Part shown: in pieces, positions 1-64,000 of the stretch | How positions within the stretch are numbered: the first letter of the stretch is position 1 | How the letters are laid out: every line of letters starts with the position of its first letter | From: Streptomyces sp. HPF1205 | GTDB lineage: Bacteria > Actinomycetota > Actinomycetes > Streptomycetales > Streptomycetaceae | Assembly: GCF_020400825.1 (NCBI RefSeq) | Contig: NZ_JAINVH010000022.1 | Span: 1 to 64,000, forward strand | Direction: 5' to 3' | Length of the DNA: 64,000 nt | Translations under genes and position numbers: made by a program | Notes under the pieces: generated by a model | Databases searched by the model: none | What the model was told of the DNA's origin: nothing | The model's input: the letters and a program-made list of their open reading frames with translations, nothing else

Positions 1-2
1 CG

Positions 3-2465
3 CAGGACTGCCTCGCCGAGCTCTCCCCGGACACGGACCGGGCCGGGAGCGATTCCGGCGCCGTCGTTCCCCTGCTCCTCGCCACCCAGCGCCGCGACCG
101 CCCCCAGGTGGCCACCCTCACCGCCGCCGTCGCCGAGGCCCATGTCCACGGGGCCGTACGTCCCGACTGGCCCGCGATCCTGGGCGGCGGAGCTGCGGTG
201 GACCTGCCCACGTATCCCTTCCAGCGCCGGCACTTCTGGCTCGGCGGCCCCTCCGCGCCCGCCGGCACGGCGAGCGGGGACACCGCGTCCGACGAGGCCT
301 TCTGGTCGGCGGTGGGAGACGGGGACGCGGCGCGGCTGGCGAGCCTGCTCGACGTGCCGCCGGACGGGCCGGTGGCGGAGCTGCTGCCCGCCCTGAGCAC
401 CTGGCGCGCGCAGAGCGCGCGGCGCGCGGTCGCGGACGGCCTGCGGTACCGGGCCGTTTGGTGGCCCGCCGAGCAGGCCGCGGACGCGGCGCCGGGCGGC
501 ACCTGGGTGGTCGTGGTGCCGGCCGCGCTCACCGCCGACACGCGCGTCGCCGCGTTGGAGGGCGCGCTGGCCGATCGAGGCGTCGATGTGGTGCGTACGG
601 TGGTGGACCCGGCGGCGGCCGGGCGATCCGAGCTGGCGGAGCGGCTGACCGATGCCCTCGGCGGCTCGCCCGCCGCCGGCGTGCTGTCCCTGCTCGCCCT
701 CGACACCGCGCCCCGCGCCGACCAGCCCGTCGTGCCGTACGCCACCACCGCCACCCTCGTCCTGCTGCAGGCGCTCGCCGACCTCGCGCCGACCGGCCCG
801 GACGGTGCCCCGGCCCGGGTGTGGCTGCTCACGCAGGGCGCGGTGTCGACCGGCGGCGCCGATCGGCTGGACGCTCCCGAGCAGGCGCAGGTGTGGGCGC
901 TGGGCCGTACCGCCGCGCTGGAGCACCCCCGGCTGTGGGGCGGCCTGATCGATCTGCCCGCGGACCTGACCGGGACGGCACTGCGTCGCGTGACGGCGGC
1001 CCTCGCGGGACCGGAGCAGGAGGACCAGCTCGCCGTCCGGCCGGCCGGCACCTTCGTACGGCGCCTGGTGCGTGCCGCGCCCGTCCGCCCCGGCAGCGGC
1101 CGCTGGACGCCGCACGGCACCGTCCTCATCACCGACGGCACCTGGGGCGCGGGCGCCCGCGTGGCGCGTCGGCTCGCCGCCGAAGGCGCGGTTCACCTGC
1201 TGCTCACCCACGAGCCGGGTCCCGCCCCCGCGGGGAGCGAGTCGGCTCTGGCGGAGCTGGCGGAGCTGAACGCGCACGTCACCGTGGCCCCGTGCGACCT
1301 GACGGATCGGGCAGCGGTGGCCGCGCTGCTCGCGAAGGTACCGGCCGAACGGCCGCTGACCGCCGTGTTCCACACCGCCGGCGAGCCGCGGACCGCTCCG
1401 CTCGCCGCTGCCGAGCCGGCCGCGTTCGCCGCCGACGTCGCCGCCAAGGCGGCCGGGGCCGTCCACCTCCACGACCTCGCGGGCGACGGCCTGGAGGCGT
1501 TCGTGCTGTTCTCCTCCGTCGCCGGACTGTGGGGCAGCGTCGGCCAGGGCGCCTACAGCGCGGCCGGCGCCCACCTCGACGCGCTGGCCGAACACCGGCG
1601 GGACCTGGGCCGTACGGCGACGGCCGTCGCCTGGGGCGTGTGGTCCGGCACGGCCGCCACCGCCGCCGAATCCGCCGACCCGTCCGCCGAACAGGCCCGG
1701 CGCGAACGGCTGCGCGACATCGGCCTCGCCGAGACCGATCCCGGCCTGGCACTGGACATACTGGCCGGTGTCCTCGGCCGGCCCGACGGCGAAGCCGCCT
1801 TCGCGGTCGCCGCGGTGGACTGGAGCAGGTTCGCCCCGGCCTTCACCGCCACCCGGCCCAGCCCCTTCCTGGGCGGCGTGCCCGAGGTGGAGGCCGCCCT
1901 GGCCGCGGCGGCGCGGGGGGCCGACGACGCAGAGGGCGACGGACCGTCCGCGACGCTCGCGCAGTCCCTGGCCGGGCTGACCGATGCCGAGCGGGAACGC
2001 CTGCTGACCGACCTGGTGCGCGGCGAGATCGCCGCCGTCCTCGGCCACAGCGGTCCGGAGGCCGTACCGGCCGGGCGGGCCCTGAAGGACCTCGGCCTGG
2101 ACTCGCTCGCCGCCGTGTCGCTGCGCAACCGGCTGGGTGCCGCCACAGGGCTGCGGCTGTCCGCCACCGTCGTCTTCGACCACCCCAGCCCCGCCGCGCT
2201 CGCCGCCCATCTGCGGGCCTCGCTGGACCCCGCACCGGACGGCACCGCCCTGGACGAGGAGTTCGACCGGCTGCAGACCCTCCTGACGGGCCTCGCCGGC
2301 GACCCGGCTGCCCGCGAACAGGCCGGCGCACGGCTGCAGTCCCTGCTCGCCGGCCTCGGCGCACCCGCCCCCGGCACCGGGACCGCGAAGGTCGCCGCCC
2401 GGCTCGACGAGGCCAGCGACGAGGACATGTTCGCCTTCATCGACAGCGAACTCGGCACCCTGTGA
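3..2465 (+). CDS. Type I polyketide synthase, C-terminal part (AT end, KR, ACP)
   Basis: The frame is open from the left edge, so only the last part of a modular PKS subunit is visible. In order it has the tail of an acyltransferase (motif DLPTYPFQRRHFWL), a ketoreductase with its structural subdomain, an ACP with phosphopantetheine serine at codon 2103 (GLDSLAAV), and a C-terminal docking segment ending in EDMFAFIDSELG. No DH or ER fits. The KR keeps the Ser, Tyr and Lys candidates and a Trp eight residues before Tyr (A-type feature), but its NADPH motif reads TDGTWGAG instead of TGGTGxLG and the catalytic Asn is Gly. I infer it reduces poorly or not at all. The docking segment should hand the chain to the next protein, which starts 78 bases downstream. 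Confidence 0.95.
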   Translation, partial: QDCLAELSPDTDRAGSDSGAVVPLLLATQRRDRPQVATLTAAVAEAHVHGAVRPDWPAILGGGAAVDLPTYPFQRRHFWLGGPSAPAGTASGDTASDEAFWSAVGDGDAARLASLLDVPPDGPVAELLPALSTWRAQSARRAVADGLRYRAVWWPAEQAADAAPGGTWVVVVPAALTADTRVAALEGALADRGVDVVRTVVDPAAAGRSELAERLTDALGGSPAAGVLSLLALDTAPRADQPVVPYATTATLVLLQALADLAPTGPDGAPARVWLLTQGAVSTGGADRLDAPEQAQVWALGRTAALEHPRLWGGLIDLPADLTGTALRRVTAALAGPEQEDQLAVRPAGTFVRRLVRAAPVRPGSGRWTPHGTVLITDGTWGAGARVARRLAAEGAVHLLLTHEPGPAPAGSESALAELAELNAHVTVAPCDLTDRAAVAALLAKVPAERPLTAVFHTAGEPRTAPLAAAEPAAFAADVAAKAAGAVHLHDLAGDGLEAFVLFSSVAGLWGSVGQGAYSAAGAHLDALAEHRRDLGRTATAVAWGVWSGTAATAAESADPSAEQARRERLRDIGLAETDPGLALDILAGVLGRPDGEAAFAVAAVDWSRFAPAFTATRPSPFLGGVPEVEAALAAAARGADDAEGDGPSATLAQSLAGLTDAERERLLTDLVRGEIAAVLGHSGPEAVPAGRALKDLGLDSLAAVSLRNRLGAATGLRLSATVVFDHPSPAALAAHLRASLDPAPDGTALDEEFDRLQTLLTGLAGDPAAREQAGARLQSLLAGLGAPAPGTGTAKVAARLDEASDEDMFAFIDSELGTL

Positions 2466-2543
2466 GCCTTCCGGCCCGGCGGCGGCCCCGGCACGGCGGG
2501 ACGGCCACGTGACCTCATGTACCCGACATCAGCGAGGAATGTC

Positions 2544-5500
2544 ATGAACGCCACGTCCGACGAGCAGAAGCTGCGGGATTACCTCAAGCGGGTGACCGTG
2601 CAGTTCACCGAGTCCCGACGGCGCCTGAAGGAGACGGAGGACGCCCTGCGCGAACCGATCGCCATCGTGGGTATGGGCTGCCGCTTCCCCGGCGGCGTGC
2701 GCTCCCCCGAAGATCTGTGGCAGGTGGTCGCCTCCGGCACCGACGCCGTCTCCGGCTTCCCCACCGACCGGGGCTGGGACCTGGACGACCTGTACGACCC
2801 CGACCCCGACCGCGCCGGACACAGCGTCACCGTGCAGGGAGGTTTCCTTCACGAGGCCGCCGACTTCGACGCGGGGTTCTTCGGCATCTCCCCGCGTGAG
2901 GCGCTCGCCATGGACCCGCAGCAGCGGCTGTTCCTCGAAGTCTGCTGGGAGGCGATGGAACGGGCCGGCATCGACCCGGGCACGCTGCGCGGCAGCGCGA
3001 CCGGCGTCTACGCCGGCTGCGTCACCGACGACTACCAGCTCCTGCTGCAGTCCGCGCCCGACGAGATCGAGCAGTACCGCATGACCGGCGCCGCCCGGAG
3101 CGTGCTGTCGGGGCGGGTGGCGTACTCCTTCGGTTTCGAGGGCCCGGCCGTCACCGTCGACACCGCCTGCTCCTCCTCCCTGGTCGCCATCGACCTGGCC
3201 GTCCAGGCACTGCGCCGCGGCGAATGCGCCCTGGCCCTGGCAGGCGGCGTCACCGTGCTGACGACGCCCACGGAATTCATCAACTTCAGCCGGCAGCGCG
3301 GCTTCTCGCCGGACGGCCGCTGCCGCTCCTTCGCCGCCTCCGCGGACGGGACGGGGTGGGCCGAAGGCGTCGGCATCCTCGCCCTCGAACGGCTCTCCGA
3401 CGCCCGCGAACACAACCACCCCGTCCTCGGCCTCATCCGCGGCACCGCCGTCAACCAGGACGGCGCCTCCAACGGACTCACCGCACCCAACGGCCCCTCC
3501 CAGCAACGCGTCATCCAGCGCGCCCTGCACAACGCCGGGCTCACCCCCGCCGACATCGACGCCGTCGAAGCCCACGGCACCGGCACCCGCCTCGGCGACC
3601 CCATCGAAGCCCAGGCCCTCATCAACACCTACGGGCACGCACACACCCCCGCCCAGCCCCTCTGGCTCGGCTCCATCAAATCCAACATCGGCCACACCCT
3701 TGCAGCGGCAGGCGTGGCGGGCGTCATCAAGATGGTGATGGCCATGCGCCACGGCGTCCTGCCCCGCACCCTGCACGTCGACCGGCCGACACCCTTCGTC
3801 GACTGGGACGGCGGGCTGGTGGAACTCCTCACCGAGCAGCGTGACTGGCCCGACACCGGCCGTCCGCGCCGCTCCGCCGTCTCCGCGTTCGGCATGAGCG
3901 GCACCAACGCCCACGTCGTCCTCGAACAGGTGCCGGCCGACAGCCTCGCCGATACCGGAGCCCCGGCCGGCTCCGCCCCGCCGCCCGCCGTCCTGCCCCT
4001 GCTGCTCTCCGGCGGCGAGCCAGCCGCCTTGCGGGCCCAGGCGGGGCGGCTGGCCGCCCACCTCCAGTCCCGGCCCGAGGCGGAGCTGGCGGACGTCGCA
4101 CACGCGCTGGCGACCACCCGCGCGGGGCTCGACCACCGGGCCGTGGTCCTGGCGGCCGACCGTGCCGGGGCCCTCGGATCGCTGACCGGGCTCGCGACGG
4201 GCGCCGGCGACCCCCGGGTGGTCACCGGAGCGGTCAGGGAACGCGGCCGGACGGTGTTCGTCTTTCCCGGTCAGGGCTCGCAGTGGCCCGGCATGGCGGT
4301 CGGACTCCTGGACGACGAGCCGGCGTTCGCCCGTGGCCTGCGGGCCGCCGCGGAAGCCGTAGGCACGTGGACCGGCTGGGACGTGGAGGACGTGCTGCGG
4401 GAACGCGACGGCGCCCCCTCGCTGGAACGCATCGAGGTCGTGCAGCCGGTGCTGTTCTCCGTGATGGTGGCACTCGCCGAACTGTGGCGGACCCACGGCG
4501 TGGAGCCCGACGCGGTCGTCGGCCACTCCCAGGGCGAGATCGCCGCGGCCTGCGTGTCCGGCGCCCTCACGCTGGAGGACGCCGCGCAGCTGGTGGTGCT
4601 GCGCTCGCAGCTCTTCGCCGACGAACTCGTGGGCCGCGGACAGGTCGCCTCCGTGGGCCTGTCCCCCGCCGAGGCCGAGGCGTGGCTGCGCCCGTTCGGC
4701 GGCACGCTGTCCGTCGCCGGATTCAACAGCCCGCATCTGATCACCGTGGCCGGGGAACCCGCCGCGCTGACCGAGCTGGTCGCCGCTCTGACCGCCGAGG
4801 GGATCCGCGCCCGTGTCGTGGCCTCCACCGTCGCCTCCCACAGCCCCCAGGTCGAACCGCTGCGCGGCCGCCTCGCCGAACTCCTCTCGTTCGTGGCGCC
4901 CCGGGCGGGCCGGGTGCCGCTGTACTCCACGGTGACCGGCCAGGTGCTGAACGGTTCCGAACTGACCGCCGACTACTGGTACGAGAACTGCCGCCGCCCG
5001 GTGACCTTCGAACCCGTCGTCCGTACTCTGCTCGCCGACGGCTTCGACGTCTTCGTGGAGGTCAGTGCCCACCCCGTGCTGACGCTCGGCGTCGAGGAGA
5101 CCGCGGAAGACGTCGGTGCCGAGCCGGTCGTGACGGGCACGCTGCGCCGCAAGCAGGGCGGCCGGGAACGGTTCCTCGCGTCGATGGCCGAGCTCCATGT
5201 CCGGGGCCGGTCCGTGGACTGGCGGCCCGCGCTGCCCGAACGGGCCCGCCGGACGGATCTGCCCACGTACGCGTTCCAGCACCGCCGTTACTGGGTCGAG
5301 CCCGCGTCCGCCCGCTCCGCCACCGCGCCCGAGGCCGTCGAGGCCGCCTTCTGGCAGACCGTCGAGCGCGAGGACCTCGACTCGCTCGCGGCCACGCTGG
5401 CGGTCCCGCCCGACGCCCTCGCCGGCGTGCTGCCCGCGCTCGCCGCCTGGCGGCGCGGCAGCCGGCCCGGGGCGGCGCCGGACACATGGCGCTACAAGGC

Positions 5501-8207
5501 GCTCTGGCAGGGTGTCGGCGACCCGCCGCCCACACCTCTCACCGGCAACTGGCTGGTCATGGTGCCCGTGGGTTCCGCCGAAGCGTCCACGGACGCCGTC
5601 CTCGCCGCGCTGCGGCAGGCCGGTGCCCGCACCGTGACGGTCCCCGCCGAGCCCGGCGTGGACCGGGAGGTCCTGACGAGGCGGTTACGGGCGGCGGCGG
5701 GTGACGGGCCGGTGGCGGGCATCCTGTCGCTACTGGCGCTGGACACCGCGCCGGTCGAGGGCCATCAGGAGCTTCCCGCCGGACTCGCCATGACGCTGCT
5801 GCTGCTCCAGGCGGTGTCCGACGCCGGCCTGGACCGCGCGGTGTGGTCGGTGACCGGCGGCGCGGTCGGCGTCGGCGCCGCCGACCCGGTCACCGAGCCC
5901 GCACAGGCCCACGTCTGGGGACTGGGCGAGATCGCCGCGCTCGAAGTCCCCCACCTGTGGGCCGGGCTGGTCGACCTGCCGCCGGCCCCGAGCGGGCACG
6001 ACCTGGCCCGCCTGGCCGCGATCCTGGCCGCGCCCGGCGACGAGGCCCGGTTCGCGGTCCGCGGATACGGCCTCTTCGCCCGGCGCCTCGTCCGTGCCCC
6101 GCGCCCGCCGCGCGCCGTGCCGGGCGGATGGACGCCGCACGGCACCGTCCTCATCACCGACGGCACCCACGGCCCCGGCGCCGTCCTGGCCCGCCGGCTC
6201 GCCGCCGCCGGGGCCCGCCACCTGCTGCTCACCCACGGCGCGGACCGCCCGGACGCCGCCGTGGGTGAGCTCGCCACCGAACTGCGCGCGCTCGGCGCCG
6301 AGGTGACGGCCGTGCCGTGCGATGTCGCCGACCGCGCCGCACTCGCCCGGCTCCTGGCCGGCGTGCCCGACGACGCGCCGCTCGGCGCGGTCTTCCACAC
6401 CGCCGGCCCGCTCGCCGAAGAGGCACTGGGCACGCTCACCCCGGACCGCCTGGCCGCCGTACTGCGCACCAGGACGCTGGGCGCCCGCCACCTCGACGAA
6501 CTCACCCGCCCGCACGACCTGTCGGCCTTCGTGCTCTTCTCGTCCGCCACCGCGTCCCTCGCCGCCGGACTGGGCCTGGCCGGGTACGCCGCCGCCAACG
6601 CCTACCTCGAAGCCCTGGCGGACCACCGCCGTGCCGCCGGCCTGCCCGCGACCGCCCTGGCCTGGGGGGTGTGGCGCGAACCGCCCGCCGGCTCCGGGCA
6701 GGCGCAGGAGGAGCGCTACGACCGGCTCGCCCGACGCGGCCTGCCGCCGCTGGACCCCGACCGCGCCCTCGCCGCCCTCCAGCAGGCCCTGGACGACGAC
6801 ACGCCCGCTCTCCTCGTCGCCGACGTCGACTGGCCCGCCTACCGGCGGGTGGTCGCCGCCGGCCGCCCCGACCCGCTGCTTTCCCGCATCCCCGAGGCAG
6901 CCGCGGCGGCCGACGGCGACGCCGTCGGCCCCGACCGCTCCTCGGCTCTGCTCGCGGCTCTCGCCGGCGCGGACTCGCCCGCCGAGCGCCGAACCCTCCT
7001 TCTCGGCGCCGTCCGCGGCGAAATCGCCGACCTCCTCGGTTATCCCGACCCCGAGGTCCTCGGCCCCGACTCCGACTTCCTGGGACTCGGCATGGACTCC
7101 GTCGCGGCCGTCTCCTTGCGCAACCGCCTCGCCAAGCTCCTGCACCGCAAACTTCCCGCCCGGACCACCCTGGACCACCGCACACCGCACGCCCTGGCCG
7201 CGTTCCTGGCAGCCGAGTTGTCAGGGCAGCCCCGGCGGTCCGGGGCCGAGGCCGGCGACGACCTCGTGAACCGCTGGATCGCCGCTCTCGCCGAGGGGGA
7301 GCACGTGCCGGAACTCCTGGGCGTCCCGGCCGGGGCCGCCCCGGCGGCAGCGGACCGGGCCTCAGCCCGCTCCGGCTCCGAACATGCCGACTTGGTGGGC
7401 GAGTTGACGGCCGCTGCCGCCCGGCGCCCGGTCTTCGACGAATCCGGGCCCGGCCACGTCCCCGCTCCCGTGGTGCTCGCCACCGGGCCCGCGACGCCCG
7501 CCCTGATCTGCCTGCCCACCGTCCTGGCCACCTCGGGGCCGCACCAGTTCGCCCGGTTCGCCGCCGCGTTCGCGAAGGATCGACCGGTCACGGCCCTGAC
7601 CCTGCCCGGATTCGGGGCCGGGGAGCCGCTGCCGGCCACCCTCGGCGCCGGGGCCGCCGCACTCGCCGAGGCGGTACGGTCCCGGGCGGGGAACACGCCG
7701 TTCGTGCTGGTCGGCTATTCCTCGGGCGGTCTGCTCGCGCACGCGGTGGCCGCCTGCCTGGAAGCCGGGGGACTCTTCCCGGAGGCGCTGGTACTGCTCG
7801 ACACGTATCTGCCCGGCAGCGAGGAACTCGCGGCACTGGCGCCGGCCATCGGCAGGGGCATGGTGCGGCGGCTGGAGGAGTACTCGCCGCTGGGGGCCGA
7901 GCGGGTGACCGCCATGACCGGCTACCTCGGGCTGCTGGACGGTCTGCGGCCGCAGGAGCTGAAGGCACCGGTGCTGCTGGTCCGGCCCGAACGGCCGGTG
8001 GCCGGCGCGGAGGCCGTCACGCACTGGCGGTCGGCCTGGCCGGGGCGGCACGACGCGGTGGAGGTGCCCGGCGACCACTTCTCCCTGATCGAGGGCGACG
8101 CGGCCACCACCGCACGGGCCGTGCGGGACTGGCTCGCCGGCCACGCCGACTCCGCTGCCGGCGCCGCACCGGCCACCTCCGTGACCGCGAAGGAGCGTTC
8201 GGCATGA
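2544..8207 (+). CDS. Type I polyketide synthase terminal module (KS-AT-KR-ACP-TE)
   Basis: This 1887-residue protein adds the last extender unit and releases the chain. The start chosen is the ATG preceded by AGGA; it gives a standard N-terminal docking coiled coil ([13 protein letters not shown]). KS has Cys209 in TACSSS and both histidine motifs (EAHGTGT, SNIGHT). AT has Ser662 in GHSQGE and VASH where methylmalonyl-specific domains usually have YASH, so methylmalonyl-CoA is the likely substrate. KR (about 1180-1370) has TDGTHGPG at its NADPH site, and Arg replaces the expected Lys, so it is probably inactive. ACP serine is residue 1519. The thioesterase has Ser1726 (GYSSGG), an Asp (LLDTY) and a His (GDHFSLI). 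Codon 1048 (5685-5687) is a rare TTA. Its stop overlaps the next start by 4 bases. Confidence 0.96.
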
Positions 8208-9727
8208 AACGCGTCCCCGTCCTGGTCGTGGGCGCGGGCCCGGTCGGCCTCGCCCTCGCCTGCGCGCTGTGGCAGCGCGGCGTCCGCGCCCGGATCGTCG
8301 AAGCCGAAGCGGACCGGCAGTCCGGCTCCCGCGCCGTCCAGCTCCACCCGCCGACCCTGCAGCTCTTCCGCGAACTGGGCGTGCTGGACGAGGCCGAACG
8401 GCTGGGACTGCGGATCCGCTCGACCAGCTACCACCTGGCCGGCGGCCGCACGGTGCGGGTGGTGCTCGGGCCCCGCAACGAACCGCTGATGCTCCCGCAG
8501 GAGCACACCGCGCGCTTGCTGGAGGGGGCGCTGGAACTGGCCGGCGGCCGGGTGGAGCGCGGTCTGCGGGTCACCGACGTCACCCAGGACGCCGAGGGTG
8601 TCAGCGTCGAGACGCGGGGCCCGGACGGCACGGAACTGATCGAGGCCGACTGGCTCGTCGCCACCGACGGCGTGCGCAGCACCGTACGGGACCGGCTCGG
8701 GGTGGACTTCGCCGGCAGCGACGTCACGACCGGTTTCGTCCTCGCCGAGGGCCGGATCGGCGGGGACTTCGAACGCAACGCGGTGCACTACTTCCTGGGC
8801 CAGACCGGTTCGGTGGTCTTCGCGTCCATGCCCGGCGGACGGACCCGGATCTCCGCGCCCGTCCCGGAGGGCTTCCCGATCGACGCCGAGGGTGTGCAGC
8901 GGCTGCTGGACACCCGGGGCCCGGGCGGACTGCACGTCACCGGACTGGACATGATCAGCAGCTTCACCAGCCAGGAGCGCATCGCCGTCACCCTGCGCAA
9001 GGGGCGCTGCTTCCTCGCCGGGGACGCCGCCCACACCCATTCCCCGCTCGGCGGCCAGGGCCTGAACCTCGGCCTGCAGGACGCCCACAACCTCGCCTGG
9101 AAGCTCGCCGGGGTGGTCACCGGCACCCTCGCCCCGGCGATCCTGGACACCTACGGGCCCGAGCGGCACCAGGCCGCCGAGCAGATCGTCCGTAACACCC
9201 ACCTGTTCCTCACGGTGTTCCGGCTGGGTCCGGCCGCGTCCCGGATACGCGATACCGTGTGGGCCGGTCTGGAGGCCGCGGGGGTGCTGCGCCAGTGGTT
9301 CGTTCCCCTGCTGGCGGGCTGGCGGGTCCGCTACCCCGATCTGCTGGGTGAGCGGGGCCGGCCGGACCCGCGCCGGTCCGCCCTGCGGGCGGCACGGCGG
9401 CTGCCCGCTCCCGGCGGTCGCGCCCCCGCCTGGGTGCCCGAACCGCCGGCCGGGATCCCGCAGTTCCGGCTGGTGGCGCGGGGCCCGGCCGGGGACGGCC
9501 CGGTCCGGGCCGTGCATGCCGCGGCCGCCGCGGCTCCCGTACCCGTGGTGCCCACGTACCTGCCCGGGCGGGCTCCTGGTTTCCTGCTCCTGCGCCCGGA
9601 CGGCTATGTCCTGGCCGCCGGCACCACCGCGGCGGAACTCGCCGCCGCCGGGCGGCTGCTGGGCCGGATCGCCGCGGCCGCTCCTGTCCGGCCGAAGCGC
9701 CCGGCCGTGACGGCGGAGGCCGACTGA
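8204..9727 (+). CDS. FAD-dependent aromatic-type monooxygenase
   Basis: A 507-residue flavoprotein hydroxylase of the PF01494 family (relatives hydroxylate polyketides, rifamycin or tetracycline). Visible motifs are the N-terminal dinucleotide fold [11 protein letters not shown], the DG motif ([13 protein letters not shown]) that binds FAD and NAD(P)H, and the GD motif ([17 protein letters not shown]). The C-terminus is a short thioredoxin-like extension. The ATG overlaps the PKS stop (ATGA), so translation is coupled and the enzyme very likely acts as a tailoring oxygenase on the released polyketide. A Baeyer-Villiger role cannot be excluded from sequence. Confidence 0.93.
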
Positions 9728-9795
9728 CGACCTGGCCGTCCCGGCCCCGCGGCGGGCGCCGGGACCGGCAGTGCGTGAACCCCGCGCCTCTGGCG

Positions 9796-9836
9796 GCCCC
9801 GCCGTCCGCCCGCACGTTCCGGGCGAACGGCGGGGC
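9796..9836. terminator. Bidirectional terminator hairpin
   Basis: Arms of 17 bases (9796-9812 and 9820-9836) pair with one mismatch and a 7-base loop. It lies between the convergent monooxygenase and aldo/keto reductase genes, so it can end both transcripts. No T-run follows, as is common in Streptomyces. Confidence 0.7.
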
Positions 9837-9853
9837 GCCGGGCGGTCAGCCGG

Positions 9854-10696
9854 TCAGACGGCGGCCGAGACGCTCGCGAACTCCTCGTCGGTGAGCCGGA
9901 TCTGGGCGGCGCCCATGTTCTCCTCCAGGTGCGCCACCGAGGAGGTGCCGGGGATCGGCAGCATCGCCGGAGAGCGGTGCAGCAGCCAGGCCAGCGCGAG
10001 TTGCGCGGGAGTGGCGGCGTGGCCGTCGAGCACCGCGGCCAGGGAGCTGTCGGGGGCGGCGAGGGCGCCCGAGCCGATGGGGAACCACGGGATGAAGGCC
10101 AGCCCGTGCTCTTCGGCGTACCCCAGGACGTCCTCGTACTTGCGGTCGCCGAGGTTGTACATGTTCTGCACCGACACGATCTCGGCGACGGCCCGGGCCT
10201 GGTCCAGCTCCTCGATGCCGACCTCGGACAGCCCGATGTGCCGGATCTTGCCCTCCTTCTGCAGCGCGGCCAGCTCCCCCACCTGGTCCGCCAGCGGTAC
10301 CGCCGGGTCGACCCGGTGCAGTTGGAGCAGGTCGATGGTCTCCAGGCCGAGGTGCCGCAGGTTCAGTTCCACCTGCTGACGCAGGTACTCCGGCCGTCCG
10401 AGCGGGCGCCAGTCCTGCGGGCCGGGCCGGCTCATGCCCACCTTGGTCGCGATGACCAGGCCCTCCGGGTAGGGGTGCAGGGCCTCACGGATGATCAGAT
10501 CGGCGGTGAAGGGGCCGTAGGCGTCGGCGGTGTCGATGAAGTTGACGCCCAGCTCGACCGCGCGGCGCACCACCCGTATCGCCTCCGCCCGGTCGGTCGG
10601 CTCACCCCAGATGCCAGGGCCGGTCAGCCGCATGGCGCCGAAGCCGAGCCGGTTCACGGTGAGGTCGCCGCCGATCTGCAGCAGGTCAGTAGGCAT
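9854..10696 (-). CDS. Aldo/keto reductase
   Basis: A 280-residue NADPH-dependent oxidoreductase of the AKR superfamily. The catalytic tetrad is visible: Asp55 and Tyr60 (FIDTADAYG), Lys85 (IATKVG) and His127 (LQLHRVD). The C-terminal NADPH loop has the usual IPGTSS. It is transcribed divergently from the TetR gene and shares a 176-base promoter region containing a probable TetR operator. It may reduce a ketone of the polyketide, or a reactive carbonyl as a detoxification function; the sequence does not decide this. Confidence 0.93.
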   Translation of the reverse strand: MPTDLLQIGGDLTVNRLGFGAMRLTGPGIWGEPTDRAEAIRVVRRAVELGVNFIDTADAYGPFTADLIIREALHPYPEGLVIATKVGMSRPGPQDWRPLGRPEYLRQQVELNLRHLGLETIDLLQLHRVDPAVPLADQVGELAALQKEGKIRHIGLSEVGIEELDQARAVAEIVSVQNMYNLGDRKYEDVLGYAEEHGLAFIPWFPIGSGALAAPDSSLAAVLDGHAATPAQLALAWLLHRSPAMLPIPGTSSVAHLEENMGAAQIRLTDEEFASVSAAV

Positions 10697-10775
10697 CGTT
10701 GGCCTTTCGAGGTGAAGAGAGTGAGGACTGGTGAGGACCGATGAGGACTGATGTCCTGGGCCGCCGTCTGCTAGC

Positions 10776-10790
10776 CTTAACAGCGTTTAC
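10776..10790. promoter_or_regulatory. Probable TetR operator in the divergent AKR/TetR promoter region
   Basis: CTTAACAGCGTTTAC matches 11 of 15 positions of the perfect palindrome CTAAACGGTGTTTAG just downstream of the exporter promoter at 16429-16443. It lies roughly midway between the two divergent starts. The shared site suggests that the TetR protein controls itself, the reductase and the exporter. This is inferred from sequence only. Confidence 0.55.
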
Positions 10791-10872
10791 TAACTGCATG
10801 CATATTGTCAACCGAGCGCCGTTTGGAATCCGGCGGAGGGCGCTGTCATTCAACGCTGCTAGGGTGGTCAGC

Positions 10873-11613
10873 ATGGGACAAGTGATTCAAAGCCGGAGGA
10901 TGCGACTGCGCGAGGCGACAATCGCCGAGATCAAGTCCACCGCGCTGCAGCACATGGCCTCCAGCGGCACTGCGGCGGTCTCGCTGCGCGCCATTGCCCG
11001 CGACATGGGCATGACCGCCGCTGCCATTTACAGCTATTTCGACACGCGCGACAACCTCATCAGCGTTCTGATCGCCGACGTCTACAGCACCCTCGCCGAC
11101 ACGCTGGAGACCGCGATCGACGGATGCCCCGCGGACTCCCCGCAGGCGCAGCTGATCGCCTTCGGGTCGGCGTACCGCACCTGGGCGATCAACAACCCGG
11201 AGGAGTTCCGGCTGGTCTACGGCGACCCCGCGCCCGACTACCGGCCCCCGGAAGGCGGCGCGGCGGCCGAGGCCGAGCACCGCTCCTGCGCGGTCCTCAC
11301 CGGCATCATCGCCGCCGCCTGGCCCACGGCCCGGTACCTGTGCACCGAGGACACCCACTCCTGGGCCGACTTCGACCCGCAGTTCGCCGGGCTGATCCAG
11401 CAGTCCTTCCCCGGCCTTCCGCCGGCCGCGGTGGCCCTCTCGCTGCGGGTATGGGGGCGGCTGCACGGCCTGGTGACCCTGGAGGTGTACGGTCACCTGC
11501 GCCCGCAGGTGAGCGATCCGGCCAAGCTCTACCGGACCGAGCTGACCGACCTCGCGCACTCCCTCGGCCGCACCGCGGCGGACGACTCGCACCACAGCGC
11601 GGCCACCGCCTGA
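10873..11613 (+). CDS. TetR-family repressor (WHG-type C-terminus)
   Basis: A 246-residue regulator. The chosen ATG is preceded by AGGGTGG at good spacing; an upstream in-frame ATG at 10741 would overlap the operator region and adds no conserved residues. The N-terminal HTH is recognisable (LRAIARDMGMTAAAIYSYF). The ligand domain has the WAINNPEEFRLVYGDP segment of the TetR_C_33/WHG group. The neighbouring aldo/keto reductase and exporter, and the operator-like sequence in both promoters, suggest it derepresses export when the polyketide or an intermediate binds. Confidence 0.93.
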   Translation: MGQVIQSRRMRLREATIAEIKSTALQHMASSGTAAVSLRAIARDMGMTAAAIYSYFDTRDNLISVLIADVYSTLADTLETAIDGCPADSPQAQLIAFGSAYRTWAINNPEEFRLVYGDPAPDYRPPEGGAAAEAEHRSCAVLTGIIAAAWPTARYLCTEDTHSWADFDPQFAGLIQQSFPGLPPAAVALSLRVWGRLHGLVTLEVYGHLRPQVSDPAKLYRTELTDLAHSLGRTAADDSHHSAATA

Positions 11614-11684
11614 CCGGCTCCGCCCGTGCCGGGTCCTCTGGTCCCGGTTCCGGTGCGGGCCGGCCGGCGGCGGCCGCGGCCCGT

Positions 11685-13406
11685 TCAGCCCTCCGGTGTT
11701 CCGTCCGCTCCCAGCGTTGCCAGCCACCGCGTGCTGACGCCCGCGTAGTCCGGCTCGGCGCCCTCCGTCCCCGCGGACAGCCGGCGCCAGTAGTCGGCCA
11801 GGCGGTGCCCCGCCCCGGCGGCGTAGATCTCGGCCAGCCGCCCGCCGTCGCCGGGGGCGCCCGCGGCGGCCTCGTGGCCGGCCCGGGACAGCACCGCGCT
11901 CACCGCGAAGAGTTCCGCGGCGATCCGGCCCAGCAGGATGAGGGTGCGCTCCCGCCGGAACAAGGTCGCCGGGTCCGGGTGACGGTCCACCAGTTCCCGG
12001 CAGCAGCCGTAGAAGCGCTCCACCTGCTCGCCCACCTGCTCCAGTGCCGCGCGGAGCGCCGGGGACAGGCCCGGCAGCACGTCGGCGTCCGGCCCGGGCC
12101 CGGCCGCGCCGCCCGTGGCCGCCGCCGCGCCGGCGGATCGGCCCGCCTCCGCGTAGAACCCGGTCAGCAGGCGCCGGCCGGCCTGCGCGTCGAGCATGAA
12201 GTCCACGTTTCCCGCGATGCGCAGGCCTCGCGCGTCCCGGAGCCGACGCTCCACCGGTACGGGGGGCGCGCCCCGCCGCACCTTGCTCGGCAGCGTCTCG
12301 ACGCCCTCCGCGCCGTACAGCGACACCGTCCTGTCGACGATCCGCCAGCAGGCGCGGACCAGCAGGTTCTTGGCCGCCAGCCGCTCGAACCAGCGGTCCG
12401 TCGGTCCCGAGCCGATCAGACTCCAGCGGATCACCGCTTCCATCGCGTACACCTCGGCGAGGGTGTCGGCGAGCTGACGCCGGATCTCCTCGTAACTGCC
12501 GAGCGCACGGCCGTCGACCGTCCGCCGGGCCACGAACTCGCCCGACCAGCGGCGGCACAGTTTGGCGATGGCCATGGCGGGCGCGGCGGTGAAGTAGAGC
12601 TGGCCGGTGAGCAGCGCGGAGGCCATGAGATCGGGGAACCGCGGCTCCTCCGGCTCACCGCGCACCACGTGGGCGGCGGGCACCTCGACACCGTCCAGGC
12701 TCAGCGCGCCGTTGGGCAGCCCGCGGCTGCCGGTGAACTCCACGTGCGAGGTGACCTCGAAACCGGCGGCCGAGGTGTCCACGAAGCACACGCACAGCCG
12801 CCGGCCCTTTTCGGTGTGCTCGGTGGCCGCGACCGCCAGCAGGTCGGCGAGCGGGCCGTGCCCGGTGAAGACCTTCCGACCGCGCAGGACGTACGTCAGG
12901 CCGTCCGCCGAACGCGTCGCGGTGGTCCCGGGCCACACGTTGTTCTGCCCGGCCGGTTCGGTGAAGCCGAAGCCGGAGATCGCGCCGGCGGCCAGCCGCT
13001 CCCCGACATGTTCCCGCAGCGGGCCCGGCGGCAGCGCCGGGTAGAGCGCGGGCGCGCCGACCCCGGCCTGGATGGCGAGCATCTGCCCGGCCGGCATGCA
13101 CAGCGCCGCGGCGTGCTCGATGGCGCTGAAGGCGTTGTACGGTGACAGCGCCAGGCCGCCCAGTTCGGCCGGCATGCACAGCCCCAGGTAGCCGCTGCCG
13201 CGCAGGTCGTCGGCGAAGCGGCTGGGAAGTTCGCCGGTCAGGTCCACCCGGTCGGGATCCAGCCGGGCCCGCAGGAACTTCTCCAGTTCGGACGCCACCA
13301 CGTCGCCGGCCGCCTGGTCGGCCGGGCCCTGCCGGGGGAACGGCGTGAACAGGCCGCGGGCCAGGTCGCCCGAGCCCAGTGCGGAGAGGAACGTCGGGGC
13401 CGTCAC
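11685..13406 (-). CDS. Acyl-CoA dehydrogenase-like flavoprotein
   Basis: A 573-residue member of the acyl-CoA dehydrogenase superfamily, longer than the usual 380-400 residues because of a C-terminal helical extension rich in Ala and Gly. The FAD-binding middle domain (GFGFTEPAGQNN) and the C-terminal helical domain with YGAEGVETLP and the ERRLRDAR segment are recognisable; I could not place the usual catalytic Glu with confidence. The GTG start overlaps the stop of the upstream P450 gene, so the two are translationally coupled. It could desaturate an acyl chain or act as an oxidase on the PKS product. Confidence 0.85.
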   Translation of the reverse strand: MTAPTFLSALGSGDLARGLFTPFPRQGPADQAAGDVVASELEKFLRARLDPDRVDLTGELPSRFADDLRGSGYLGLCMPAELGGLALSPYNAFSAIEHAAALCMPAGQMLAIQAGVGAPALYPALPPGPLREHVGERLAAGAISGFGFTEPAGQNNVWPGTTATRSADGLTYVLRGRKVFTGHGPLADLLAVAATEHTEKGRRLCVCFVDTSAAGFEVTSHVEFTGSRGLPNGALSLDGVEVPAAHVVRGEPEEPRFPDLMASALLTGQLYFTAAPAMAIAKLCRRWSGEFVARRTVDGRALGSYEEIRRQLADTLAEVYAMEAVIRWSLIGSGPTDRWFERLAAKNLLVRACWRIVDRTVSLYGAEGVETLPSKVRRGAPPVPVERRLRDARGLRIAGNVDFMLDAQAGRRLLTGFYAEAGRSAGAAAATGGAAGPGPDADVLPGLSPALRAALEQVGEQVERFYGCCRELVDRHPDPATLFRRERTLILLGRIAAELFAVSAVLSRAGHEAAAGAPGDGGRLAEIYAAGAGHRLADYWRRLSAGTEGAEPDYAGVSTRWLATLGADGTPEG

Positions 13407-14695
13407 CTGCCCACCGCCGGGACCAGTTCCACCGGGACGTCCAGCAGCACGGTGTGTTTGTGGTTCGGCGCCCAGAGGGCGGGACCGGCCGGGCGGATCT
13501 CGGCCACCCGGTCCAGCAGCGCCTCCAGCGCCAGCCGGATCTCCAGCCGCCCGAAGGCGTCACCCAGGCAGTAGTGCACTCCGTGGCCGAACGACAGGTG
13601 CGGATTGGGGTCGCGGCCGATGTCGAAGCGCTCGGGGTCGGCGAAGACGGCCTCGTCCCGGTTGGCCGAGGGCCACCACAAGGTCACCTTCTCCCCGGCG
13701 CGCATCCGATGCCCGTGCAGGTCCACGTCCCGCGTCAGGGTGCGGCGGTTGTACGGATTGGCGGGCAGCCAGCGCAGCACCTCCTCCACGGCGGACGGCA
13801 GCAGCGAGCGGTCCGCGCGCAGCCGCTGCCACTGCTCGGGATGGTGGGCGAAGCCGAGCAGGCCGCCCGCTATGGTGTTGCGCGGCTGCTCGAAACCGCT
13901 GACCAGCATCACGCTGGTGTTGGCTTCCCGTTCCTCCGCCGTCAGCGGCGCCTGGCCGCCGGCCGGCAGCTCCCCGACCGCCAGTACGGTGCCCACGTCG
14001 TCGCCCGGGTGCCGCGGCTTGTCGGCCATGAACTCGCCGAAGTAGCGGCGCATCCGGCCGTACATCGCCCGCGACTGTTCATCCACCAGGCCGGTACTGC
14101 GGTGCGTGAACCCGAGTACCCCGTGCACCCACCGCGTCAACTGCGGCCAGTCCTGCCGCGGTATGCCGAGCAGCAGCGCCACCGAGCGCAGCGCGAACGG
14201 CTCGGTGAACTCGTCCACGGCGTTCACGGCGCCTGCTCGCCCGCGCTCGACCAGCGCATCGGCCAGCACGCCGGCGGTCGCCCGCAGTTCCGGCTCCAGC
14301 GCCGTGACCGCCCGGGTGACGGCCGGGGCGAGCAGCCGCCGGAACACCTCGTGCCGCGGGTCGTCCATCATGGCCAGGACCGTGCCGGCCAGACCGCCGC
14401 CGAACGGCAGGTCCTCCAGGTGGCTGCCGCCGCCGGCCCGCCCGCCGCCGCCCTGCGAGGAGAACGACGGGTCGACCGAGGCGGCGGCGATGTCGGCGTG
14501 CCGGGTGAGCACCCAGAAACCCTCACCGTCCGCCAGCTTGCCGGCCGGGTGGTAGAACGCCGGCGCCTCCCGCCGCAGTCTGGCGAACAGCGCGTACGGT
14601 ATCCCCTCGGCGAACCGGGACTGGTCGGTGAGGTCGAACCCGCCCAGCACGCTGGGCAGCCCGGTGTCCTCTTCGGCTTCGATCTCGGTGCTCAT
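13403..14695 (-). CDS. Cytochrome P450 with atypical I-helix
   Basis: A 430-residue bacterial P450. The chosen ATG has a GAGG site upstream; a longer frame to 14869 adds a low-complexity leader without support. The heme loop (FGHGVHYCLGDAFG, Cys376) and the ExxR motif (EEVLRW) are intact. The oxygen-activation segment of the I-helix, normally (A/G)GxE/DTT, reads SGFEQPRN, so the conserved Thr is Gln. This group exists among actinobacterial P450s and may catalyse unusual oxidations. It is coupled to the acyl-CoA-dehydrogenase-like gene and divergent from the second P450 across a 255-base promoter region. Confidence 0.94.
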   Translation of the reverse strand: MSTEIEAEEDTGLPSVLGGFDLTDQSRFAEGIPYALFARLRREAPAFYHPAGKLADGEGFWVLTRHADIAAASVDPSFSSQGGGGRAGGGSHLEDLPFGGGLAGTVLAMMDDPRHEVFRRLLAPAVTRAVTALEPELRATAGVLADALVERGRAGAVNAVDEFTEPFALRSVALLLGIPRQDWPQLTRWVHGVLGFTHRSTGLVDEQSRAMYGRMRRYFGEFMADKPRHPGDDVGTVLAVGELPAGGQAPLTAEEREANTSVMLVSGFEQPRNTIAGGLLGFAHHPEQWQRLRADRSLLPSAVEEVLRWLPANPYNRRTLTRDVDLHGHRMRAGEKVTLWWPSANRDEAVFADPERFDIGRDPNPHLSFGHGVHYCLGDAFGRLEIRLALEALLDRVAEIRPAGPALWAPNHKHTVLLDVPVELVPAVGR

Positions 14696-14950
14696 GCGCG
14701 ACCTCGCATCGGAATCGGTAGTGGGCACACGGTCCGGACAATGCGGCACAGAGAAATACCTGCGGTCGGCACGAATCCGATACGCGGGCCGCCAGCCAGG
14801 AACGTACCCACCGCCGGCAGCGGCGCCAACCCCAGAACGGCAACCCGGACCACCCCCTAAACCGCACACCGGGGAGGGGTTGGCGATAGGGGGTGGGTCT
14901 GGGTAATTTCCGCGAACAGCAGGAGGCCTTCAACTCCAGGGATGTGAAGT

Positions 14951-16228
14951 ATGACCGAGGCGCCGACCGCAAAAGTCCCCGACGTGCTCAGCTACAATCC
15001 GGAAGTCGCCAGGAAATCCCTGCCGTTCGACCCGTTCGACCCGGATTTCCACGCGGACCCGTTCCCGTTCTACCGGAGGATACGCGCCGAGTCGGGACCA
15101 GCCTTTCGTACCGAGGGCGGCATCGTCACCGTCCTGGGGTTCGAGGAGGCATCGGCAGTGATGAAGGATTCCCGCTTCGGATGGGGAGTCAATCCGATGA
15201 TCGCCGACCAGTTCGTGGAGAACCCGGTGAGCGGCGAGTCCGGTCGCATTCTGATGTTCATGGACCCGCCGGACCACACCCGCATACGCGGTCTGGTCTC
15301 CAAGGCGTTCACGCCGAAGATGATCACCGACCTGCGCCCGGTGGCGGCCAGGTACGCCGAGGAGTTACTGGCCAAGGCGCTCGCGGAGAATCCGGACGGC
15401 CGGATCGACCTGCAGGAGACACTCTCGCGCCCGCTGCCCGCACGGGTGCTCAGCGAGATGATGGACATCCCCGAGCGGTATCACCCGCTGTTCTTCGCCA
15501 ACACCATGGAAAGCGGCCGGGGGCTCGACCCCGGCTTCACCCTCACCGACGTGCAGAAGGCCGCCCGGAACGCGGCCCGCGACGTGTTCATCGACGCCGG
15601 TCTGGAGATGGCCGCCGCCCGCCGGGTCACTCCCGGTGACGACCTGGTCAGTGAGCTGGTGCGCGCCGAGGACGCCGGGGAGCGGCTCACCGAGTGGGAA
15701 CTGGCGATGCTCCTCATGAACCTGCTCGCCGCGGGGTTCGGCGCCAGCGCCGCGCTGATCGGCAACGAGGTCTACCACCTGCTGCGCCACCCCGAGCAGT
15801 TGGCGTGGCTGCGCGAGCACCCCGAGCGGGTGCCGGCCGCGGTCGAGGAACTGCTGCGGTACGACAGCACGCTGGCGATGGTCAGCCGCACCGCGCTGGA
15901 GGACGCCGATGTGGCCGGCCACCCGGTGCGGGCCGGTGAGTACGTCCTGGTGCTGATGGCCGCCGCCAACCGCGACCCCGACGCGTTCACCGACCCCGAC
16001 CGGCTGGACATCACCCGTCCGCTGACCCGCAACCTCGGCTTCGGCCACGGCATCCACTTCTGCGTGGCGGCCCCGGTGGCCCGGCTGATCGCCCAGGAGG
16101 CGCTGACCGCGCTGATCAAGTACGAGGTCCGGCTGGACGAGCGGGCACCCGTCGAACGCTGGCCGGGCATCTCGCTGCGGGTCATCGGCAAGTTGCCGGT
16201 CGTCCTCGGCCCCGTGGTGAGGGGCTGA
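14951..16228 (+). CDS. Cytochrome P450 lacking the acid-alcohol pair
   Basis: A 425-residue P450 similar in layout to CYP107-type macrolide oxygenases. The heme loop (FGHGIHFCVAAP, Cys371) and ExxR (EELLR) are present. The I-helix reads LLAAGFGASAALIGN where relatives have LLxAGHETTxSLIGN, so both the acidic residue and Thr are replaced by Gly and Ala. Such a change appears in a few P450s that use substrate-assisted proton delivery or that do coupling chemistry. Codon 139 (15365-15367) is TTA, making translation bldA-dependent. A strong hairpin terminator follows at 16330. Confidence 0.94.
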   Translation: MTEAPTAKVPDVLSYNPEVARKSLPFDPFDPDFHADPFPFYRRIRAESGPAFRTEGGIVTVLGFEEASAVMKDSRFGWGVNPMIADQFVENPVSGESGRILMFMDPPDHTRIRGLVSKAFTPKMITDLRPVAARYAEELLAKALAENPDGRIDLQETLSRPLPARVLSEMMDIPERYHPLFFANTMESGRGLDPGFTLTDVQKAARNAARDVFIDAGLEMAAARRVTPGDDLVSELVRAEDAGERLTEWELAMLLMNLLAAGFGASAALIGNEVYHLLRHPEQLAWLREHPERVPAAVEELLRYDSTLAMVSRTALEDADVAGHPVRAGEYVLVLMAAANRDPDAFTDPDRLDITRPLTRNLGFGHGIHFCVAAPVARLIAQEALTALIKYEVRLDERAPVERWPGISLRVIGKLPVVLGPVVRG

Positions 16229-16329
16229 CCACCGGCCCGCGCACTTCCCGCCCCTCGGCCCGGCCCCCACCCCCTCCCGGCATCCGGGGCCCCGGCCCCT
16301 GCCGGCCGACCCGGCCGAGGGCGTTCCCC

Positions 16330-16363
16330 CAGCTCCCGGGCGCCATCCGGCGCCCGGGAGCTG
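16330..16363 (+). terminator. Rho-independent-type hairpin after the second P450
   Basis: Perfect 15-base stem (CAGCTCCCGGGCGCC with its complement), a 4-base loop, then TCGTTTC. It separates the P450 transcript from the exporter promoter. Confidence 0.8.
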
Positions 16364-16390
16364 TCGTTTCCGGCGCACCTCACGCCCCGC

Positions 16391-16443
16391 TTGACACCCG
16401 ACACGGTCCGCTACTACAGTTTGCAAGCCTAAACGGTGTTTAG
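16391..16443 (+). promoter_or_regulatory. Exporter promoter with overlapping palindromic operator
   Basis: TTGACA at 16391-16396 and TACAGT at 16415-16420 are 18 bases apart, a vegetative-type promoter. Directly downstream, at about the start of transcription, is the perfect inverted repeat CTAAAC-GGT-GTTTAG (16429-16443). A degenerate copy lies upstream of the TetR gene at 10776. A repressor bound here would block initiation. Confidence 0.65.
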
Positions 16444-16516
16444 TTTTCTCCTGTCGCATACTAACTTGTCGGCAGTGACCTGTCTCGTCCCCGTAGAATC
16501 GAAAGGGTCAAATCCA

Positions 16517-17977
16517 GTGGAAGGTTCCGTTGGCGACTCGAACCAGAGAGCCGGTCTCAGGCTTGCGTTACTGGCGTTGGCCCAGTTCATCATCGCCGTC
16601 GACTACAACATCGTGTACGTCGCACTGCCCGACATCGGGGACGCGCTGCACTTCTCGTCGCAGACCCTGCAGTGGGTGGTCAGCTCCTACGCCGTCTCGT
16701 TCGGTGGTTTCCTGCTGCTCGGCGGCCGGGCCGCCGACCGCCTCGGCCCGCGCCGGGTGTTCGTCACGGCACTGATCCTCTTCGGGGCCGCGGCTCTGGT
16801 CGGCGGCCTGTCCGACTCCACCGGGCTTCTCGTCGCGGCCCGCGCGGTGCAGGGCCTGGGCGGCGCGCTGCTGTTCCCCTCGACGCTCACCCTGATCGTG
16901 ACCAGCTTCGAGGAAGGGCCCCCCCGCAACCGGGCGCTCGCGGTATGGGGTGCGACCGGCAGCGGCGGCCTCGCCGCCGGAGCGCTGCTCGGCGGTGTGC
17001 TCACCCAGGCCCTGGGCTGGCAGTGGGTCTTCTACTTCATGGTCCCGCTGGTCGTGATCGCCCTGCTCGGCGTGCCCGCGCTGCTCGCGCCCGACGCGCC
17101 GCGCACCGGACCGCGGCGGAGTTTCGACATCCCCGGCGCACTTGTCGTCACACTGGGCGCCACACTCGTCGTCTTCGGCCTGGTCAGCGGCCCCGACTAC
17201 GGCTGGACCGCGCCGCGTGTGCTGGGCACCCTGATCGTCGGCGTCCTGCTGATCGGCTCCTTCTTCCTCATCGAGGCCAACACCAGCGCGCCCCTGGCGC
17301 CCCTGCGGCTGTTCCGCAACCGGAGCCTGTCCACCTCGATGATCGTCGCCTTCCTGCACATGTGCGCGCTCAGCGGCGGCTACTACCTGTTCACCACCTA
17401 CATCCAGAACATCCTCGGCTACGACGCCCTTCAGGCCGGCCTGGCCTTCCTGCCTCTCGGCGTGCTGGCCATGATCGCCGGCGGCCGGGTCGCCGCGGCG
17501 ATGCTCAACAAGAACGGGCTGCGCACCACCCTCTCGCTGGGCATGCTCGTCTACGCCGTCGGCATGGCCGCGATGGCGCTCGGCATGTCCACCAACGGCA
17601 CGTACTGGGCGGTACTGCCCGGGGTGTGTGTCTACGGCTTCGGCGGCGGCCTGGCCTTCACCGCGATCTTCGTCTCCGCCGGATCCGGTGTCGCCCCGGC
17701 CGAGCAGGGCGTCGCGTCGGCACTCGCCTCGACGTCGCAGCAGATCGGCGCCGCGGTCGGCCTCGCCGCCATCCTGGTCATCGCCAACCACGGCATCCAC
17801 CTGGGCGGGGGAGCGACCCCGTCCCAGCACGCCGTGGTGCACGGCCTGCGAACGGCAGGCTGGGTCGCGGCGGCTGCCGCCGCCGTGGGCGCCATCGGGG
17901 CGCTCAACCTCCGCAAACCTCCCGCCCCGGCCCCGGCAATGGCCGAGGCGGGACGTGAGGTGTCGACCTCCGGCTGA
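16517..17977 (+). CDS. MFS drug exporter, DHA2 (EmrB/QacA) family
   Basis: A 486-residue membrane protein with about 14 predicted transmembrane segments. The GTG start at 16517 is preferred because GAAAGGG precedes it and because an upstream GTG at 16436 lies inside the operator. Visible are the DYNIVYVALPDI segment of helix 1 and motif A (GGRAADRLGPRR) in loop 2-3. Codon 18 (16568-16570) is TTA. Family members expel antibiotics with proton motive force; the position between the cluster's P450 and its activator suggests self-resistance or product export. Confidence 0.92.
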   Translation: MEGSVGDSNQRAGLRLALLALAQFIIAVDYNIVYVALPDIGDALHFSSQTLQWVVSSYAVSFGGFLLLGGRAADRLGPRRVFVTALILFGAAALVGGLSDSTGLLVAARAVQGLGGALLFPSTLTLIVTSFEEGPPRNRALAVWGATGSGGLAAGALLGGVLTQALGWQWVFYFMVPLVVIALLGVPALLAPDAPRTGPRRSFDIPGALVVTLGATLVVFGLVSGPDYGWTAPRVLGTLIVGVLLIGSFFLIEANTSAPLAPLRLFRNRSLSTSMIVAFLHMCALSGGYYLFTTYIQNILGYDALQAGLAFLPLGVLAMIAGGRVAAAMLNKNGLRTTLSLGMLVYAVGMAAMALGMSTNGTYWAVLPGVCVYGFGGGLAFTAIFVSAGSGVAPAEQGVASALASTSQQIGAAVGLAAILVIANHGIHLGGGATPSQHAVVHGLRTAGWVAAAAAAVGAIGALNLRKPPAPAPAMAEAGREVSTSG

Positions 17978-17980
17978 GCC

Positions 17981-20900
17981 TCAGGCCCGCCGAATCGGCA
18001 CCAGCAATCGGGACTCGCGACCGGCCTCCCCGTACCGGACGCGGGTCCCGATTGGTCCGTATTCCGCCTCCTGCAGCGCGCCCGCGCCTGCTTCCGCGGT
18101 CGTCGCCGTCTCCCTTCCCACGGACGGGCCCTGGCGCGCCACCGTACCGCCGCCCTGCAGAACCAGCGCCAGGTCGCTGCGCCGCTTGATCCCCAGCTTG
18201 CGGTACACCCTGGTCAGATGCTGCTCGACGGTGCTCACCGTCACGAAGAGCTTCGCCGCGATCTGCCGGTTGCTGTGGCCCCGGGCGGCCAGCGTCACCA
18301 CGCGCATCTCCGCGTCGCTGAGCCTGCCCACCAAGTGCTCGTCGCCGGCCTCGGTCGGCGCGGCCGCCTGCCCTCCGCCGTTGTCCGCCGTCTCCGGCAC
18401 GATCCGGCCGGGCAACGTCACCCCCTGCTCGTCACCCAGTTGCCGGGCCCGGCGCAGCGCGGCGCGTCCCTTGCCGTGCTGGCCGAGGTCCAGCTGGTGG
18501 CGGCCCAGATCGTTGAGCGCGAGGGCGAGTTCCACCGGATTGCCGCAGTGCCGCGCCGCCTCGACCGCGTCGGCCAGCAGCGAACCGCGCTCGCCCACCG
18601 CGGACGCGGCCGCCAGTGTTCTCAGCGTGGCGGCGCGCACCAGGTACTCCCCCGGCCCGACCAGGGCAAGCTGCTCCGTGAGCAGTTCCCGGGCCCGGTC
18701 GGCCTCGCCGAGGACCAGAAGTGCCCGAGCGGCCTCGGTCCGCCACGGCACCAGTGCCGGGACGTCCATGTCCCAGCGCGCGGCCAGCTCCCCCGCCGCG
18801 ACCAGGTCGTCCAGCGCCGCCGCGGGCCGGCCCTGCGCGAGCAGCAGACGGCCCCTGGCGTACAGGAAGCGCAGGCCCAGCGGGGTCTGGAACATGGGAG
18901 CCGGGGGCGTGGTGCGCAGGTGGGCCGGGTCCCCGCAGGGTCTGCCCAGCAGAGCTTCCGCCTCCATCAGCACGCTGAGGGGCAGGCCGATCAGCACTCC
19001 CCAGCTCGTCCCGGGCATCGCGGCCAGCGCGGACTGCGCGCGCTCGGCCGCGCCCCGGGCGTCACCGCGCTGCAGCGCCAGCCGCGCCGCCAACGCCTCG
19101 AACAGCGCCTGCCAGGTCGGCGCCGCCTGTTTCCGGGCCGACCCGGCCAGCGCGGCGAGCCACCGCTCGGCGGCATCCGATGCGCCGTTGAGCATCAGGA
19201 CGACCACCGCGGCGGACAGCATCGGGAAGGAGCTGTCATCGAGCCGGCAGCTGCCCAGGACCTGCTCGGCGAGGTGCACGGACTGCGGGTTCGGGCCGCG
19301 GCGCAGTACCGAGACCACCGCCGCGACCACCTCGCCGCAGCAGGCCGGGACGACGTGCACGGCGCCGCCGTCCTGCTCACGGGCCCCGGCCCGCGGCGCG
19401 ACGAGTCCGTCCCCTTCGTCCGCCTCGGCGCCAAGATCCCCGAGCTCGGGGTACAGCGGGGCCAGCATGGCGCGGAAGAACCGCAGGAGGACGACCGCCT
19501 GGGAGTCGTAGGCGCGGTGGGCCTGCGACTCGAGCATGTCGAGCGTGCTGAGAGCCACCTGCGGCTGGCCGAACCACATCAGCGACTCCAGCGGCGCGGT
19601 GACGTCGCGCCCGCTGAGCAGTCCGGTTCCGGCGAGGTCGAGCAGGGCCGGCACCCGGCGTGCGGCGGCCCGCGGGTCGGCCCGCCACTCGGCGCGGAAG
19701 AGCATCGCGGTAGTGGCCGCGTGGTGCTCCTCGCTGCGTTCGTACTGGTGGGCCAGCGCCAGGCAGTTGAGGGCGAGCGTGATGTCGCCGCTGTGCAACG
19801 ACTCGTCAGCCGCTTCCAGCAGGACGGTGGCGGCGCAGTCGTTGTCGATGTTGCTGGCCGCGATCAGCTGGTGGGCCACCGCGATGGCCGGAGCGCCGTT
19901 CTTGAACAGTACGGTGCCCGCCCGGGTGTGCAGAGCCGCGCGGTCCTCGGCGGTCATGCCCTGCAGGACCGCGGCACGGGCCCGCGGATGCCGCCACCGG
20001 CCGTCATGGTGGAGGAGGCCGGTTTCGGTCAGGTTGCGTAACGCCAGCGTCAGCGACCTCGGGTCGAGCTCGGATAACCGGATCAGCATCGGGGCGAACG
20101 GATCGTCCAGAACGGCCGCTTCGCGCGCCGCGACCCGCACGCTGGGGTGGCAGCGGTAAAGGCAGTCCAGCACGGCCTGCTCGAACTGCGGACCGACGTG
20201 CAGCGTGCGCGGCGCGGCGCCCGGCTCCTGGCCAAGGGTGTCCTCGATGAGCCGGCGCACCAGCAACGGGTTGCCGCCGGTGATCCGCAGGCAGTCGGCG
20301 CTCATGGCCGACGGAGCGGTCCGGCCCAGGTGCTCGTCCAGCAGTGCCGCCACTCCGTGCCGGGACAGCGGCCGCAGCCGTATACGGCGGGTCAGCGGCT
20401 CCCGCGGCAGCTCCGCCTCCAGCATCGCCCCGGACGGCCAGGGCTGCGGGCACTCGTTGAGCACCACCAGCAGCCGTGCCGTGTGCAGCCGCCGCACCGC
20501 CGCGGACAGGCACTGCAGTGAGGCGGCGTCGGCGTACTGCAGGTCCTCGACACTCAGCAGCAGCGGTCCGCCGACGTACTCGACGAGATCGTCCACGGCC
20601 AGGCCCATCCGGTGGAAGGTCAAAGGCGGGATGGCCTCCGGGGCGGCCCCGCCCACGGCCGCGTCCCCGGCCTCGGGGAGCGCCTGGGCGGACAGGTCGG
20701 CCACCCGGGAGCGCAGTTCCGCGGGCAGGTCCGCGCTCCGGAAGAACTGGCCGAGCACCCCGAACGGCACCGACTGCACGGCACGCGAAGCAGTGGCGGA
20801 CAGGTGGACGGCCCCGAACAAGCTCGTGTACTCGGCGAACGCGCTGAGCAAGGCCGATTTCCCGTGACCGGAGGCTCCGGTGACCACGGCCATGCGGCCT

Positions 20901-21025
20901 CTGCCCTTCATCGCGTCGTGGAAGAGTTCACACAGCAGGGACAACTCCTCCTCGCGCTCATGGAGATCGTGTTCCGCGAGGACACCACGACGGTCGAGGA
21001 CCGTCGATTCAGGGGTTTCCAGCAT
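17981..21025 (-). CDS. LAL-family (LuxR, large ATP-binding) transcriptional activator
   Basis: A 1014-residue regulator with an N-terminal ATPase domain (Walker A GASGHGKSALL), a long helical TPR-like middle and a C-terminal LuxR HTH (LSDAEMRVVTLAARGHSNRQ onward). Size and architecture match the pathway activators of macrolide and polyene clusters. The ATG at 21025 fits the domain start; longer frames add an unsupported leader. Two TTA codons (20041-20039 and 20077-20075) are in frame, making it a bldA target. Its stop lies 3 bases from the exporter stop, with which it converges. It is probably the pathway-specific activator of this cluster. Confidence 0.95.
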   Translation of the reverse strand: MLETPESTVLDRRGVLAEHDLHEREEELSLLCELFHDAMKGRGRMAVVTGASGHGKSALLSAFAEYTSLFGAVHLSATASRAVQSVPFGVLGQFFRSADLPAELRSRVADLSAQALPEAGDAAVGGAAPEAIPPLTFHRMGLAVDDLVEYVGGPLLLSVEDLQYADAASLQCLSAAVRRLHTARLLVVLNECPQPWPSGAMLEAELPREPLTRRIRLRPLSRHGVAALLDEHLGRTAPSAMSADCLRITGGNPLLVRRLIEDTLGQEPGAAPRTLHVGPQFEQAVLDCLYRCHPSVRVAAREAAVLDDPFAPMLIRLSELDPRSLTLALRNLTETGLLHHDGRWRHPRARAAVLQGMTAEDRAALHTRAGTVLFKNGAPAIAVAHQLIAASNIDNDCAATVLLEAADESLHSGDITLALNCLALAHQYERSEEHHAATTAMLFRAEWRADPRAAARRVPALLDLAGTGLLSGRDVTAPLESLMWFGQPQVALSTLDMLESQAHRAYDSQAVVLLRFFRAMLAPLYPELGDLGAEADEGDGLVAPRAGAREQDGGAVHVVPACCGEVVAAVVSVLRRGPNPQSVHLAEQVLGSCRLDDSSFPMLSAAVVVLMLNGASDAAERWLAALAGSARKQAAPTWQALFEALAARLALQRGDARGAAERAQSALAAMPGTSWGVLIGLPLSVLMEAEALLGRPCGDPAHLRTTPPAPMFQTPLGLRFLYARGRLLLAQGRPAAALDDLVAAGELAARWDMDVPALVPWRTEAARALLVLGEADRARELLTEQLALVGPGEYLVRAATLRTLAAASAVGERGSLLADAVEAARHCGNPVELALALNDLGRHQLDLGQHGKGRAALRRARQLGDEQGVTLPGRIVPETADNGGGQAAAPTEAGDEHLVGRLSDAEMRVVTLAARGHSNRQIAAKLFVTVSTVEQHLTRVYRKLGIKRRSDLALVLQGGGTVARQGPSVGRETATTAEAGAGALQEAEYGPIGTRVRYGEAGRESRLLVPIRRA

Positions 21026-21581
21026 GCCCTTCGACTCCACTCTGTTATGGATATCACAATGCGTGACGCACACATTTCCGGAATTGCAAATGCCGCCAAG
21101 ATGCCGGTTGCTCACCGATAAGGTGTTACATATCCACTGACGGACAGCCGCAACCCCGCCGGAGTGGTTAATTCCGTATGTCAATGCCAGCAATCGGAAT
21201 TAGAGATTCCACTTGTCCTACAGGAGCGGTTGGTTGCCCCGTTTTCGCCGGTCCACCTGATACGATCACTGCCGGTCCGGCTTTCGCTGGTCCTCCGGAA
21301 ACCATTATGCCATGCCATGGATCAGCGCCCGGACCGCGACCGCGGTGGCCATCCCGCACTCCGGGCGATCTTCTTACTTTCGTGCCGCACATGATCGCAG
21401 TCGTCCGAGCCGGCGCCTGAAGCGCTTTCCCCGCGCGAGGAGATCCTCGCCACGCGGGGCGGGTTTACGGTGGATCACTGACCGGAAAAGGCGGTGCACA
21501 ATTGCCGGACGGACCGCGCCCGCCGGATCGCCCGGGGAACGCGCCTGTCGGACTCAGGGCTTGATCGTGTTGCCCGGCCCT
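21026..21581. other. Intergenic region with LAL promoter and a repetitive small reading frame
   Basis: This stretch is clearly richer in A and T near 21030-21190, as expected for a promoter region of the LAL gene. From 21178 a plus-strand frame of 80 codons contains the repeated peptide FAGPPDTIT / FAGPPETIM. It has no convincing ribosome-binding site, so I do not call it a gene. Nothing else is recognisable. Confidence 0.4.
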
Positions 21582-21900
21582 GGAGTTGTCGGACCCGGTG
21601 AGGAGTATCCGGGCGAGCCGGCGCGGGGAGATGTGGCTGCGGTCGGTGCGGTGCGTGACCCAGCGGACGATGCGCCACCAGAGGAAGGTGTGGAGAGTGT
21701 GCAAGGCGTGTTTTGGCGTTTTGGCGACCGCGCGTTCCGCTCGCCGAACTCGGTCGTGATCCCGGCCTTGCGGAAAGCCCTCACCAGTGTCGGCACGCCC
21801 TTGTCCTTCGCCCGCGTCCGAACGCGGTCCATCCTAGGCCGCGTTGTCGATGCGGTCGAAGCACGCCTCGATGTCCGCGTCCGGCCGCAGCCACGGCGAG
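21582..21900 (-). pseudogene. Degraded group II intron reverse transcriptase/maturase
   Basis: Reading the minus strand, DADIEACFDRIDNAA is the first RT motif (the DIxxxFDxIDH block). A stop follows, and after a one-base shift comes MDRVRTRAKDKGV and LVRAFRKAGI, the next conserved RT stretch of bacterial group II intron proteins. The catalytic core is then missing, and after a further frame change HTFLWWRIVRWVTHRTD matches the thumb/maturase X domain. A complete protein is about 400-600 residues, so this is a relic with a frameshift and a large internal deletion. The surrounding intron RNA could not be identified. Confidence 0.7.
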
Positions 21901-22182
21901 ACGTCCACCGCCGGGGCCAGACAACGCACGTGATCACACCAAGGCCGCGCCGTTGCCTCAAAGGACAACACAGAGGTGACGGGTCGCCCGCCCGGCCCGG
22001 AGAGCGGCTCGTCCCCTGGCCGTCACGCGATGGAACCGGTGGAGATCGCCGCCCTGCCCGTGCGTGACGGCCGACGGGACACGAGCACGGCAGGGACGTC
22101 CGGCCTTTCCAGGCCGCGTCGGCCGGCGGTTCGGGCAGATGTGCGTGCGGCGTCGCCTCTCACGAACGGGCGGTTCCGGTGT

Positions 22183-22638
22183 TCAACTGGACTCTGCACG
22201 GAGCCCCGCTTGGAGCCCTGCGAGCAAACCGGTGGACTGACCCACCTCGATGAGGTAACCATCAGGATCGCGAAGATAACAACGCAACTCGGATCCTCGG
22301 TCGACGGGCTCGGTGAGGAAGTCGGCTCCTTTCGCGACAGCGTGCGAGTGGAAAGCGGCCATGTCAGCCACTCGAACATTGAGAAAGCTGGAAACGCGGT
22401 CGCCACGCGGCGGGGCCTCCAGCGTCACCCCCGGCTTGTCGGGGGTGGGCCCGCCTCCCGGATTCATGATGACCCAGCTGTTGGCGATCTTGATCACCGC
22501 CGGGTTCTCCTCCCTCACGACCTCGCCACCGAAGACGTCGGCGTAGAAGCGCCGGGACACAACGATGTCGCGCACCGTCAGAAAATGTGTGATGAGGAGG
22601 CCGTGATGCGGTGCGGGCAGCTTCCCGTGATGTGTCAT
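22183..22638 (-). CDS. Glyoxalase/bleomycin-resistance (VOC) fold protein
   Basis: A 151-residue single-domain VOC protein. Two betaalphabetabetabeta repeats can be traced, from LITHFLTVRDIVVSRRFYAD to LRCYLRDPDGYLIEVGQST. The Glu of the last strand (YLIEVG) is a typical metal ligand. The reaction is not predictable; relatives include dioxygenases, isomerases and antibiotic-binding proteins. The promoter TGTCACA-N16-GGTC lies about 110 bases upstream. Confidence 0.85.
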   Translation of the reverse strand: MTHHGKLPAPHHGLLITHFLTVRDIVVSRRFYADVFGGEVVREENPAVIKIANSWVIMNPGGGPTPDKPGVTLEAPPRGDRVSSFLNVRVADMAAFHSHAVAKGADFLTEPVDRGSELRCYLRDPDGYLIEVGQSTGLLAGLQAGLRAESS

Positions 22639-22746
22639 CCTGCGTCATATCCCTTCGCGAGTCGGAGCTGTCGTAGGCCGGGTCGTGTACTTCCTGATCC
22701 ACTGCGCTCACGTGGATGCGGTGCTCACACCCGGACACAGCTGATT

Positions 22747-22773
22747 GACCGAACAGGTAGCCGATCTGTGACA
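22747..22773 (-). promoter_or_regulatory. ECF-type promoter, copy 1 (VOC gene)
   Basis: On the minus strand TGTCACA (22773-22767) and GGTC (22750-22747) are 16 bases apart. This is one of ten such elements in the region and it points at the VOC gene. Confidence 0.7.
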
Positions 22774-23137
22774 CCGGCGGTAGCCCAAGGCGCCTGTCCG
22801 GGCACCGGTCCCGCTGCGGTGTCGGCCTTCCTCCACGGCGTGGCCGGGATCTTCCTCATGCACGTGGCCGAAGCGCACGGGCACGGCGTCCGGTGCATGA
22901 GCGGCCGATGGCCTGCCCCGGTGTGACTCGTCCGCAGGACGAGGGCCGCACCGCCTGCCGTCCGGACCGGTCACTGCGCACCAGGGCTTCGGAATTTCCT
23001 CCTCTCACGCAGCGTATCGGGTGGGCCGGTGAGCCGGAGCAGTCGACCGGTGGGACGGCAAGTGATGAAGACGGTCCCCGGGGACCAGAAGCCGCACGAG
23101 GCCGTCCAGGTCTCCGGTACTTGCTGGGGACGGTCCG
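22774..23137. other. No recognisable gene
   Basis: I see no supported coding sequence or structured element here. Open frames exist on both strands but show no family similarity or ribosome-binding site. Confidence 0.5.
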
Positions 23138-24115
23138 GGGCGGCTGCGTGGTCGGCGCCGCGAGTGCGACGCGCTCGAAGGTCTGGTCTCGGACGTGGAG
23201 GCCGGACGCAGCGCCGTACTCGTTCTGCGCCGGTGATGCCGGAATCGGGAAGTCCGCTCTACTGGATCACCTGGCGGCGCGCGCCGCAGGACACCGCATC
23301 GCCCGCGTGGCGGTAGCCGAGTCGGAGATGGAGTTCCCGTTCGCGGGGCTGTAGCAGCTGCGCGCCCCGTTCCTCGCGCGCGCCGGTTCCCTTCCGCCTC
23401 CGCAGAGGGAAGCGCTCTCCACGGCATTCGGGCTGAACACCGGACCGCCTCCGGACAGGTTCCTGGTCGATCCTGTCGTACTCGGGCTGCTGACCGACGC
23501 AGCCGCCGAGCGGCCGCTGATCTGTCTCGTGGACGACGCGCAGTGGTTCGACCGCGTCTCCGCGCAGACGCTTGCGTTCGTCGCGCGCCGCATGCTCGCC
23601 GAACCGCTGGCGCTCGTCTTCGCCTCTCGTGAGCAGCGGGGACGCGACGAGTTGGCCGGTCTGCCCGAGCCGGCGCCCGACGGCCTCGGTGACACCGACG
23701 CCCGCGGCTTACGGACGCGGCGGCCAGGGCAGGGCTGCCCGGCCCGCCAGGGACCTCGACGCCGCGGCACTGCTCATCGCGGAGATCGACCGGCTCCAGG
23801 AGGCGGTCGGCAGCAGCTCTGCGCCGTACGGCACGGTCACACTCACCGCCGTGCGGGGACGCGTACGCGAAGCCGTCCCGCTGATCGAGCGCGGCATGGA
23901 GGATGTCCCGAACCGCGGTGAGGGCATCGGCATGGCCATCGCCCAACGGGCCCGAGCGGTTCTTCACAACGGTCCGGGCAGGTACGGGGAGGCATTCGAC
24001 GCGGCCCCTACGGCGAGCGCGCATCCGCAGGACCTGGTCGCGACCCACCGGGGACTGGCCGAACGTCGAGCGGTGCCGCGGCGTGCGATACCGCCGCTGC
24101 GACACCGCGGCTGGA
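23138..24115 (+). pseudogene. Broken LuxR-family ATPase regulator
   Basis: Remains of a large ATP-binding LuxR regulator. RECDALEGLVSDVEAGRSAV leads, after a one-base frameshift near 23230, into Walker A (GDAGIGKSALLDHL). The frame then meets TAG at 23352-23354 where relatives have Gln in FAGLQQL. Beyond it the Walker B (LICLVDDAQWFD) is still legible. A further frame change and deletion near 23740 lead to part of the helical repeat domain (GEGIGMAIAQRARAVLHNG). The C-terminal HTH is missing. At least two frame changes, one nonsense codon and a truncation make it inactive. Confidence 0.85.
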
Positions 24116-25198
24116 TCACCGGCGCAGGTCCGGCTCAACGTACTCGAAAGTCGGTCCGGCGGTCGTGCCGTCGCCTTCCGGCATCTCCATCAGGGCCTGG
24201 GCCTGCGACTTCAACGCGTACATCGTGCCGGTCGCGGCCGCAAGCCTGTCCGGGCTGCCGTTGAACGTCTCCTCCAGCAGCTGGAGCAGCCCGCAGTAGG
24301 TGCGGTTGAACTCCTCCTGCGCGGATCGGATCGAGCTCCCCTCCGGGTGGTCCGACACCAGCGGGTTGGGGCGCATCGGACGGACGCCGGACAGGTCGAG
24401 CGTGACCGGCTCCCCCGTGGGGCCGGACTGCGGTGTGTCACCGCGCAGGTAGCGCCGGCCCAGCGTGAGTTCCCGGAACCGGTAGTAGTGCGAGACCTCG
24501 TCGCGCTCGGGGTGGAAGATGTCCCGGTCGCCGTCCCACACCTCGCCCCGCGCTGTACCCTCGCCTTGCTCGACGATCTCCTCCAGTGCCGCCAGGGCAG
24601 AGCCGAGATCGGTGACCGGAGCCAGCTGCCCGCCCGTGTGCCGGAAGGGGCCGCCGGTGACCTGGCGCGCCGGGTCTCCGCAGAAGACCGCGGCTTCGCC
24701 GAGTTCGGCGCACAGGTGGTGCAGTCCGTCCTCGATGGCGTCGTAGAACTGACCGATCGTCTCGTAATCGTCGCTTTCGGCCGATGCGCCGGGCGGGGCC
24801 GGCTGCTCGAGGCGAAGGAACATCTCCAGCGCCTCGGGCCCGAACGGTAGGAGGGACAGGCGCAGGGAGCGGTTGCCGTGGGGCAGGGTGCGGGGGTGCT
24901 GTTGCAGCAACTCGGTTGTGTCGAGACGCGGTCGGCCGCCGACCGCATTCAGGAGGTTCGCCGCCAGGGCCAGATGAATCATCTCTTCCACGAAGACGCC
25001 ACCGACTGCCTCGACGGCGTCCGGGTTCCGCTGAGGATCGAGCGAGTAGAGCGCGCAGAGATAGGGCGGCAGCGTGGCGTGTTCGAGTTCCAGCGCCCAC
25101 TGGAGGTGCTGTCGCAGGCTTTCGAGCGTCGCTATCCGTACCGTCGAGGGTGCCTCGGTGGCCTCAAGCTGTTCCTGGTGATTCACAAGTGTTCCCAC
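24116..25198 (-). CDS. Ferritin-like protein related to VioB-type iminophenyl-pyruvate dimer synthase domain
   Basis: A 360-residue protein whose N-terminal part (LQWALELEHATLPPYLCALY and VFVEEMIHLALAANLLNAVGG) matches the ferritin-like domain PF12902 found in VioB/RebD-type enzymes. The E and ExxH residues of both helices, candidate iron ligands, are visible. VioB proteins are much larger (about 1000 residues), so this is a stand-alone version. No partner tryptophan oxidase or other bisindole gene is nearby. A GTG start at 25198 is used; an in-frame GTG at 25186 is also possible. A TGTCACA-N16-GGTC promoter lies about 160 bases upstream. Confidence 0.8.
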   Translation of the reverse strand: MGTLVNHQEQLEATEAPSTVRIATLESLRQHLQWALELEHATLPPYLCALYSLDPQRNPDAVEAVGGVFVEEMIHLALAANLLNAVGGRPRLDTTELLQQHPRTLPHGNRSLRLSLLPFGPEALEMFLRLEQPAPPGASAESDDYETIGQFYDAIEDGLHHLCAELGEAAVFCGDPARQVTGGPFRHTGGQLAPVTDLGSALAALEEIVEQGEGTARGEVWDGDRDIFHPERDEVSHYYRFRELTLGRRYLRGDTPQSGPTGEPVTLDLSGVRPMRPNPLVSDHPEGSSIRSAQEEFNRTYCGLLQLLEETFNGSPDRLAAATGTMYALKSQAQALMEMPEGDGTTAGPTFEYVEPDLRR

Positions 25199-25355
25199 TT
25201 TCGGTGTTCGGACATGGCCCTATGCCCCGTCGGTGTCGGGGCGGCCGCCGTGGTGTCTGAGGTCTCGACCCGCGGCAGTGCTGCCGCGGGTCGACGAGCG
25301 CAGGGCGGGCGCGGGGAGGTACGGGGCCAGCCGGGCCCGAGCGTCTGTCAGTGAT

Positions 25356-25382
25356 GACCAGGCAGCCGTCGGATCTGTGACA
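25356..25382 (-). promoter_or_regulatory. ECF-type promoter, copy 2 (VioB-like ferritin gene)
   Basis: Minus-strand TGTCACA (25382-25376), 16 bases, GGTC (25359-25356). The spacer begins GATCCG as in the copy upstream of the cupin gene. Confidence 0.7.
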
Positions 25383-25431
25383 ACAGAAGTGAGCCTCTTC
25401 CCTCGGCGGGCTGTCCGGCGTCGGGCAATCC

Positions 25432-25551
25432 GTGTACTTCGTTGTGAAGCTGCTGCAGGAGGAGCAGGTGCGCATGTCGCCGGTCCCCCACTCCATCGTG
25501 CGTGCCGCGCCGTTCTTCGAGGCGGTCGCGGAACACCTGAGCACCGTGTGA
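25432..25551 (+). pseudogene. C-terminal fragment of an NmrA-like NAD(P)-binding protein
   Basis: Forty codons ending in TGA encode KLLQEEQVRMSPVPHSIVRA and FFEAVAEHL. This matches the KxxxEExxxxSxxPxTIVRxxxFFE block of atypical SDR/NmrA proteins (complete length about 250-290 residues). No N-terminal nucleotide-binding motif is found upstream, so this is a remnant. Confidence 0.55.
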
Positions 25552-25568
25552 CAGCCCCCGCGGCCACC

Positions 25569-25595
25569 TGTCACAGGAAGCGGAGCCGTCCTGTC
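25569..25595 (+). promoter_or_regulatory. ECF-type promoter, copy 3 (OsmC gene)
   Basis: Plus-strand TGTCACA (25569-25575), 16 bases, TGTC (25592-25595), 33 bases before the OsmC start. It is the only copy with TGTC instead of GGTC at the second element. Confidence 0.65.
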
Positions 25596-25628
25596 TCAGT
25601 GGTGAAGCGCATACCGGAGGAGAAGATC

Positions 25629-26030
25629 ATGACCTCACGCACAGTAGCCGTGAGCGAGGGCCGGGGTCTCGCTCGGTCCATCGCGGTCGGCACACACATA
25701 CTGACCGCGGACGAACCCCGGCCCATCAGCGGCGATACCGGTCCGACACCCGGTGAGCTGCTCCTGGCGGCCCTCGGGGCGTGCACGTCCATGGCGGTAC
25801 GCGCGTCCGCGGACCGGCACGACTGGCCGCTCGATCAGGTCGACGTCACCGTGCAGTTCGACGCGCACGGACGGATCACCAAGGAGGTCCGCCTCACGGG
25901 CGAGCTGGACCCCGACCACATCAAGGGCCTGGTCTCGGTGGCCGAGCGCTGCCCCGTCCACCGGTTGCTGGCTGAGCAGACCCCGATCGTGACCGTGCCC
26001 ACCGTCGTCACGCCTCGACCTGCTGAGTGA
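25629..26030 (+). CDS. OsmC-family peroxide-reductase-like protein
   Basis: A 133-residue OsmC/Ohr-fold protein. The two redox cysteines of the family are Cys52 (LGACTSMAVR) and Cys108 (ERCPVHRLL). Family members reduce organic hydroperoxides with dithiols; short general OsmC proteins often have unknown substrates. The ATG is preceded by GGAGGAGAAG. The promoter directly upstream belongs to the TGTCACA-N16 group, fitting a stress response. Confidence 0.92.
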   Translation: MTSRTVAVSEGRGLARSIAVGTHILTADEPRPISGDTGPTPGELLLAALGACTSMAVRASADRHDWPLDQVDVTVQFDAHGRITKEVRLTGELDPDHIKGLVSVAERCPVHRLLAEQTPIVTVPTVVTPRPAE

Positions 26031-26181
26031 CGACGAGGCGAGCGCGGTACTGCGTTCCCTCGCTCCTGCCTACTTCTTCGACTGCTGGGGGCGGGAGGAG
26101 GAGTTCGGTCCCGCACGCGGCCCGCTGCGCAGTGGTCACCTTCCTGTCCGCGACAAGCGATCACACCGTGTGAGTCTGTGA
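26014..26181 (+). pseudogene. Short fragment resembling an alpha/beta hydrolase
   Basis: Overlapping the end of the OsmC gene in another frame is LLSDDEASAVLRSLAPAYFF followed by DCWGREEEFGPAR, then a stop. The phrase resembles the lid region of proline-iminopeptidase-type hydrolases. No catalytic Ser or His is present. The assignment is weak; it may be chance. Confidence 0.3.
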
Positions 26182-26200
26182 ACCGACCCGTGCCGCCGGG

Positions 26201-26554
26201 TCACCCGTGTGTGAGGATCACCGTGACGGACACGGTCACGGCCACGGTGACCAGGGCCATCGCAACCAGTACGCCTCGAAGCCGGCGCGTGAAGCGCAGG
26301 CGGTGATCCTCTTCCGCCGCGCTGACCCTGTCCGCGATGTGCTCTGTCACCATGCAGGCGACGTAGATCTGTTCCTCGAGGTACCAGCGCTCGATGTCCG
26401 CCTTCTGATCGGCGGTCAGCCCGGGCTCGCGACCGGTGAAATCGCCCACGCGGCGACGTGCCGCCCGCAGATGGGCCTGTCGGTACAGGAAGCTCTCGAT
26501 GTCGGTCAGGCCCCGGGAGGCCTCCTGGTGTATGTCCACGGTGTCTCGCTCCAT
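26201..26554 (-). CDS. Small protein with C-terminal membrane anchor
   Basis: A protein of about 117 residues (139 if the ATG at 26620 is used). It begins near MERDTVDIHQEASRGLTDIE, a pattern I recognise from a Streptomyces family of small proteins of unknown function. The middle is charged and helical (LTADQKADIERWYLEEQIY), and the last 25 residues are one hydrophobic segment. I do not recognise a function. Neither start has a strong ribosome-binding site. Confidence 0.65.
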   Translation of the reverse strand: MERDTVDIHQEASRGLTDIESFLYRQAHLRAARRRVGDFTGREPGLTADQKADIERWYLEEQIYVACMVTEHIADRVSAAEEDHRLRFTRRLRGVLVAMALVTVAVTVSVTVILTHG

Positions 26555-26837
26555 CGGGATGACGGGGAACGGGTCTTCCCGGTCTTGGTGATATCGGTTC
26601 AAGGGACCGGGGAACGCCACACGGAGATCGCCGCCGTCCTCGCCTCGGTGCGGCCAACGTCCGGACGCTTGTGAGCCTGGCCCGGAAGCACCTGGCGGCC
26701 GAGCGGCGCGAGCGGGTCACCCCTGCCGAGCACCGGCGGCTGATGGAGGGTCCCTCTCAGCCGCCCGCACGGGCGATGTCACGGCGCTCGAAGACCTCCT
26801 CGTGGCGTCGCCGGCCGGCTGAGCGCGCGGCGCCGGC

Positions 26838-27578
26838 TCAGCGGGTCTGGTCGGTCGGCCTGATCAGTATCTCGTTGACGGCGACGTGCGCAGGCTGGGT
26901 GACCGCGTAGACGACGGCGGCGGCCACGTCCTCCGGCTGGAGGGTGCGCATGGCCGCGGCCATCTCCCTGGCCTTCGCCCGCATGGCCGGGTCAGTGCTG
27001 TGGGTGGTCAGCTCGGTCGACACGAAGCCGGGTTCGATGACGACGACCCGCACACCGTGCTCCGTGACCTCCTGGCGCAGCGCCTCGGAGAAGGCCGTGA
27101 CACCGAACTTGGTGGCCGCGTAGACACCGGCGCCGGCCGAGGCGGAACGCCCCGAGGTCGAGGAGACCTGCACCACCGCGCCTTTGGTGTCGAGCAGGTG
27201 GGGCAGGGCAGCGTGGACCGCGTACATGGAGCCGAGCAGATTGATCGCGACCATGTGCGTCCAGTCGGAGATGTCCGCGGTCAGGATCGCGCCGTTGAGC
27301 ATGACGCCCGCGTTGTTCACCAGGACGTCCAAGCGGCCGAAACGCGTGACGGTCGCCGCGACCGCGTCCCTTACGGACTGCGGGTCCGCGACGTTCAGTT
27401 CCAGGGCCAGAACATCGCCCCCCGGGGCTTCGTCGGCCAGCGATCTCAGCCGGTCGGTGCGGCGTGCCCCGGCTGCCACCGACGCCCCGGCCCGTGCCAG
27501 CGCCAGCGCCGTGGCCCTGCCGATGCCCGAGGACGCCCCGGTGACCAGGACGGCCTTGCCTTCCAGTGTGCTGCTCAC
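26838..27578 (-). CDS. Short-chain dehydrogenase/reductase (SDR)
   Basis: A 246-residue classical SDR. It has the cofactor motif TGASSGIG, the NNAG motif, a catalytic Ser (VSSTSGR) and YAATK as the YxxxK pair. An Arg pair soon after the first strand (ARRTDR) suggests NADP(H). The GTG start at 27578 follows AAGAGGCAGAAC, a good site. The substrate is unknown; relatives include serine/3-hydroxy-acid dehydrogenase-like enzymes. Unlike its neighbours it has no TGTCACA-type promoter. Confidence 0.9.
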   Translation of the reverse strand: MSSTLEGKAVLVTGASSGIGRATALALARAGASVAAGARRTDRLRSLADEAPGGDVLALELNVADPQSVRDAVAATVTRFGRLDVLVNNAGVMLNGAILTADISDWTHMVAINLLGSMYAVHAALPHLLDTKGAVVQVSSTSGRSASAGAGVYAATKFGVTAFSEALRQEVTEHGVRVVVIEPGFVSTELTTHSTDPAMRAKAREMAAAMRTLQPEDVAAAVVYAVTQPAHVAVNEILIRPTDQTR

Positions 27579-27707
27579 GTTCTGCCTCTTTCGCTTTGGT
27601 GCGAGGGTCATCGGATACGCGGAAGGCGCCTGCGATCAGCACACATCACTGCCCGCGCGGTACAGCGGTCTCACTGGTCTCAAGGCCAGTGCCGACCGGC
27701 GACGCCG

Positions 27708-28103
27708 TCAGGATTCGGGTGCGCCGAGGGCAGCGGGGAACCAGAGGTCGACGACGTCCGCCTCGTCCCTGCGGGCGGTGAAGGCGGCGATTCCCTTCTT
27801 GTCCGCGTGCTGCGGTGGTAGTCCCGCCACCACCGGGTGGTCGCCGCGCGCCGTACCGTCGTCGGAAGGTTGCTGGAAGAACTCGGCGTTGACGGCCAGA
27901 TAGTACGACCAGTGCTGCGGAAGCTCAGCCTCGGGGAAGATCGCGTCGACCGGGCACACCGGCTCGCACGCGTGGCAGTCAACGCATGCCACGGGGTCGA
28001 TGTAGAGGGTCCGCTCGCCTTCGTGGATGCAGTCCTCCGGGCATTCCACCAGGCATGCCTTGTCCTTGACGTCGACACATGGCTGCGCGATGACGTATGT
28101 CAT
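27708..28103 (-). CDS. fdxA: Seven-iron ferredoxin with C-terminal extension
   Basis: A 131-residue ferredoxin. Cys9, Cys17 and Cys50 fit the 3Fe-4S cluster, and Cys21, Cys40, Cys43 and Cys46 the 4Fe-4S cluster; the start MTYVIAQPCVDVKDKAC is diagnostic of FdxA. Typical FdxA is about 105-110 residues; here some 25 extra residues (after VVAGLPPQHADKKG) form a unique tail. It delivers single electrons, for example to P450s or reductases. A TGTCACA-type promoter lies about 70 bases upstream. Confidence 0.93.
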   Translation of the reverse strand: MTYVIAQPCVDVKDKACLVECPEDCIHEGERTLYIDPVACVDCHACEPVCPVDAIFPEAELPQHWSYYLAVNAEFFQQPSDDGTARGDHPVVAGLPPQHADKKGIAAFTARRDEADVVDLWFPAALGAPES

Positions 28104-28171
28104 TCTTCCTCCCTTTCCCCTTCTCGGCAGAGCTCCGCGGGCCGCCGGTGCGATGTACTGGCCGACTGTTA

Positions 28172-28198
28172 GACCGGGCGGCTCCCGATGTTGTGACG
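28172..28198 (-). promoter_or_regulatory. ECF-type promoter, copy 4 (ferredoxin gene)
   Basis: Minus-strand CGTCACA (28198-28192), 16 bases, GGTC (28175-28172). One mismatch to the TGTCACA consensus. The rest of the 28104-28489 gap shows no gene. Confidence 0.65.
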
Positions 28199-28453
28199 CG
28201 TGCCCTGGAGGGACGCGGCGGCATCGTCACCGACGCGCGCCTGCGTATCTCGGCGCCCGTCGTCGACGCGGCGAGCGGCGTCGCAGGCGCCTGCCACCCT
28301 TCACCACGGGGGGCGTGCGTCGAACAGTGTGCAATGCCCCGCGGCCGACCGGTCGCGGCCGCGCGCAAGCATGGTGTGGCCAGGACGCCGTCCTCACGCA
28401 CCCCGCCGGGCGGCGACACGCCCCGGGGCGATCACGCGAGTAAGTGCGACGGC

Positions 28454-28480
28454 GGTCACAAACTCGCCGCGTGCCCGGTC
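28454..28480 (+). promoter_or_regulatory. ECF-type promoter, copy 5 (ABM gene)
   Basis: Plus-strand GGTCACA (28454-28460), 16 bases, GGTC (28477-28480). The ATG of the following gene is only 10 bases beyond, so the transcript would be leaderless or nearly so. Confidence 0.6.
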
Positions 28481-28489
28481 ACAGTGGGC

Positions 28490-28843
28490 ATGAATCACTC
28501 GCTGGAATCGAAGACCGCTGTCGACGGACCGGTCATCGTCATCAAGACCTACACCGTGCCGACGGCCGAAGCCGACTACTTCACCGAGGCGTACCAGGAA
28601 AACGCCCGGATCATGTCGACCCAGTCCGGCTTCCTCCGCTCCCGTCTGCACCGTCCCCTGGCAGACGCCCCGGAGACGCGTTTCGTCCACGTCGCGGAGT
28701 GGACGTCGGGCACCGCGCTCGACAAAGCCATGGGAAACCCCGAGTGGCATGCCTCGCTGCAACGCCTGTTCGACGACCCGGGCCTGCACATCACCTCGGA
28801 GCCTGCCGGCTACCGAGTCGTTGTCGAACTCCGTCCTTCCTGA
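28490..28843 (+). CDS. Antibiotic-biosynthesis-monooxygenase (ABM) domain protein
   Basis: A 117-residue dimeric alpha/beta barrel-type protein of the ABM/IsdG family. The pattern VIVIKTYTVPTAEADYFTEA ... GFLRSRLHR ... FVHVAEW is characteristic. Members oxygenate polyketides or degrade heme without a conventional cofactor, but many have no known substrate. No Shine-Dalgarno sequence precedes the ATG, in agreement with the very close promoter. Confidence 0.85.
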   Translation: MNHSLESKTAVDGPVIVIKTYTVPTAEADYFTEAYQENARIMSTQSGFLRSRLHRPLADAPETRFVHVAEWTSGTALDKAMGNPEWHASLQRLFDDPGLHITSEPAGYRVVVELRPS

Positions 28844-28908
28844 CAAGAGTGGCTGCCGCCGGCAGCGTCGGGCCAGTGCGGGCCTACCCATGCTCGCAGG
28901 AACAGACC

Positions 28909-29124
28909 TTGCCCACTGAGTCCGCAGACACGGGCGCTGCCGACCGCCGCACGTTCTTCAAGCGCGCGTCGGCAGCCGCCGCGGTTCCGACGACCGGCAC
29001 GCTGCTCGGCGGCTTCCCGGGTACCGCTGCCGCAGCCGGCTCGTCCCGCCTTCCGGACTATGCGCCGGGCCCGCCCGCCTCGGTCGGGCCCGCGCTCAAC
29101 GCCGGCGGCTGCTTCGTCGGGTGA
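28909..29124 (+). pseudogene. Truncated Tat-exported metallo-hydrolase-like protein
   Basis: A TTG start after AGGAAC opens 71 codons. They encode a twin-arginine signal (DRRTFFKRASAAAA), a hydrophobic stretch, and YAPGPPASVGPALNAGG followed by FVG and a stop. The last phrase resembles the start of exported MBL-fold hydrolases (YAPxPPSxxGPALNxxGYFVG), which continue for about 250 more residues. The body is gone, so this is a 3'-truncated remnant. Confidence 0.6.
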
Positions 29125-29246
29125 TCACCTCGCCCTCGCGGCGGGCACGTCGGAGAGCGGGCTGCGGCGATCCACCCGCGCGGTCGAGCCGGTGTTGAAG
29201 GGGCGGGATGCGCGATGAGGCGCCCCGCCCCTTCGGCGGTTCCAGA

Positions 29247-29720
29247 TCAGTCGGCGGTTCCCATCGACGCCTGCTCGATGACCTCGGCGACGTCACCCGG
29301 ATGGGAGACGCTCACCGCGTGCGAGGAGCGGACCTCCACCGTGTGGGCGTGGGCGCGCTCGGCCATGAAGCGCTGGGCCTGCGGCGGGATGTTGCGGTCC
29401 TGCGTAGCCACCAGGGCCCATGACGGGATGGTCTTCCAGGCGGGCTCACCGGCGCCGTCGTGCAGAGCGGCGTTGGTGACCGGCCGCTGGGAGACGGCCA
29501 TCAGGTCGGAGACGTCCCGGGGTACGTCGGCGGCGAACTGGTCGTGGAACTCGGCCGGGACGATGGTCAGATCGGCGTCTTTCGAACCGTCCGGCAGCGT
29601 GACCGGAACGGCGTGCAGGGTGTCCCCAAGCGTGCTGCCGGGGAACTTCGACGACAGATCGAACGCGCTCTCGCCCTTGTCGGGCAGGAAGCCCGCGACG
29701 TATACGAGCGCAGAGCCGAA
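29247..29720 (-). pseudogene. 5'-truncated alpha/beta hydrolase
   Basis: An open frame without a proper start encodes LVYVAGFLPDKGES, then PRDVSDLMAVSQRPVT, WALVATQDRNIPP (catalytic Asp region) and SSHAVSVSHPGDVAEVIEQA (His). This is the C-terminal half of a family of about 230-280-residue alpha/beta hydrolases; the nucleophile Ser region is missing. The promoter TGTCACA-N16-GGTC stands immediately upstream (29738-29764), as if a deletion removed the first half of the gene but left the promoter. Confidence 0.75.
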
Positions 29721-29737
29721 TGGCCCTCATGTTTTAT

Positions 29738-29764
29738 GACCGAGTATCACCAGAAAGTGTGACA
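29738..29764 (-). promoter_or_regulatory. ECF-type promoter, copy 6 (hydrolase remnant)
   Basis: Minus-strand TGTCACA (29764-29758), 16 bases, GGTC (29741-29738). It now drives only a gene remnant. Confidence 0.65.
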
Positions 29765-29855
29765 ACAAGAAGCTTTGAGGGTCTTCTGCGGCGAGGCCGG
29801 GCGGCCTGCGCGCCACGGACGGGCCGGCCGGCCCGGGCCCGTGCCGGCGCGGGGG

Positions 29856-31346
29856 TCATGGCAGTGGTTCGGGTGGCTTGGGCGGCTTCCGTGCGGTGAG
29901 GATCTGCCGCCGTCGCCGGTCGAGTGGCTCGTGGATCTCGGTGTAGCCGCCGTTGGGTAGCCGTACGATGATGCCGGTCTCGCGCCCGTGCAGGACCATG
30001 TCGCGGTCACGCTGCTGCAGGCCCAGCGCGAGCCGTCGCGTCACGGTGTGGACCACGGCCGGCACGGTGAAGAGGCCGATGCGAACCGCCCAGGTCACCG
30101 CGTTGACGGAGACGTGGAAATGCGTGGCGATGATGTCGTTGGCGCCCCCTGTGAGCGTCAGCAGGTACACGCTCAGCCATGCGGTGCCCAGCGCGGTGCG
30201 CACCGGGTGGTCGCGCGGTCTGTCCAGCAGGTGGTGCTCGCGGCGGTCGCCGGTGACCCGGGTCTCGATGAAGGGATAGGCGCCCAGCGCGAGGAAGAGG
30301 CCGACCGCGGCCAGCAGCGGCACGAGCACGTCCAGGACCAGCGTGTGGCCCCCCACGGTGACCTCCCAGCCGGGCATGACGCGGAGCAACCCGTCGAGGG
30401 CGCCCATGTACCAGTCCGGCTGCGATCCGGACGAGACCTGGTCGGGGCGGTAAGGGCCGTACTCCCAGATGGGGTTGATCTGCGCCACCGCCGCCATGGT
30501 GAAGATCACCCCGGCGACGATGAAGAGGTAGCCCGCCGACTTCACGGCGTACACCCGCAGCGGCAGGCCGACGACGTTGCGTTCGGTGCGTCCGGGAGCG
30601 GCCCACTGGGTGTGCCGGTGCCGCAGGCGCAGAGCCAGGTGGGCGGCGAGCAGTGCGGTGATCACGGCGGGGAGCAGCAGGACGTGGAGGGTGGCGAAGC
30701 GGGCCTCCAGGTCGTGGCCGGGGAATGCGCCGCCGAAGAGGAGGTACGACAGGTACGTGCCGACGACGGGGACCGCCAGCAAGGTGCCCTCGACGACCGC
30801 CAGGCCGGTGCCGGACAGCAGGTCGCCCGGCAGGTCGTAGCCCGTCAGGCCCTCCACCATGCCTACGACCAGCACGAGGAAGTCCAGCACCCAGGTCAGC
30901 TCGCGCGGCCGGCGGAAGGCCCCGGTGAAGAACACGCGCATCAGGTGCGCGAGGACGGCGGCGAGGAAGATCAGCGCCGCCCAGTGGTGGGCCTGGCGCA
31001 TCAGCAGACCGCCGCGTACCTCGAACGAGATGTGCATCGTCGAGTCGAACGCCCCGGACACCCTCTGCCCGTCCAGCGGCGCGTAACTGCCGTGGTACAC
31101 CGTCGGTTGCGCCGAGGGGTGGAAGAAGAAGGACAGGTAGACGCCGGTGACGACGAGGACGAGGAAGCTGTAGAGGGCGATCTCCCACAGCATGAAGGAC
31201 CAGTGGTCCGGGACCGCCCTGCGCAGAGCGGCCCTCGACAGCCCGCCCGTTCCCGTGCGCGTCCGCGCCCATCGCGCGAGCCGCTCCCCCGCCGGCTCCC
31301 GCCATGCCCGGACCGGCTCGCTCTCCTCGCCCATCGCCTCACTCAT
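29856..31346 (-). CDS. Orphan cytochrome b (QcrB-type) subunit
   Basis: A 496-residue integral membrane protein resembling the cytochrome b subunit of the actinobacterial bc1 complex. The N-terminal heme helices carry the expected histidines (RQAHHWAALIF, LHVLLLPAVIT, AAHLALRLRHRH), the Qo-site GYDLPGD and NPIWEYGPYRP segments are present, and several hydrophobic helices follow. No qcrA, qcrC or oxidase genes are adjacent, so it is a stand-alone paralogue that may replace the main QcrB under special conditions. The promoter TGTCACA-N16-GGTC is about 50 bases upstream. Confidence 0.9.
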   Translation of the reverse strand: MSEAMGEESEPVRAWREPAGERLARWARTRTGTGGLSRAALRRAVPDHWSFMLWEIALYSFLVLVVTGVYLSFFFHPSAQPTVYHGSYAPLDGQRVSGAFDSTMHISFEVRGGLLMRQAHHWAALIFLAAVLAHLMRVFFTGAFRRPRELTWVLDFLVLVVGMVEGLTGYDLPGDLLSGTGLAVVEGTLLAVPVVGTYLSYLLFGGAFPGHDLEARFATLHVLLLPAVITALLAAHLALRLRHRHTQWAAPGRTERNVVGLPLRVYAVKSAGYLFIVAGVIFTMAAVAQINPIWEYGPYRPDQVSSGSQPDWYMGALDGLLRVMPGWEVTVGGHTLVLDVLVPLLAAVGLFLALGAYPFIETRVTGDRREHHLLDRPRDHPVRTALGTAWLSVYLLTLTGGANDIIATHFHVSVNAVTWAVRIGLFTVPAVVHTVTRRLALGLQQRDRDMVLHGRETGIIVRLPNGGYTEIHEPLDRRRRQILTARKPPKPPEPLP

Positions 31347-31394
31347 TCCTGGATCGCCCTCCGCACGCCGCGACCGAACGGGTCACACAGGGAA

Positions 31395-31421
31395 GACCGG
31401 GCAGGAACACATGGTGTGACA
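31395..31421 (-). promoter_or_regulatory. ECF-type promoter, copy 7 (cytochrome b gene)
   Basis: Minus-strand TGTCACA (31421-31415), 16 bases, GGTC (31398-31395). Confidence 0.7.
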
Positions 31422-31483
31422 ATTAGTGATGCGTCGCACAGTTTTTCATGATCGACGCGCTGCCCGGACGCACGGAAATCGAC

Positions 31484-31510
31484 CGTCACGACTCTCCCGG
31501 CTGTCTGGTC
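31484..31510 (+). promoter_or_regulatory. ECF-type promoter, copy 8 (coiled-coil gene pair)
   Basis: Plus-strand CGTCACG (31484-31490), 16 bases, GGTC (31507-31510), 59 bases before the small coiled-coil gene. Two mismatches in the first element make it the weakest of the ten. Confidence 0.5.
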
Positions 31511-31569
31511 ATTCAGGTAGGGGGGCCTGCCCCCAGCCGCCGACCGGACCGACCCCAGGGAAGAGCCAC

Positions 31570-31734
31570 ATGTTCCTCCACCCCGACCAGTGTTCCGATC
31601 CCGCCGCCGGTGCCCTGCTGGAAGCCGAAGCCGCCCTGCTGGAAGCCCGGCTGCGGATGCTTCGGGAGGCGCTCGGCAGTGTCGACGCACGCATCGCCGC
31701 GGTTGCCGAGGAACTGCGCCGACGGAACCGTTAG
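31570..31734 (+). CDS. Small coiled-coil protein
   Basis: A 54-residue protein that is almost one amphipathic helix (LEAEAALLEARLRMLREALG, VDARIAAVAEELRRR). The ATG follows AGGGAAG at good distance. I do not recognise the family. It precedes, by 76 bases, a gene that also begins with a coiled coil, so the two products may pair. Confidence 0.65.
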   Translation: MFLHPDQCSDPAAGALLEAEAALLEARLRMLREALGSVDARIAAVAEELRRRNR

Positions 31735-31810
31735 GTCGCCCTCCCACGACACCGACAGCCGTTGCATTCCGAAGGAACGGTGGCAACAATGGTGCAGTCG
31801 AGAGGAACAC

Positions 31811-32308
31811 ATGGTCTCTGCTGCCAATCGGCCACCGAACACGGCGCATGACATCGAGGTCACAGCCGGGGACCTCCAGGAGGAGCTGGCCCGCCTGGAG
31901 ATCCAGAAGCAGGCCCTGGAGCGGGAGTTGTCCGCGGTTGTCGCCCATCTGAGTTCCGTCCAACGCGTCCTGGGTACGCTCCAGGCCGTGCTCCCCTCCC
32001 AGGAGCCGAAGTCGGCGCCTGTCGCACCGCCGGTACCGGCAGCTCCCGGCGAGAAGCCGTCCCTCAAGGCTGCGGACAGCGCCTCGGCCGGGGACGACGA
32101 GCAGAGGACGTACGGCAGGCTCACCGAGCAGATCCTGGAGTTCTTCGCCGGGACGGGCGGCGCCGACGTACGCGCGCGGGACGTGGCCGCGGCACTCGGC
32201 CGGGACACGGACAACGGCAGCATCAACGCGGTCCGCAGCACCCTGGACCGGCTCGTCGGCACCTCCCGGATCCGGCGCAGCGGGCGCGGGCTCTACCGCG
32301 CCGGGTAG
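31811..32308 (+). CDS. Coiled-coil plus winged-helix DNA-binding protein
   Basis: A 165-residue protein. Residues about 15-60 form a leucine-rich coiled coil (LQEELARLEIQKQALEREL), a Pro/Ala linker follows, and residues about 100-165 look like a winged helix (LTEQILEFFAGTG, VRARDVAAALGRD, VRSTLDRLVGTSRIRRSGRG). The ATG is preceded by GAGAGGAAC. A DNA-binding regulator is likely, possibly together with the small coiled-coil protein just upstream. No specific family name is recognised. Confidence 0.75.
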   Translation: MVSAANRPPNTAHDIEVTAGDLQEELARLEIQKQALERELSAVVAHLSSVQRVLGTLQAVLPSQEPKSAPVAPPVPAAPGEKPSLKAADSASAGDDEQRTYGRLTEQILEFFAGTGGADVRARDVAAALGRDTDNGSINAVRSTLDRLVGTSRIRRSGRGLYRAG

Positions 32309-32374
32309 CCCTGTGCCGCGTGCCCGTACCGGGTGGATCGCACCGTGTGATCCCGGCCGCCCGCGCAGGCCCGT

Positions 32375-32530
32375 TCACGGGGTGGGGGCGTCCGCCGGCA
32401 GTTCTTCGTGGCGGGGCTCCCCGTGGGTGACGAAGGCTTCGCGGGGCCGTTGCACCAAGACCAGCGAGGCGTGCCGTTCGGCATCCGCGTACCGCTCGGG
32501 GCGCGAGTGGCCGCGAGGCGCTGCCACCGA
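32375..32530 (-). pseudogene. Possible C-terminal gene remnant
   Basis: About 50 codons ending in TGA encode ERYADAERHASLVLVQRPRE and AFVTHGEPRHEELPADAP with coding-like codon use, but no start, promoter or family match is found. It may be the tail of a deleted gene. Confidence 0.25.
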
Positions 32531-32579
32531 TCTTCCTGACAGCCCTGGCACCGCCTCGCGGCCGATGCGGATGCTCCGG

Positions 32580-33368
32580 CTAGTCAGTGGCGACCCGGGT
32601 GGGGTCGGTGGGCCTCGGCAGCAGGAAACCGTCGATGTACAGATCGACCCTCTCGTTGTAGAAAGCGGTCAGCCCGGCGATGCGGTTGGCGTGGATGGTC
32701 GGGAAGTCGTACATCCAGGCGATGTCCTCGTGGGAAGCGGTGTCACCGTCGAACGACCAGTAGCTGCTCGTCGTCCCCTTGTACGGGCATCGGGTCACCG
32801 TGTCCGAGTGCCGCAGCCGCGTCCAGTCGATGTTCGTGCGGTTGAGGTAGTAGCGGGTCGGCAGGCCGGTCTCGAACAGCTTCACGCAATCGGCAGCCTC
32901 CGCCAGCACGACACCGTCCAACTCGACTCGGACGCTGCTGCTCGAACGCAGGGCGTCCACACGGGAGTAGGGGCTCCGAGGATGGACGAAGACCGGCTCG
33001 TCCTCCTCGAACCAGTAGTCCAGTGCCTCCCACTCGAAGCGCACGGTGCCGCGCAGTGGTCCCGGGGCGCCCTCGCCCCAGACCCACGCAGCCCCCGCAC
33101 GGACCTCCGGACCGACCTGCAGGGTGTGACGGTGCGCGGGACCGGCACCGAGTTGCTCACTGTGCTCGTCGTCGTGGAGCACGCCGTCCACCAGGTCCTC
33201 GACCGGAATGCTGAACTGGGGATAGGCCTGCCATTCCCACACGTACAGCGCGCGGCGCGTGTCGAAGACCACGCGCCCGCCGACCATTCCCCGGATACGG
33301 CGGGGAACGGGCTCGACGTGCCCGATCGGGACGATGAGGCTGGGGTGCAGGACGCTTTCGGTTGCCAT
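32580..33368 (-). CDS. DUF427 protein
   Basis: A 262-residue protein with two DUF427 (PF04248) units. VRVELDGVVLAEAADCVKLF and TRYYLNRTNIDWTRL lead to TRCPYKGTTSSYWSFDG, the hallmark CPYKG motif with W/Y pattern; the N-terminal half contains a degenerate version (GRVVFDTRRALYVWEW). The ATG at 33368 follows AAAGGTG. The fold is a small beta-barrel of unknown biochemical role. Confidence 0.88.
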   Translation of the reverse strand: MATESVLHPSLIVPIGHVEPVPRRIRGMVGGRVVFDTRRALYVWEWQAYPQFSIPVEDLVDGVLHDDEHSEQLGAGPAHRHTLQVGPEVRAGAAWVWGEGAPGPLRGTVRFEWEALDYWFEEDEPVFVHPRSPYSRVDALRSSSSVRVELDGVVLAEAADCVKLFETGLPTRYYLNRTNIDWTRLRHSDTVTRCPYKGTTSSYWSFDGDTASHEDIAWMYDFPTIHANRIAGLTAFYNERVDLYIDGFLLPRPTDPTRVATD

Positions 33369-33581
33369 GGTGATCACCTTTGTGTTCGCTGATGGTGGCT
33401 CGCCGGGCCTGGTGGCCGCCTGCGGCGCAGAGGGGCGCGAGGCCGCCGGCGCGTCGGTCGCCTGCGGCACACCGCGGCAGACCGCCGCGCCTTCCCGTCT
33501 GCCGCATGGGCGGACACACGGCATGTTGACGAAGCCGCCGTTGGTTTCCCGGTTCGCCGGTCACCAGACCGCCGAATGACA

Positions 33582-33623
33582 CCGGTCCGGGACCGGTGAG
33601 CGCCGGTCCGGGACCGGTGAGCG
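33582..33623. repeat. 21-base tandem duplication
   Basis: CCGGTCCGGGACCGGTGAGCG occurs twice in direct succession, minus the last base it is followed by a partial third copy. Each unit holds a near-palindrome CCGGTCCGGGACCGG. It lies downstream of the cupin gene and could act in termination. The rest of 33369-33679 shows no gene. Confidence 0.6.
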
Positions 33624-33679
33624 CCGGTGTGGCACCGCCCGCCGCCCTCGGTCGGCGGACGGTGCCATAACCGCGAGGG

Positions 33680-34147
33680 TCAGGCGCTGGGCCGCGGGGC
33701 ACGCAGGTGTGCCCGCCTCCGCAGTTCCTCCTCGTCGACGAGTTCGAGCATGGGCTTGCCGGGGGCGCACATCATCGTGACGACGAACTCGGTCCTCTCG
33801 TCGGAGAGGGCGTTGCCGTCCTGGTAATGGATGGCATCGCCGCCGGGCTCCCAAAAGGTGCCACCGGCCTCGACGATGCGCTCGGGCTCGCCCTCGAGTT
33901 CGAAGCGCACCGCGCCCTTGATGACATAGCCGAACGCCGGGCCGGAGTGGCGGTGCGGTGGGGTGCCGGGGTCACCGGGCTCCCACTCGACGTGGATGGT
34001 CATCGCCGAGGCGCCCTCCGGAACAGTGATCGGGGAGGCGTCCTGAAGCATCCTCGCCGCCCGGGTCCAACTCGGCCCGTCCCCGGCGACGGTACCGTGA
34101 CCGTGCCCCACGTGGCCGTCGTGGGCGTGCTGTGAATTCTCCGACAC
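33680..34147 (-). CDS. Cupin-domain protein with His-rich N-terminus
   Basis: A 155-residue single cupin. Motif 1 is PPHRHSGPAFGYVIKGAVRFEL and motif 2 is GDAIHYQDGN, giving metal-binding His residues. The N-terminus HAHDGHVGHGHG is unusually His-rich and may bind extra metal. The GTG at 34147 is preferred because GGAAGG lies upstream; an ATG at 34210 is the alternative. Function is unknown. A TGTCACA-N16-GGTC promoter stands about 100 bases upstream. Confidence 0.85.
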   Translation of the reverse strand: MSENSQHAHDGHVGHGHGTVAGDGPSWTRAARMLQDASPITVPEGASAMTIHVEWEPGDPGTPPHRHSGPAFGYVIKGAVRFELEGEPERIVEAGGTFWEPGGDAIHYQDGNALSDERTEFVVTMMCAPGKPMLELVDEEELRRRAHLRAPRPSA

Positions 34148-34242
34148 TGAGTCGCACCTTCCGTGATCCCACCGTGTTCCGGCACCGTCTTCGGCTGCCA
34201 CGGTGGTCATGTGGCCGGTCGTGAAGACCGCTCGACCCTCCT

Positions 34243-34269
34243 GACCGGACGTCCGGCGGATCTGTGACA
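34243..34269 (-). promoter_or_regulatory. ECF-type promoter, copy 9 (cupin gene)
   Basis: Minus-strand TGTCACA (34269-34263), 16 bases, GGTC (34246-34243). The downstream flank GATCCGCCGG is shared with copy 10 in CATCCGCCG. Confidence 0.7.
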
Positions 34270-34376
34270 CGTGCGACGCCCGGCTGCCCTCCGGCATCCG
34301 CAGTCGGCGGTGTCGCGCGGTGTCGCCGGAACGGGACCCGTGCGGTAGGGCCGCCGTCGGAGCCTGTGACACCCGG

Positions 34377-35018
34377 TCAGTGAGGCATGAGCAGCATCAC
34401 GGCCGTTCCCAGCGCCATGGCCCCGTCACGCAGGTGGCCGTACGGATCGTGCGTCGCGGCTCGGCGCCGCGCGGTGTCCGCGGCGGGCGTGGGATGGGGC
34501 ATCGGGTTCAACCACCTTACGCCGCAGGCAAGGAGGTACGCGGTCAGCAGACCGGTGACCACGTCGGCCGTCGCCGGGACGCTCGCAGCGTGATCAACAG
34601 TTGCAAAGTGGTGCGCACCCGGCCCGCTTCCGGCCGGGGTCTCGTGGGATGGGACCGCCCACATGTGGGGAGTCCACAGCATCCAGGCCATCGCCGCCAT
34701 ACCGGCCGCAGGTGGCAGTCGGTCGGCCATCGCCGCTGACTCCCCGGTGCGGCGGTGGACCGCGGTCAGGGGGAACCAAAGAGCGCCTGCCATGAGGAGG
34801 ACCGTCGTGGTCGGGCCCGAGAGCGATCGGCCCAGGCCCCAAGGCATCGCTGCCATGACAACGGCCGTGGCGAAGTGCAGGAGGTGGTCCACCCGGTCAC
34901 GCCGCCCCATCCCCGGCGTCCGGGCACCGTGCAGCAATGCGTGCAACGCCGCTGACGCGAAGAGCACCGTCAGCATGCAGCGCACGACGTCGACGGGAGT
35001 ATGCACAGGGCAGGTCAT
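34377..35018 (-). CDS. DUF5134 membrane protein
   Basis: A 213-residue protein with about five hydrophobic segments (for example VLLMAGALWFPLTAV and GLLTAYLLACGVRWLNP), and conserved-looking His residues in helices (HALLHG, HLLHFATAVVMAAMPWG). The pattern matches the actinobacterial DUF5134 family of unknown function. No TGTCACA-type promoter is visible upstream. Confidence 0.75.
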   Translation of the reverse strand: MTCPVHTPVDVVRCMLTVLFASAALHALLHGARTPGMGRRDRVDHLLHFATAVVMAAMPWGLGRSLSGPTTTVLLMAGALWFPLTAVHRRTGESAAMADRLPPAAGMAAMAWMLWTPHMWAVPSHETPAGSGPGAHHFATVDHAASVPATADVVTGLLTAYLLACGVRWLNPMPHPTPAADTARRRAATHDPYGHLRDGAMALGTAVMLLMPH

Positions 35019-35435
35019 GTGGTGGGCAGCGCGGCCACGCCATCGTCGGATTCGCGGAACGCGTCCGTAGGCGTCTCGTCCGACATCGTGCGCACCTTCC
35101 CCGGTCCATCACCGCTCACGGACCTGACCGACCGGCTCCCGGACTACCACCACTGGGAGGACAGATGTGACGGCTTCTTGCGCGGTGCGGCCCCGCCTGC
35201 GAGCGGGTATCGATCCTGCCCGGCGGGCGCCACGGCGGCGCCCACCGCCGCCCTCCGCACCCTGGGTAGCCGTCCACGCGCCCCGGGGCCGCTGCCGGGA
35301 CGCCCTCCGTCGAAGGCGAACTCCTCGAATAGCTACCCGCCGGCCCTGCGAAGCGCCGGGGGCACGGGGACGCTTCGTGGAGGGGAACAGCACGCGCGCA
35401 CCCGTACCGCAAGGACGACGAGATGCTGCCGGCAC
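35019..35435. other. No supported gene
   Basis: A GTG at 35167 has a fine upstream GGGAGGA, but its frame yields only an Arg/Pro-rich sequence that runs on into the TetR gene, so I do not call it. Nothing else is recognised. Confidence 0.4.
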
Positions 35436-35702
35436 TCAGGCGGCGTTGTCCGTCGCCTCCGACTCGCGCGCCGCACTCCGCCGCATCGCGCGGCGCTCCC
35501 CTTCGGTTGTGCCACCCCAGATCCCCTCCACCGGCCCGACATCGATGGCCCACGCCAAACACTGCCTCGTCACAGGGCAATGGCTGCAGACGACCTTCGC
35601 CTCGTCCGTCTGCAGCACTGCCATACCGCTGTTGACGCCGCCTATCGGGAAGAAGAGATCAGGGTCTTCGCGTAGGCAGAGACCGCGTACGCGCCAGTCC
35701 AT
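35436..35702 (-). CDS. WhiB-family iron-sulfur regulator
   Basis: An 88-residue WhiB-like protein. The four cluster ligands are Cys9, Cys39, Cys42 and Cys48 (C-x29-CSHC-x5-C), followed by the beta-turn GIWGGTTEGERR and a basic tail for DNA contact. The ATG has a near-perfect AGGAGGTG site. WhiB proteins bind a [4Fe-4S] cluster, sense redox or NO, and work with the principal sigma factor. A TGTCACA-N16-GGTC promoter lies about 100 bases upstream. Confidence 0.94.
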   Translation of the reverse strand: MDWRVRGLCLREDPDLFFPIGGVNSGMAVLQTDEAKVVCSHCPVTRQCLAWAIDVGPVEGIWGGTTEGERRAMRRSAARESEATDNAA

Positions 35703-35799
35703 AGGACACCTCCTGCGTGCGGCACGGATACCGCTTCGCCGTGTGGGGAAGCGAGAAGAAGGCGGTGGGTGGGTGCATGACCCGCGCTTCACCCTGAAA

Positions 35800-35826
35800 G
35801 ACCGCGCGGTCGGCGGATGTGTGACA
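35800..35826 (-). promoter_or_regulatory. ECF-type promoter, copy 10 (whiB-like gene)
   Basis: Minus-strand TGTCACA (35826-35820), 16 bases, GGTC (35803-35800). The remainder of the 35703-36014 gap shows no gene. Confidence 0.7.
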
Positions 35827-36014
35827 CCGAACCGCGGTGGCCGCTTCGGAACGGACCCGGCCGCCCACTGCCCTGGACTCCGGCAGGAAATCCCCCCAAA
35901 GGCCGTTACTCTTTTCGCCACCGCCTATCGCGTTCTGGGCAGTGCTGTCGAGGCCGAGGACGTCGTCCAGGACGGCGATGCCCACGGCGGCGGACACTTT
36001 GCGGAACCGTCGCC

Positions 36015-36038
36015 AGTATTGGACCGATCGATCTCATT
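36015..36038. promoter_or_regulatory. Probable operator of the TetR gene
   Basis: AGTATTGGACCGATCGATCT shares the GACCGATC core with the palindrome upstream of the SDR gene (36701-36722) and stands just before the TetR start, suggesting autoregulation. Confidence 0.5.
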
Positions 36039-36054
36039 GGGTTACGGTGGTGGC

Positions 36055-36645
36055 GTGGCCAGGACCAAGGCATTCGATCCGGACGCCGCGCTGCGGTCGG
36101 CCCTCGATCTGTTCTGGCGGCGCGGCTACGAAGCGACGTCGGTGGCGGACCTCGTGGAGCACCTCGGGATCGGTCGCGCCAGCCTCTACGCGACCTTCGG
36201 GGGCAAGCGCGAGCTGTACCTGAAGGCGCTGGACCGGTACGTCGAGACGCGCGACCCGCTCATCCTCGAGGAACTGTCGCAGCCGGGTCCCGTGATGCCC
36301 GCGGTGCGGGCGATGGTACGCCGTTTCGCGGCGGAGGCTTCGGCGCCGGAAGTACGGCTGGCCGGCTGCTTCGTCACCAACACGGCCGCGGAACTGGGTC
36401 CGCACGATCCCGCGGCGGCCCGCCGCGTGGAGAACAGCTGGGAATACGTCGAGACGATGCTGTACTCCGCCTTCGTGCGGGCCCGGGCCCAGGGCGAGCT
36501 TCCCGAGGATCGCGATCCGCGTGCGCTGGCCCGCATGCTCCTCGTCATGCTGCAAGGGGTGCGCGTCGTCGGCAAGGTGTCGGACGATCCCGCGCGGGTG
36601 CGGGACGCCGCGGAGCAGGCTCTGGCCCTGTTGCCCCGGATCTGA
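36055..36645 (+). CDS. TetR-family repressor
   Basis: A 196-residue regulator. The HTH reads VADLVEHLGIGRASLYATFG, within the FWRRGYEATS context of the AcrR-like subgroup. The GTG at 36055 is chosen because the homologous start (MARTKAFDPD) lies there. The C-terminal domain with LAGCFVTNTAAELGPHD resembles TetR proteins that control SDR enzymes. The SDR gene follows in the same direction after 135 bases and carries a matching operator. Confidence 0.92.
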   Translation: MARTKAFDPDAALRSALDLFWRRGYEATSVADLVEHLGIGRASLYATFGGKRELYLKALDRYVETRDPLILEELSQPGPVMPAVRAMVRRFAAEASAPEVRLAGCFVTNTAAELGPHDPAAARRVENSWEYVETMLYSAFVRARAQGELPEDRDPRALARMLLVMLQGVRVVGKVSDDPARVRDAAEQALALLPRI

Positions 36646-36700
36646 TTCATCGGAGCGAGCAGTCGTCACATCGCGCGACTCGTCCTGATCGGGGCGGTAA

Positions 36701-36722
36701 TACTGAACTGATCGGTCTAGTA
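36701..36722. promoter_or_regulatory. Palindromic TetR operator upstream of SDR gene
   Basis: TACTGAACTGATCGGTCTAG plus TA is an imperfect palindrome with 16 of 22 symmetric positions. Its minus strand AGACCGATCAGT is of the kind bound by many TetR proteins. Confidence 0.6.
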
Positions 36723-36780
36723 TTCGGCGCATGCGCCGTCCCTGACGATGCTGTCTTTCTCACCAGAAGGAACCAACGCC

Positions 36781-37539
36781 ATGAACCGCTTCACCGACAA
36801 GACCGTTCTCGTCACCGGCGCCGGGTCCGGCCTGGGCCGTGCGATCGCACTCGCCTTCGCCGCCGAGGGCGCGTCCGTGGTCGCCGCGGGCCGCACCGCG
36901 GTCACTTTGGACGAGACCGTCGCTCTCGTCGAAGGCGCCGGCGGCAAGGCTGCCGCCGTCACGGCCGACGTGACCGACTCCCGGCAGCTCGACAACCTCG
37001 TACGCGAGAGCGTTGCCCGCTTCGGCGGCCTGGACATCGCGGTCAACAACGCCGGCGTGTTCCGCGGCGGTGTACCCGCCGGCGAGGTCGAGGAGGAAGA
37101 CTGGGACGTGGTGCTGCGGACCAATGTCACCGGAGTGTGGCTGGCCATGAAGCACGAGATGGCCTACATGAGGGGTCACGGCGGCGGGGTCATCGTCAAC
37201 GTGTCCGCCAACCTGGGCGCGCACCGCCGGATCCGCGGTGCGGCGCCGTACATCACGTCCAAGGCGGCGGTGTCCGCGCTCACCCGCGCCGCCGCGCTCG
37301 ACCACATCCACGAGAACATCCGCATCAACGCCGTCAGCCCCGGTGCCTCCGACGCACCGATGTCCCTGCGTCCCGGCGAGACCCCGGCCGACCGCGCGGA
37401 GCGGGTGAAGAGCGAGAACCCGCTCGGACGGGTCGCGAAGGCCGAGGAGGTCGCGGCCGCGGTGCTCTACCTCGCCTCCCCCCTCGCCGGTTCGGTCGTC
37501 GGCGCGGACCTGGTCATCGACAGCGGAGCCTCCGCCTGA
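36781..37539 (+). CDS. SDR oxidoreductase under TetR control
   Basis: A 252-residue classical SDR with TGAGSGLG, NNAG, a Ser in VNVSANLG and YITSK as the catalytic pair. The ATG follows AGAAGGAACC. Its proximity to the TetR gene and the shared operator core suggest induction by its own substrate or a related electrophile. The specific substrate is unknown. Confidence 0.92.
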   Translation: MNRFTDKTVLVTGAGSGLGRAIALAFAAEGASVVAAGRTAVTLDETVALVEGAGGKAAAVTADVTDSRQLDNLVRESVARFGGLDIAVNNAGVFRGGVPAGEVEEEDWDVVLRTNVTGVWLAMKHEMAYMRGHGGGVIVNVSANLGAHRRIRGAAPYITSKAAVSALTRAAALDHIHENIRINAVSPGASDAPMSLRPGETPADRAERVKSENPLGRVAKAEEVAAAVLYLASPLAGSVVGADLVIDSGASA

Positions 37540-37548
37540 TCACAACCG

Positions 37549-37700
37549 CTACGGCTGCTCGGTCTTCGCCGTCTCCGCCCCGATCCGAAGCGTCCGCTGG
37601 GCCGGGTCGACGTCGTCGGTCCGCAGCGAGCGCAGCTCCTCGCGCCGCACGCGCGCTCGTGGGCCAGGGCGAGCAGCACCCGGTTCCGCCGCGCGGCGGT
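37549..37700 (-). pseudogene. Tyrosine integrase remnant
   Basis: On the minus strand RNRVLLALAHERA is followed after a one-base shift by VRREELRSLRTDDVDPAQRT and LRIGAETAKTEQP, then a stop. This matches the start of the catalytic domain of phage-type integrases, including the first catalytic Arg in RREEL. The rest of a 300-400-residue protein is missing. The fragment lies directly at the 3' end of the HAF gene. Confidence 0.65.
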
Positions 37701-37704
37701 CGGC

Positions 37705-39240
37705 TCAGAAAGGGACGGTCCACTGGACGCAGTTGAACCAGTAGGCCGTGCACCCGGGCGTTCCGGTGGTACTGCCGGTCGCACTGCCGGCGGTGGTCGT
37801 GCCACCGACCGCACTACCGCCGGTCGTCGTGCCACCGACCGCACTACCGCCGGTCGTCGTATCACCGGTCGTTGTGCCACCGACCGCCGTGCCGCCGCTG
37901 GACGCGGACCCGCCAGTGGACGCGGACCCGCCGGTGGACGACGAGCTGCCGGTGGACGACGAGTTGCCGCCAACGGTGCCGGCCGTCGCGCTTCCGGTCG
38001 AGGCGCCGCCGGAGACCCCGCCGCCGGAGGTGGTGCCGGCTCCGGAAGGGCCACCCCAGCTGAAGACACGGCCCTGGTTGTCGATGCGCATCGCCTTGGC
38101 GCTGACGACGCCGTCGGGCAAGGGGAGGTCGATGCGCCGACCGGCGCGCCACAGGCACGGGACGAACTCGCCGGTGGCCGCCGGCAGGTAGTAGCCGCAG
38201 ATGTCTCCGAGGTCGTTGATGGCAAGGGCCTCCGCGAGCGTGGTGTCGCCCGGGACCGGCAGCACCGTCACGGTGTCCCCCGACCACAGGACCGGCACGT
38301 CGGGTCCGGAGTCGTCGTAGCCCGCAGCGACCACGTCCCCACGCATGTTGACCGCCTGCGTGCCCTGTACCCGCACCCCGCCGGAGATGTCGCCGGGCGG
38401 CAGCGGCGAGAGCTGGGAGGTGCCGGCCTGCCAGCGGAAGGCGCGGCGGCCGGAGGGCGAGCCGGTTGTGGGGGTCGCGGTGCCGGCGACCTGCCCGCGG
38501 TCGTTGAGCGACGTCGGCAGGACGTCCATCCCGCCGCCGCCGATGTCCGTCAGCCAGGTGGCCCGGCCCGCCTGCCAGAAGAAGGACAGTCTTGTGCAGG
38601 GGTTGTCGGGGTTCACGACCGTCGCGACGACGGCTCCCCGGTTGTTCAGCGCGATCGCGCGGATGTCCTGCCAGGGGCCGTCGCCCGGCGGCAGGACCGG
38701 GGTGGCCCGCCCCCGGTCGTAGAGGAACATCCGGTCGTACGTCCACCCTTCGGATTCGCTGGGCCAGGTCGAGCGGGCCTGGACCAGGACCCGGCCCGAG
38801 CTGTTCATGGCGGCGGCCCGGGTGTGCAGGGAACCCATCCGTATCGGCTGCGGGACGCCGTCGGTCCACACCAGGGCGGTGCGGCGGTCGGCGTCGTCGT
38901 ACGTCCCGGCGTACTGGCCCAGGTCGCTGATGCCCACGAGCTCCAGCGGCCGCAGGCCGCCCGGCGCGAGCGGGGCCGAGACCTGACCGCCCGACCACAG
39001 GACCGGCTCGAAGGGGAACGTGCCGAACAGGCCGGCGCCGACGATCTGGCCGAACCGGTTGACGCCGGTGATCCAGGTGACCGCGCCGCACCCGCTCGAC
39101 GAGCGCAACGGTGTGGTCGTGATGCCCCCCGGGCCCGGGCGGGCCGCCGCCGACACCCGGGAGGCCCCGAAGCCGATCACCGCGGCGCCCGCGAGCGCTC
39201 CGCCCAGTATCGCCCGGCGGCTCGTACCCTCGTGTGGCAT
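37705..39240 (-). CDS. Tat-exported HAF-repeat protein with low-complexity tail
   Basis: A 511-residue secreted protein. A twin-arginine signal (TSRRAILGGALAGAAVIGFG) is followed by about seven repeats of 45-50 residues of the type INDLGxxxGxxxx...xLWxxG, the HAF extracellular repeat, probably a beta-propeller. After residue 395 comes a tail of Thr, Ser and Gly (GGTTTGGSAVGGTTTGGSA) ending in CTAYWFNCVQWTVPF with two Cys. The tail may span the cell wall or be a linker to a tiny disulfide-closed tip. ATG 39240 follows GGGGGAG. Function unknown. Confidence 0.8.
   Translation of the reverse strand: MPHEGTSRRAILGGALAGAAVIGFGASRVSAAARPGPGGITTTPLRSSSGCGAVTWITGVNRFGQIVGAGLFGTFPFEPVLWSGGQVSAPLAPGGLRPLELVGISDLGQYAGTYDDADRRTALVWTDGVPQPIRMGSLHTRAAAMNSSGRVLVQARSTWPSESEGWTYDRMFLYDRGRATPVLPPGDGPWQDIRAIALNNRGAVVATVVNPDNPCTRLSFFWQAGRATWLTDIGGGGMDVLPTSLNDRGQVAGTATPTTGSPSGRRAFRWQAGTSQLSPLPPGDISGGVRVQGTQAVNMRGDVVAAGYDDSGPDVPVLWSGDTVTVLPVPGDTTLAEALAINDLGDICGYYLPAATGEFVPCLWRAGRRIDLPLPDGVVSAKAMRIDNQGRVFSWGGPSGAGTTSGGGVSGGASTGSATAGTVGGNSSSTGSSSSTGGSASTGGSASSGGTAVGGTTTGDTTTGGSAVGGTTTGGSAVGGTTTAGSATGSTTGTPGCTAYWFNCVQWTVPF
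37790..37910. repeat. Tandem repeats coding for the Thr/Gly tail
   Basis: Units of about 27 bases containing GTGCCACCGACCGCACTACC are repeated with small changes; they encode the GGTTTGGSAV repeats of the HAF protein and are likely prone to length variation. Confidence 0.65.
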
Positions 39241-39484
39241 ACGGCAACTCCCCCGTCGTCTCGACTGCCCCGGTGGGCAGAGTGACACGCACGTGCCGCG
39301 GGGCACAGGCACCATCGCGCCACATCGACCGGGGGCAGTCGGCCGCCGCGTGCCGTAGCCGCGTGCCCTGGCCGTGAACGGCGGCACGACGGGCGAGCGC
39401 GGATCAGCCAGGACCCTTCCGGCCCAGGCCGTACAGGCAGAACTGCAGGAGGCTCGCTTTCGTCTTCGACTTCGCGCGTCGGCG

Positions 39485-40648
39485 TCAGGAACGAAGGGTG
39501 CGCAGGCCGGCGCGGATTTCGCCGACCAGGATCTCGGGCTGTTCCAAGGCCGCGAAGTGCCCGCCCTTGTCGGCCTCGCCGTAGTGGATCAGGTTACTGT
39601 AGGTGTCTTCGATCCAGCTTCGCGGCAGGCGTGGGATGTCCTTCGGGAAGACGGTCACCGCGACCGGAAGCGTCAGCTTCGGACCGGCGAGAGTGGCCGA
39701 TTTGTTCTCCCAGTAGATGCGGGCGGACGAAGCTGCGCTGTTGGTGAACCAGTAGAGGGATATCGCGTCGAGCATGTCGTCCATACCGAGGACGTCCTCG
39801 GCGAGCCCGTGGTTGTCGGTCTTGGACTGGAACTTCTCGTAGATCCAGGCCGCCTGACCCGCGGGAGAGTCCGCCAGGGCGAATCCCACGGTTTCCGGCT
39901 TCGTGCGCTGAAGGTGGTTCGACCCACCGAGCTCGCCGGTGTAGAGCGCGAGGGTCTCCACGGCGTGGCGCTGTTCGGGCGACAAGGTGTCGGGTATCCG
40001 TGCGGGGAAGGCGTACTGGGTGTTCAGATGAATCCCGAGCAGCCCCTCGGGTCGCATGGCCCCGAGGGCGGTGGTGACGACCGCGCCCCAGTCGCCGCCT
40101 TGCGCGGCCCACCTGGTGTAGCCGAGGCGCTTCATCAGCTCCGCCCAGGCGCTTGCGATGCGCGCTACGGTCCACCCGGTCTGCGTGGGCTTCTGGGAGA
40201 ACCCGAAACCGGGGAGCGACGGGACGACGACGTCGAACGAATCGGCGGCGTCGCCTCCGAACGAGACCGGATCGGTCAGCGGGCCGATCAGCTTCAGGAA
40301 CTCGACGATCGAGCCCGGCCATCCGTGCGTGAGTATCAGCGGCATCGCGTCGGGATTCCTGGACCTGACATGGATGAAGTGGATGTCCAGCCCGTCGATC
40401 TCGGCCAGGAATTGGGGGAAGCGATTGAGCCGGGACTCCAAGCGCCGCCAGTCGTAGTCGCGCTCCCAGTAGTCGATCAGGGATCTGGCGTTCTCCACGC
40501 GAACCCCTTGCGACCAGTCGCCCACCGTTTCCGGATCCGGCCATCGGGTTCCGGCCAGTCGCCGCTTCACGTCGTCGATCTGCGAATCCGGGATCGCGAC
40601 GGTGAACGGGCGGACGAGAGCAGCGGTCGGGGGTGTCGGTGCGGTCAT
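39485..40648 (-). CDS. Epoxide hydrolase (EHN-domain alpha/beta hydrolase)
   Basis: A 387-residue protein of the microsomal-type epoxide hydrolase group. The N-terminal EHN segment (PFTVAIPDSQIDDVKRRLAG) precedes an alpha/beta hydrolase core with oxyanion HGWPGS, nucleophile Asp in GGDWGA and a His in GGHFAALEQP. It opens epoxides to diols through an ester intermediate. The ATG follows AGGAGAA. It is divergent from a TetR gene, with two palindromic operators between them, so it is probably induced by its substrate. Confidence 0.93.
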   Translation of the reverse strand: MTAPTPPTAALVRPFTVAIPDSQIDDVKRRLAGTRWPDPETVGDWSQGVRVENARSLIDYWERDYDWRRLESRLNRFPQFLAEIDGLDIHFIHVRSRNPDAMPLILTHGWPGSIVEFLKLIGPLTDPVSFGGDAADSFDVVVPSLPGFGFSQKPTQTGWTVARIASAWAELMKRLGYTRWAAQGGDWGAVVTTALGAMRPEGLLGIHLNTQYAFPARIPDTLSPEQRHAVETLALYTGELGGSNHLQRTKPETVGFALADSPAGQAAWIYEKFQSKTDNHGLAEDVLGMDDMLDAISLYWFTNSAASSARIYWENKSATLAGPKLTLPVAVTVFPKDIPRLPRSWIEDTYSNLIHYGEADKGGHFAALEQPEILVGEIRAGLRTLRS

Positions 40649-40689
40649 CGTCTTGTTCTCCTGGCCTTCGACGCACAGCACAACTCTTC

Positions 40690-40735
40690 GTTGCACACCA
40701 GTGTGCAACGTACTGCATTGCACATCGGTGTGCAA
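40690..40735. promoter_or_regulatory. Two TetR operators between epoxide hydrolase and TetR genes
   Basis: The first is the perfect palindrome GTTGCACACCAGTGTGCAAC (40690-40709). The second, TTGCACATCGGTGTGCAA (40718-40735), has one broken pair. Their centres are 27 bases apart. They cover the promoters of both genes. Confidence 0.8.
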
Positions 40736-40745
40736 CACTGGTGTC

Positions 40746-41375
40746 GTGCCCACCGAATCCGCCCGTGCGCGCTCGACGAGCGAGACACGTGATCGCATCC
40801 TCGATGTCGCCCTCGATGTACTGGGAGACGACCCCGAAGCCGCAATGGGCGACATCGCCTCCGCCGCCGGCGTCGTCCGTCGCACGGTCTACGGCCATTT
40901 CCCCTCGCGCCTGGACCTCGTTCGGACACTCACGGAACGGGCCGTCGCCGAGGTGACAGCCGTGCTCACCGAAGTCAACGCCTCCGACGCGGAGGCGGAC
41001 GCGACGTGGGCCGAATTCGTCGCCCGCCTCTGGCCGGTGGCGCACCGGTACCGAGTGCTGTTGGCGCTGCGCCGCGGGGAGTACGGCGAGGCGATCCACG
41101 GCCTCCTCGGGCCGGTCGACGAGCTCCTCGCCGGCCTCGTGAAACGGGGCCAGGACAACGACGTGTTCGCGCAGCACCTGCCGGCGGGCATCCTGAGCCA
41201 GCTCGCCTACGGCGCCGTGTTCGCCATCGCGGACAGCGCCATCGCGGACAGCGCCATCGCGGACAGCGACCGGTCGAACGGAACCGTCGGCGCCCGGGCA
41301 GCGACGATCACGAGCCTGCTGATGCTGGGAGTTCCCGAGGCGCGCGCGATCGCCCTCGTGGGCGACCGGCCCTGA
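40746..41375 (+). CDS. TetR-family repressor of the epoxide hydrolase
   Basis: A 209-residue regulator. The HTH (MGDIASAAGVVRRTVYGHF) is clear. The GTG at 40746 directly follows the second operator and has no Shine-Dalgarno sequence, so the message may be leaderless. Three perfect 15-base repeats near the 3' end encode AIADSAIADSAIADS (41223-41267), inserted in the ligand domain; this looks like recent slippage expansion. Confidence 0.9.
   Translation: MPTESARARSTSETRDRILDVALDVLGDDPEAAMGDIASAAGVVRRTVYGHFPSRLDLVRTLTERAVAEVTAVLTEVNASDAEADATWAEFVARLWPVAHRYRVLLALRRGEYGEAIHGLLGPVDELLAGLVKRGQDNDVFAQHLPAGILSQLAYGAVFAIADSAIADSAIADSDRSNGTVGARAATITSLLMLGVPEARAIALVGDRP
41223..41267 (+). repeat. Triple 15-base tandem repeat in the TetR gene
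   Basis: GCCATCGCGGACAGC occurs three times without interruption, in frame, giving AIADS repeated three times. Confidence 0.95.
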
Positions 41376-41494
41376 CCGCCGGAAAACGACCGACGGCGTG
41401 CTCTCCGCACCGCGATCAGCGGCGTGATCACGGCCCCCTCCGGCCCGGTCGCCTCCGTCCGGCACGGCTTGCGCTCACCCACCGCTGCGCGGGG

Positions 41495-42286
41495 CTACGC
41501 GGTCGCTGCCCGCATGAGGCCCGCCGTCCGGGCGTCCGCCGGGAAGAACGTCTCGACGGCGATCTCGTCGAGCGTCACGTCGCGCGGCGAACCGAAGACC
41601 GTGGTGGTGTACAGCAGCGCGAGTTCGCCGTGCTCGGACGACAGCCGGAGCGGGATCACCAGGTCGTCGGCCGGCTCGTCCGGGGACGGCGGATCGGCGC
41701 CCGTCCGCCGGACGGGATAGCCCTCCAGTTCCGCGAGCAGCTCGGCAAGGCCGGCGGCCGACGTCCGCGCCAACTGGCGCCGCACCCGCCGCAGTACCAG
41801 GGCCCGCCACTGCGCGAGGTTGCGGATGCGCGGGGCGAGGCCGTCGGGATGGAGAGTCGCCCTCAGTACGTTGAGCGGCGGCCGCGTCAGCTCGGCGGAC
41901 ACACCGTCGAGGAACACCCCCATCGCGCGGTTGGCGGCCAGCAGCTCCCAGCGCACGTTGACCGCGAGCGCCGGGTTCGGCTCGTGGCCGGTCAGCACGG
42001 CCTCCACCACCTCGCGCGCCGCGCCCAGATCCGCGAAGGGGCGCTCGGCGTGCACCGGGGCGAACCCCGCCGCAAGGTAGAGCACGTTGCGTTCCCGCAG
42101 CGGCACGTCCAGTTCGTCGCACAGCCGGCGGATCATGTCCCGGCTCGGGTTGGCGCGGCCGGTCTCGATGTAGCTCAGGTGCCGGGTCGACAGTTGCGCG
42201 GCGAGCGACACGTCGAGCTGCGAGCGCCGGCACCGCTCACGCCAGCGCCGCAGCAGCACCCCGACCGGCTCAGTGGTGGTCGTCAT
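41495..42286 (-). CDS. XRE-family regulator (MmyB-like ligand domain)
   Basis: A 263-residue regulator. The N-terminal HTH (SQLDVSLAAQLSTRHLSYIE) and the MmyB-type C-terminal domain (WELLAANRAMGVFLDG, YPVRRTG, LLYTTTVFGSPRDVTLDEI) are typical of Streptomyces regulators paired with a nearby oxidoreductase or small enzyme. It is divergent from an NTF2-like gene, and a palindrome lies between them. Members of this group may bind fatty acids or small hydrophobic ligands. Confidence 0.92.
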   Translation of the reverse strand: MTTTTEPVGVLLRRWRERCRRSQLDVSLAAQLSTRHLSYIETGRANPSRDMIRRLCDELDVPLRERNVLYLAAGFAPVHAERPFADLGAAREVVEAVLTGHEPNPALAVNVRWELLAANRAMGVFLDGVSAELTRPPLNVLRATLHPDGLAPRIRNLAQWRALVLRRVRRQLARTSAAGLAELLAELEGYPVRRTGADPPSPDEPADDLVIPLRLSSEHGELALLYTTTVFGSPRDVTLDEIAVETFFPADARTAGLMRAATA

Positions 42287-42321
42287 GGCCCTCAGGCTGC
42301 CCGAAGGCGCGCACGGCGGCA

Positions 42322-42338
42322 ATGACCTCCGAGGTCAT
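42322..42338. promoter_or_regulatory. Probable XRE operator
   Basis: ATGACCTC-C-GAGGTCAT is a perfect 17-base inverted repeat 36 bases from the XRE start and upstream of the divergent NTF2-like gene. Confidence 0.6.
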
Positions 42339-42469
42339 CGACAGTCCGCACCGGCGGGCCGCACAGTCGTGAGCCGGGAGGCGGCATCCGGTGACGCGGG
42401 GGGACCACGGGACGCCGTCTCCCACCCCGTACGTCCCGCATGACGCGAGCCGACGAAAGGACACCGGCC

Positions 42470-42910
42470 ATGACCGACACGACAGCTCAGCCCGCCACCG
42501 GAGAGGCAGCAGCCGCCGGGCACGCGGAACAGCTCGACAGGTACATCAGCTTCTGGAACGCCGACACCGAGACCGAGCAGCACCGGCTCGCGGCAGCGGT
42601 CTTCGCCGACGACGTCGAGTACCGCGCGCTGATCGGTGTGCTCACCGGGCCCCAGGCGCTGATCGACTTCCGGAACCGGTTCACCGGCCACATGGGCGAC
42701 GTGGCGCTCCGCCTGCGCGAGCAGCCCCAGGTCCACCACGACCGCGCCAGGCTGCGGTGGGAGATCCTCATCGACAACGGCGTGGGCGACAGCACGTCCT
42801 TCGCCACCGGAACCGATGTGATCCAGCTCGACGAGGACGGCCGGATCGGCTCCATCACCGTGTTCCTCGACCGCGCGCCCGATGGCTTCACCCCCGAAAC
42901 GCACCATTAG
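42470..42910 (+). CDS. NTF2-like (SnoaL-type) protein
   Basis: A 146-residue cone-shaped NTF2-fold protein. HAEQLDRYISFWNADTETEQ, GPQALIDFRNRF and the final strand IGSITVFLDRAP fit SnoaL-like isomerases and cyclases. The ATG at 42470 follows AAAGGACA. Substrate unknown. It is likely the target of the divergent XRE regulator. Confidence 0.85.
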   Translation: MTDTTAQPATGEAAAAGHAEQLDRYISFWNADTETEQHRLAAAVFADDVEYRALIGVLTGPQALIDFRNRFTGHMGDVALRLREQPQVHHDRARLRWEILIDNGVGDSTSFATGTDVIQLDEDGRIGSITVFLDRAPDGFTPETHH

Positions 42911-43104
42911 CCGCTCGTCCCACTTGGGGACGGTCGATCCGGGCCGGCGCCCGGTGGCGCGCGCTGTCATCGTCCCGCTGCGGTGCAGTGGGGTGCGGTG
43001 CGGTGCGGGTGCCCGGCCGTGGACGCGGGATCCGCGCGTCGGGGCCGCCGTCCAAGGGGGCCTGCCCGGGCCGCCGCCCGGACCGCTTCTCTCGCGGACG
43101 CGGC

Positions 43105-43866
43105 TCAGCCGGGGATGAGCTGCTGACCGCCGTCGATGTCGTACGTCCCGCCGGTGAGTGCCTCGTTGCACATGATGTGCACCGCCAGCGAGGCGACGTC
43201 GCCCGGCCCCACCACCCGTCCGATGGGCAGCGTCGCGCGCAGTTCCGCGCGCCTGGCCTCGAGTCGATCGCCCAGGAGCGAGGCCGACAGGGGCGTGTCG
43301 ACGAATCCGGCGGCGATGAGGTTCACGCGGACCGGCGCCATCTCCAGCGCCAGGTTCGCGATGAGGGCCGGCAGGGCCGCGGTCATGGCGGACATGACGG
43401 ACAGTCCGACGCCGGGCCGCCGCCCGCCCGTGCCGCCGATGTAGATCAGGGTGCCTGCGGGGCGGACCTTGTCACGGCTGCAGAGGGCGATGCCGAGGGT
43501 GAGGGCCATGCGCTCGTCGAAGCCGCGGCGGGCGGCGGCGAGGTCCATGCCGTCCAGGGGCATGTACGTGGGGGTGCCCGCGGTGCTCATGACGTGGTCG
43601 ACCGGACCGGGCAGGTCCTGGAAGAACTCCTGGAGGCGGTCGGGGTCGGTGGCGTCGAACGACGCCGTGCCTGCGGCGCCGACCTCGGCGGCCGCCTCCC
43701 GCAGGCGGTCGGGGTCGCGGCCGACCAGGATGACGTCGCCACCGCGCGCACGGACCTGACGCGCGGTCTCCCGCCCCATCCCGGCACTGCCGCCGATCAC
43801 CACTACGGTCTGGCCCGCCATGTCGGACGGGTGCGTGGCACTGTGGTCGCTCGCCGATGCGTTCAC
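43105..43866 (-). CDS. Atypical SDR-fold protein without the Tyr-Lys pair
   Basis: A 253-residue SDR-fold protein. The cofactor motif GGSAGMG and an Arg for NADP(H) (VGRDPDRLRE) are intact, and the C-terminal GGTYDIDGG fits the family. At the catalytic site the usual YxxxK is replaced: GVGLSVMSAMTAALPAL has neither Tyr nor Lys. It may be a non-catalytic or mechanistically different member. The 194 bases to the preceding gene hold nothing recognisable. Confidence 0.85.
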   Translation of the reverse strand: MNASASDHSATHPSDMAGQTVVVIGGSAGMGRETARQVRARGGDVILVGRDPDRLREAAAEVGAAGTASFDATDPDRLQEFFQDLPGPVDHVMSTAGTPTYMPLDGMDLAAARRGFDERMALTLGIALCSRDKVRPAGTLIYIGGTGGRRPGVGLSVMSAMTAALPALIANLALEMAPVRVNLIAAGFVDTPLSASLLGDRLEARRAELRATLPIGRVVGPGDVASLAVHIMCNEALTGGTYDIDGGQQLIPG

Positions 43867-44381
43867 GGGCCGCCATCGCCTCCGGGGATCTCGCCGTCAC
43901 CTGCGCCGCATCCATTGGACACCTCGCACGCCCGCGCACCCGCGTCGCCACGCGGACGGCCGCCCGTCATAACCCAAGCGAGTGCCCCGGCACGCCCTCA
44001 TCCATCGGGAGAGTGGCGCGGAAGCCGTGCTCATCGGCACACCACCCCGCCACCGGCGTCGTCCGGGGCGAAGGCGCCCCGGTTGAGGCCACGGGTTACG
44101 GTCGCGTCCCTTGACATATTAACCGCTTCACCATCAGTCTCTTCACGAACGCTTCCATGTGCTCTCCCACGGAGCACGCGCAGTTGTGTGCCTGTTCGCA
44201 GGCTTCGTAGCAGTCCTGGACGTTGTTGGTGAACCGCTCCTGGGGATACCCGCGCCGCAGGCTCTACTGAAGCGCTTCACCTGCATGCCGTTGCGGCGAT
44301 GCCCTGCCATCCGGTCTCGCCGCGAGGTGGTCTCGCGAGTCGGGTACCGCGTCATGAGTCGTACGCGACAGGAGGCAGTGC
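43867..44381. other. Long promoter region of the GH26 gene with palindrome
   Basis: No gene is supported. A TTGACATATTAACC stretch lies at 44112, and TGAAGCGCTTCA at 44268-44279 is a perfect 12-base palindrome of the LacI-operator type. Further GAACGCTTCC and ACCGCTTCACC half-sites occur at about 44120-44155. These may control the downstream mannanase. Confidence 0.5.
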
Positions 44382-46142
44382 ATGAGGATGCGGAGAAGAA
44401 GGCTGAGAGCGTGGTTCGCGGGAGTGGCGGCGGCCGCGGTCGTGCCGGCGGCGTGCGCGCTGACCGGGGTGCCGGGGGCGGACGCGGCCACGGCGTCGAC
44501 CTGCGACGTGCAGTACCAGGTGACCAATGACTGGGGTGGCGGCGCCACGGTGAACGTCGTGGTGACCAACGACACCGCGAGCGCCGTGAACGGCTGGACG
44601 GTGGCCTGGAGTTTCCCCGGCGGCCAGACCGTCACTGACATGTGGAACGCCACCAGGACCCAAAGTGGTGCCGCCTTGACGGCCACCAACGTCGATTACG
44701 ACGCGGTCATTCCGGCCGGCGGAGGCAGCGTCACCTTCGGTTTCAACGTCGGCTACAGCGGATCGGATCCGGCTCCGACCGCCTTCACCCTCAACGGCAC
44801 ACCGTGCGGCGGAAGCACGCCGACGCCCACACCGACCGGCACCACCCCGACACCCACCCCGACGCCGACGGTTACCGGCGGCGCCCCAGCGGGCAATCTT
44901 GCGCTGCACCGGCCGGTGACGGCCTCGTCGAGCGAGGGCACTGGGCTCACCGCGGACATGGCCGTTGACGGTGACGCGGGCACCCGCTGGTCCAGCTCGT
45001 ACTCCGATCCCCAATGGATCCAGGTGGACCTGGGTGCGGTCTACCCGGTCAGCCAAGTGGTCCTGCGCTGGGAGACGGCTTACGCTCGTGCGTACCGGAT
45101 CCAGACCTCGGCCGACGGCACCACGTGGAGCGACGTTTACACCACGACCACCGGGGCCGGCGGCATCGAGACGCTGAACGTGACCGGCAGCGGCCGCTAC
45201 GTACGCATGTACGGCACGGCGCGCGGTACGAGCTGGGGCTACTCGCTGTACGAGTTCGAGGTGTACGCGGTGCCGCCCAAAGGGTCGGACTGCGGTCAGG
45301 TGCCGGCCGACCCGAACGCCGATTCCAAGGCCCGCAACCTGCTGTGCTACCTCAAGACGCACGCCTACGTCAGCGGGCAGACCGACGCCGCCGACTCCGA
45401 CAAGGTCCAGGCGCTCACCGGCCGTTACCCGGCGATCACCGCGTTCGACTTCATGGAGTACACCAACGGCCAGATCCAGACCCAGAGCGTCATCGACTGG
45501 TACAACGCCCACCACGGCATCGTGGCCTTCCAGTGGCACTGGTACTGCCCCCACGGCGGCAACTACGCGGCGCCGTGCGACTTCCAGCCCGACCTGTCCA
45601 ACCCGTCATCCAAGCTCTACCAGGACATCGACCTGATCGTGGCGCAGCTCAAGAAGCTGGGTGACGCCGGCATCCCGGTCCTGTTCCGTCCCCTGCACGA
45701 GAGCAACAACGACTACATGTGGTGGACGAAGAAGGGACCGGACGCCTACAAGCAGCTGTGGCGCCTGATCCACCAGCGCGCGCAACTGGCCGGCGTGCAC
45801 AACGTGCTGTGGGTCTTCAACGGCATGGCCAGTGGTCAGAGCACGGCGCTGTCCGCCTGGTACCCCGGAGACTCCTATGCCGACCTGGTGACCTCCGACT
45901 ACTTCCAGAGCCCGAGCGACTACGGCATCTGCGCCTCCGTCGGCACCGGCAAGACCGCCGCGGTCGCCGAGACCTTCAGCCCGCTCGACGCGGCATCGGA
46001 TCCGGCCTGGTCGTACTTCGTCGTATGGGCCTCCCGGGACTGGGCGGGCAGCGGCAAGGACGTCCAGGGCCTGTGGAAGACCGCCATGGCCAACCCCAAG
46101 ACCATTTCCGTCGACCAGCTCCCCGACATGACGAAGTGGTGA
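44382..46142 (+). CDS. Secreted GH26 beta-mannanase with CBM2 and CBM32-like domains
   Basis: A 586-residue exoenzyme. After an Arg-rich signal peptide (to about residue 35) comes a CBM2 (CDVQYQVTNDWGGG to about 142), a Pro/Thr linker, a discoidin/CBM32-like domain (about 170-300) and a GH26 catalytic domain (about 305-586). Acid/base Glu440 lies in FRPLHESNN and nucleophile Glu530 in AVAETFS. It should cleave internal beta-1,4 bonds of mannan or glucomannan outside the cell. AGGAGG precedes the ATG. A second mannanase gene follows 119 bases downstream. Confidence 0.94.
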   Translation: MRMRRRRLRAWFAGVAAAAVVPAACALTGVPGADAATASTCDVQYQVTNDWGGGATVNVVVTNDTASAVNGWTVAWSFPGGQTVTDMWNATRTQSGAALTATNVDYDAVIPAGGGSVTFGFNVGYSGSDPAPTAFTLNGTPCGGSTPTPTPTGTTPTPTPTPTVTGGAPAGNLALHRPVTASSSEGTGLTADMAVDGDAGTRWSSSYSDPQWIQVDLGAVYPVSQVVLRWETAYARAYRIQTSADGTTWSDVYTTTTGAGGIETLNVTGSGRYVRMYGTARGTSWGYSLYEFEVYAVPPKGSDCGQVPADPNADSKARNLLCYLKTHAYVSGQTDAADSDKVQALTGRYPAITAFDFMEYTNGQIQTQSVIDWYNAHHGIVAFQWHWYCPHGGNYAAPCDFQPDLSNPSSKLYQDIDLIVAQLKKLGDAGIPVLFRPLHESNNDYMWWTKKGPDAYKQLWRLIHQRAQLAGVHNVLWVFNGMASGQSTALSAWYPGDSYADLVTSDYFQSPSDYGICASVGTGKTAAVAETFSPLDAASDPAWSYFVVWASRDWAGSGKDVQGLWKTAMANPKTISVDQLPDMTKW

Positions 46143-46261
46143 GTCCGCCCACCCGTTCCTGATCACCCGCTCGGCGGCCGGTGGTGCGGGCCGGCCGGGC
46201 CGGGCGGGGCACCCTCACAGGCCGGCCCGCACCTTCCCCCCCACGTACGGGAGTTCACAAC

Positions 46262-47548
46262 ATGCCAAGACCAACGTCGTCAGCCGTACGCTCAGCCGTC
46301 GCCGTCGTCCTCACGGGCCTGATCGCGTTGCTGGTCCAGATCGCCGGACCGGTCGGCGCCGCCCGCGCCGCGACCGCCGGCCTCCATGTCAGCAACGGAC
46401 GCGTCGTCGAAGGCGACGGCGCCGACTTCGTCATGCGCGGAGTCAGCCACGCCTACGTGTGGTACCCGAACCAGACCACCGCCATCGGCGACATCGCCGC
46501 CAAGGGGGCCAACACCGTCCGCGTGGTCCTCGGCGGTGGCAACCGCTGGACCAGGACGGACGCCTCCCAGGTCGCCTCCCTCATCGCCCAGTGCAAGCAG
46601 AGCCACGTCATCTGCGTGCTGGAGGACCACGACACCACCGGATACGGCGAGGACGGCGCAGCCGCCTCCCTCGACCAGGCGGTGGCCTATTGGAAGAGCG
46701 TCAAAAGCGCCCTCGACGGCCAGGAAGCCTATGTGGTCATCAATATCGGCAACGAGCCTTGGGGCAACAACAACTACGGCCAGTGGACCGCCGCCACCGA
46801 GAGCGCCGTCTCCCAGATGCGTGCGGCGGGATTCCACCAGGCCCTCATGGTCGACGGCCCCAACTGGGGCCAGGACTGGTCCGGCACCATGAAGAACAAC
46901 GCCGCGTCGGTGTTCGCCTCCGACCCCGACCGCAACACCATCTTCTCCGTCCACATGTACGGCGTCTACAACACCGCCGACAAGGTCACCAACTACCTCA
47001 ACGCGTATGTCAACGCCCACCTGCCCGTGGTCGTCGGGGAGTTCGGCTACCAGCACACCGACGGCGACGTCGACGAGGACACCATCATGGCCACCGCCCA
47101 GTCCCGCGGGCTGGGATACCTCGGCTGGTCGTGGAGCGGCAACAGCTCCGACGTCGCCTACCTCGACATGGCCGGCGGCTTCGACCCCGGCTCCCTCACC
47201 TGGTGGGGCAACCGCATCTTCTACGGCGCCAACGGCATCGCGTCCACCGCCAGGACCGCGACCGTCTACGGCGGCAGCGGCGGCTCGAACCCCGGCACGG
47301 CGCCCAACGGCTACCCCTACTGCCTCAACGGCAGCGCGACGGACCCGGACGGGGACGGCTGGGGCTGGGAGAACAACCAGTCCTGCGTCGTGCGCGGCGG
47401 CCCCGCCGACGGCGCGGCCGACCCGGGCACCGCGCCCAACGGCTACCCCTACTGCCTCAACGGCAGCGCGACGGACCCGGACGGGGACGGCTGGGGCTGG
47501 GAGAACAACCGCTCCTGCGTCGTGCGCGGCGGCCCCGCGGACCATTGA
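46262..47548 (+). CDS. Secreted GH5 beta-mannanase with two CBM10 modules
   Basis: A 428-residue exoenzyme. A signal peptide is followed by a GH5 domain of the mannanase subfamily type (starting LHVSNGRVVEGDGADFVMRG). Acid/base Glu165 is in NIGNEPWG and nucleophile Glu260 in VVGEFGY. Two nearly identical CBM10-like modules end the protein (GYPYCLNGSATDPDGDGWGW). The ATG follows GGGAG. With the neighbouring GH26 enzyme it would degrade mannans, perhaps differing in preference for substituted or crystalline regions. Confidence 0.94.
   Translation: MPRPTSSAVRSAVAVVLTGLIALLVQIAGPVGAARAATAGLHVSNGRVVEGDGADFVMRGVSHAYVWYPNQTTAIGDIAAKGANTVRVVLGGGNRWTRTDASQVASLIAQCKQSHVICVLEDHDTTGYGEDGAAASLDQAVAYWKSVKSALDGQEAYVVINIGNEPWGNNNYGQWTAATESAVSQMRAAGFHQALMVDGPNWGQDWSGTMKNNAASVFASDPDRNTIFSVHMYGVYNTADKVTNYLNAYVNAHLPVVVGEFGYQHTDGDVDEDTIMATAQSRGLGYLGWSWSGNSSDVAYLDMAGGFDPGSLTWWGNRIFYGANGIASTARTATVYGGSGGSNPGTAPNGYPYCLNGSATDPDGDGWGWENNQSCVVRGGPADGAADPGTAPNGYPYCLNGSATDPDGDGWGWENNRSCVVRGGPADH
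47294..47542 (+). repeat. 117-base direct repeat encoding duplicated CBM10
   Basis: 47294-47410 and 47426-47542 differ at only a few positions, showing a recent duplication or gene conversion of the binding module. Confidence 0.9.
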
Positions 47549-47565
47549 GCAGCGCACCCGGGATC

Positions 47566-47583
47566 GCCGCGGGGAGCCGCGGC
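47566..47583 (+). terminator. Small hairpin after mannanase gene
   Basis: GCCGCGG-GGAG-CCGCGGC forms a 7-base stem 17 bases after the stop. No T-run follows. Confidence 0.45.
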
Positions 47584-47810
47584 CTCCACCCGGTGGACAC
47601 CGGACGGAGCGGTCCGGCCCCCCGTCACCTCGTCGGCCACGAGAACGGGGGCACGGAGTCAGCCGGTGATCTCGCCGATCCGCCGACCCCGGTCCTCAGC
47701 GGCTTCGACCCCGCGGAAGTGCGCGCACGTGCACCGCTGCTGACGGGGCATTCGACCGTAGGGGCGGTGGAAGCGGTACGCCGTGAGACGGCGGTGAAGG
47801 AGGAGGCACG

Positions 47811-48125
47811 GTGACTCGTGGGGACGTGATGTGGCTGCTGGCCGCCGTCGCGGTGGTGGCCGTGGTCTCGGCTGTGATCGTCCTGCGACTCCTGCGGCGT
47901 CTGCTGCGCGCGAGGCGGCTGCTCGAAGCGGCCGGGGTGCGGCCGTCCACCAAGCTGCTGGTGTGGGGCTCGATCGCCTACACGGTCTGGCCGGTGGACC
48001 TCCTGCCCGACCCCGTCTACCTGGACGACATCGGCTTCCTGCTGCTGGCTCTGCGGGCCGTGCACCGCGCCGGCGCCCGGATCCGCATCTCGCGCGGCGA
48101 GGCCGGGGGCAAGGCGGGCCGGTAG
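47811..48125 (+). CDS. DUF1232 (YkvA-type) small membrane protein
   Basis: A 104-residue protein with an N-terminal membrane segment and the DUF1232 core VWGSIAYTVWPVDLLPDPVY (the WPxDxxPD signature). The GTG is preceded by AAGGAGGAGG. Function unknown. Confidence 0.85.
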   Translation: MTRGDVMWLLAAVAVVAVVSAVIVLRLLRRLLRARRLLEAAGVRPSTKLLVWGSIAYTVWPVDLLPDPVYLDDIGFLLLALRAVHRAGARIRISRGEAGGKAGR

Positions 48126-48141
48126 GCGGGAAGCGGTGGAG

Positions 48142-48168
48142 GGCGGGCACCGGTGCCCGGTGCCCGCC
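48142..48168. terminator. Bidirectional terminator hairpin
   Basis: GGCGGGCACCGG-TGC-CCGGTGCCCGCC, a perfect 12-base stem between two convergent genes. Confidence 0.75.
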
Positions 48169-48257
48169 TCGCCGCCGGCCGGTCTCCCGGGTCGTCCGGT
48201 CCGGCTCAGGGGCCGGTGCCGGCCCGTGCCCGCCCGGCGGGACACGGGCCGGCAGCA

Positions 48258-48956
48258 CTAGCGAGAGGCGGGCGCGGACGGGGAGGAGGACGCCCGGCCG
48301 GGCGGGCCGAAGGTGACGTCGACCCGGGTGAAGCCGAGCGAGGCCAGCATGCCCTGCAGCATCGAGCGGGTGTTGGTCTCGGCGCGGGCCGTCAGCTCGG
48401 TCCGCCGGGCCGCGTCCTCGATCTTCTGCGAGGCCAGGATGCCCAGTTGCTGCATGTTGCCGGTGTCGCTGCCGAAGAAGTCGCCGACCCGGTCGAACAG
48501 GCCGCGCTCCTGGGAGACGACGTAGGAGCGCTTCGGGTCCAGGGAAGGCCGCTCCAGTGCCGCGTGCGGCAGCCTGATGGTGGCGGTTTTGCGGTCGTCG
48601 GACACCTGCACGGCGTCCTCGCCCACCGAGCCGAGGTCGACGTACGCGTCGACGCTGCCCGCCCCCACGTAGAGGGTCCGTTTGCCGTGCACGACGTCCG
48701 GCAGGTACTTGGCGTCCTTCTGCAGGTCGACGACCACCTCGAAGTTGCCGCTTGCCCCCTCGTAACGGTGCATGTCCTGGATCGACTTGAGCAGCACCGG
48801 CCCACTGCGGTCCTTGGTCCGCTCGGCGAACGGGTCGGGCAGCCCCGGCAGCAGATGGATGCGGCCGAACACCAGGACCAGTACCAGCAGTCCCGCTAAG
48901 GCGACCGCGATGCGCGCCCACCAGGGCGTCCGTCTCACTTCGATTTGCGCGCTCAT
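48258..48956 (-). CDS. DUF4230 membrane-anchored protein
   Basis: A 232-residue protein with one N-terminal transmembrane helix (ARIAVALAGLLVLVLVFG) and an extracellular DUF4230 domain (LLKSIQDMHRYEGASGNFEV, ATIRLPHAAL). The ATG follows GAGGAGGT. Members are widespread in Gram-positives without known function. Divergent from the YihY-family gene over a region with 13-base repeats. Confidence 0.82.
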   Translation of the reverse strand: MSAQIEVRRTPWWARIAVALAGLLVLVLVFGRIHLLPGLPDPFAERTKDRSGPVLLKSIQDMHRYEGASGNFEVVVDLQKDAKYLPDVVHGKRTLYVGAGSVDAYVDLGSVGEDAVQVSDDRKTATIRLPHAALERPSLDPKRSYVVSQERGLFDRVGDFFGSDTGNMQQLGILASQKIEDAARRTELTARAETNTRSMLQGMLASLGFTRVDVTFGPPGRASSSPSAPASR

Positions 48957-49002
48957 GACAGACCTCCTCGCTGCCTCGTCTGCCCAGCGGACGCCCGCGC
49001 AT

Positions 49003-49079
49003 GACGTCCGTGCGTGACGTCCGCGCCGGACGTCCGCGCGTGACCTCCGTGATGACGTCCGTGCGTGACCTCCGGGGGT
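49003..49079. repeat. Six imperfect 13-base direct repeats
   Basis: Units starting at 49003, 49016, 49029, 49042, 49054 and 49067 follow GACGTCCGYGCGT with small changes. They lie 47 bases upstream of the DUF4230 start and could be stacked binding sites, or a slippage product. Confidence 0.75.
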
Positions 49080-49196
49080 CCCGTGCGGGCCGAATACCCC
49101 GATCTGGCAAACGATGCGCCGTACGAGGGCTGAATCCGGCGGCGGGCGGGCACAAGCCCGGCGGCGGCAGAGCGTCCCGCGGCAGGGCTGGAGGGA

Positions 49197-50495
49197 ATGA
49201 AGGTGGCGACTGACGGGCTGTCCGGCGGGCGGGGGAAGTACGGCCGGAAGAGGGGCGGCAGGTACGGCACGCGCGGCCGCACGGCGGCGGACACCGCGGG
49301 GGACGCGGCAGCCGGGGTGGCACGGGACCCGGCGGGGGGTACGGCGGGCAGCCCGGCCCGGGGCCGGCCGCAAGGCGCCGCGACGGGTGCGGCCGCAGAG
49401 CAGGCAAAGGAGGGCGGCCCGGCCGGCGGGCGCAAGGACCGCGCCGGCGACCGGCCGCCCGCCGCCGGCCGGGACGCACAGGCCGGCGGCGGGCGCGGGC
49501 GGGGCCTCACCGCCGGGTTCCGCCGCGTCCGCACACTGGTACGGGCGATCGCCGCGGCCTGGGACAAGGACGCGACCGAACGGGCCGCCGCACTGACCTA
49601 CTACGCGGTCCTGGCCCTGTTCCCCTCCCTGCTGCTGACGCTGTCCGTGGTCGGGCTGACGGGCAGCCCCGACGGCAGCGGGGTGCCCGGCGGGCTGGAG
49701 GTCCTGATGCCGCGGCAGTCCCGCCCCCTGGTGGCGGACACGCTGCGGCAGATGGCCCAGGACGTCTCGGCGACCACGTCGCTCGCCGCGCTCAGCGGGG
49801 TCGGCGCGGCCTGGGCCGCCTGCAGTTACGCGGCGGTCTTCCGGCGGGCCCTGCACCACATCCACGGTGTGGAGGACCACCGGCCCGCGTGGCGTACGGC
49901 GCCGCGCGTCGTGCTCACCGCCCTCATGCTGCTGGTCCTCCTGGTGGCCAGCACGGTCTGCGTGGTCGTCAGCGGGCAGCTCGCCCACCGGGTCGGCGAC
50001 CTGCTGCACCTGGGCGGCGCGGTGGTGTCGGCCTGGCGGTCGCTGCGCTGGCCCGTGCTGCTGGTCGTGGCCGCGGTGTCCGTGCTGATCCTGTTCCGCT
50101 CCGGGCCGCGCGGGACCCGCGGCCTGCGGGCGGTGGCGCCCGGCGGCGCCGTCGCGGTCGGGCTGTGGCTCCTCACCTCGGCCGGGTTCGCGGCCTACAG
50201 CGCCCGGATGGGAACGTACAACCGGCTCTACGGGCCGCTGTCCGGGGCGGTGGCCTTCCTGGTGTGGCTGTGGCTCACCAACCTGGCGCTCATCATCGGC
50301 GCGCACTACAACGCCGAGCGCTTCCGCCTGCTGGCAGCCGGGGAGCCGGCAGGCGGCGGGGAGGAGTCGCAGCCGGGGGCGGATACCGGACCGGACCGGC
50401 GTGCGTCGCGCCGCAGGGCGCCGGTCTCCCCTCCCGCGTCGGCCGCCGCGTCCGCGGGGCGGCGTACGCGCTCGCGGCGGCGGTCCGGCGGATAG
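49197..50495 (+). CDS. YihY/virulence-factor-BrkB family membrane protein
   Basis: A 432-residue protein. Residues about 1-105 form a Gly/Arg/Ala-rich, probably disordered cytoplasmic tail. The YihY core starts at WDKDATERAAALTYYAVLAL and shows six hydrophobic segments, ending with FLVWLWLTNLALIIGAHYNAE. The C-terminal tail is again basic. Formerly called RNase BN, the family is now seen as membrane proteins of uncertain role. The ATG follows GGAGGGA. Confidence 0.88.
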   Translation: MKVATDGLSGGRGKYGRKRGGRYGTRGRTAADTAGDAAAGVARDPAGGTAGSPARGRPQGAATGAAAEQAKEGGPAGGRKDRAGDRPPAAGRDAQAGGGRGRGLTAGFRRVRTLVRAIAAAWDKDATERAAALTYYAVLALFPSLLLTLSVVGLTGSPDGSGVPGGLEVLMPRQSRPLVADTLRQMAQDVSATTSLAALSGVGAAWAACSYAAVFRRALHHIHGVEDHRPAWRTAPRVVLTALMLLVLLVASTVCVVVSGQLAHRVGDLLHLGGAVVSAWRSLRWPVLLVVAAVSVLILFRSGPRGTRGLRAVAPGGAVAVGLWLLTSAGFAAYSARMGTYNRLYGPLSGAVAFLVWLWLTNLALIIGAHYNAERFRLLAAGEPAGGGEESQPGADTGPDRRASRRRAPVSPPASAAASAGRRTRSRRRSGG

Positions 50496-50553
50496 GACGC
50501 CGACGGGGCCGACCCGCCATCGGCCCGCTCCCGCCGCGGGGGCCGGTGGCCCG

Positions 50554-50596
50554 GGGGCCGCACACCCCGCCCATGCCGCGCGGGGTGTGCGGCCCC
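50554..50596. terminator. Bidirectional terminator hairpin
   Basis: GGGGCCGCACACCCCGC pairs perfectly over 17 bases with its complement after a 9-base loop, between convergent genes. Confidence 0.8.
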
Positions 50597-50610
50597 GCCG
50601 CTGCCGCCGG

Positions 50611-50793
50611 CTACCGGCCGGTGTGCCGGTAGCCGAAGGGCCCGGGCAGGTCCGCGGACGTGGTGCGGCGGCCAGTGGTCGACCAGGTCCGGTGTGCTCC
50701 CTTGCGTCCGAGGGTGAGGGACAGGGACTTGCGGTTCACGTTGATCCGCACACCGGGCAGGATGCGGAAGGACTTACGGAACGTCACGGGCAT
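50611..50793 (-). CDS. DUF4236 small protein
   Basis: A 60-residue basic protein with the DUF4236 pattern FRKSFRILPGVRINVNRKSL and GRKGAHRTWSTTG. GGGAGG precedes the ATG. Full length for the family; function unknown. The 277 bases upstream to the GH42 gene hold nothing recognised. Confidence 0.85.
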   Translation of the reverse strand: MPVTFRKSFRILPGVRINVNRKSLSLTLGRKGAHRTWSTTGRRTTSADLPGPFGYRHTGR

Positions 50794-51070
50794 GATGCCT
50801 CCCAGGGTCTGTTGGGTAGGCGTGTGCCCCCGTCCCGGCCCCGTATCCGTGAGCCGGGCACGCGGGCCGCCGCGGCGAACGGCACGGGGGCCAGGGAAAG
50901 CCGGCGGAACGTGGTCGTCGGCGTCCCGCCCGCGCCCGGCGTCCCGCCCGCGCCCGGCGCCCCAGCCCCGCACCCGGTTTCGAGAACGGTTCCGACCGGG
51001 CAGGGCCGCGAGCGGCGACCCCCCGGGCGGTGGCGGCTGTGCTGCCGGACAGCCTCGGGTAAGTCCGGGT

Positions 51071-53083
51071 TCAGCCCGCGGTACCCGATCGCACGACCCG
51101 CACCTCGCCGGCCGGCACGCGCAGTTCGCCGCCGACCGCTTCGTCGGTGAGCATCTCACGGCCCAGGGCCGCGACGACCGCCGTGTCGTCGGCGTGGTTG
51201 ATGAAGAAGGTGAAGGTCTCCTCCTCGTTGCGCCGTACGAGCACCTCGACGCCCCTCGGCACGTCCGCGACGCCGGCGGGATCCACCAGCGAACGTGCCA
51301 GTGCGAGCAGCGCGTCACTGTCGAGGCCGGCCGACACGTAGACCGCCCGGCCCCCGGCCCCCAGGGAACGCGAGGTGATCGCCGGACGCCCGCCGAGGTG
51401 GCCCCCGGCGTACCGGGCGATCACCTCGGCATCGTGGACGCGGACGAGTTCGGTCCACTCCGTGCCGGACCACCCGTTGTCGAGGGTGAACGTCTCGCCC
51501 TCCTGCAATGGCCGGAACTCCTCGCACGACGCGCCCAGCAGCTCACGAAAGGCCCCGGGATACCCGCCGAGCCGCACCTGATCGTGCTCGTCGACGACTC
51601 CCGAGAGGAAGCCCACCGCGACCGTGCCGCCCGCCTCGGCGAAAGCGCTCACGCGTGCCGCCGTGTCGTCGTCGGTCAAGAAGAGTGCCGGCACGACGAG
51701 TACCTCGTACCCCGTGTAGTCGGACCAGGGCGGGAGGACCTCGATGCTCTGGTTCAGCCGCCAGAACGCGTGATGCCAGTCCCGGACGATGCGCCCGTAG
51801 GCGAGGTGGTTGTTCGGTTTGACTCCCTTGGACATCGCCCAGCCCGCCTCGTCGTCGAAGACGATGCCGATACGGGCCCGGGGAGCGCGTGAGCCCATGA
51901 CCGGCGCCAGGCGGCGCAGGTACCGGCCCAGCGTGCACACGTCGCGGTAGAGCTCGCTGTCCTCGCCGGCGTGGGGAACCATTGCCGAGTGGAACTGCTC
52001 CGCGCCGGCCCGGGAGGCGCGCCATTGGAAGAACAGGACGCCGTCGGCGCCGTGCCCGACGTGGCTCAGGCTGTTGCGGATCAGCTCGCCCGGCGTCTTG
52101 GCGCGGTTGCGCGGCTGCCAGGAGACGGCGCTGGTCGAGTGCTCCATGAGCAGCCATGGACGGCGCTGCGTCGTCATCGCCCGCATGCGGTCTCCGGAGA
52201 AGGCGACGTCCTGCTCGGGAACCGGGTCGGACGAACGTGTGTAGTGGTCGTTGGCCACGATGTCCATGTGCGGCGCCCACCGCGGATAGTCCACGACATC
52301 GGGTTCGGCGCCCACCATGAAGTTCGTCGTGACGGGGAGTTCGGGTGTGACACTCTTGAGTACGTCACGTTCGGCGAGGTAGTGGGCCAGCAGTTCGTCC
52401 GAGGAGAAGCGGTCGAAGTCCAGGACGAGGGACGGATTCTTCATGTCGTTGCCGCGCGGCGGGATGATGTGGGCGAAGTCGCGGTAGGTGTGGCCCCAGA
52501 AGGCCGTTCCCCATGCCTTGTTCAAGGCGTCGAGAGTCCCGTACTTGCGTCGGAGCCAGTCCCGGAAGGCCGCTGCCGACGTGTCGCAGTGACAGCGACC
52601 GTTGCCGCCTCCCAATTCGTTGCTGACGTGCCACATCACGACGTGGTCACGGTGACCGTAGCGGTCGGCGAGCGCGCGGACGATGCGCAGCGCGTAGGTG
52701 CGGAACACCGGGCTGCTCGGGCACCAGCCGAGCCGGGCGCCGGGCCAGTGCGGTTGCATGTCGTGGTCGAGGGGGCGGATCCCGGGGTGTGCGGCCAGCA
52801 GCCAGCCCGGAGGTGCGGCCGTCGGGGTGGCGAGGTCGATGGCGATGCCGGCCTCTCCCAGGAGGTCGACGATCTCGTCCAGCCAGTCCCAGTGGAACTC
52901 TCCGTCCGCGACTTCCACCAGGCCCCAGGAGAAGATGCCGAGTGATACGAGGTTCACGCCGGCCTGGGACATCAGGCGGACGTCCTCCCGCCACACGTCC
53001 TTGTCCCACTGCTCGGGGTTGTAGTCGGCACCGTAGCTCAGCCCGCGTGTGGGCCAGGCCTTGTCGGCGTGGGACCAGGTCAT
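51071..53083 (-). CDS. Intracellular GH42 beta-galactosidase
   Basis: A 670-residue enzyme without signal peptide. The GH42 start LSYGADYNPEQW, acid/base Glu156 (HVSNELGGG) and nucleophile Glu314 (LLMEHSTSAVSW) are visible, with the trimerisation and C-terminal beta domains after about residue 390. The Cys pair in GNGRCHCDTS may bind zinc. It would release terminal beta-galactose from imported oligosaccharides. Its ATG overlaps the permease stop by 4 bases, so it is the last gene of the importer operon. Confidence 0.95.
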   Translation of the reverse strand: MTWSHADKAWPTRGLSYGADYNPEQWDKDVWREDVRLMSQAGVNLVSLGIFSWGLVEVADGEFHWDWLDEIVDLLGEAGIAIDLATPTAAPPGWLLAAHPGIRPLDHDMQPHWPGARLGWCPSSPVFRTYALRIVRALADRYGHRDHVVMWHVSNELGGGNGRCHCDTSAAAFRDWLRRKYGTLDALNKAWGTAFWGHTYRDFAHIIPPRGNDMKNPSLVLDFDRFSSDELLAHYLAERDVLKSVTPELPVTTNFMVGAEPDVVDYPRWAPHMDIVANDHYTRSSDPVPEQDVAFSGDRMRAMTTQRRPWLLMEHSTSAVSWQPRNRAKTPGELIRNSLSHVGHGADGVLFFQWRASRAGAEQFHSAMVPHAGEDSELYRDVCTLGRYLRRLAPVMGSRAPRARIGIVFDDEAGWAMSKGVKPNNHLAYGRIVRDWHHAFWRLNQSIEVLPPWSDYTGYEVLVVPALFLTDDDTAARVSAFAEAGGTVAVGFLSGVVDEHDQVRLGGYPGAFRELLGASCEEFRPLQEGETFTLDNGWSGTEWTELVRVHDAEVIARYAGGHLGGRPAITSRSLGAGGRAVYVSAGLDSDALLALARSLVDPAGVADVPRGVEVLVRRNEEETFTFFINHADDTAVVAALGREMLTDEAVGGELRVPAGEVRVVRSGTAG

Positions 53084-53934
53084 CCTTTGACTCCTCCGGC
53101 GATGAGGTCGAGGCGCCAGAACCGTTGCAGGAACAGCACCAGGGCGATGAGGGGAATGATCGCGAGCGCGGCGCCCACGATGGCGAGCGTGTAGAGGGAG
53201 GGCGAGCCGGCGCCGCGCTCCAGCAGGGAGTTCAACCCGACCGTGAGGGGGAAGGTCCGGGTGTCGGAGAGCATGATGTACGGCAGCAGGAAGTTGTTCC
53301 AGATTCCCACGAACTGCAGCAGGAACACCGTCACCATGCCCGGCCCCATGAGAGGGAGCACGACGCTGCGGAAGATCCGCCACTCGCTCGCTCCGTCGAT
53401 CCGCGCGGCTTCGAGCATCTGCGTCGGTATGGCGCTCGCGGCGTACACACGGCACAGGTAGATGCCGAAGGGGCTGAGGATGCTCGGCAGCAGCACCGAC
53501 CACCGTGTGCCGGCCAGATGCAGGTCCGACAGCAGCAGGTATTGCGGTACCGCGAGGGTGATCCCGGGGATGAGCAGCCCTGCGAGGATCGCGGCGAAGA
53601 AGATTCGGCCGCCGCGGAACGGGAACTTCGCCAGTGCGTAGCCTGCGGAGGCCGACACGAGCGTCGACAGCACGCCGCCCACGCCCGCGTACACCAGTGA
53701 GTTCCACGCCCACAGGCCGTAGGCACCGTCGTCGAAGGACCACAGGTCGCGGAGGTTGCGGATCAGGCCGGTTCCGGGAGCGAAGGTGAACGAGTCGAAC
53801 AGCTCGCCCGGTGCCTTGGTGGCGGCTACGAACACCCAGGCCACCGGCAGGAGGGTGTAGAAGGCGCCTGCCAGGATGATGAGCGTGGGGACGATCCTGG
53901 TCCGTTCGCGGGGTGAGTGGTCGCTGGTGCTCAT
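53080..53934 (-). CDS. ABC sugar transporter permease (MalG/CUT1 type)
   Basis: A 284-residue permease with six predicted helices and the EAA loop EAARIDGASEWRIFRSVVLP that contacts the ATPase. The start at 53934 overlaps the upstream permease stop as ATGA; an in-frame ATG at 53946 is less likely. No ATPase gene is present, as usual in Streptomyces, where the shared MsiK ATPase normally serves CUT1 importers. Confidence 0.93.
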   Translation of the reverse strand: MSTSDHSPRERTRIVPTLIILAGAFYTLLPVAWVFVAATKAPGELFDSFTFAPGTGLIRNLRDLWSFDDGAYGLWAWNSLVYAGVGGVLSTLVSASAGYALAKFPFRGGRIFFAAILAGLLIPGITLAVPQYLLLSDLHLAGTRWSVLLPSILSPFGIYLCRVYAASAIPTQMLEAARIDGASEWRIFRSVVLPLMGPGMVTVFLLQFVGIWNNFLLPYIMLSDTRTFPLTVGLNSLLERGAGSPSLYTLAIVGAALAIIPLIALVLFLQRFWRLDLIAGGVKG

Positions 53935-54896
53935 CGCGCCCTCCATCGCGTCGCGACGCGGACCAGTACGAGGACGCCGACCGACACGAGCGCGGTGCCG
54001 AGGGCGAGGACGATCGATGCCGCCGCCGCGTCATGGAGGTCGTCGAGTGCGAACGCGTCCTGGTAGATCGACATGAGCGGAGCCCACGTGCTGGAGATGC
54101 TGTTGGTCAGCGGCTTGAGCATGATGGGTTCGCCGTAGAGCTGGAGGGATCCGAGCAGTGCGAAGACCGCGGTCAGGATGAGCGCCGGTCCGACCAGCGG
54201 CACCTTGATACGCAGGGCTATCTGGGTCTCGTTCGCCCCGTCCAGGCGGGCCGCCTCGATCAGCTCGTGGGGGATGCCGCGCAACGCGGTGTAGATGACG
54301 AGCATGTTGAATCCCGTCCCGCCCCAGACGGAGATGTTGGCGAGCGAGCCGTAGATGCCGCTGGGGCCGAGGAAGGGAATGTCCCCCCACCCGAGGGATC
54401 GGGTGACGTGCGAGAAGGGGCTGGTCCCCGCCAGGTACATGAACCCCCACATCAGTGCGGCCACGACGCCCGGCACGGCGTAGGGAATGAAGATCGCGGT
54501 ACGTGCGAAACGCCGCAGCTTCACCCCAGGCGTGTCCAGCAGCAAGGCGAACAGCAGCGCCAGACCGAGCGTCAGCGGCACGGCGATGACGCCGTAGAGC
54601 GCCAGGTGCCTGAGCCCGGCGATCAACCGGCTGTCGTGGAGCACCGAGACGTAGTTGTCGAACCGGACGAACACCGTGGACGGGGCGCCGAGGGGGCCGC
54701 CGCCGGTCCGCCGCCGGGCGTAGAAGCTGGAGTAGAGGGCGTACCCCAGCGGGATGACGGTGAAGACGGTGTACAGCAGCATCGCGGGTGCGCTGAACAG
54801 GTACGGTGCGCCATTGCGGCGGCGGCGACGCTTTGGCGGCGCGACCGCCACCGTCACCGGCCCTGTTGCCTTGTCGGCAGCGGTCGGCCCGGTCAC
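53931..54896 (-). CDS. ABC sugar transporter permease (MalF/CUT1 type)
   Basis: A 321-residue permease with six helices and the EAA loop EAARLDGANETQIALRIKVP. The GTG start is 73 bases after the binding-protein stop. It pairs with the next permease to form the membrane channel. Confidence 0.93.
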   Translation of the reverse strand: MTGPTAADKATGPVTVAVAPPKRRRRRNGAPYLFSAPAMLLYTVFTVIPLGYALYSSFYARRRTGGGPLGAPSTVFVRFDNYVSVLHDSRLIAGLRHLALYGVIAVPLTLGLALLFALLLDTPGVKLRRFARTAIFIPYAVPGVVAALMWGFMYLAGTSPFSHVTRSLGWGDIPFLGPSGIYGSLANISVWGGTGFNMLVIYTALRGIPHELIEAARLDGANETQIALRIKVPLVGPALILTAVFALLGSLQLYGEPIMLKPLTNSISSTWAPLMSIYQDAFALDDLHDAAAASIVLALGTALVSVGVLVLVRVATRWRAR

Positions 54897-54969
54897 GCTG
54901 ATCTCCTCTGCGACGCCCGGCGCTCGGCGCTCGGCTTCGGTCCGCGGCTGCGCGGTCCCGCCGGAGTGC

Positions 54970-56280
54970 TCATGAACCCTCGCTCACCTTGAAGCCCTGC
55001 TTCTTCAGGTCGGCCACGACGGCCTTCTGTGTGACGGTCAGGACGTCCGCCCACGGGGTGCCGTTGTGGACGGCCGCGTTCATCGCGTCGGTGAACGCGG
55101 ACGCCGCGACGTCCGTGTTCGGGCCCCAGGTGACAGGGCGGGTGTGCTTGGCGATCTCGGCGACGACCTTGTAGTAGTCCGTCTGCTGCGGCATGAGGGC
55201 CGGGGGCTTTTGCAGGGTGGCGGCTTTTTGTCCCGACAGTGCCGCGGGATAGCCGTTCTGCACGTTGAGGATCATCCGCGCACCCTGGTCGCCGGCGTCG
55301 AGCCACTTCGCGAACTCCGCGGCCTCCTTGGGGTGCTTGGACTTGGCGGTGACGACGACCGAGGACCCGCCCTGGAACGAGACGGTCGGGTCGTCCGGGT
55401 TCCAGCGGGGCAGCGGCGCGAGGGCCCACTTGCCGGCGGTCTTCGGTGCCACACCGTAGATGACACCGGGAGCCCACGCCGCGGAGGGCCAGGACAGCAT
55501 CGTGCCGTTGTTCAGTTCCTGGTTGTACGTGGGCGTGAGGATGGGATCGGCCGCGATGAGCTTGTCCTGATACATCTGCTGGAAGAACGTCATCACCTTG
55601 CGGGAGTTCGGGCCGTCGATGTCGACGGTCCACGTGTCCCCGTGGATCGACCACCAGTCGTCGCCGGCCTGCGCGGCCACCGCGGCGTACCAGCCCCATC
55701 CGTCGGTGCTCAGGGAAGCCATCGTGAGCTTCGGGTTCCGGGCCTTGATCGTCGCGGCCGCCTTGCGGTAGTCCGCCCATGTCACGGGCGTCTTGATGCC
55801 GTACTTGTCGAAGATGTCCTTCCGGTAGAGCAGCGCCATGGGACCGATGTCCTGCGGCAGTCCGTAGGTGCGGCCGCCGAAGGTCGTCTGCGCCCAGGAA
55901 CCGGGCGAGTAGTCGGTCCGCACGTCGGAAACGTAGTCGGTGATGTCCAGCGGCGCGCCGGCGACGATCATGCGGGGCAGCGACGTGTTCTCCACGAGCG
56001 CCAGGTCGGGCGCGTTTCCGGCGCGGATGGCGGCCAGCAGCTTGGCGGACGACTGCTCGCCACCGCCGGCGTCGGTGTGGACCACCTTGATGTTCGGGTG
56101 TGTGCGGTTGAACTCGGCGACCTCCTTCGCGCTTCCGGGCGCCCACGCCCAGTACTGCAAGGTGACCTTTTCACCGCTGGAGGTCGAGGTGCCTCCGCCC
56201 GAGCAGGAGGAAACGAGGAGTGCCGTGGCGGCTGCGGCGGCCAGTGCCGCCAGGATCGTGCGGGTCTTTCTGGTGTGCAT
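54970..56280 (-). CDS. ABC sugar-binding lipoprotein
   Basis: A 436-residue extracellular solute-binding protein of family 1. The lipobox LLVSSCSGG gives an acylated Cys. The mature part begins VTLQYWAWAPGSAKEVAEFN and shows the SBP motif of CUT1 proteins. The ATG at 56280 follows GGGAGAG. It would capture the oligosaccharide for the two permeases. A large inverted repeat, likely the ROK operator, stands 63-95 bases upstream. Confidence 0.94.
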   Translation of the reverse strand: MHTRKTRTILAALAAAAATALLVSSCSGGGTSTSSGEKVTLQYWAWAPGSAKEVAEFNRTHPNIKVVHTDAGGGEQSSAKLLAAIRAGNAPDLALVENTSLPRMIVAGAPLDITDYVSDVRTDYSPGSWAQTTFGGRTYGLPQDIGPMALLYRKDIFDKYGIKTPVTWADYRKAAATIKARNPKLTMASLSTDGWGWYAAVAAQAGDDWWSIHGDTWTVDIDGPNSRKVMTFFQQMYQDKLIAADPILTPTYNQELNNGTMLSWPSAAWAPGVIYGVAPKTAGKWALAPLPRWNPDDPTVSFQGGSSVVVTAKSKHPKEAAEFAKWLDAGDQGARMILNVQNGYPAALSGQKAATLQKPPALMPQQTDYYKVVAEIAKHTRPVTWGPNTDVAASAFTDAMNAAVHNGTPWADVLTVTQKAVVADLKKQGFKVSEGS

Positions 56281-56342
56281 GACTCTCCCTTGGCTCGCGG
56301 CAGGCTCTCGGCCTGTCGCGGCGACGAGCATCACTCACACCT

Positions 56343-56375
56343 CCCGAGTTTGTCAATGGAGGTGACAAACTCGGG
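56343..56375. promoter_or_regulatory. Probable ROK operator, importer operon
   Basis: CCCGAGTTTGTCA and TGACAAACTCGGG form a perfect 13-base inverted repeat around a 7-base spacer. The core GTTTGTCA-N7-TGACAAAC is repeated exactly at 59329-59351. Confidence 0.85.
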
Positions 56376-56466
56376 GCTCGGCGTAGCCTCTCGCATGCTC
56401 GGGAGCCTCTTCCGCCCCTCGGTCCGGGCCGTCGGCGGCCGTGAGGGCGCGGGCAGGCATACGTGT

Positions 56467-56514
56467 GAAGCCGCCGGGACGGTTCCCGGTCATGGGAACC
56501 GTCCCAGCGGCTTC
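56467..56514 (-). terminator. Terminator after ROK gene
   Basis: Arms of 21 bases (56467-56487, 56494-56514) pair with one mismatch around GGTCAT. It follows the ROK stop and ends the fucosidase-ROK transcript before the importer promoter. Confidence 0.75.
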
Positions 56515-56566
56515 GGCCGGCGGTCAGGCCTGCGGCCCCGTCCGCGGGGCGCGATGGGACACCGTC

Positions 56567-57727
56567 TCAGCGGTCGTATTCGGCGAGCCTGCGGTAGAGG
56601 GCCAGGCTGGCCGCCGCGCGCGCCCAGTCGAGGAAGTCGAACACGGTGACCTCGATGGCCGGCCGGTCCGGCACGGTGTAGACGGTGCGCATCCCCTCCT
56701 CGAATTCCCCGGTACGCGAATCGAGGATCGACGGGCTGTCACCCGTCAGGATCACCTTGTCCGGGTCGAGCAGGTTCAGGATGTGTCCGGCGGCCACACC
56801 GATCCCGTGGGCGGCACGCGCCAGTCGCCCGCGCGCCACCCGGTCGCCGCCCGCGGCGAGTTCGATGACCTCGCCGAGTGTGCGCACGCCGGCGACATCG
56901 TTCACGATCGAGGTCGTGGAGCTCTCCGCCCACAGGCAACCGACATGGCCGCGGGGGCACCAGGCGCCGTCGGAGGCGACCTGTACGTGGGCGAACCTGC
57001 CCGCCCTGCGGTGGGCGCCGAGGATGACCTTGCGGTCGGCGACCAGCCCGAACCCGATGTCGCGCCCGATCGAGATGAGCGCCATGCTGTCCTGCCCCTC
57101 GGCGAGGCGGGGCCATTGCTCGAACATGGTGAGCGCCACGACGTCGTCCTCCGCCCACACCGGGACACCGAACTCCGTCTCCCATGCCGAGCGGGCCGCC
57201 TCGGGCGCGACGGCGTGGAGGCCGACGCCGTCCGCCGCCCCGTCGATCCGCTCCGTGTTGCCGCACACGGCCAGCGCGGCCACCCGCAACCCGCTCGCCG
57301 CCGCCTCGTGCAGCCAGTCGCGGCACAGCGCGCCGACAACGCGTGTGTCCAGGTCGTCGACGTGCCGGCGCCGCTCCCAGACCACCTCGTTGTTCAGGTC
57401 GATGCCCGCCGCGACGAGTTCGTTCGCACGAACGTGCACGCCGATGAAGTGGAAAAGGCCGGTCCTGGCGTACAGCACGTCCGCGGGCCGCCCCGTGCTG
57501 GCCCGCTGCTCCCTGCCGCCTTCGACGATGAGACCCGCGGCCTCCAGATCGCGTGCGATCGTCGTCATCCGGGTGCGGGACAGTCCGAGCTTCTTCGCGA
57601 CCTCGCTCTTGGAGAGTCCCCCGTTCCACAGGATGCGGTTGTACGCGGCCTGCGTCGTCGGGTGCAGCTTCGGCCATCCCGCACCGGCCTCCCCGAGCGT
57701 GGCGGCGTCGTCAGGTGCGCTGGTCAT
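56567..57727 (-). CDS. ROK-family transcriptional repressor
   Basis: A 386-residue regulator. An N-terminal winged helix (LSKSEVAKKLGLSRTRMTTI) precedes a sugar-kinase-like ROK domain with the zinc motif region WCPRGHVGC. The ATG at 57727 is used; a longer frame overlaps the upstream fucosidase gene. It lies 58 bases after that gene and is probably cotranscribed. Both nearby operons carry the same operator, so it likely senses an imported sugar (fucose, galactose or a fucosyl oligosaccharide) and controls both. Confidence 0.93.
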   Translation of the reverse strand: MTSAPDDAATLGEAGAGWPKLHPTTQAAYNRILWNGGLSKSEVAKKLGLSRTRMTTIARDLEAAGLIVEGGREQRASTGRPADVLYARTGLFHFIGVHVRANELVAAGIDLNNEVVWERRRHVDDLDTRVVGALCRDWLHEAAASGLRVAALAVCGNTERIDGAADGVGLHAVAPEAARSAWETEFGVPVWAEDDVVALTMFEQWPRLAEGQDSMALISIGRDIGFGLVADRKVILGAHRRAGRFAHVQVASDGAWCPRGHVGCLWAESSTTSIVNDVAGVRTLGEVIELAAGGDRVARGRLARAAHGIGVAAGHILNLLDPDKVILTGDSPSILDSRTGEFEEGMRTVYTVPDRPAIEVTVFDFLDWARAAASLALYRRLAEYDR

Positions 57728-57785
57728 GAGTACATCCAACAGTCTCTCGGCATCCGCGTGCCGCGGCGCCGTCCGCAGCGGGGAC

Positions 57786-59294
57786 TCATCCCCTGGACCG
57801 CACACCGCCGGCATCGATCACCGCGAGTGTACGGATCGCCGGAAGGCCGCGGGACGCTTCGATCCTGACCTCGACCTCGTCCACGACGCGCGGGGGAAAG
57901 CGCAGGATGCGCTGGTGGCCGACGGAGTTCGCCTCGGCCAGTACCTCTTCGCGCCCGTCGGCCACCCCGGTCACCACGACCCGCTCCAGGCGCTGGCCCA
58001 GCGTGATGTCCTCGCGGATCACCACGGCCGCGACCTCGGTGGGGCCGGCGAGAACGAGTGATGCCGTCGGCACGGCGTCGGACACATCCGGGCGCCACAC
58101 GTACGGCCGGGCTCCCTCCCGGACCGGCCGCGCGAGCGCGGACCTGTCGGCCACGGGCTCGCCCGCGTCCGTGCGCAGCGCGCCGGACGACAGCCGCACG
58201 TCGGCGTCCAGCACCGCGTCGCGGAAAGCGCGGATGCGTTCGCCGAGCGCCGTGAGGGCGGCGACGTCGGGAGCGGCCAGGAGGCCACGGGGATCGGGTG
58301 GCACGTTGAGCAGCAGGCACGCGTTCCCGCCGACCGCGTCGCACCACAGGTCGAAGAGTTCGCCGGCGCCGCGGACGCGGTCGTCCTCGTGCCGGTGGTA
58401 GAACCATCCCGGCCTGATGGACGTGTTCACCTCGGCCGGGTACCACACGAGGTCGTCGAGCCGGCCGGCGAGGGCCGCGCGGCTGCCCAGATCCTCCTCG
58501 TCGCTGCGGACGAGCCGCGAGAAGGCGCCGTCGTCGGCGTGCTGCGAGCGGTCGGCCACGCGCTCGGCGTCCCGCAGCGCGGCGGGCACGACGCTCCACT
58601 CGTCGGCCCGGGTGTGCCCGGCCTCGTTGCCGCACCATCGCACGTCCGGCCCGCAGACCGAGATCACGGCGCCCGGTTGCAGACGCCGTACGACCTCGTA
58701 GTAGCGCTCCCAGTCGTACACCTGGTGCGCGCCGCCCGGGCCCTCGCCGTTGGCGCCGTCGAACCACACCGAGAACACCTCGCCGTAGCCGGACAGCAGT
58801 TCCTCCAACTGCCGCACGAAGAAGTCGTCGTAGGCCTTCCCCGAGCCGTACGTCGCCTCCGTGCGGTCCCAAGGCGACAGGTAGACACCGAACTTCAGGC
58901 CGTGTCGGCGCGCGGCGTCGGCCACGAGCCGCACCAGGTCGCCCTTTCCCTCCAGCCACCCGGCGGCGGCGACGGAGTGCTGGGTCACCCGCGAGGGCCA
59001 CAGGCAGAATCCGTCATGGTGCTTGGCCGTGAGGATGGCACCGGTCATCCCCGCCGCGGCGAACGCCGACATCCACTGGTCGACGTCGAGATCGGAGGGG
59101 TCGAACAGGGCCGGATCCTCGCCGCCCAGCCCCCACTCGCGGTCGGTCATCGTGTTCATGCCGAAGTGGATGAAGGCGTAGAACTCCATCGACTGCCACG
59201 CCACCTGTCTCGCGCTGGGCCGCACCGCGGTCAGCGCCCTGACCTCGTCGGCGGCATCGCGGGAGGGAGAGGGGGGCACTGTCTCATGGGTCAC
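57786..59294 (-). CDS. Intracellular GH29 alpha-L-fucosidase
   Basis: A 502-residue enzyme without signal peptide. GH29 landmarks are [32 protein letters not shown] and the nucleophile Asp179 in VWFDGAN; a C-terminal beta-sandwich follows. It should remove alpha-linked fucose from imported oligosaccharides. The GTG at 59294 is chosen; a GTG at 59324 would sit 5 bases from the operator. It is the first gene of the operon that also holds the ROK gene. Confidence 0.92.
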   Translation of the reverse strand: MTHETVPPSPSRDAADEVRALTAVRPSARQVAWQSMEFYAFIHFGMNTMTDREWGLGGEDPALFDPSDLDVDQWMSAFAAAGMTGAILTAKHHDGFCLWPSRVTQHSVAAAGWLEGKGDLVRLVADAARRHGLKFGVYLSPWDRTEATYGSGKAYDDFFVRQLEELLSGYGEVFSVWFDGANGEGPGGAHQVYDWERYYEVVRRLQPGAVISVCGPDVRWCGNEAGHTRADEWSVVPAALRDAERVADRSQHADDGAFSRLVRSDEEDLGSRAALAGRLDDLVWYPAEVNTSIRPGWFYHRHEDDRVRGAGELFDLWCDAVGGNACLLLNVPPDPRGLLAAPDVAALTALGERIRAFRDAVLDADVRLSSGALRTDAGEPVADRSALARPVREGARPYVWRPDVSDAVPTASLVLAGPTEVAAVVIREDITLGQRLERVVVTGVADGREEVLAEANSVGHQRILRFPPRVVDEVEVRIEASRGLPAIRTLAVIDAGGVRSRG

Positions 59295-59328
59295 TCGGGC
59301 CGTCCCGTTTCGTTGAGTTCTCACACGT

Positions 59329-59351
59329 GTTTGTCACGTCTGTTGACAAAC
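59329..59351. promoter_or_regulatory. Probable ROK operator, fucosidase operon
   Basis: GTTTGTCA-CGTCTGT-TGACAAAC, 8-base perfect arms with the same 7-base spacing as the operator at 56343-56375. It lies directly upstream of the intracellular fucosidase gene. Confidence 0.85.
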
Positions 59352-59439
59352 AGAGACTGTATCCTCAGTCGGACGCCGGGTCCACATACCTCTCGCCCAG
59401 GGCGCGCTCGCGATCGGCCGGATCGAAGCCTTCCTGTCC

Positions 59440-59467
59440 GCGGGCCCCGGCCGCGGCCGGGGCCCGC
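59440..59467 (-). terminator. Terminator after secreted fucosidase gene
   Basis: GCGGGCCCCGGCC and its complement form a 13-base perfect stem 27 bases after the stop of the secreted fucosidase gene. Confidence 0.75.
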
Positions 59468-59493
59468 TGCTCCCTGTCAGGCCGCAGGATCGG

Positions 59494-61722
<2,229 letters not shown>

Positions 61723-63501
61723 TCAGGAGGTACTGCCGGTGACCGTGGTCCCCGACCTGGTGACGTAGTACGTCACCGTGGCGCCGCTCCAGAAGTGGAA
61801 GGTGAGCGTCACCCGTGCTCCGTCGGTGAGGGAGTTCAGGAAGTCGGAGGTGAGGGTGATGGCGTTGTTGCCGTAATCCGGGGAGAACGTGCTGTTGAAC
61901 TCCTGGTAGGAGGTCCAGGTGGCGGTGCCGGCGTTGCTGCCGTCGGCGTACTTCGCCTCCATGGTCGCCAGCAGGTCGCCCCGGAACTGGGTCGGGACGG
62001 TCAGGGAGCTGGTCGTGCCGCTCGCGTTCGACAGCACCGGCGTGTCGTACGTGACCACGTTGATCTGCCAGGGGACGCCCTGGGAGAAGCGTGCCTGCAG
62101 TGTGGCGTCGACGCCGTAGGAGCGGCTTGCGGCCAGCCGGGTCAGCGCCGAGGCCTTCAGTGTGAGCTGGGTGCCGGCGACGGTGTAGTCGCTTCCGTAC
62201 TTGAGCCACGTGCCGCCCTGGGTGAGGCCCTGGAAGCTGGTTCCGTTCGTGTTGAGGGTCAGCGTCTGGTCGGTGATGGCGCCGGACTTCGGCAGGAAGA
62301 CGTTGTCGGAGGAGGCGGTTCCCGACCGCGTGGTCCAGCTCGAACGGATCTGGGCGAACAGGTGCGGATCGCGCAGTTGCAGGGTGCCGCGGTTGATGTA
62401 CGACCCGGCGTCCCACAGTTCGGTGGTGACCCCGTTGACACGTGCCTGGTAGCCGAGGGCTTCGAAGTACTTCAGTGCCTCGCCGTACTCGACGCTTTCG
62501 GGCTTGGTGTAGTCGGGGTAGCTGAGCAGGCTGTACTCGCCGAGGACGACGGGGATGCCGCGGGCGACGAACTCGCTGTGCATCAGGCCGAAGTCGGTGG
62601 TCATGTCCTGCTGGGTGTTGGCGTCGAAGCGGGTGAAGCCGGCGATGTTGACGCTGAACGGCCAGAAGCCGTAGTAGTGCACGCTCGCGATCAGGTTCGG
62701 GTCGTGCAGGGCGGTGATCGTGGCGTACAGGCTGTCCATGTCGGCCTGCGACGGCGTGTCGCCCAGCGTGGGCAGCAGCAGGTAGCGGGTGGCGTTGTTC
62801 CCGCCCGACGCGCGGACGATGTCGTGGAAGGAGGTGTTCAGCTCGTCGAGCAGCGGGGCCGCCTGGGCGTCGGTGACGTTGCTGAACTGGGGCTCGTTGA
62901 TGCTCTCCAGGACCAGCCTGTCCGGCTCGTCCTTGAAGGTTCCGGCGATCTGGGTCCAGGTCTTGTCGAAGCGGCTGCGCACACCGTCGTGGTCGGTGGG
63001 CATGCTGCTGATCCACTCCCACGAGTCGTGGTGGGTGTTGAGGATGACGTAGAGGCCGTCGGACAGCGCCCAGTCCACCACCTGTTTGACCCGGCTCATG
63101 AAGGCGGGGTCGATGGTGTAGTCCGGCGCCGGTCCCTCGTGGCCGGCCCACGTCACCGGGATGCGGACGCTGCGGAAGCCCTGCGCCCGGACGGTGTCGA
63201 ACAGGGACTTGGTGACGAGCGGGTTGCCCCACGACGTCTCGTCGGGGATGGCGTCCAGCGTGTTGCCCAGGTTCCAGCCGGGCTGCATGGCGGCGGTCAC
63301 CGACATCGCCGTGTGCGGCCTCACGGCCGACGTGCCGGTGTGCGCGCCGGCGGCGGTGCAGGACGACGCGTCCGTGGCGGAGCAGCCGGCCGCCGCGTCG
63401 GCGGTCGCGGTGCTCAGCGCGACGACGCCACCGACGAACAGGCTGAGGACGGCGGCGGTCAGGCCGGTCCGCCGGCGCTTTGCGGGGGGAAGGGGGGACA
63501 A
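61723..63501 (-). CDS. Secreted GH5 endo-beta-1,4-glucanase/xyloglucanase with X2 and C-terminal CBM
   Basis: A 592-residue exoenzyme. The TTG at 63501 has AGGAGG at correct spacing and gives a normal signal peptide (TGLTAAVLSLFVGGVVALST). The GH5 domain opens with PGWNLGNTLDA, the mark of subfamily 4; acid/base Glu203 is in ESINEPQF and nucleophile Glu322 in LGEYSLL. An X2/Ig-like module (FLPKSGAITDQTLTLNTNGT) and a C-terminal CBM46-like module follow, as in xyloglucan- and glucan-active GH5_4 enzymes. Exact substrate is an inference. Confidence 0.9.
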   Translation of the reverse strand: MSPLPPAKRRRTGLTAAVLSLFVGGVVALSTATADAAAGCSATDASSCTAAGAHTGTSAVRPHTAMSVTAAMQPGWNLGNTLDAIPDETSWGNPLVTKSLFDTVRAQGFRSVRIPVTWAGHEGPAPDYTIDPAFMSRVKQVVDWALSDGLYVILNTHHDSWEWISSMPTDHDGVRSRFDKTWTQIAGTFKDEPDRLVLESINEPQFSNVTDAQAAPLLDELNTSFHDIVRASGGNNATRYLLLPTLGDTPSQADMDSLYATITALHDPNLIASVHYYGFWPFSVNIAGFTRFDANTQQDMTTDFGLMHSEFVARGIPVVLGEYSLLSYPDYTKPESVEYGEALKYFEALGYQARVNGVTTELWDAGSYINRGTLQLRDPHLFAQIRSSWTTRSGTASSDNVFLPKSGAITDQTLTLNTNGTSFQGLTQGGTWLKYGSDYTVAGTQLTLKASALTRLAASRSYGVDATLQARFSQGVPWQINVVTYDTPVLSNASGTTSSLTVPTQFRGDLLATMEAKYADGSNAGTATWTSYQEFNSTFSPDYGNNAITLTSDFLNSLTDGARVTLTFHFWSGATVTYYVTRSGTTVTGSTS

Positions 63502-64000
63502 GGTTCCTCCTGCTCGGGCAGGCCCGTGCCCGGTCGTGGCACGGGGTGGGGGGAGAAGAACCGTCGGCGGCCGCATCGCACGGCACGCCGGACGTGTCGG
63601 TACCGGCGTCACCGGGACGGCGATCGACGGACACCTGGTGGAACAGTTCATCGCGCCCGGGCCGGTGATGTGCCCGGCACGGTTGAAAGCATGGCGGCGA
63701 ACGCCAAGGGGGGGCGCTCGGACCGTGCCGTTCCACCGCGCCATGGAGCCGGAGGCGTTCCAGAAGCGCGGCTTACGGGTCGCGGTCCGTCAGGGCCGCC
63801 GCACGGGCGGCGCGCGCGGGCCTGAGCACCCCTCGGCGAGATGCCTTGGTTCGCGCGTCAGTGCATGTATTGACGTTCGCCGTGTTGCTCACCGCGGGCC
63901 GGATCCGCGGCGGGACAGACGCGAGGTCTCACCGATACAGAACCTGCACCCCGCTCCACCGGAGTGTCAAGGGGTCGCATCGAATCGATTCGCCCCATCC
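63502..64000. other. Upstream region of the GH5 gene, no gene seen
   Basis: No coding sequence is supported. The perfect palindrome CGAATCGATTCG stands at 63981-63992, about 480 bases from the GH5 start, and may belong to the next gene outside the window. Confidence 0.4.

Follow-up and report, generated by a model that had tools for sequence, protein, structure and literature searches.

Ten elements of the form TGTCACA-N16-GGTC, some of them imperfect, were found in the window (the whole stretch of 64,000 nucleotides that was analysed). The motif, the islands that carry it, its co-occurrence with an ECF41-type sigma factor (here A) and the −10 columns of the sigma proteins argue that these elements are probably the promoters of one many-promoter ECF41 regulon, read by A with altered −10 specificity. 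The ECF41 family of sigma factors has been described as widespread, and in the published analysis one neighbouring target gene or operon was assigned to each factor (Wecke 2012, PMC3426412, excerpted text), a view with which a many-promoter regulon probably contrasts. RNA polymerase carrying A would read all elements as one regulon, region 4 of A reading TGTCACA and region 2 reading [G/T]GTC in place of the usual CGTC. The regulon would combine the usual ECF41 targets (carboxymuconolactone decarboxylase, oxidoreductase and epimerase) with an alternative redox set (NDH-2, fumarate-reductase-like flavoprotein, cytochrome b, ferredoxin, WhiB, OsmC, VOC and cupins), and the signal would probably be sensed by the C-terminal SnoaL-like domain of A. 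Overall, the original prediction, made from the window sequence, was supported.

Motif search of the window and the printed sequence placed an element at each of the ten predicted positions (Table 1). As predicted, TGTCACA was perfect in seven (22747, 25356, 25569, 29738, 31395, 34243 and 35800), GGTC was present in nine, the spacer measured 16 bases in all ten and every element faced its gene; the −35 sequence was off by one base at 28172 and 28454 and by two at 31484, and the −10 sequence by one base at 25569, which carries TGTC. The predicted distance of 10–160 bases to the gene start compares with 9–157 bases for the nine readable genes, the tenth element (29738) preceding a broken hydrolase gene. 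Between positions 22000 and 36500, k = 16 gave six occurrences of TGTCACA-N(k)-GGTC, and the 17 other spacings from 8 to 25 gave one in total. A Pfam scan of the reading frame holding the larger coiled-coil protein (31811-32308) gave no match.

Table 1. Elements, genes and gene scars in the window, and the sigma gene A on another contig
Feature	Coordinates	Strand	Evidence or remark
Element before VOC gene	22747..22773	-	perfect match; same gene and element in 3/3 genomes with the gene
VOC/glyoxalase-family protein	22183..22638	-	PF00903 1.9e-11
Element before VioB-like ferritin-like gene	25356..25382	-	perfect; 3/3 genomes
Ferritin-like (VioB-type) protein	24116..25198	-	PF12902 1.7e-63
95-bp scar of NAD-epimerase gene (the one ahead of sigma A in relative G005)	25434..25528		90.5% identity to G005:14225-14319
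Element TGTCACA-N16-TGTC before OsmC gene	25569..25595	+	G015 ortholog also with element
OsmC-like protein (organic hydroperoxide type)	25629..26030	+	PF02566 3.1e-16
Element CGTCACA-N16-GGTC before ferredoxin gene	28172..28198	-	ortholog with element in 4/4 genomes
Ferredoxin	27708..28103	-	PF00037 2.8e-07
Element GGTCACA-N16-GGTC before ABM gene	28454..28480	+	motif search
Antibiotic-biosynthesis-monooxygenase-type (ABM) protein	28490..28843	+	PF03992 5.4e-12
Element before broken alpha/beta-hydrolase gene	29738..29764	-	perfect
Alpha/beta-hydrolase remnant (open frame 29247-29501)	29196..29711	-	PF12697 3e-08; 91% identity to G015 hydrolase gene region
Element before cytochrome b gene	31395..31421	-	perfect; ortholog with element in 5/7 genomes
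Stand-alone cytochrome b (QcrB/PetB type)	29856..31346	-	PF13631 1.2e-50
Element CGTCACG-N16-GGTC before coiled-coil pair	31484..31510	+	TGTCACG-N16-GGTC before ortholog in G005 and G015
Two small proteins, coiled-coil by appearance	31570..32308 (31570-31734, 31811-32308)	+	sequence read
Element before cupin gene	34243..34269	-	perfect; ortholog with element in 5/5 genomes, two as CGTCACA
Cupin	33680..34147	-	PF07883 7.4e-10
Element before WhiB gene	35800..35826	-	perfect; 5/7 genomes, two as CGTCACA
WhiB-family regulator	35436..35702	-	PF02467 6.4e-24
68-bp scar of B-type ECF41 sigma gene	35910..35977	+	TIGR02957 match to positions 9-30
Sigma A, own ortholog of the island ECF41 sigma	C127:57534-58478		contig other than the window's

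A strict search of the strain's own genome (8.4 Mb) returned ten perfect copies, six in the window cluster and four on contig C133, each preceding a gene (one of them broken) of a kind known from related islands; the reversed pattern returned 0 copies. With the first base left free, 26 copies were obtained (1 with the reversed control), eight of them in the cluster, where the copy rate outside the two clusters predicts 0.022 (Poisson p about 1e-18). In this genome-wide search, which had been proposed with the original prediction, the perfect copies lay in two clusters, and the set is not confined to the predicted 13 kb. A loose motif (3 mismatches) occurred 131 times in the window against 181 expected; since this is no enrichment, the loose motif is uninformative, and it is the strict motif that discriminates. 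CGTC-type elements numbered five in the genome, with none on contigs C103 or C133. The window elements have the −35 sequence TGTCACA and the 16 ± 1 base spacer of ECF41-dependent promoters; in the eight segments read, the window included, TGTCACA-N16 was followed by GGTC 66 times, TGTC 14 times, AGTC once and the CGTC of such promoters never, and the 17 other TGTCACA-GGTC spacings together gave 7. Outside the search pattern, the base before GGTC was mostly a pyrimidine at the 66 exact sites (C in 55, T in 10), the bases right after GGTC were A/T-rich and an A stood 11 bases downstream in 35 of them, a start-site-like signal that would be expected if transcription began from the elements.

Six related genomes contained such islands, with the same promoters ahead of orthologous genes; with a slightly relaxed pattern, the element preceded the orthologs of the flavoprotein and of NDH-2 in 7/7 genomes each and that of CMD in 3/3. 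Across nine gene families, pairwise identity of orthologous promoters was 0.98 at −35, 0.95 at −10, 0.54 in the spacer and 0.36 upstream, figures that start from motif-found sites and are therefore biased toward the motif. The predicted clustered redox/stress regulon was supported in that the promoters precede orthologous redox genes in seven genomes; it extends beyond 13 kb and includes one broken gene. The COE/ECF41 locus type is recognised by a single COE target adjoining the sigma gene, and many targets were found here. In relative G005 the element is followed by an epimerase gene and then directly by A, a classical ECF41 pair. Dispersed elements in relative G025 numbered 18, spread over 16 stretches: 8/18 had a called gene start on the same strand within reach (CMD, NmrA-/SDR-like, A-like sigma and others; one overlaps), 6/18 lay inside a called gene (one in both counts) and 5/18 fell under neither description.

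The relatives' islands encode A or an A-like protein, sigma A lying inside the island in four of six relatives, and five of the six islands also encode two sigma paralogues: B, mostly truncated, and C, a degenerate protein that bears a SnoaL domain and is apparently DNA-blind. Laboratory truncation of ECF41 factors reportedly makes them 20–120 times more active, B being truncated at about the same place, and in Microbacterium a free SnoaL-like protein is said to adjoin the sigma gene. In the window, the 68-bp scar of B has 91% identity to G015:21204-21138, inside the B gene that adjoins WhiB in that genome, so that the scar beside WhiB occupies the place of B in G015. An ortholog of C was not found in the strain's own genome; a sigma on contig C67 was rejected as one, its identity being only 37% (137 bits); with a score of 269 bits to TIGR02957 (the curated family model that we take to stand for ECF41), it is an ordinary ECF41-like sigma. 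The arrangement in the window strain would best be explained by retention of the targets, loss of B and C, and placement of A elsewhere. It is unlikely that the regulon is a decaying relic here, with elements that date back to an ancestor whose island held the sigma genes and that are no longer in use: scars of the B sigma, the epimerase and a large LAL-type regulator, the broken hydrolase and the missing C would fit such decay, but nine of the ten elements still stand before readable genes, their sequence was kept although the flanks diverged, and an intact A persists.

The likely counterpart of the sigma factor that had been predicted to be encoded elsewhere is the strain's own ortholog of the island ECF41 sigma on contig C127. 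It scored 509 bits, whereas no other own protein in the stretches read exceeded 182, and searching the whole genome at 1e-60 returned A as the single match. A passed TIGR02957 (C127:57558-58382, 343 bits against a cut-off of 323.25) and contained sigma regions 2 and 4 (PF04542 2.9e-12, PF08281 3.4e-14). Pfam gave no SnoaL match in A at 0.01; a profile of A and four relatives aligned with SigJ into its SnoaL-like C-terminal domain, which was counted as presence of that domain. Within 2 kb upstream of A no element was found in the strain's own genome. A sigma-like gene near the second cluster (C133:70994-72229) was rejected as the reader (28–36 bits to A and B).

Among 160 genomes of the family, at least six copies occurred in 11/24 with A and 0/136 without (outside the genus, 4/15 with A and 0/110 without), and at least five in 7/9 with A and 0/26 without among the 35 genomes of the genus, which are included in the family sample, the thresholds of five and six having been picked after the counts were known. 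Expanded cases had 6–27 perfect copies per genome, and G071, picked for its distant sigma, had 20 copies and encodes an A of 67% identity. Streptomyces spiroverticillatus and S. hokutonensis, which also encode A, have 17 and 9 perfect copies, respectively. Thirteen of the 24 family genomes with A had five copies or fewer, so the presence of A does not imply a large regulon. We regard it as quite improbable that the promoters, though real and of ECF41 type, are read here by another of the strain's own ECF41 paralogues: nine of its sigma genes scored 177–349 bits to TIGR02957, two above the cut-off, and A lies distant from the island with no nearby motif of its own, but A alone is close to the island sigmas, copy number follows A over the 160 genomes, and the other gene above the cut-off (on contig C136) has a perfect CGTC element, the usual ECF41 type, located about 280 bases ahead of the stretch that matched the model. 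It is highly improbable that the repeated element serves a conventional transcription factor as operator and is no promoter: a bipartite 27-bp site could be an operator, but this one is non-palindromic, faces its gene in 10/10 window cases, has a 16-base gap and a start-site-like signal downstream, tracks an ECF41 sigma, and agrees at −35 and GTC with the published ECF41 promoter (PMC3426412, excerpted text). The LitR/LitS light regulon was set aside, with no lit/crt genes recognised among the scanned island genes and no promoter sequence for comparison in the published excerpts.

The predicted change in second-element preference was supported: GGTC or TGTC stands at nearly all loci of the close relatives of A, while most of the more distant ECF41 loci with an element have CGTC. 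The −10 consensus is not absolute, since TGTT or CGTC is found in the pair published for B. licheniformis and R. sphaeroides (PMC3426412, excerpted text). The two most discriminating sigma columns fell in the −10-reading region. Position 91 was D or N in 50 sigma proteins whose motif was untied: D91 was paired with C in 14 and A in 1, and N91 with G in 25, T in 10 and C in none. Five of the 25 N91-G rows are island sigmas whose G was assigned from the islands themselves, and the four ties that were left out include L084, which has a distant CGTC. L096 and L098 have neither D nor N at 91, yet carry GGTC, and the D/N91 rule has only three independent pairs behind it that lie on well-supported branches (sign test p 0.25). 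By residue count, position 91 appears to correspond to N92 of sigma-H, which contacts the −11 base pair (PMC6411747, excerpted text), and we infer a residue basis for the −10 change.

A wider reading of these sequences is possible, though doubtful. By replacements on a single helix face (Asp to Asn at 91, Arg to Gln/Thr at 94), an ECF41 branch may have come to read keto bases (G, T) at −10 where it had read amino bases (C, A), and may then have grown from one target to a redox regulon run by an A/B/C circuit. A would sense; B, a natural truncation driven by a regulon promoter, would amplify; C, likewise regulon-driven, its DNA-reading parts decayed and its SnoaL domain intact, would be a trans-acting brake or ligand sensor; the window strain would have collapsed to A alone.

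A conserved many-promoter ECF41 regulon would give the family a measurable physiological readout in redox and respiratory genes, and the natural series of sigma factors with one-base −10 changes would offer a direct test of ECF promoter choice. The regulon may also reveal how a regulator in trans is acquired by a factor that has no anti-sigma.

The novelty originally claimed for a broad clustered ECF41 regulon is weakened by the ECF41 factor RpoE10 of Azospirillum, reported to regulate lateral flagella (PMC12826043, citing passage) and hence to control more than one neighbouring gene; many-target ECF41 factors are thus not wholly unprecedented, and the RpoE10 targets in that passage are unlike those of the A regulon. 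Titles and abstract openings yielded no earlier report naming a many-target GGTC ECF41 regulon, and prior mention is possible. ECF56 SigG1 of Streptomyces tsukubaensis (7qh5; PMC7730460) likewise combines sigma domains with a SnoaL-like extension (TM 0.73/0.70), and differs in its lower identity (22%) and in belonging to another ECF group. The predicted fold of the A ortholog L069 (pLDDT 81, pTM 0.73) matches SigJ of M. tuberculosis (5xe7) along the whole chain (TM 0.73/0.79); at the positions of N and Q in A, SigJ carries D and R, and would therefore read CGTC on the D/N91 rule. With the COE/ECF41 locus, as described in the excerpted text (PMC3426412), the A regulon shares the TGTCACA −35 sequence, the 16-base spacer, the GTC core, the SnoaL-like C-terminal extension, and carboxymuconolactone decarboxylase and epimerase targets; it differs in the first −10 base (G or T here, C there), in having many promoters where that locus has a single target gene or operon, and in the truncated and degenerate paralogues of most islands.

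All ten TGTCACA-N16-GGTC-type elements (TGTCACA as -35, GGTC as -10) of the original prediction were found in the window exactly at the predicted positions. All ten have the predicted orientation toward a gene or remnant. Nine are each 9–157 bases from a readable gene, assigned with Pfam as VOC, VioB-like ferritin, OsmC, ferredoxin, ABM, cytochrome b, a coiled-coil-like small protein (no Pfam match), cupin and WhiB; the tenth faces a broken alpha/beta hydrolase. The own genome (8,406,792 bases, 187 contigs) contained ten perfect copies, six in the window and four on contig C133, placed before an epimerase homologue, a fumarate-reductase-like flavoprotein, an NDH-2-like dehydrogenase and a carboxymuconolactone decarboxylase (CMD); the reversed-pattern control gave zero copies across the same genome. 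With the first base free, 26 copies were counted in the genome, and eight lay in the 13-kb cluster versus 0.022 expected. With three mismatches allowed, the window held 131 copies versus 181 expected; as this loose motif is not enriched, only the strict motif is informative. In eight segments, window included, 66 copies had a spacing of 16 bases versus 7 summed over the remaining 17 values between 8 and 25, and the published ECF41 consensus TGTCACA-N16-CGTC (PMC3426412) was absent; its five copies in the own genome all lie off the window contig and C133. A logo of the 66 exact sites displayed three features outside the search pattern: C or T before GGTC (65/66), A/T-rich bases directly after it, and an A 11 bases past it (35/66), which looks like a start-site signal.

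Among 35 genomes of the genus, perfect copies numbered 6–27 in seven (own included) and 0–3 in the remaining 28. Islands of six relatives were compared for elements before orthologous genes, the element pattern being slightly relaxed, with homology re-checked and families assigned by Pfam (see table). A CGTCACA variant precedes cytochrome b, WhiB and cupin in G008 and G025. Identity between orthologous promoters of nine gene families was 0.98 for the -35, 0.95 for the -10, 0.54 for the spacer and 0.36 for the upstream flank, figures biased in the motif's favour because sites were picked by motif.

Features located in the window and compared loci, and genomes with an element before the ortholog
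Feature	Location	Genomes
Ten TGTCACA-N16-GGTC-type elements	window 22747-35826	
Further perfect TGTCACA without GGTC at 16 bases	window 25527-25553 (-), 34345-34371 (-)	
95-bp epimerase gene piece	window 25434-25528	
68-bp sigma B piece	window 35910-35977	
Pieces of large LAL-type regulator gene	window 23125-24064	
Short Tat-signal-like remnant (RRTFFKR)	window 28945-29124	
Own sigma A ortholog	C127:57534-58478	
Five TGTCACA/G-N16-CGTC elements in 20 kb	L109 3908-15700	
SnoaL-bearing ECF41-sigma relatives near A-type genes	L080:10885-11280, L083:10891-11310, L074:12294-12662, L076:3152-3829, L078:11051-11728, L067-L069, L081	
Flavoprotein		7/7
NDH-2		7/7
Cytochrome b		5/7
WhiB		5/7
Epimerase		5/6
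Cupin		5/5
Degenerate sigma C		5/5
Ferredoxin		4/4
PAS/SpoIIE phosphatase		4/4
An OsmC protein		4/4
VOC		3/3
Ferritin-like protein		3/3
CMD		3/3
Sigma B		4/5

The candidate reader of the elements is an ECF41-type sigma factor (A). A full-length gene for it (69–76% identical) is part of the island in G002, G005, G013 and G015, four of the six relatives; G008 and G025 have a more divergent island copy (57–59%) and encode their closest A (68–74%) elsewhere in the genome. The own ortholog scored 509 bits versus 182 for the next-best own protein in the stretches read, was the single match at 1e-60 in a search of the own genome and clears the curated TIGR02957 cut-off; for L069, a close ortholog, the fold prediction agrees with SigJ along the whole chain, SnoaL-like part included. 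With thresholds chosen once counts had been seen, at least five copies were present in 7/9 genus genomes with A versus 0/26 without (p 5e-6), at least six in 11/24 versus 0/136 (p 8e-11) in a family sample of 160 that includes the 35 genus genomes, and six or more in 4/15 versus 0/110 (p 1.4e-4) outside the genus. Of 14 named genomes selected because their sigma is distant, one (G071) carried 20 copies and turned out to encode an A at 67% identity, three had A-type proteins at 57–61% and 2–5 copies, and the last ten had 0–4 copies. Since 13 of the 24 family genomes with A carry five copies or fewer, a large regulon requires A, but A alone does not bring one about. Zero elements were found in the 2 kb upstream of the own A gene, which counts against A as reader.

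Scanning named genomes with A as query yielded 80 loci, in which the -10 preference was followed. The 28 loci with a sigma at least 54% identical to A had GGTC or TGTC endings, except L084 (one CGTC, >8 kb from the sigma gene), L068 (one AGTC) and L082 (no element); the 52 at 38–50% had CGTC (17), TGTC (6), GGTC (3; L092, L096, L098), AGTC (1) or none (25). Among the columns compared between G-type and C-type sigmas, positions 94 and 91 differ most. D91 pairs with C (14) or A (1), whereas N91 occurs with G in 25 rows (five being island sigmas that take their G label from the islands), with T in 10 and zero times with C; the count draws on 84 rows, leaving out 26 without motif, four tied N91 rows (three G/T, one C/T) and four motif-bearing rows with another residue (T91: two C, one G; S91: one G). 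The label switches four times on the tree, three times forced by well-supported branches, and all three independent pairs on such branches agree with the D/N91 rule (p 0.25), too few for significance. In the sigma-H open complex N92 touches the -11 base pair (PMC6411747); by our own count from W81 and N88 named there, and by alignment with SigJ, position 91 would correspond to this residue, and Asp may favour amino and Asn keto bases. Five ECF41-like sigmas outside the A clade (L121, L128, L129, L133, L136) carry N91 and R94 at loci with TGTC, not CGTC. In L109 (Paractinoplanes maris), the five CGTC elements occur together with a SnoaL-like protein of 132 aa and three paralogous sigmas, perhaps a separate expansion retaining the canonical -10.

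Two scars lie in the window island: the B piece, 91% identical to G015 and beside WhiB, which is B's place there, and a piece of the epimerase gene that stands before A in G005. The own genome yielded no ortholog of C. Given these scars and the missing C, loss of the island's own copies probably explains why A is encoded elsewhere, and decay may extend beyond what the sequences reveal. The LAL-type pieces (85–87% to G005 and G015) are further decay.

Two further sigma paralogues, B and C, occur in the islands of G002, G008, G013, G015 and G025. B stops just within the SnoaL part in four of the five, and is full length in G015. The five C proteins have an alignment gap across the helix that reads the -10, and their SnoaL part is retained. 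Pfam detected no region 4 in the G013 C protein; region 4 is absent in 225-aa Nonomuraea forms and barely exceeds the Pfam cut-off in the C of L081 (26.3 versus 25.7 bits). Because the decay of region 4 varies in extent, and L081 C still clears the cut-off, C can be called only putatively DNA-blind. Relatives of C near A-type sigmas elsewhere measure 122–139 aa (SnoaL-like; Microbacterium, Paractinoplanes; assigned from the C profile alone, no Pfam match), 225 aa (Nonomuraea) and 288–330 aa (Streptomyces). The tabulated relatives include free SnoaL-like proteins at one extreme and degenerate sigmas of full length at the other, with DNA-reading parts decayed or missing. For the predicted fold of C from L076 (pTM 0.59), Foldseek ranked SigJ and SigG1 first, although overall superposition on them was poor (TM ≤0.41), and NTF2-like proteins next.

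According to Wecke and colleagues (PMC3426412), truncation in the SnoaL part of ECF41 made the Bacillus protein (at residue 204) about 20-fold and the Rhodobacter protein (at residue 206) about 120-fold more active, and complete removal abolished activity; B is estimated to end near these positions. From truncated B, degenerate C and the elements before both, an amplifier-and-brake circuit is proposed. Literature searches at the level of titles and abstract starts, with few subscription papers covered, named no earlier many-target GGTC ECF41 regulon; PMC12826043, PMC8999054, PMC8103513, PMC9205884, PMC11256431 and PMC12705666 were also consulted. For comparison, the ECF41 sigma factor of S. 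meliloti is described with a single target (PMC6180224).
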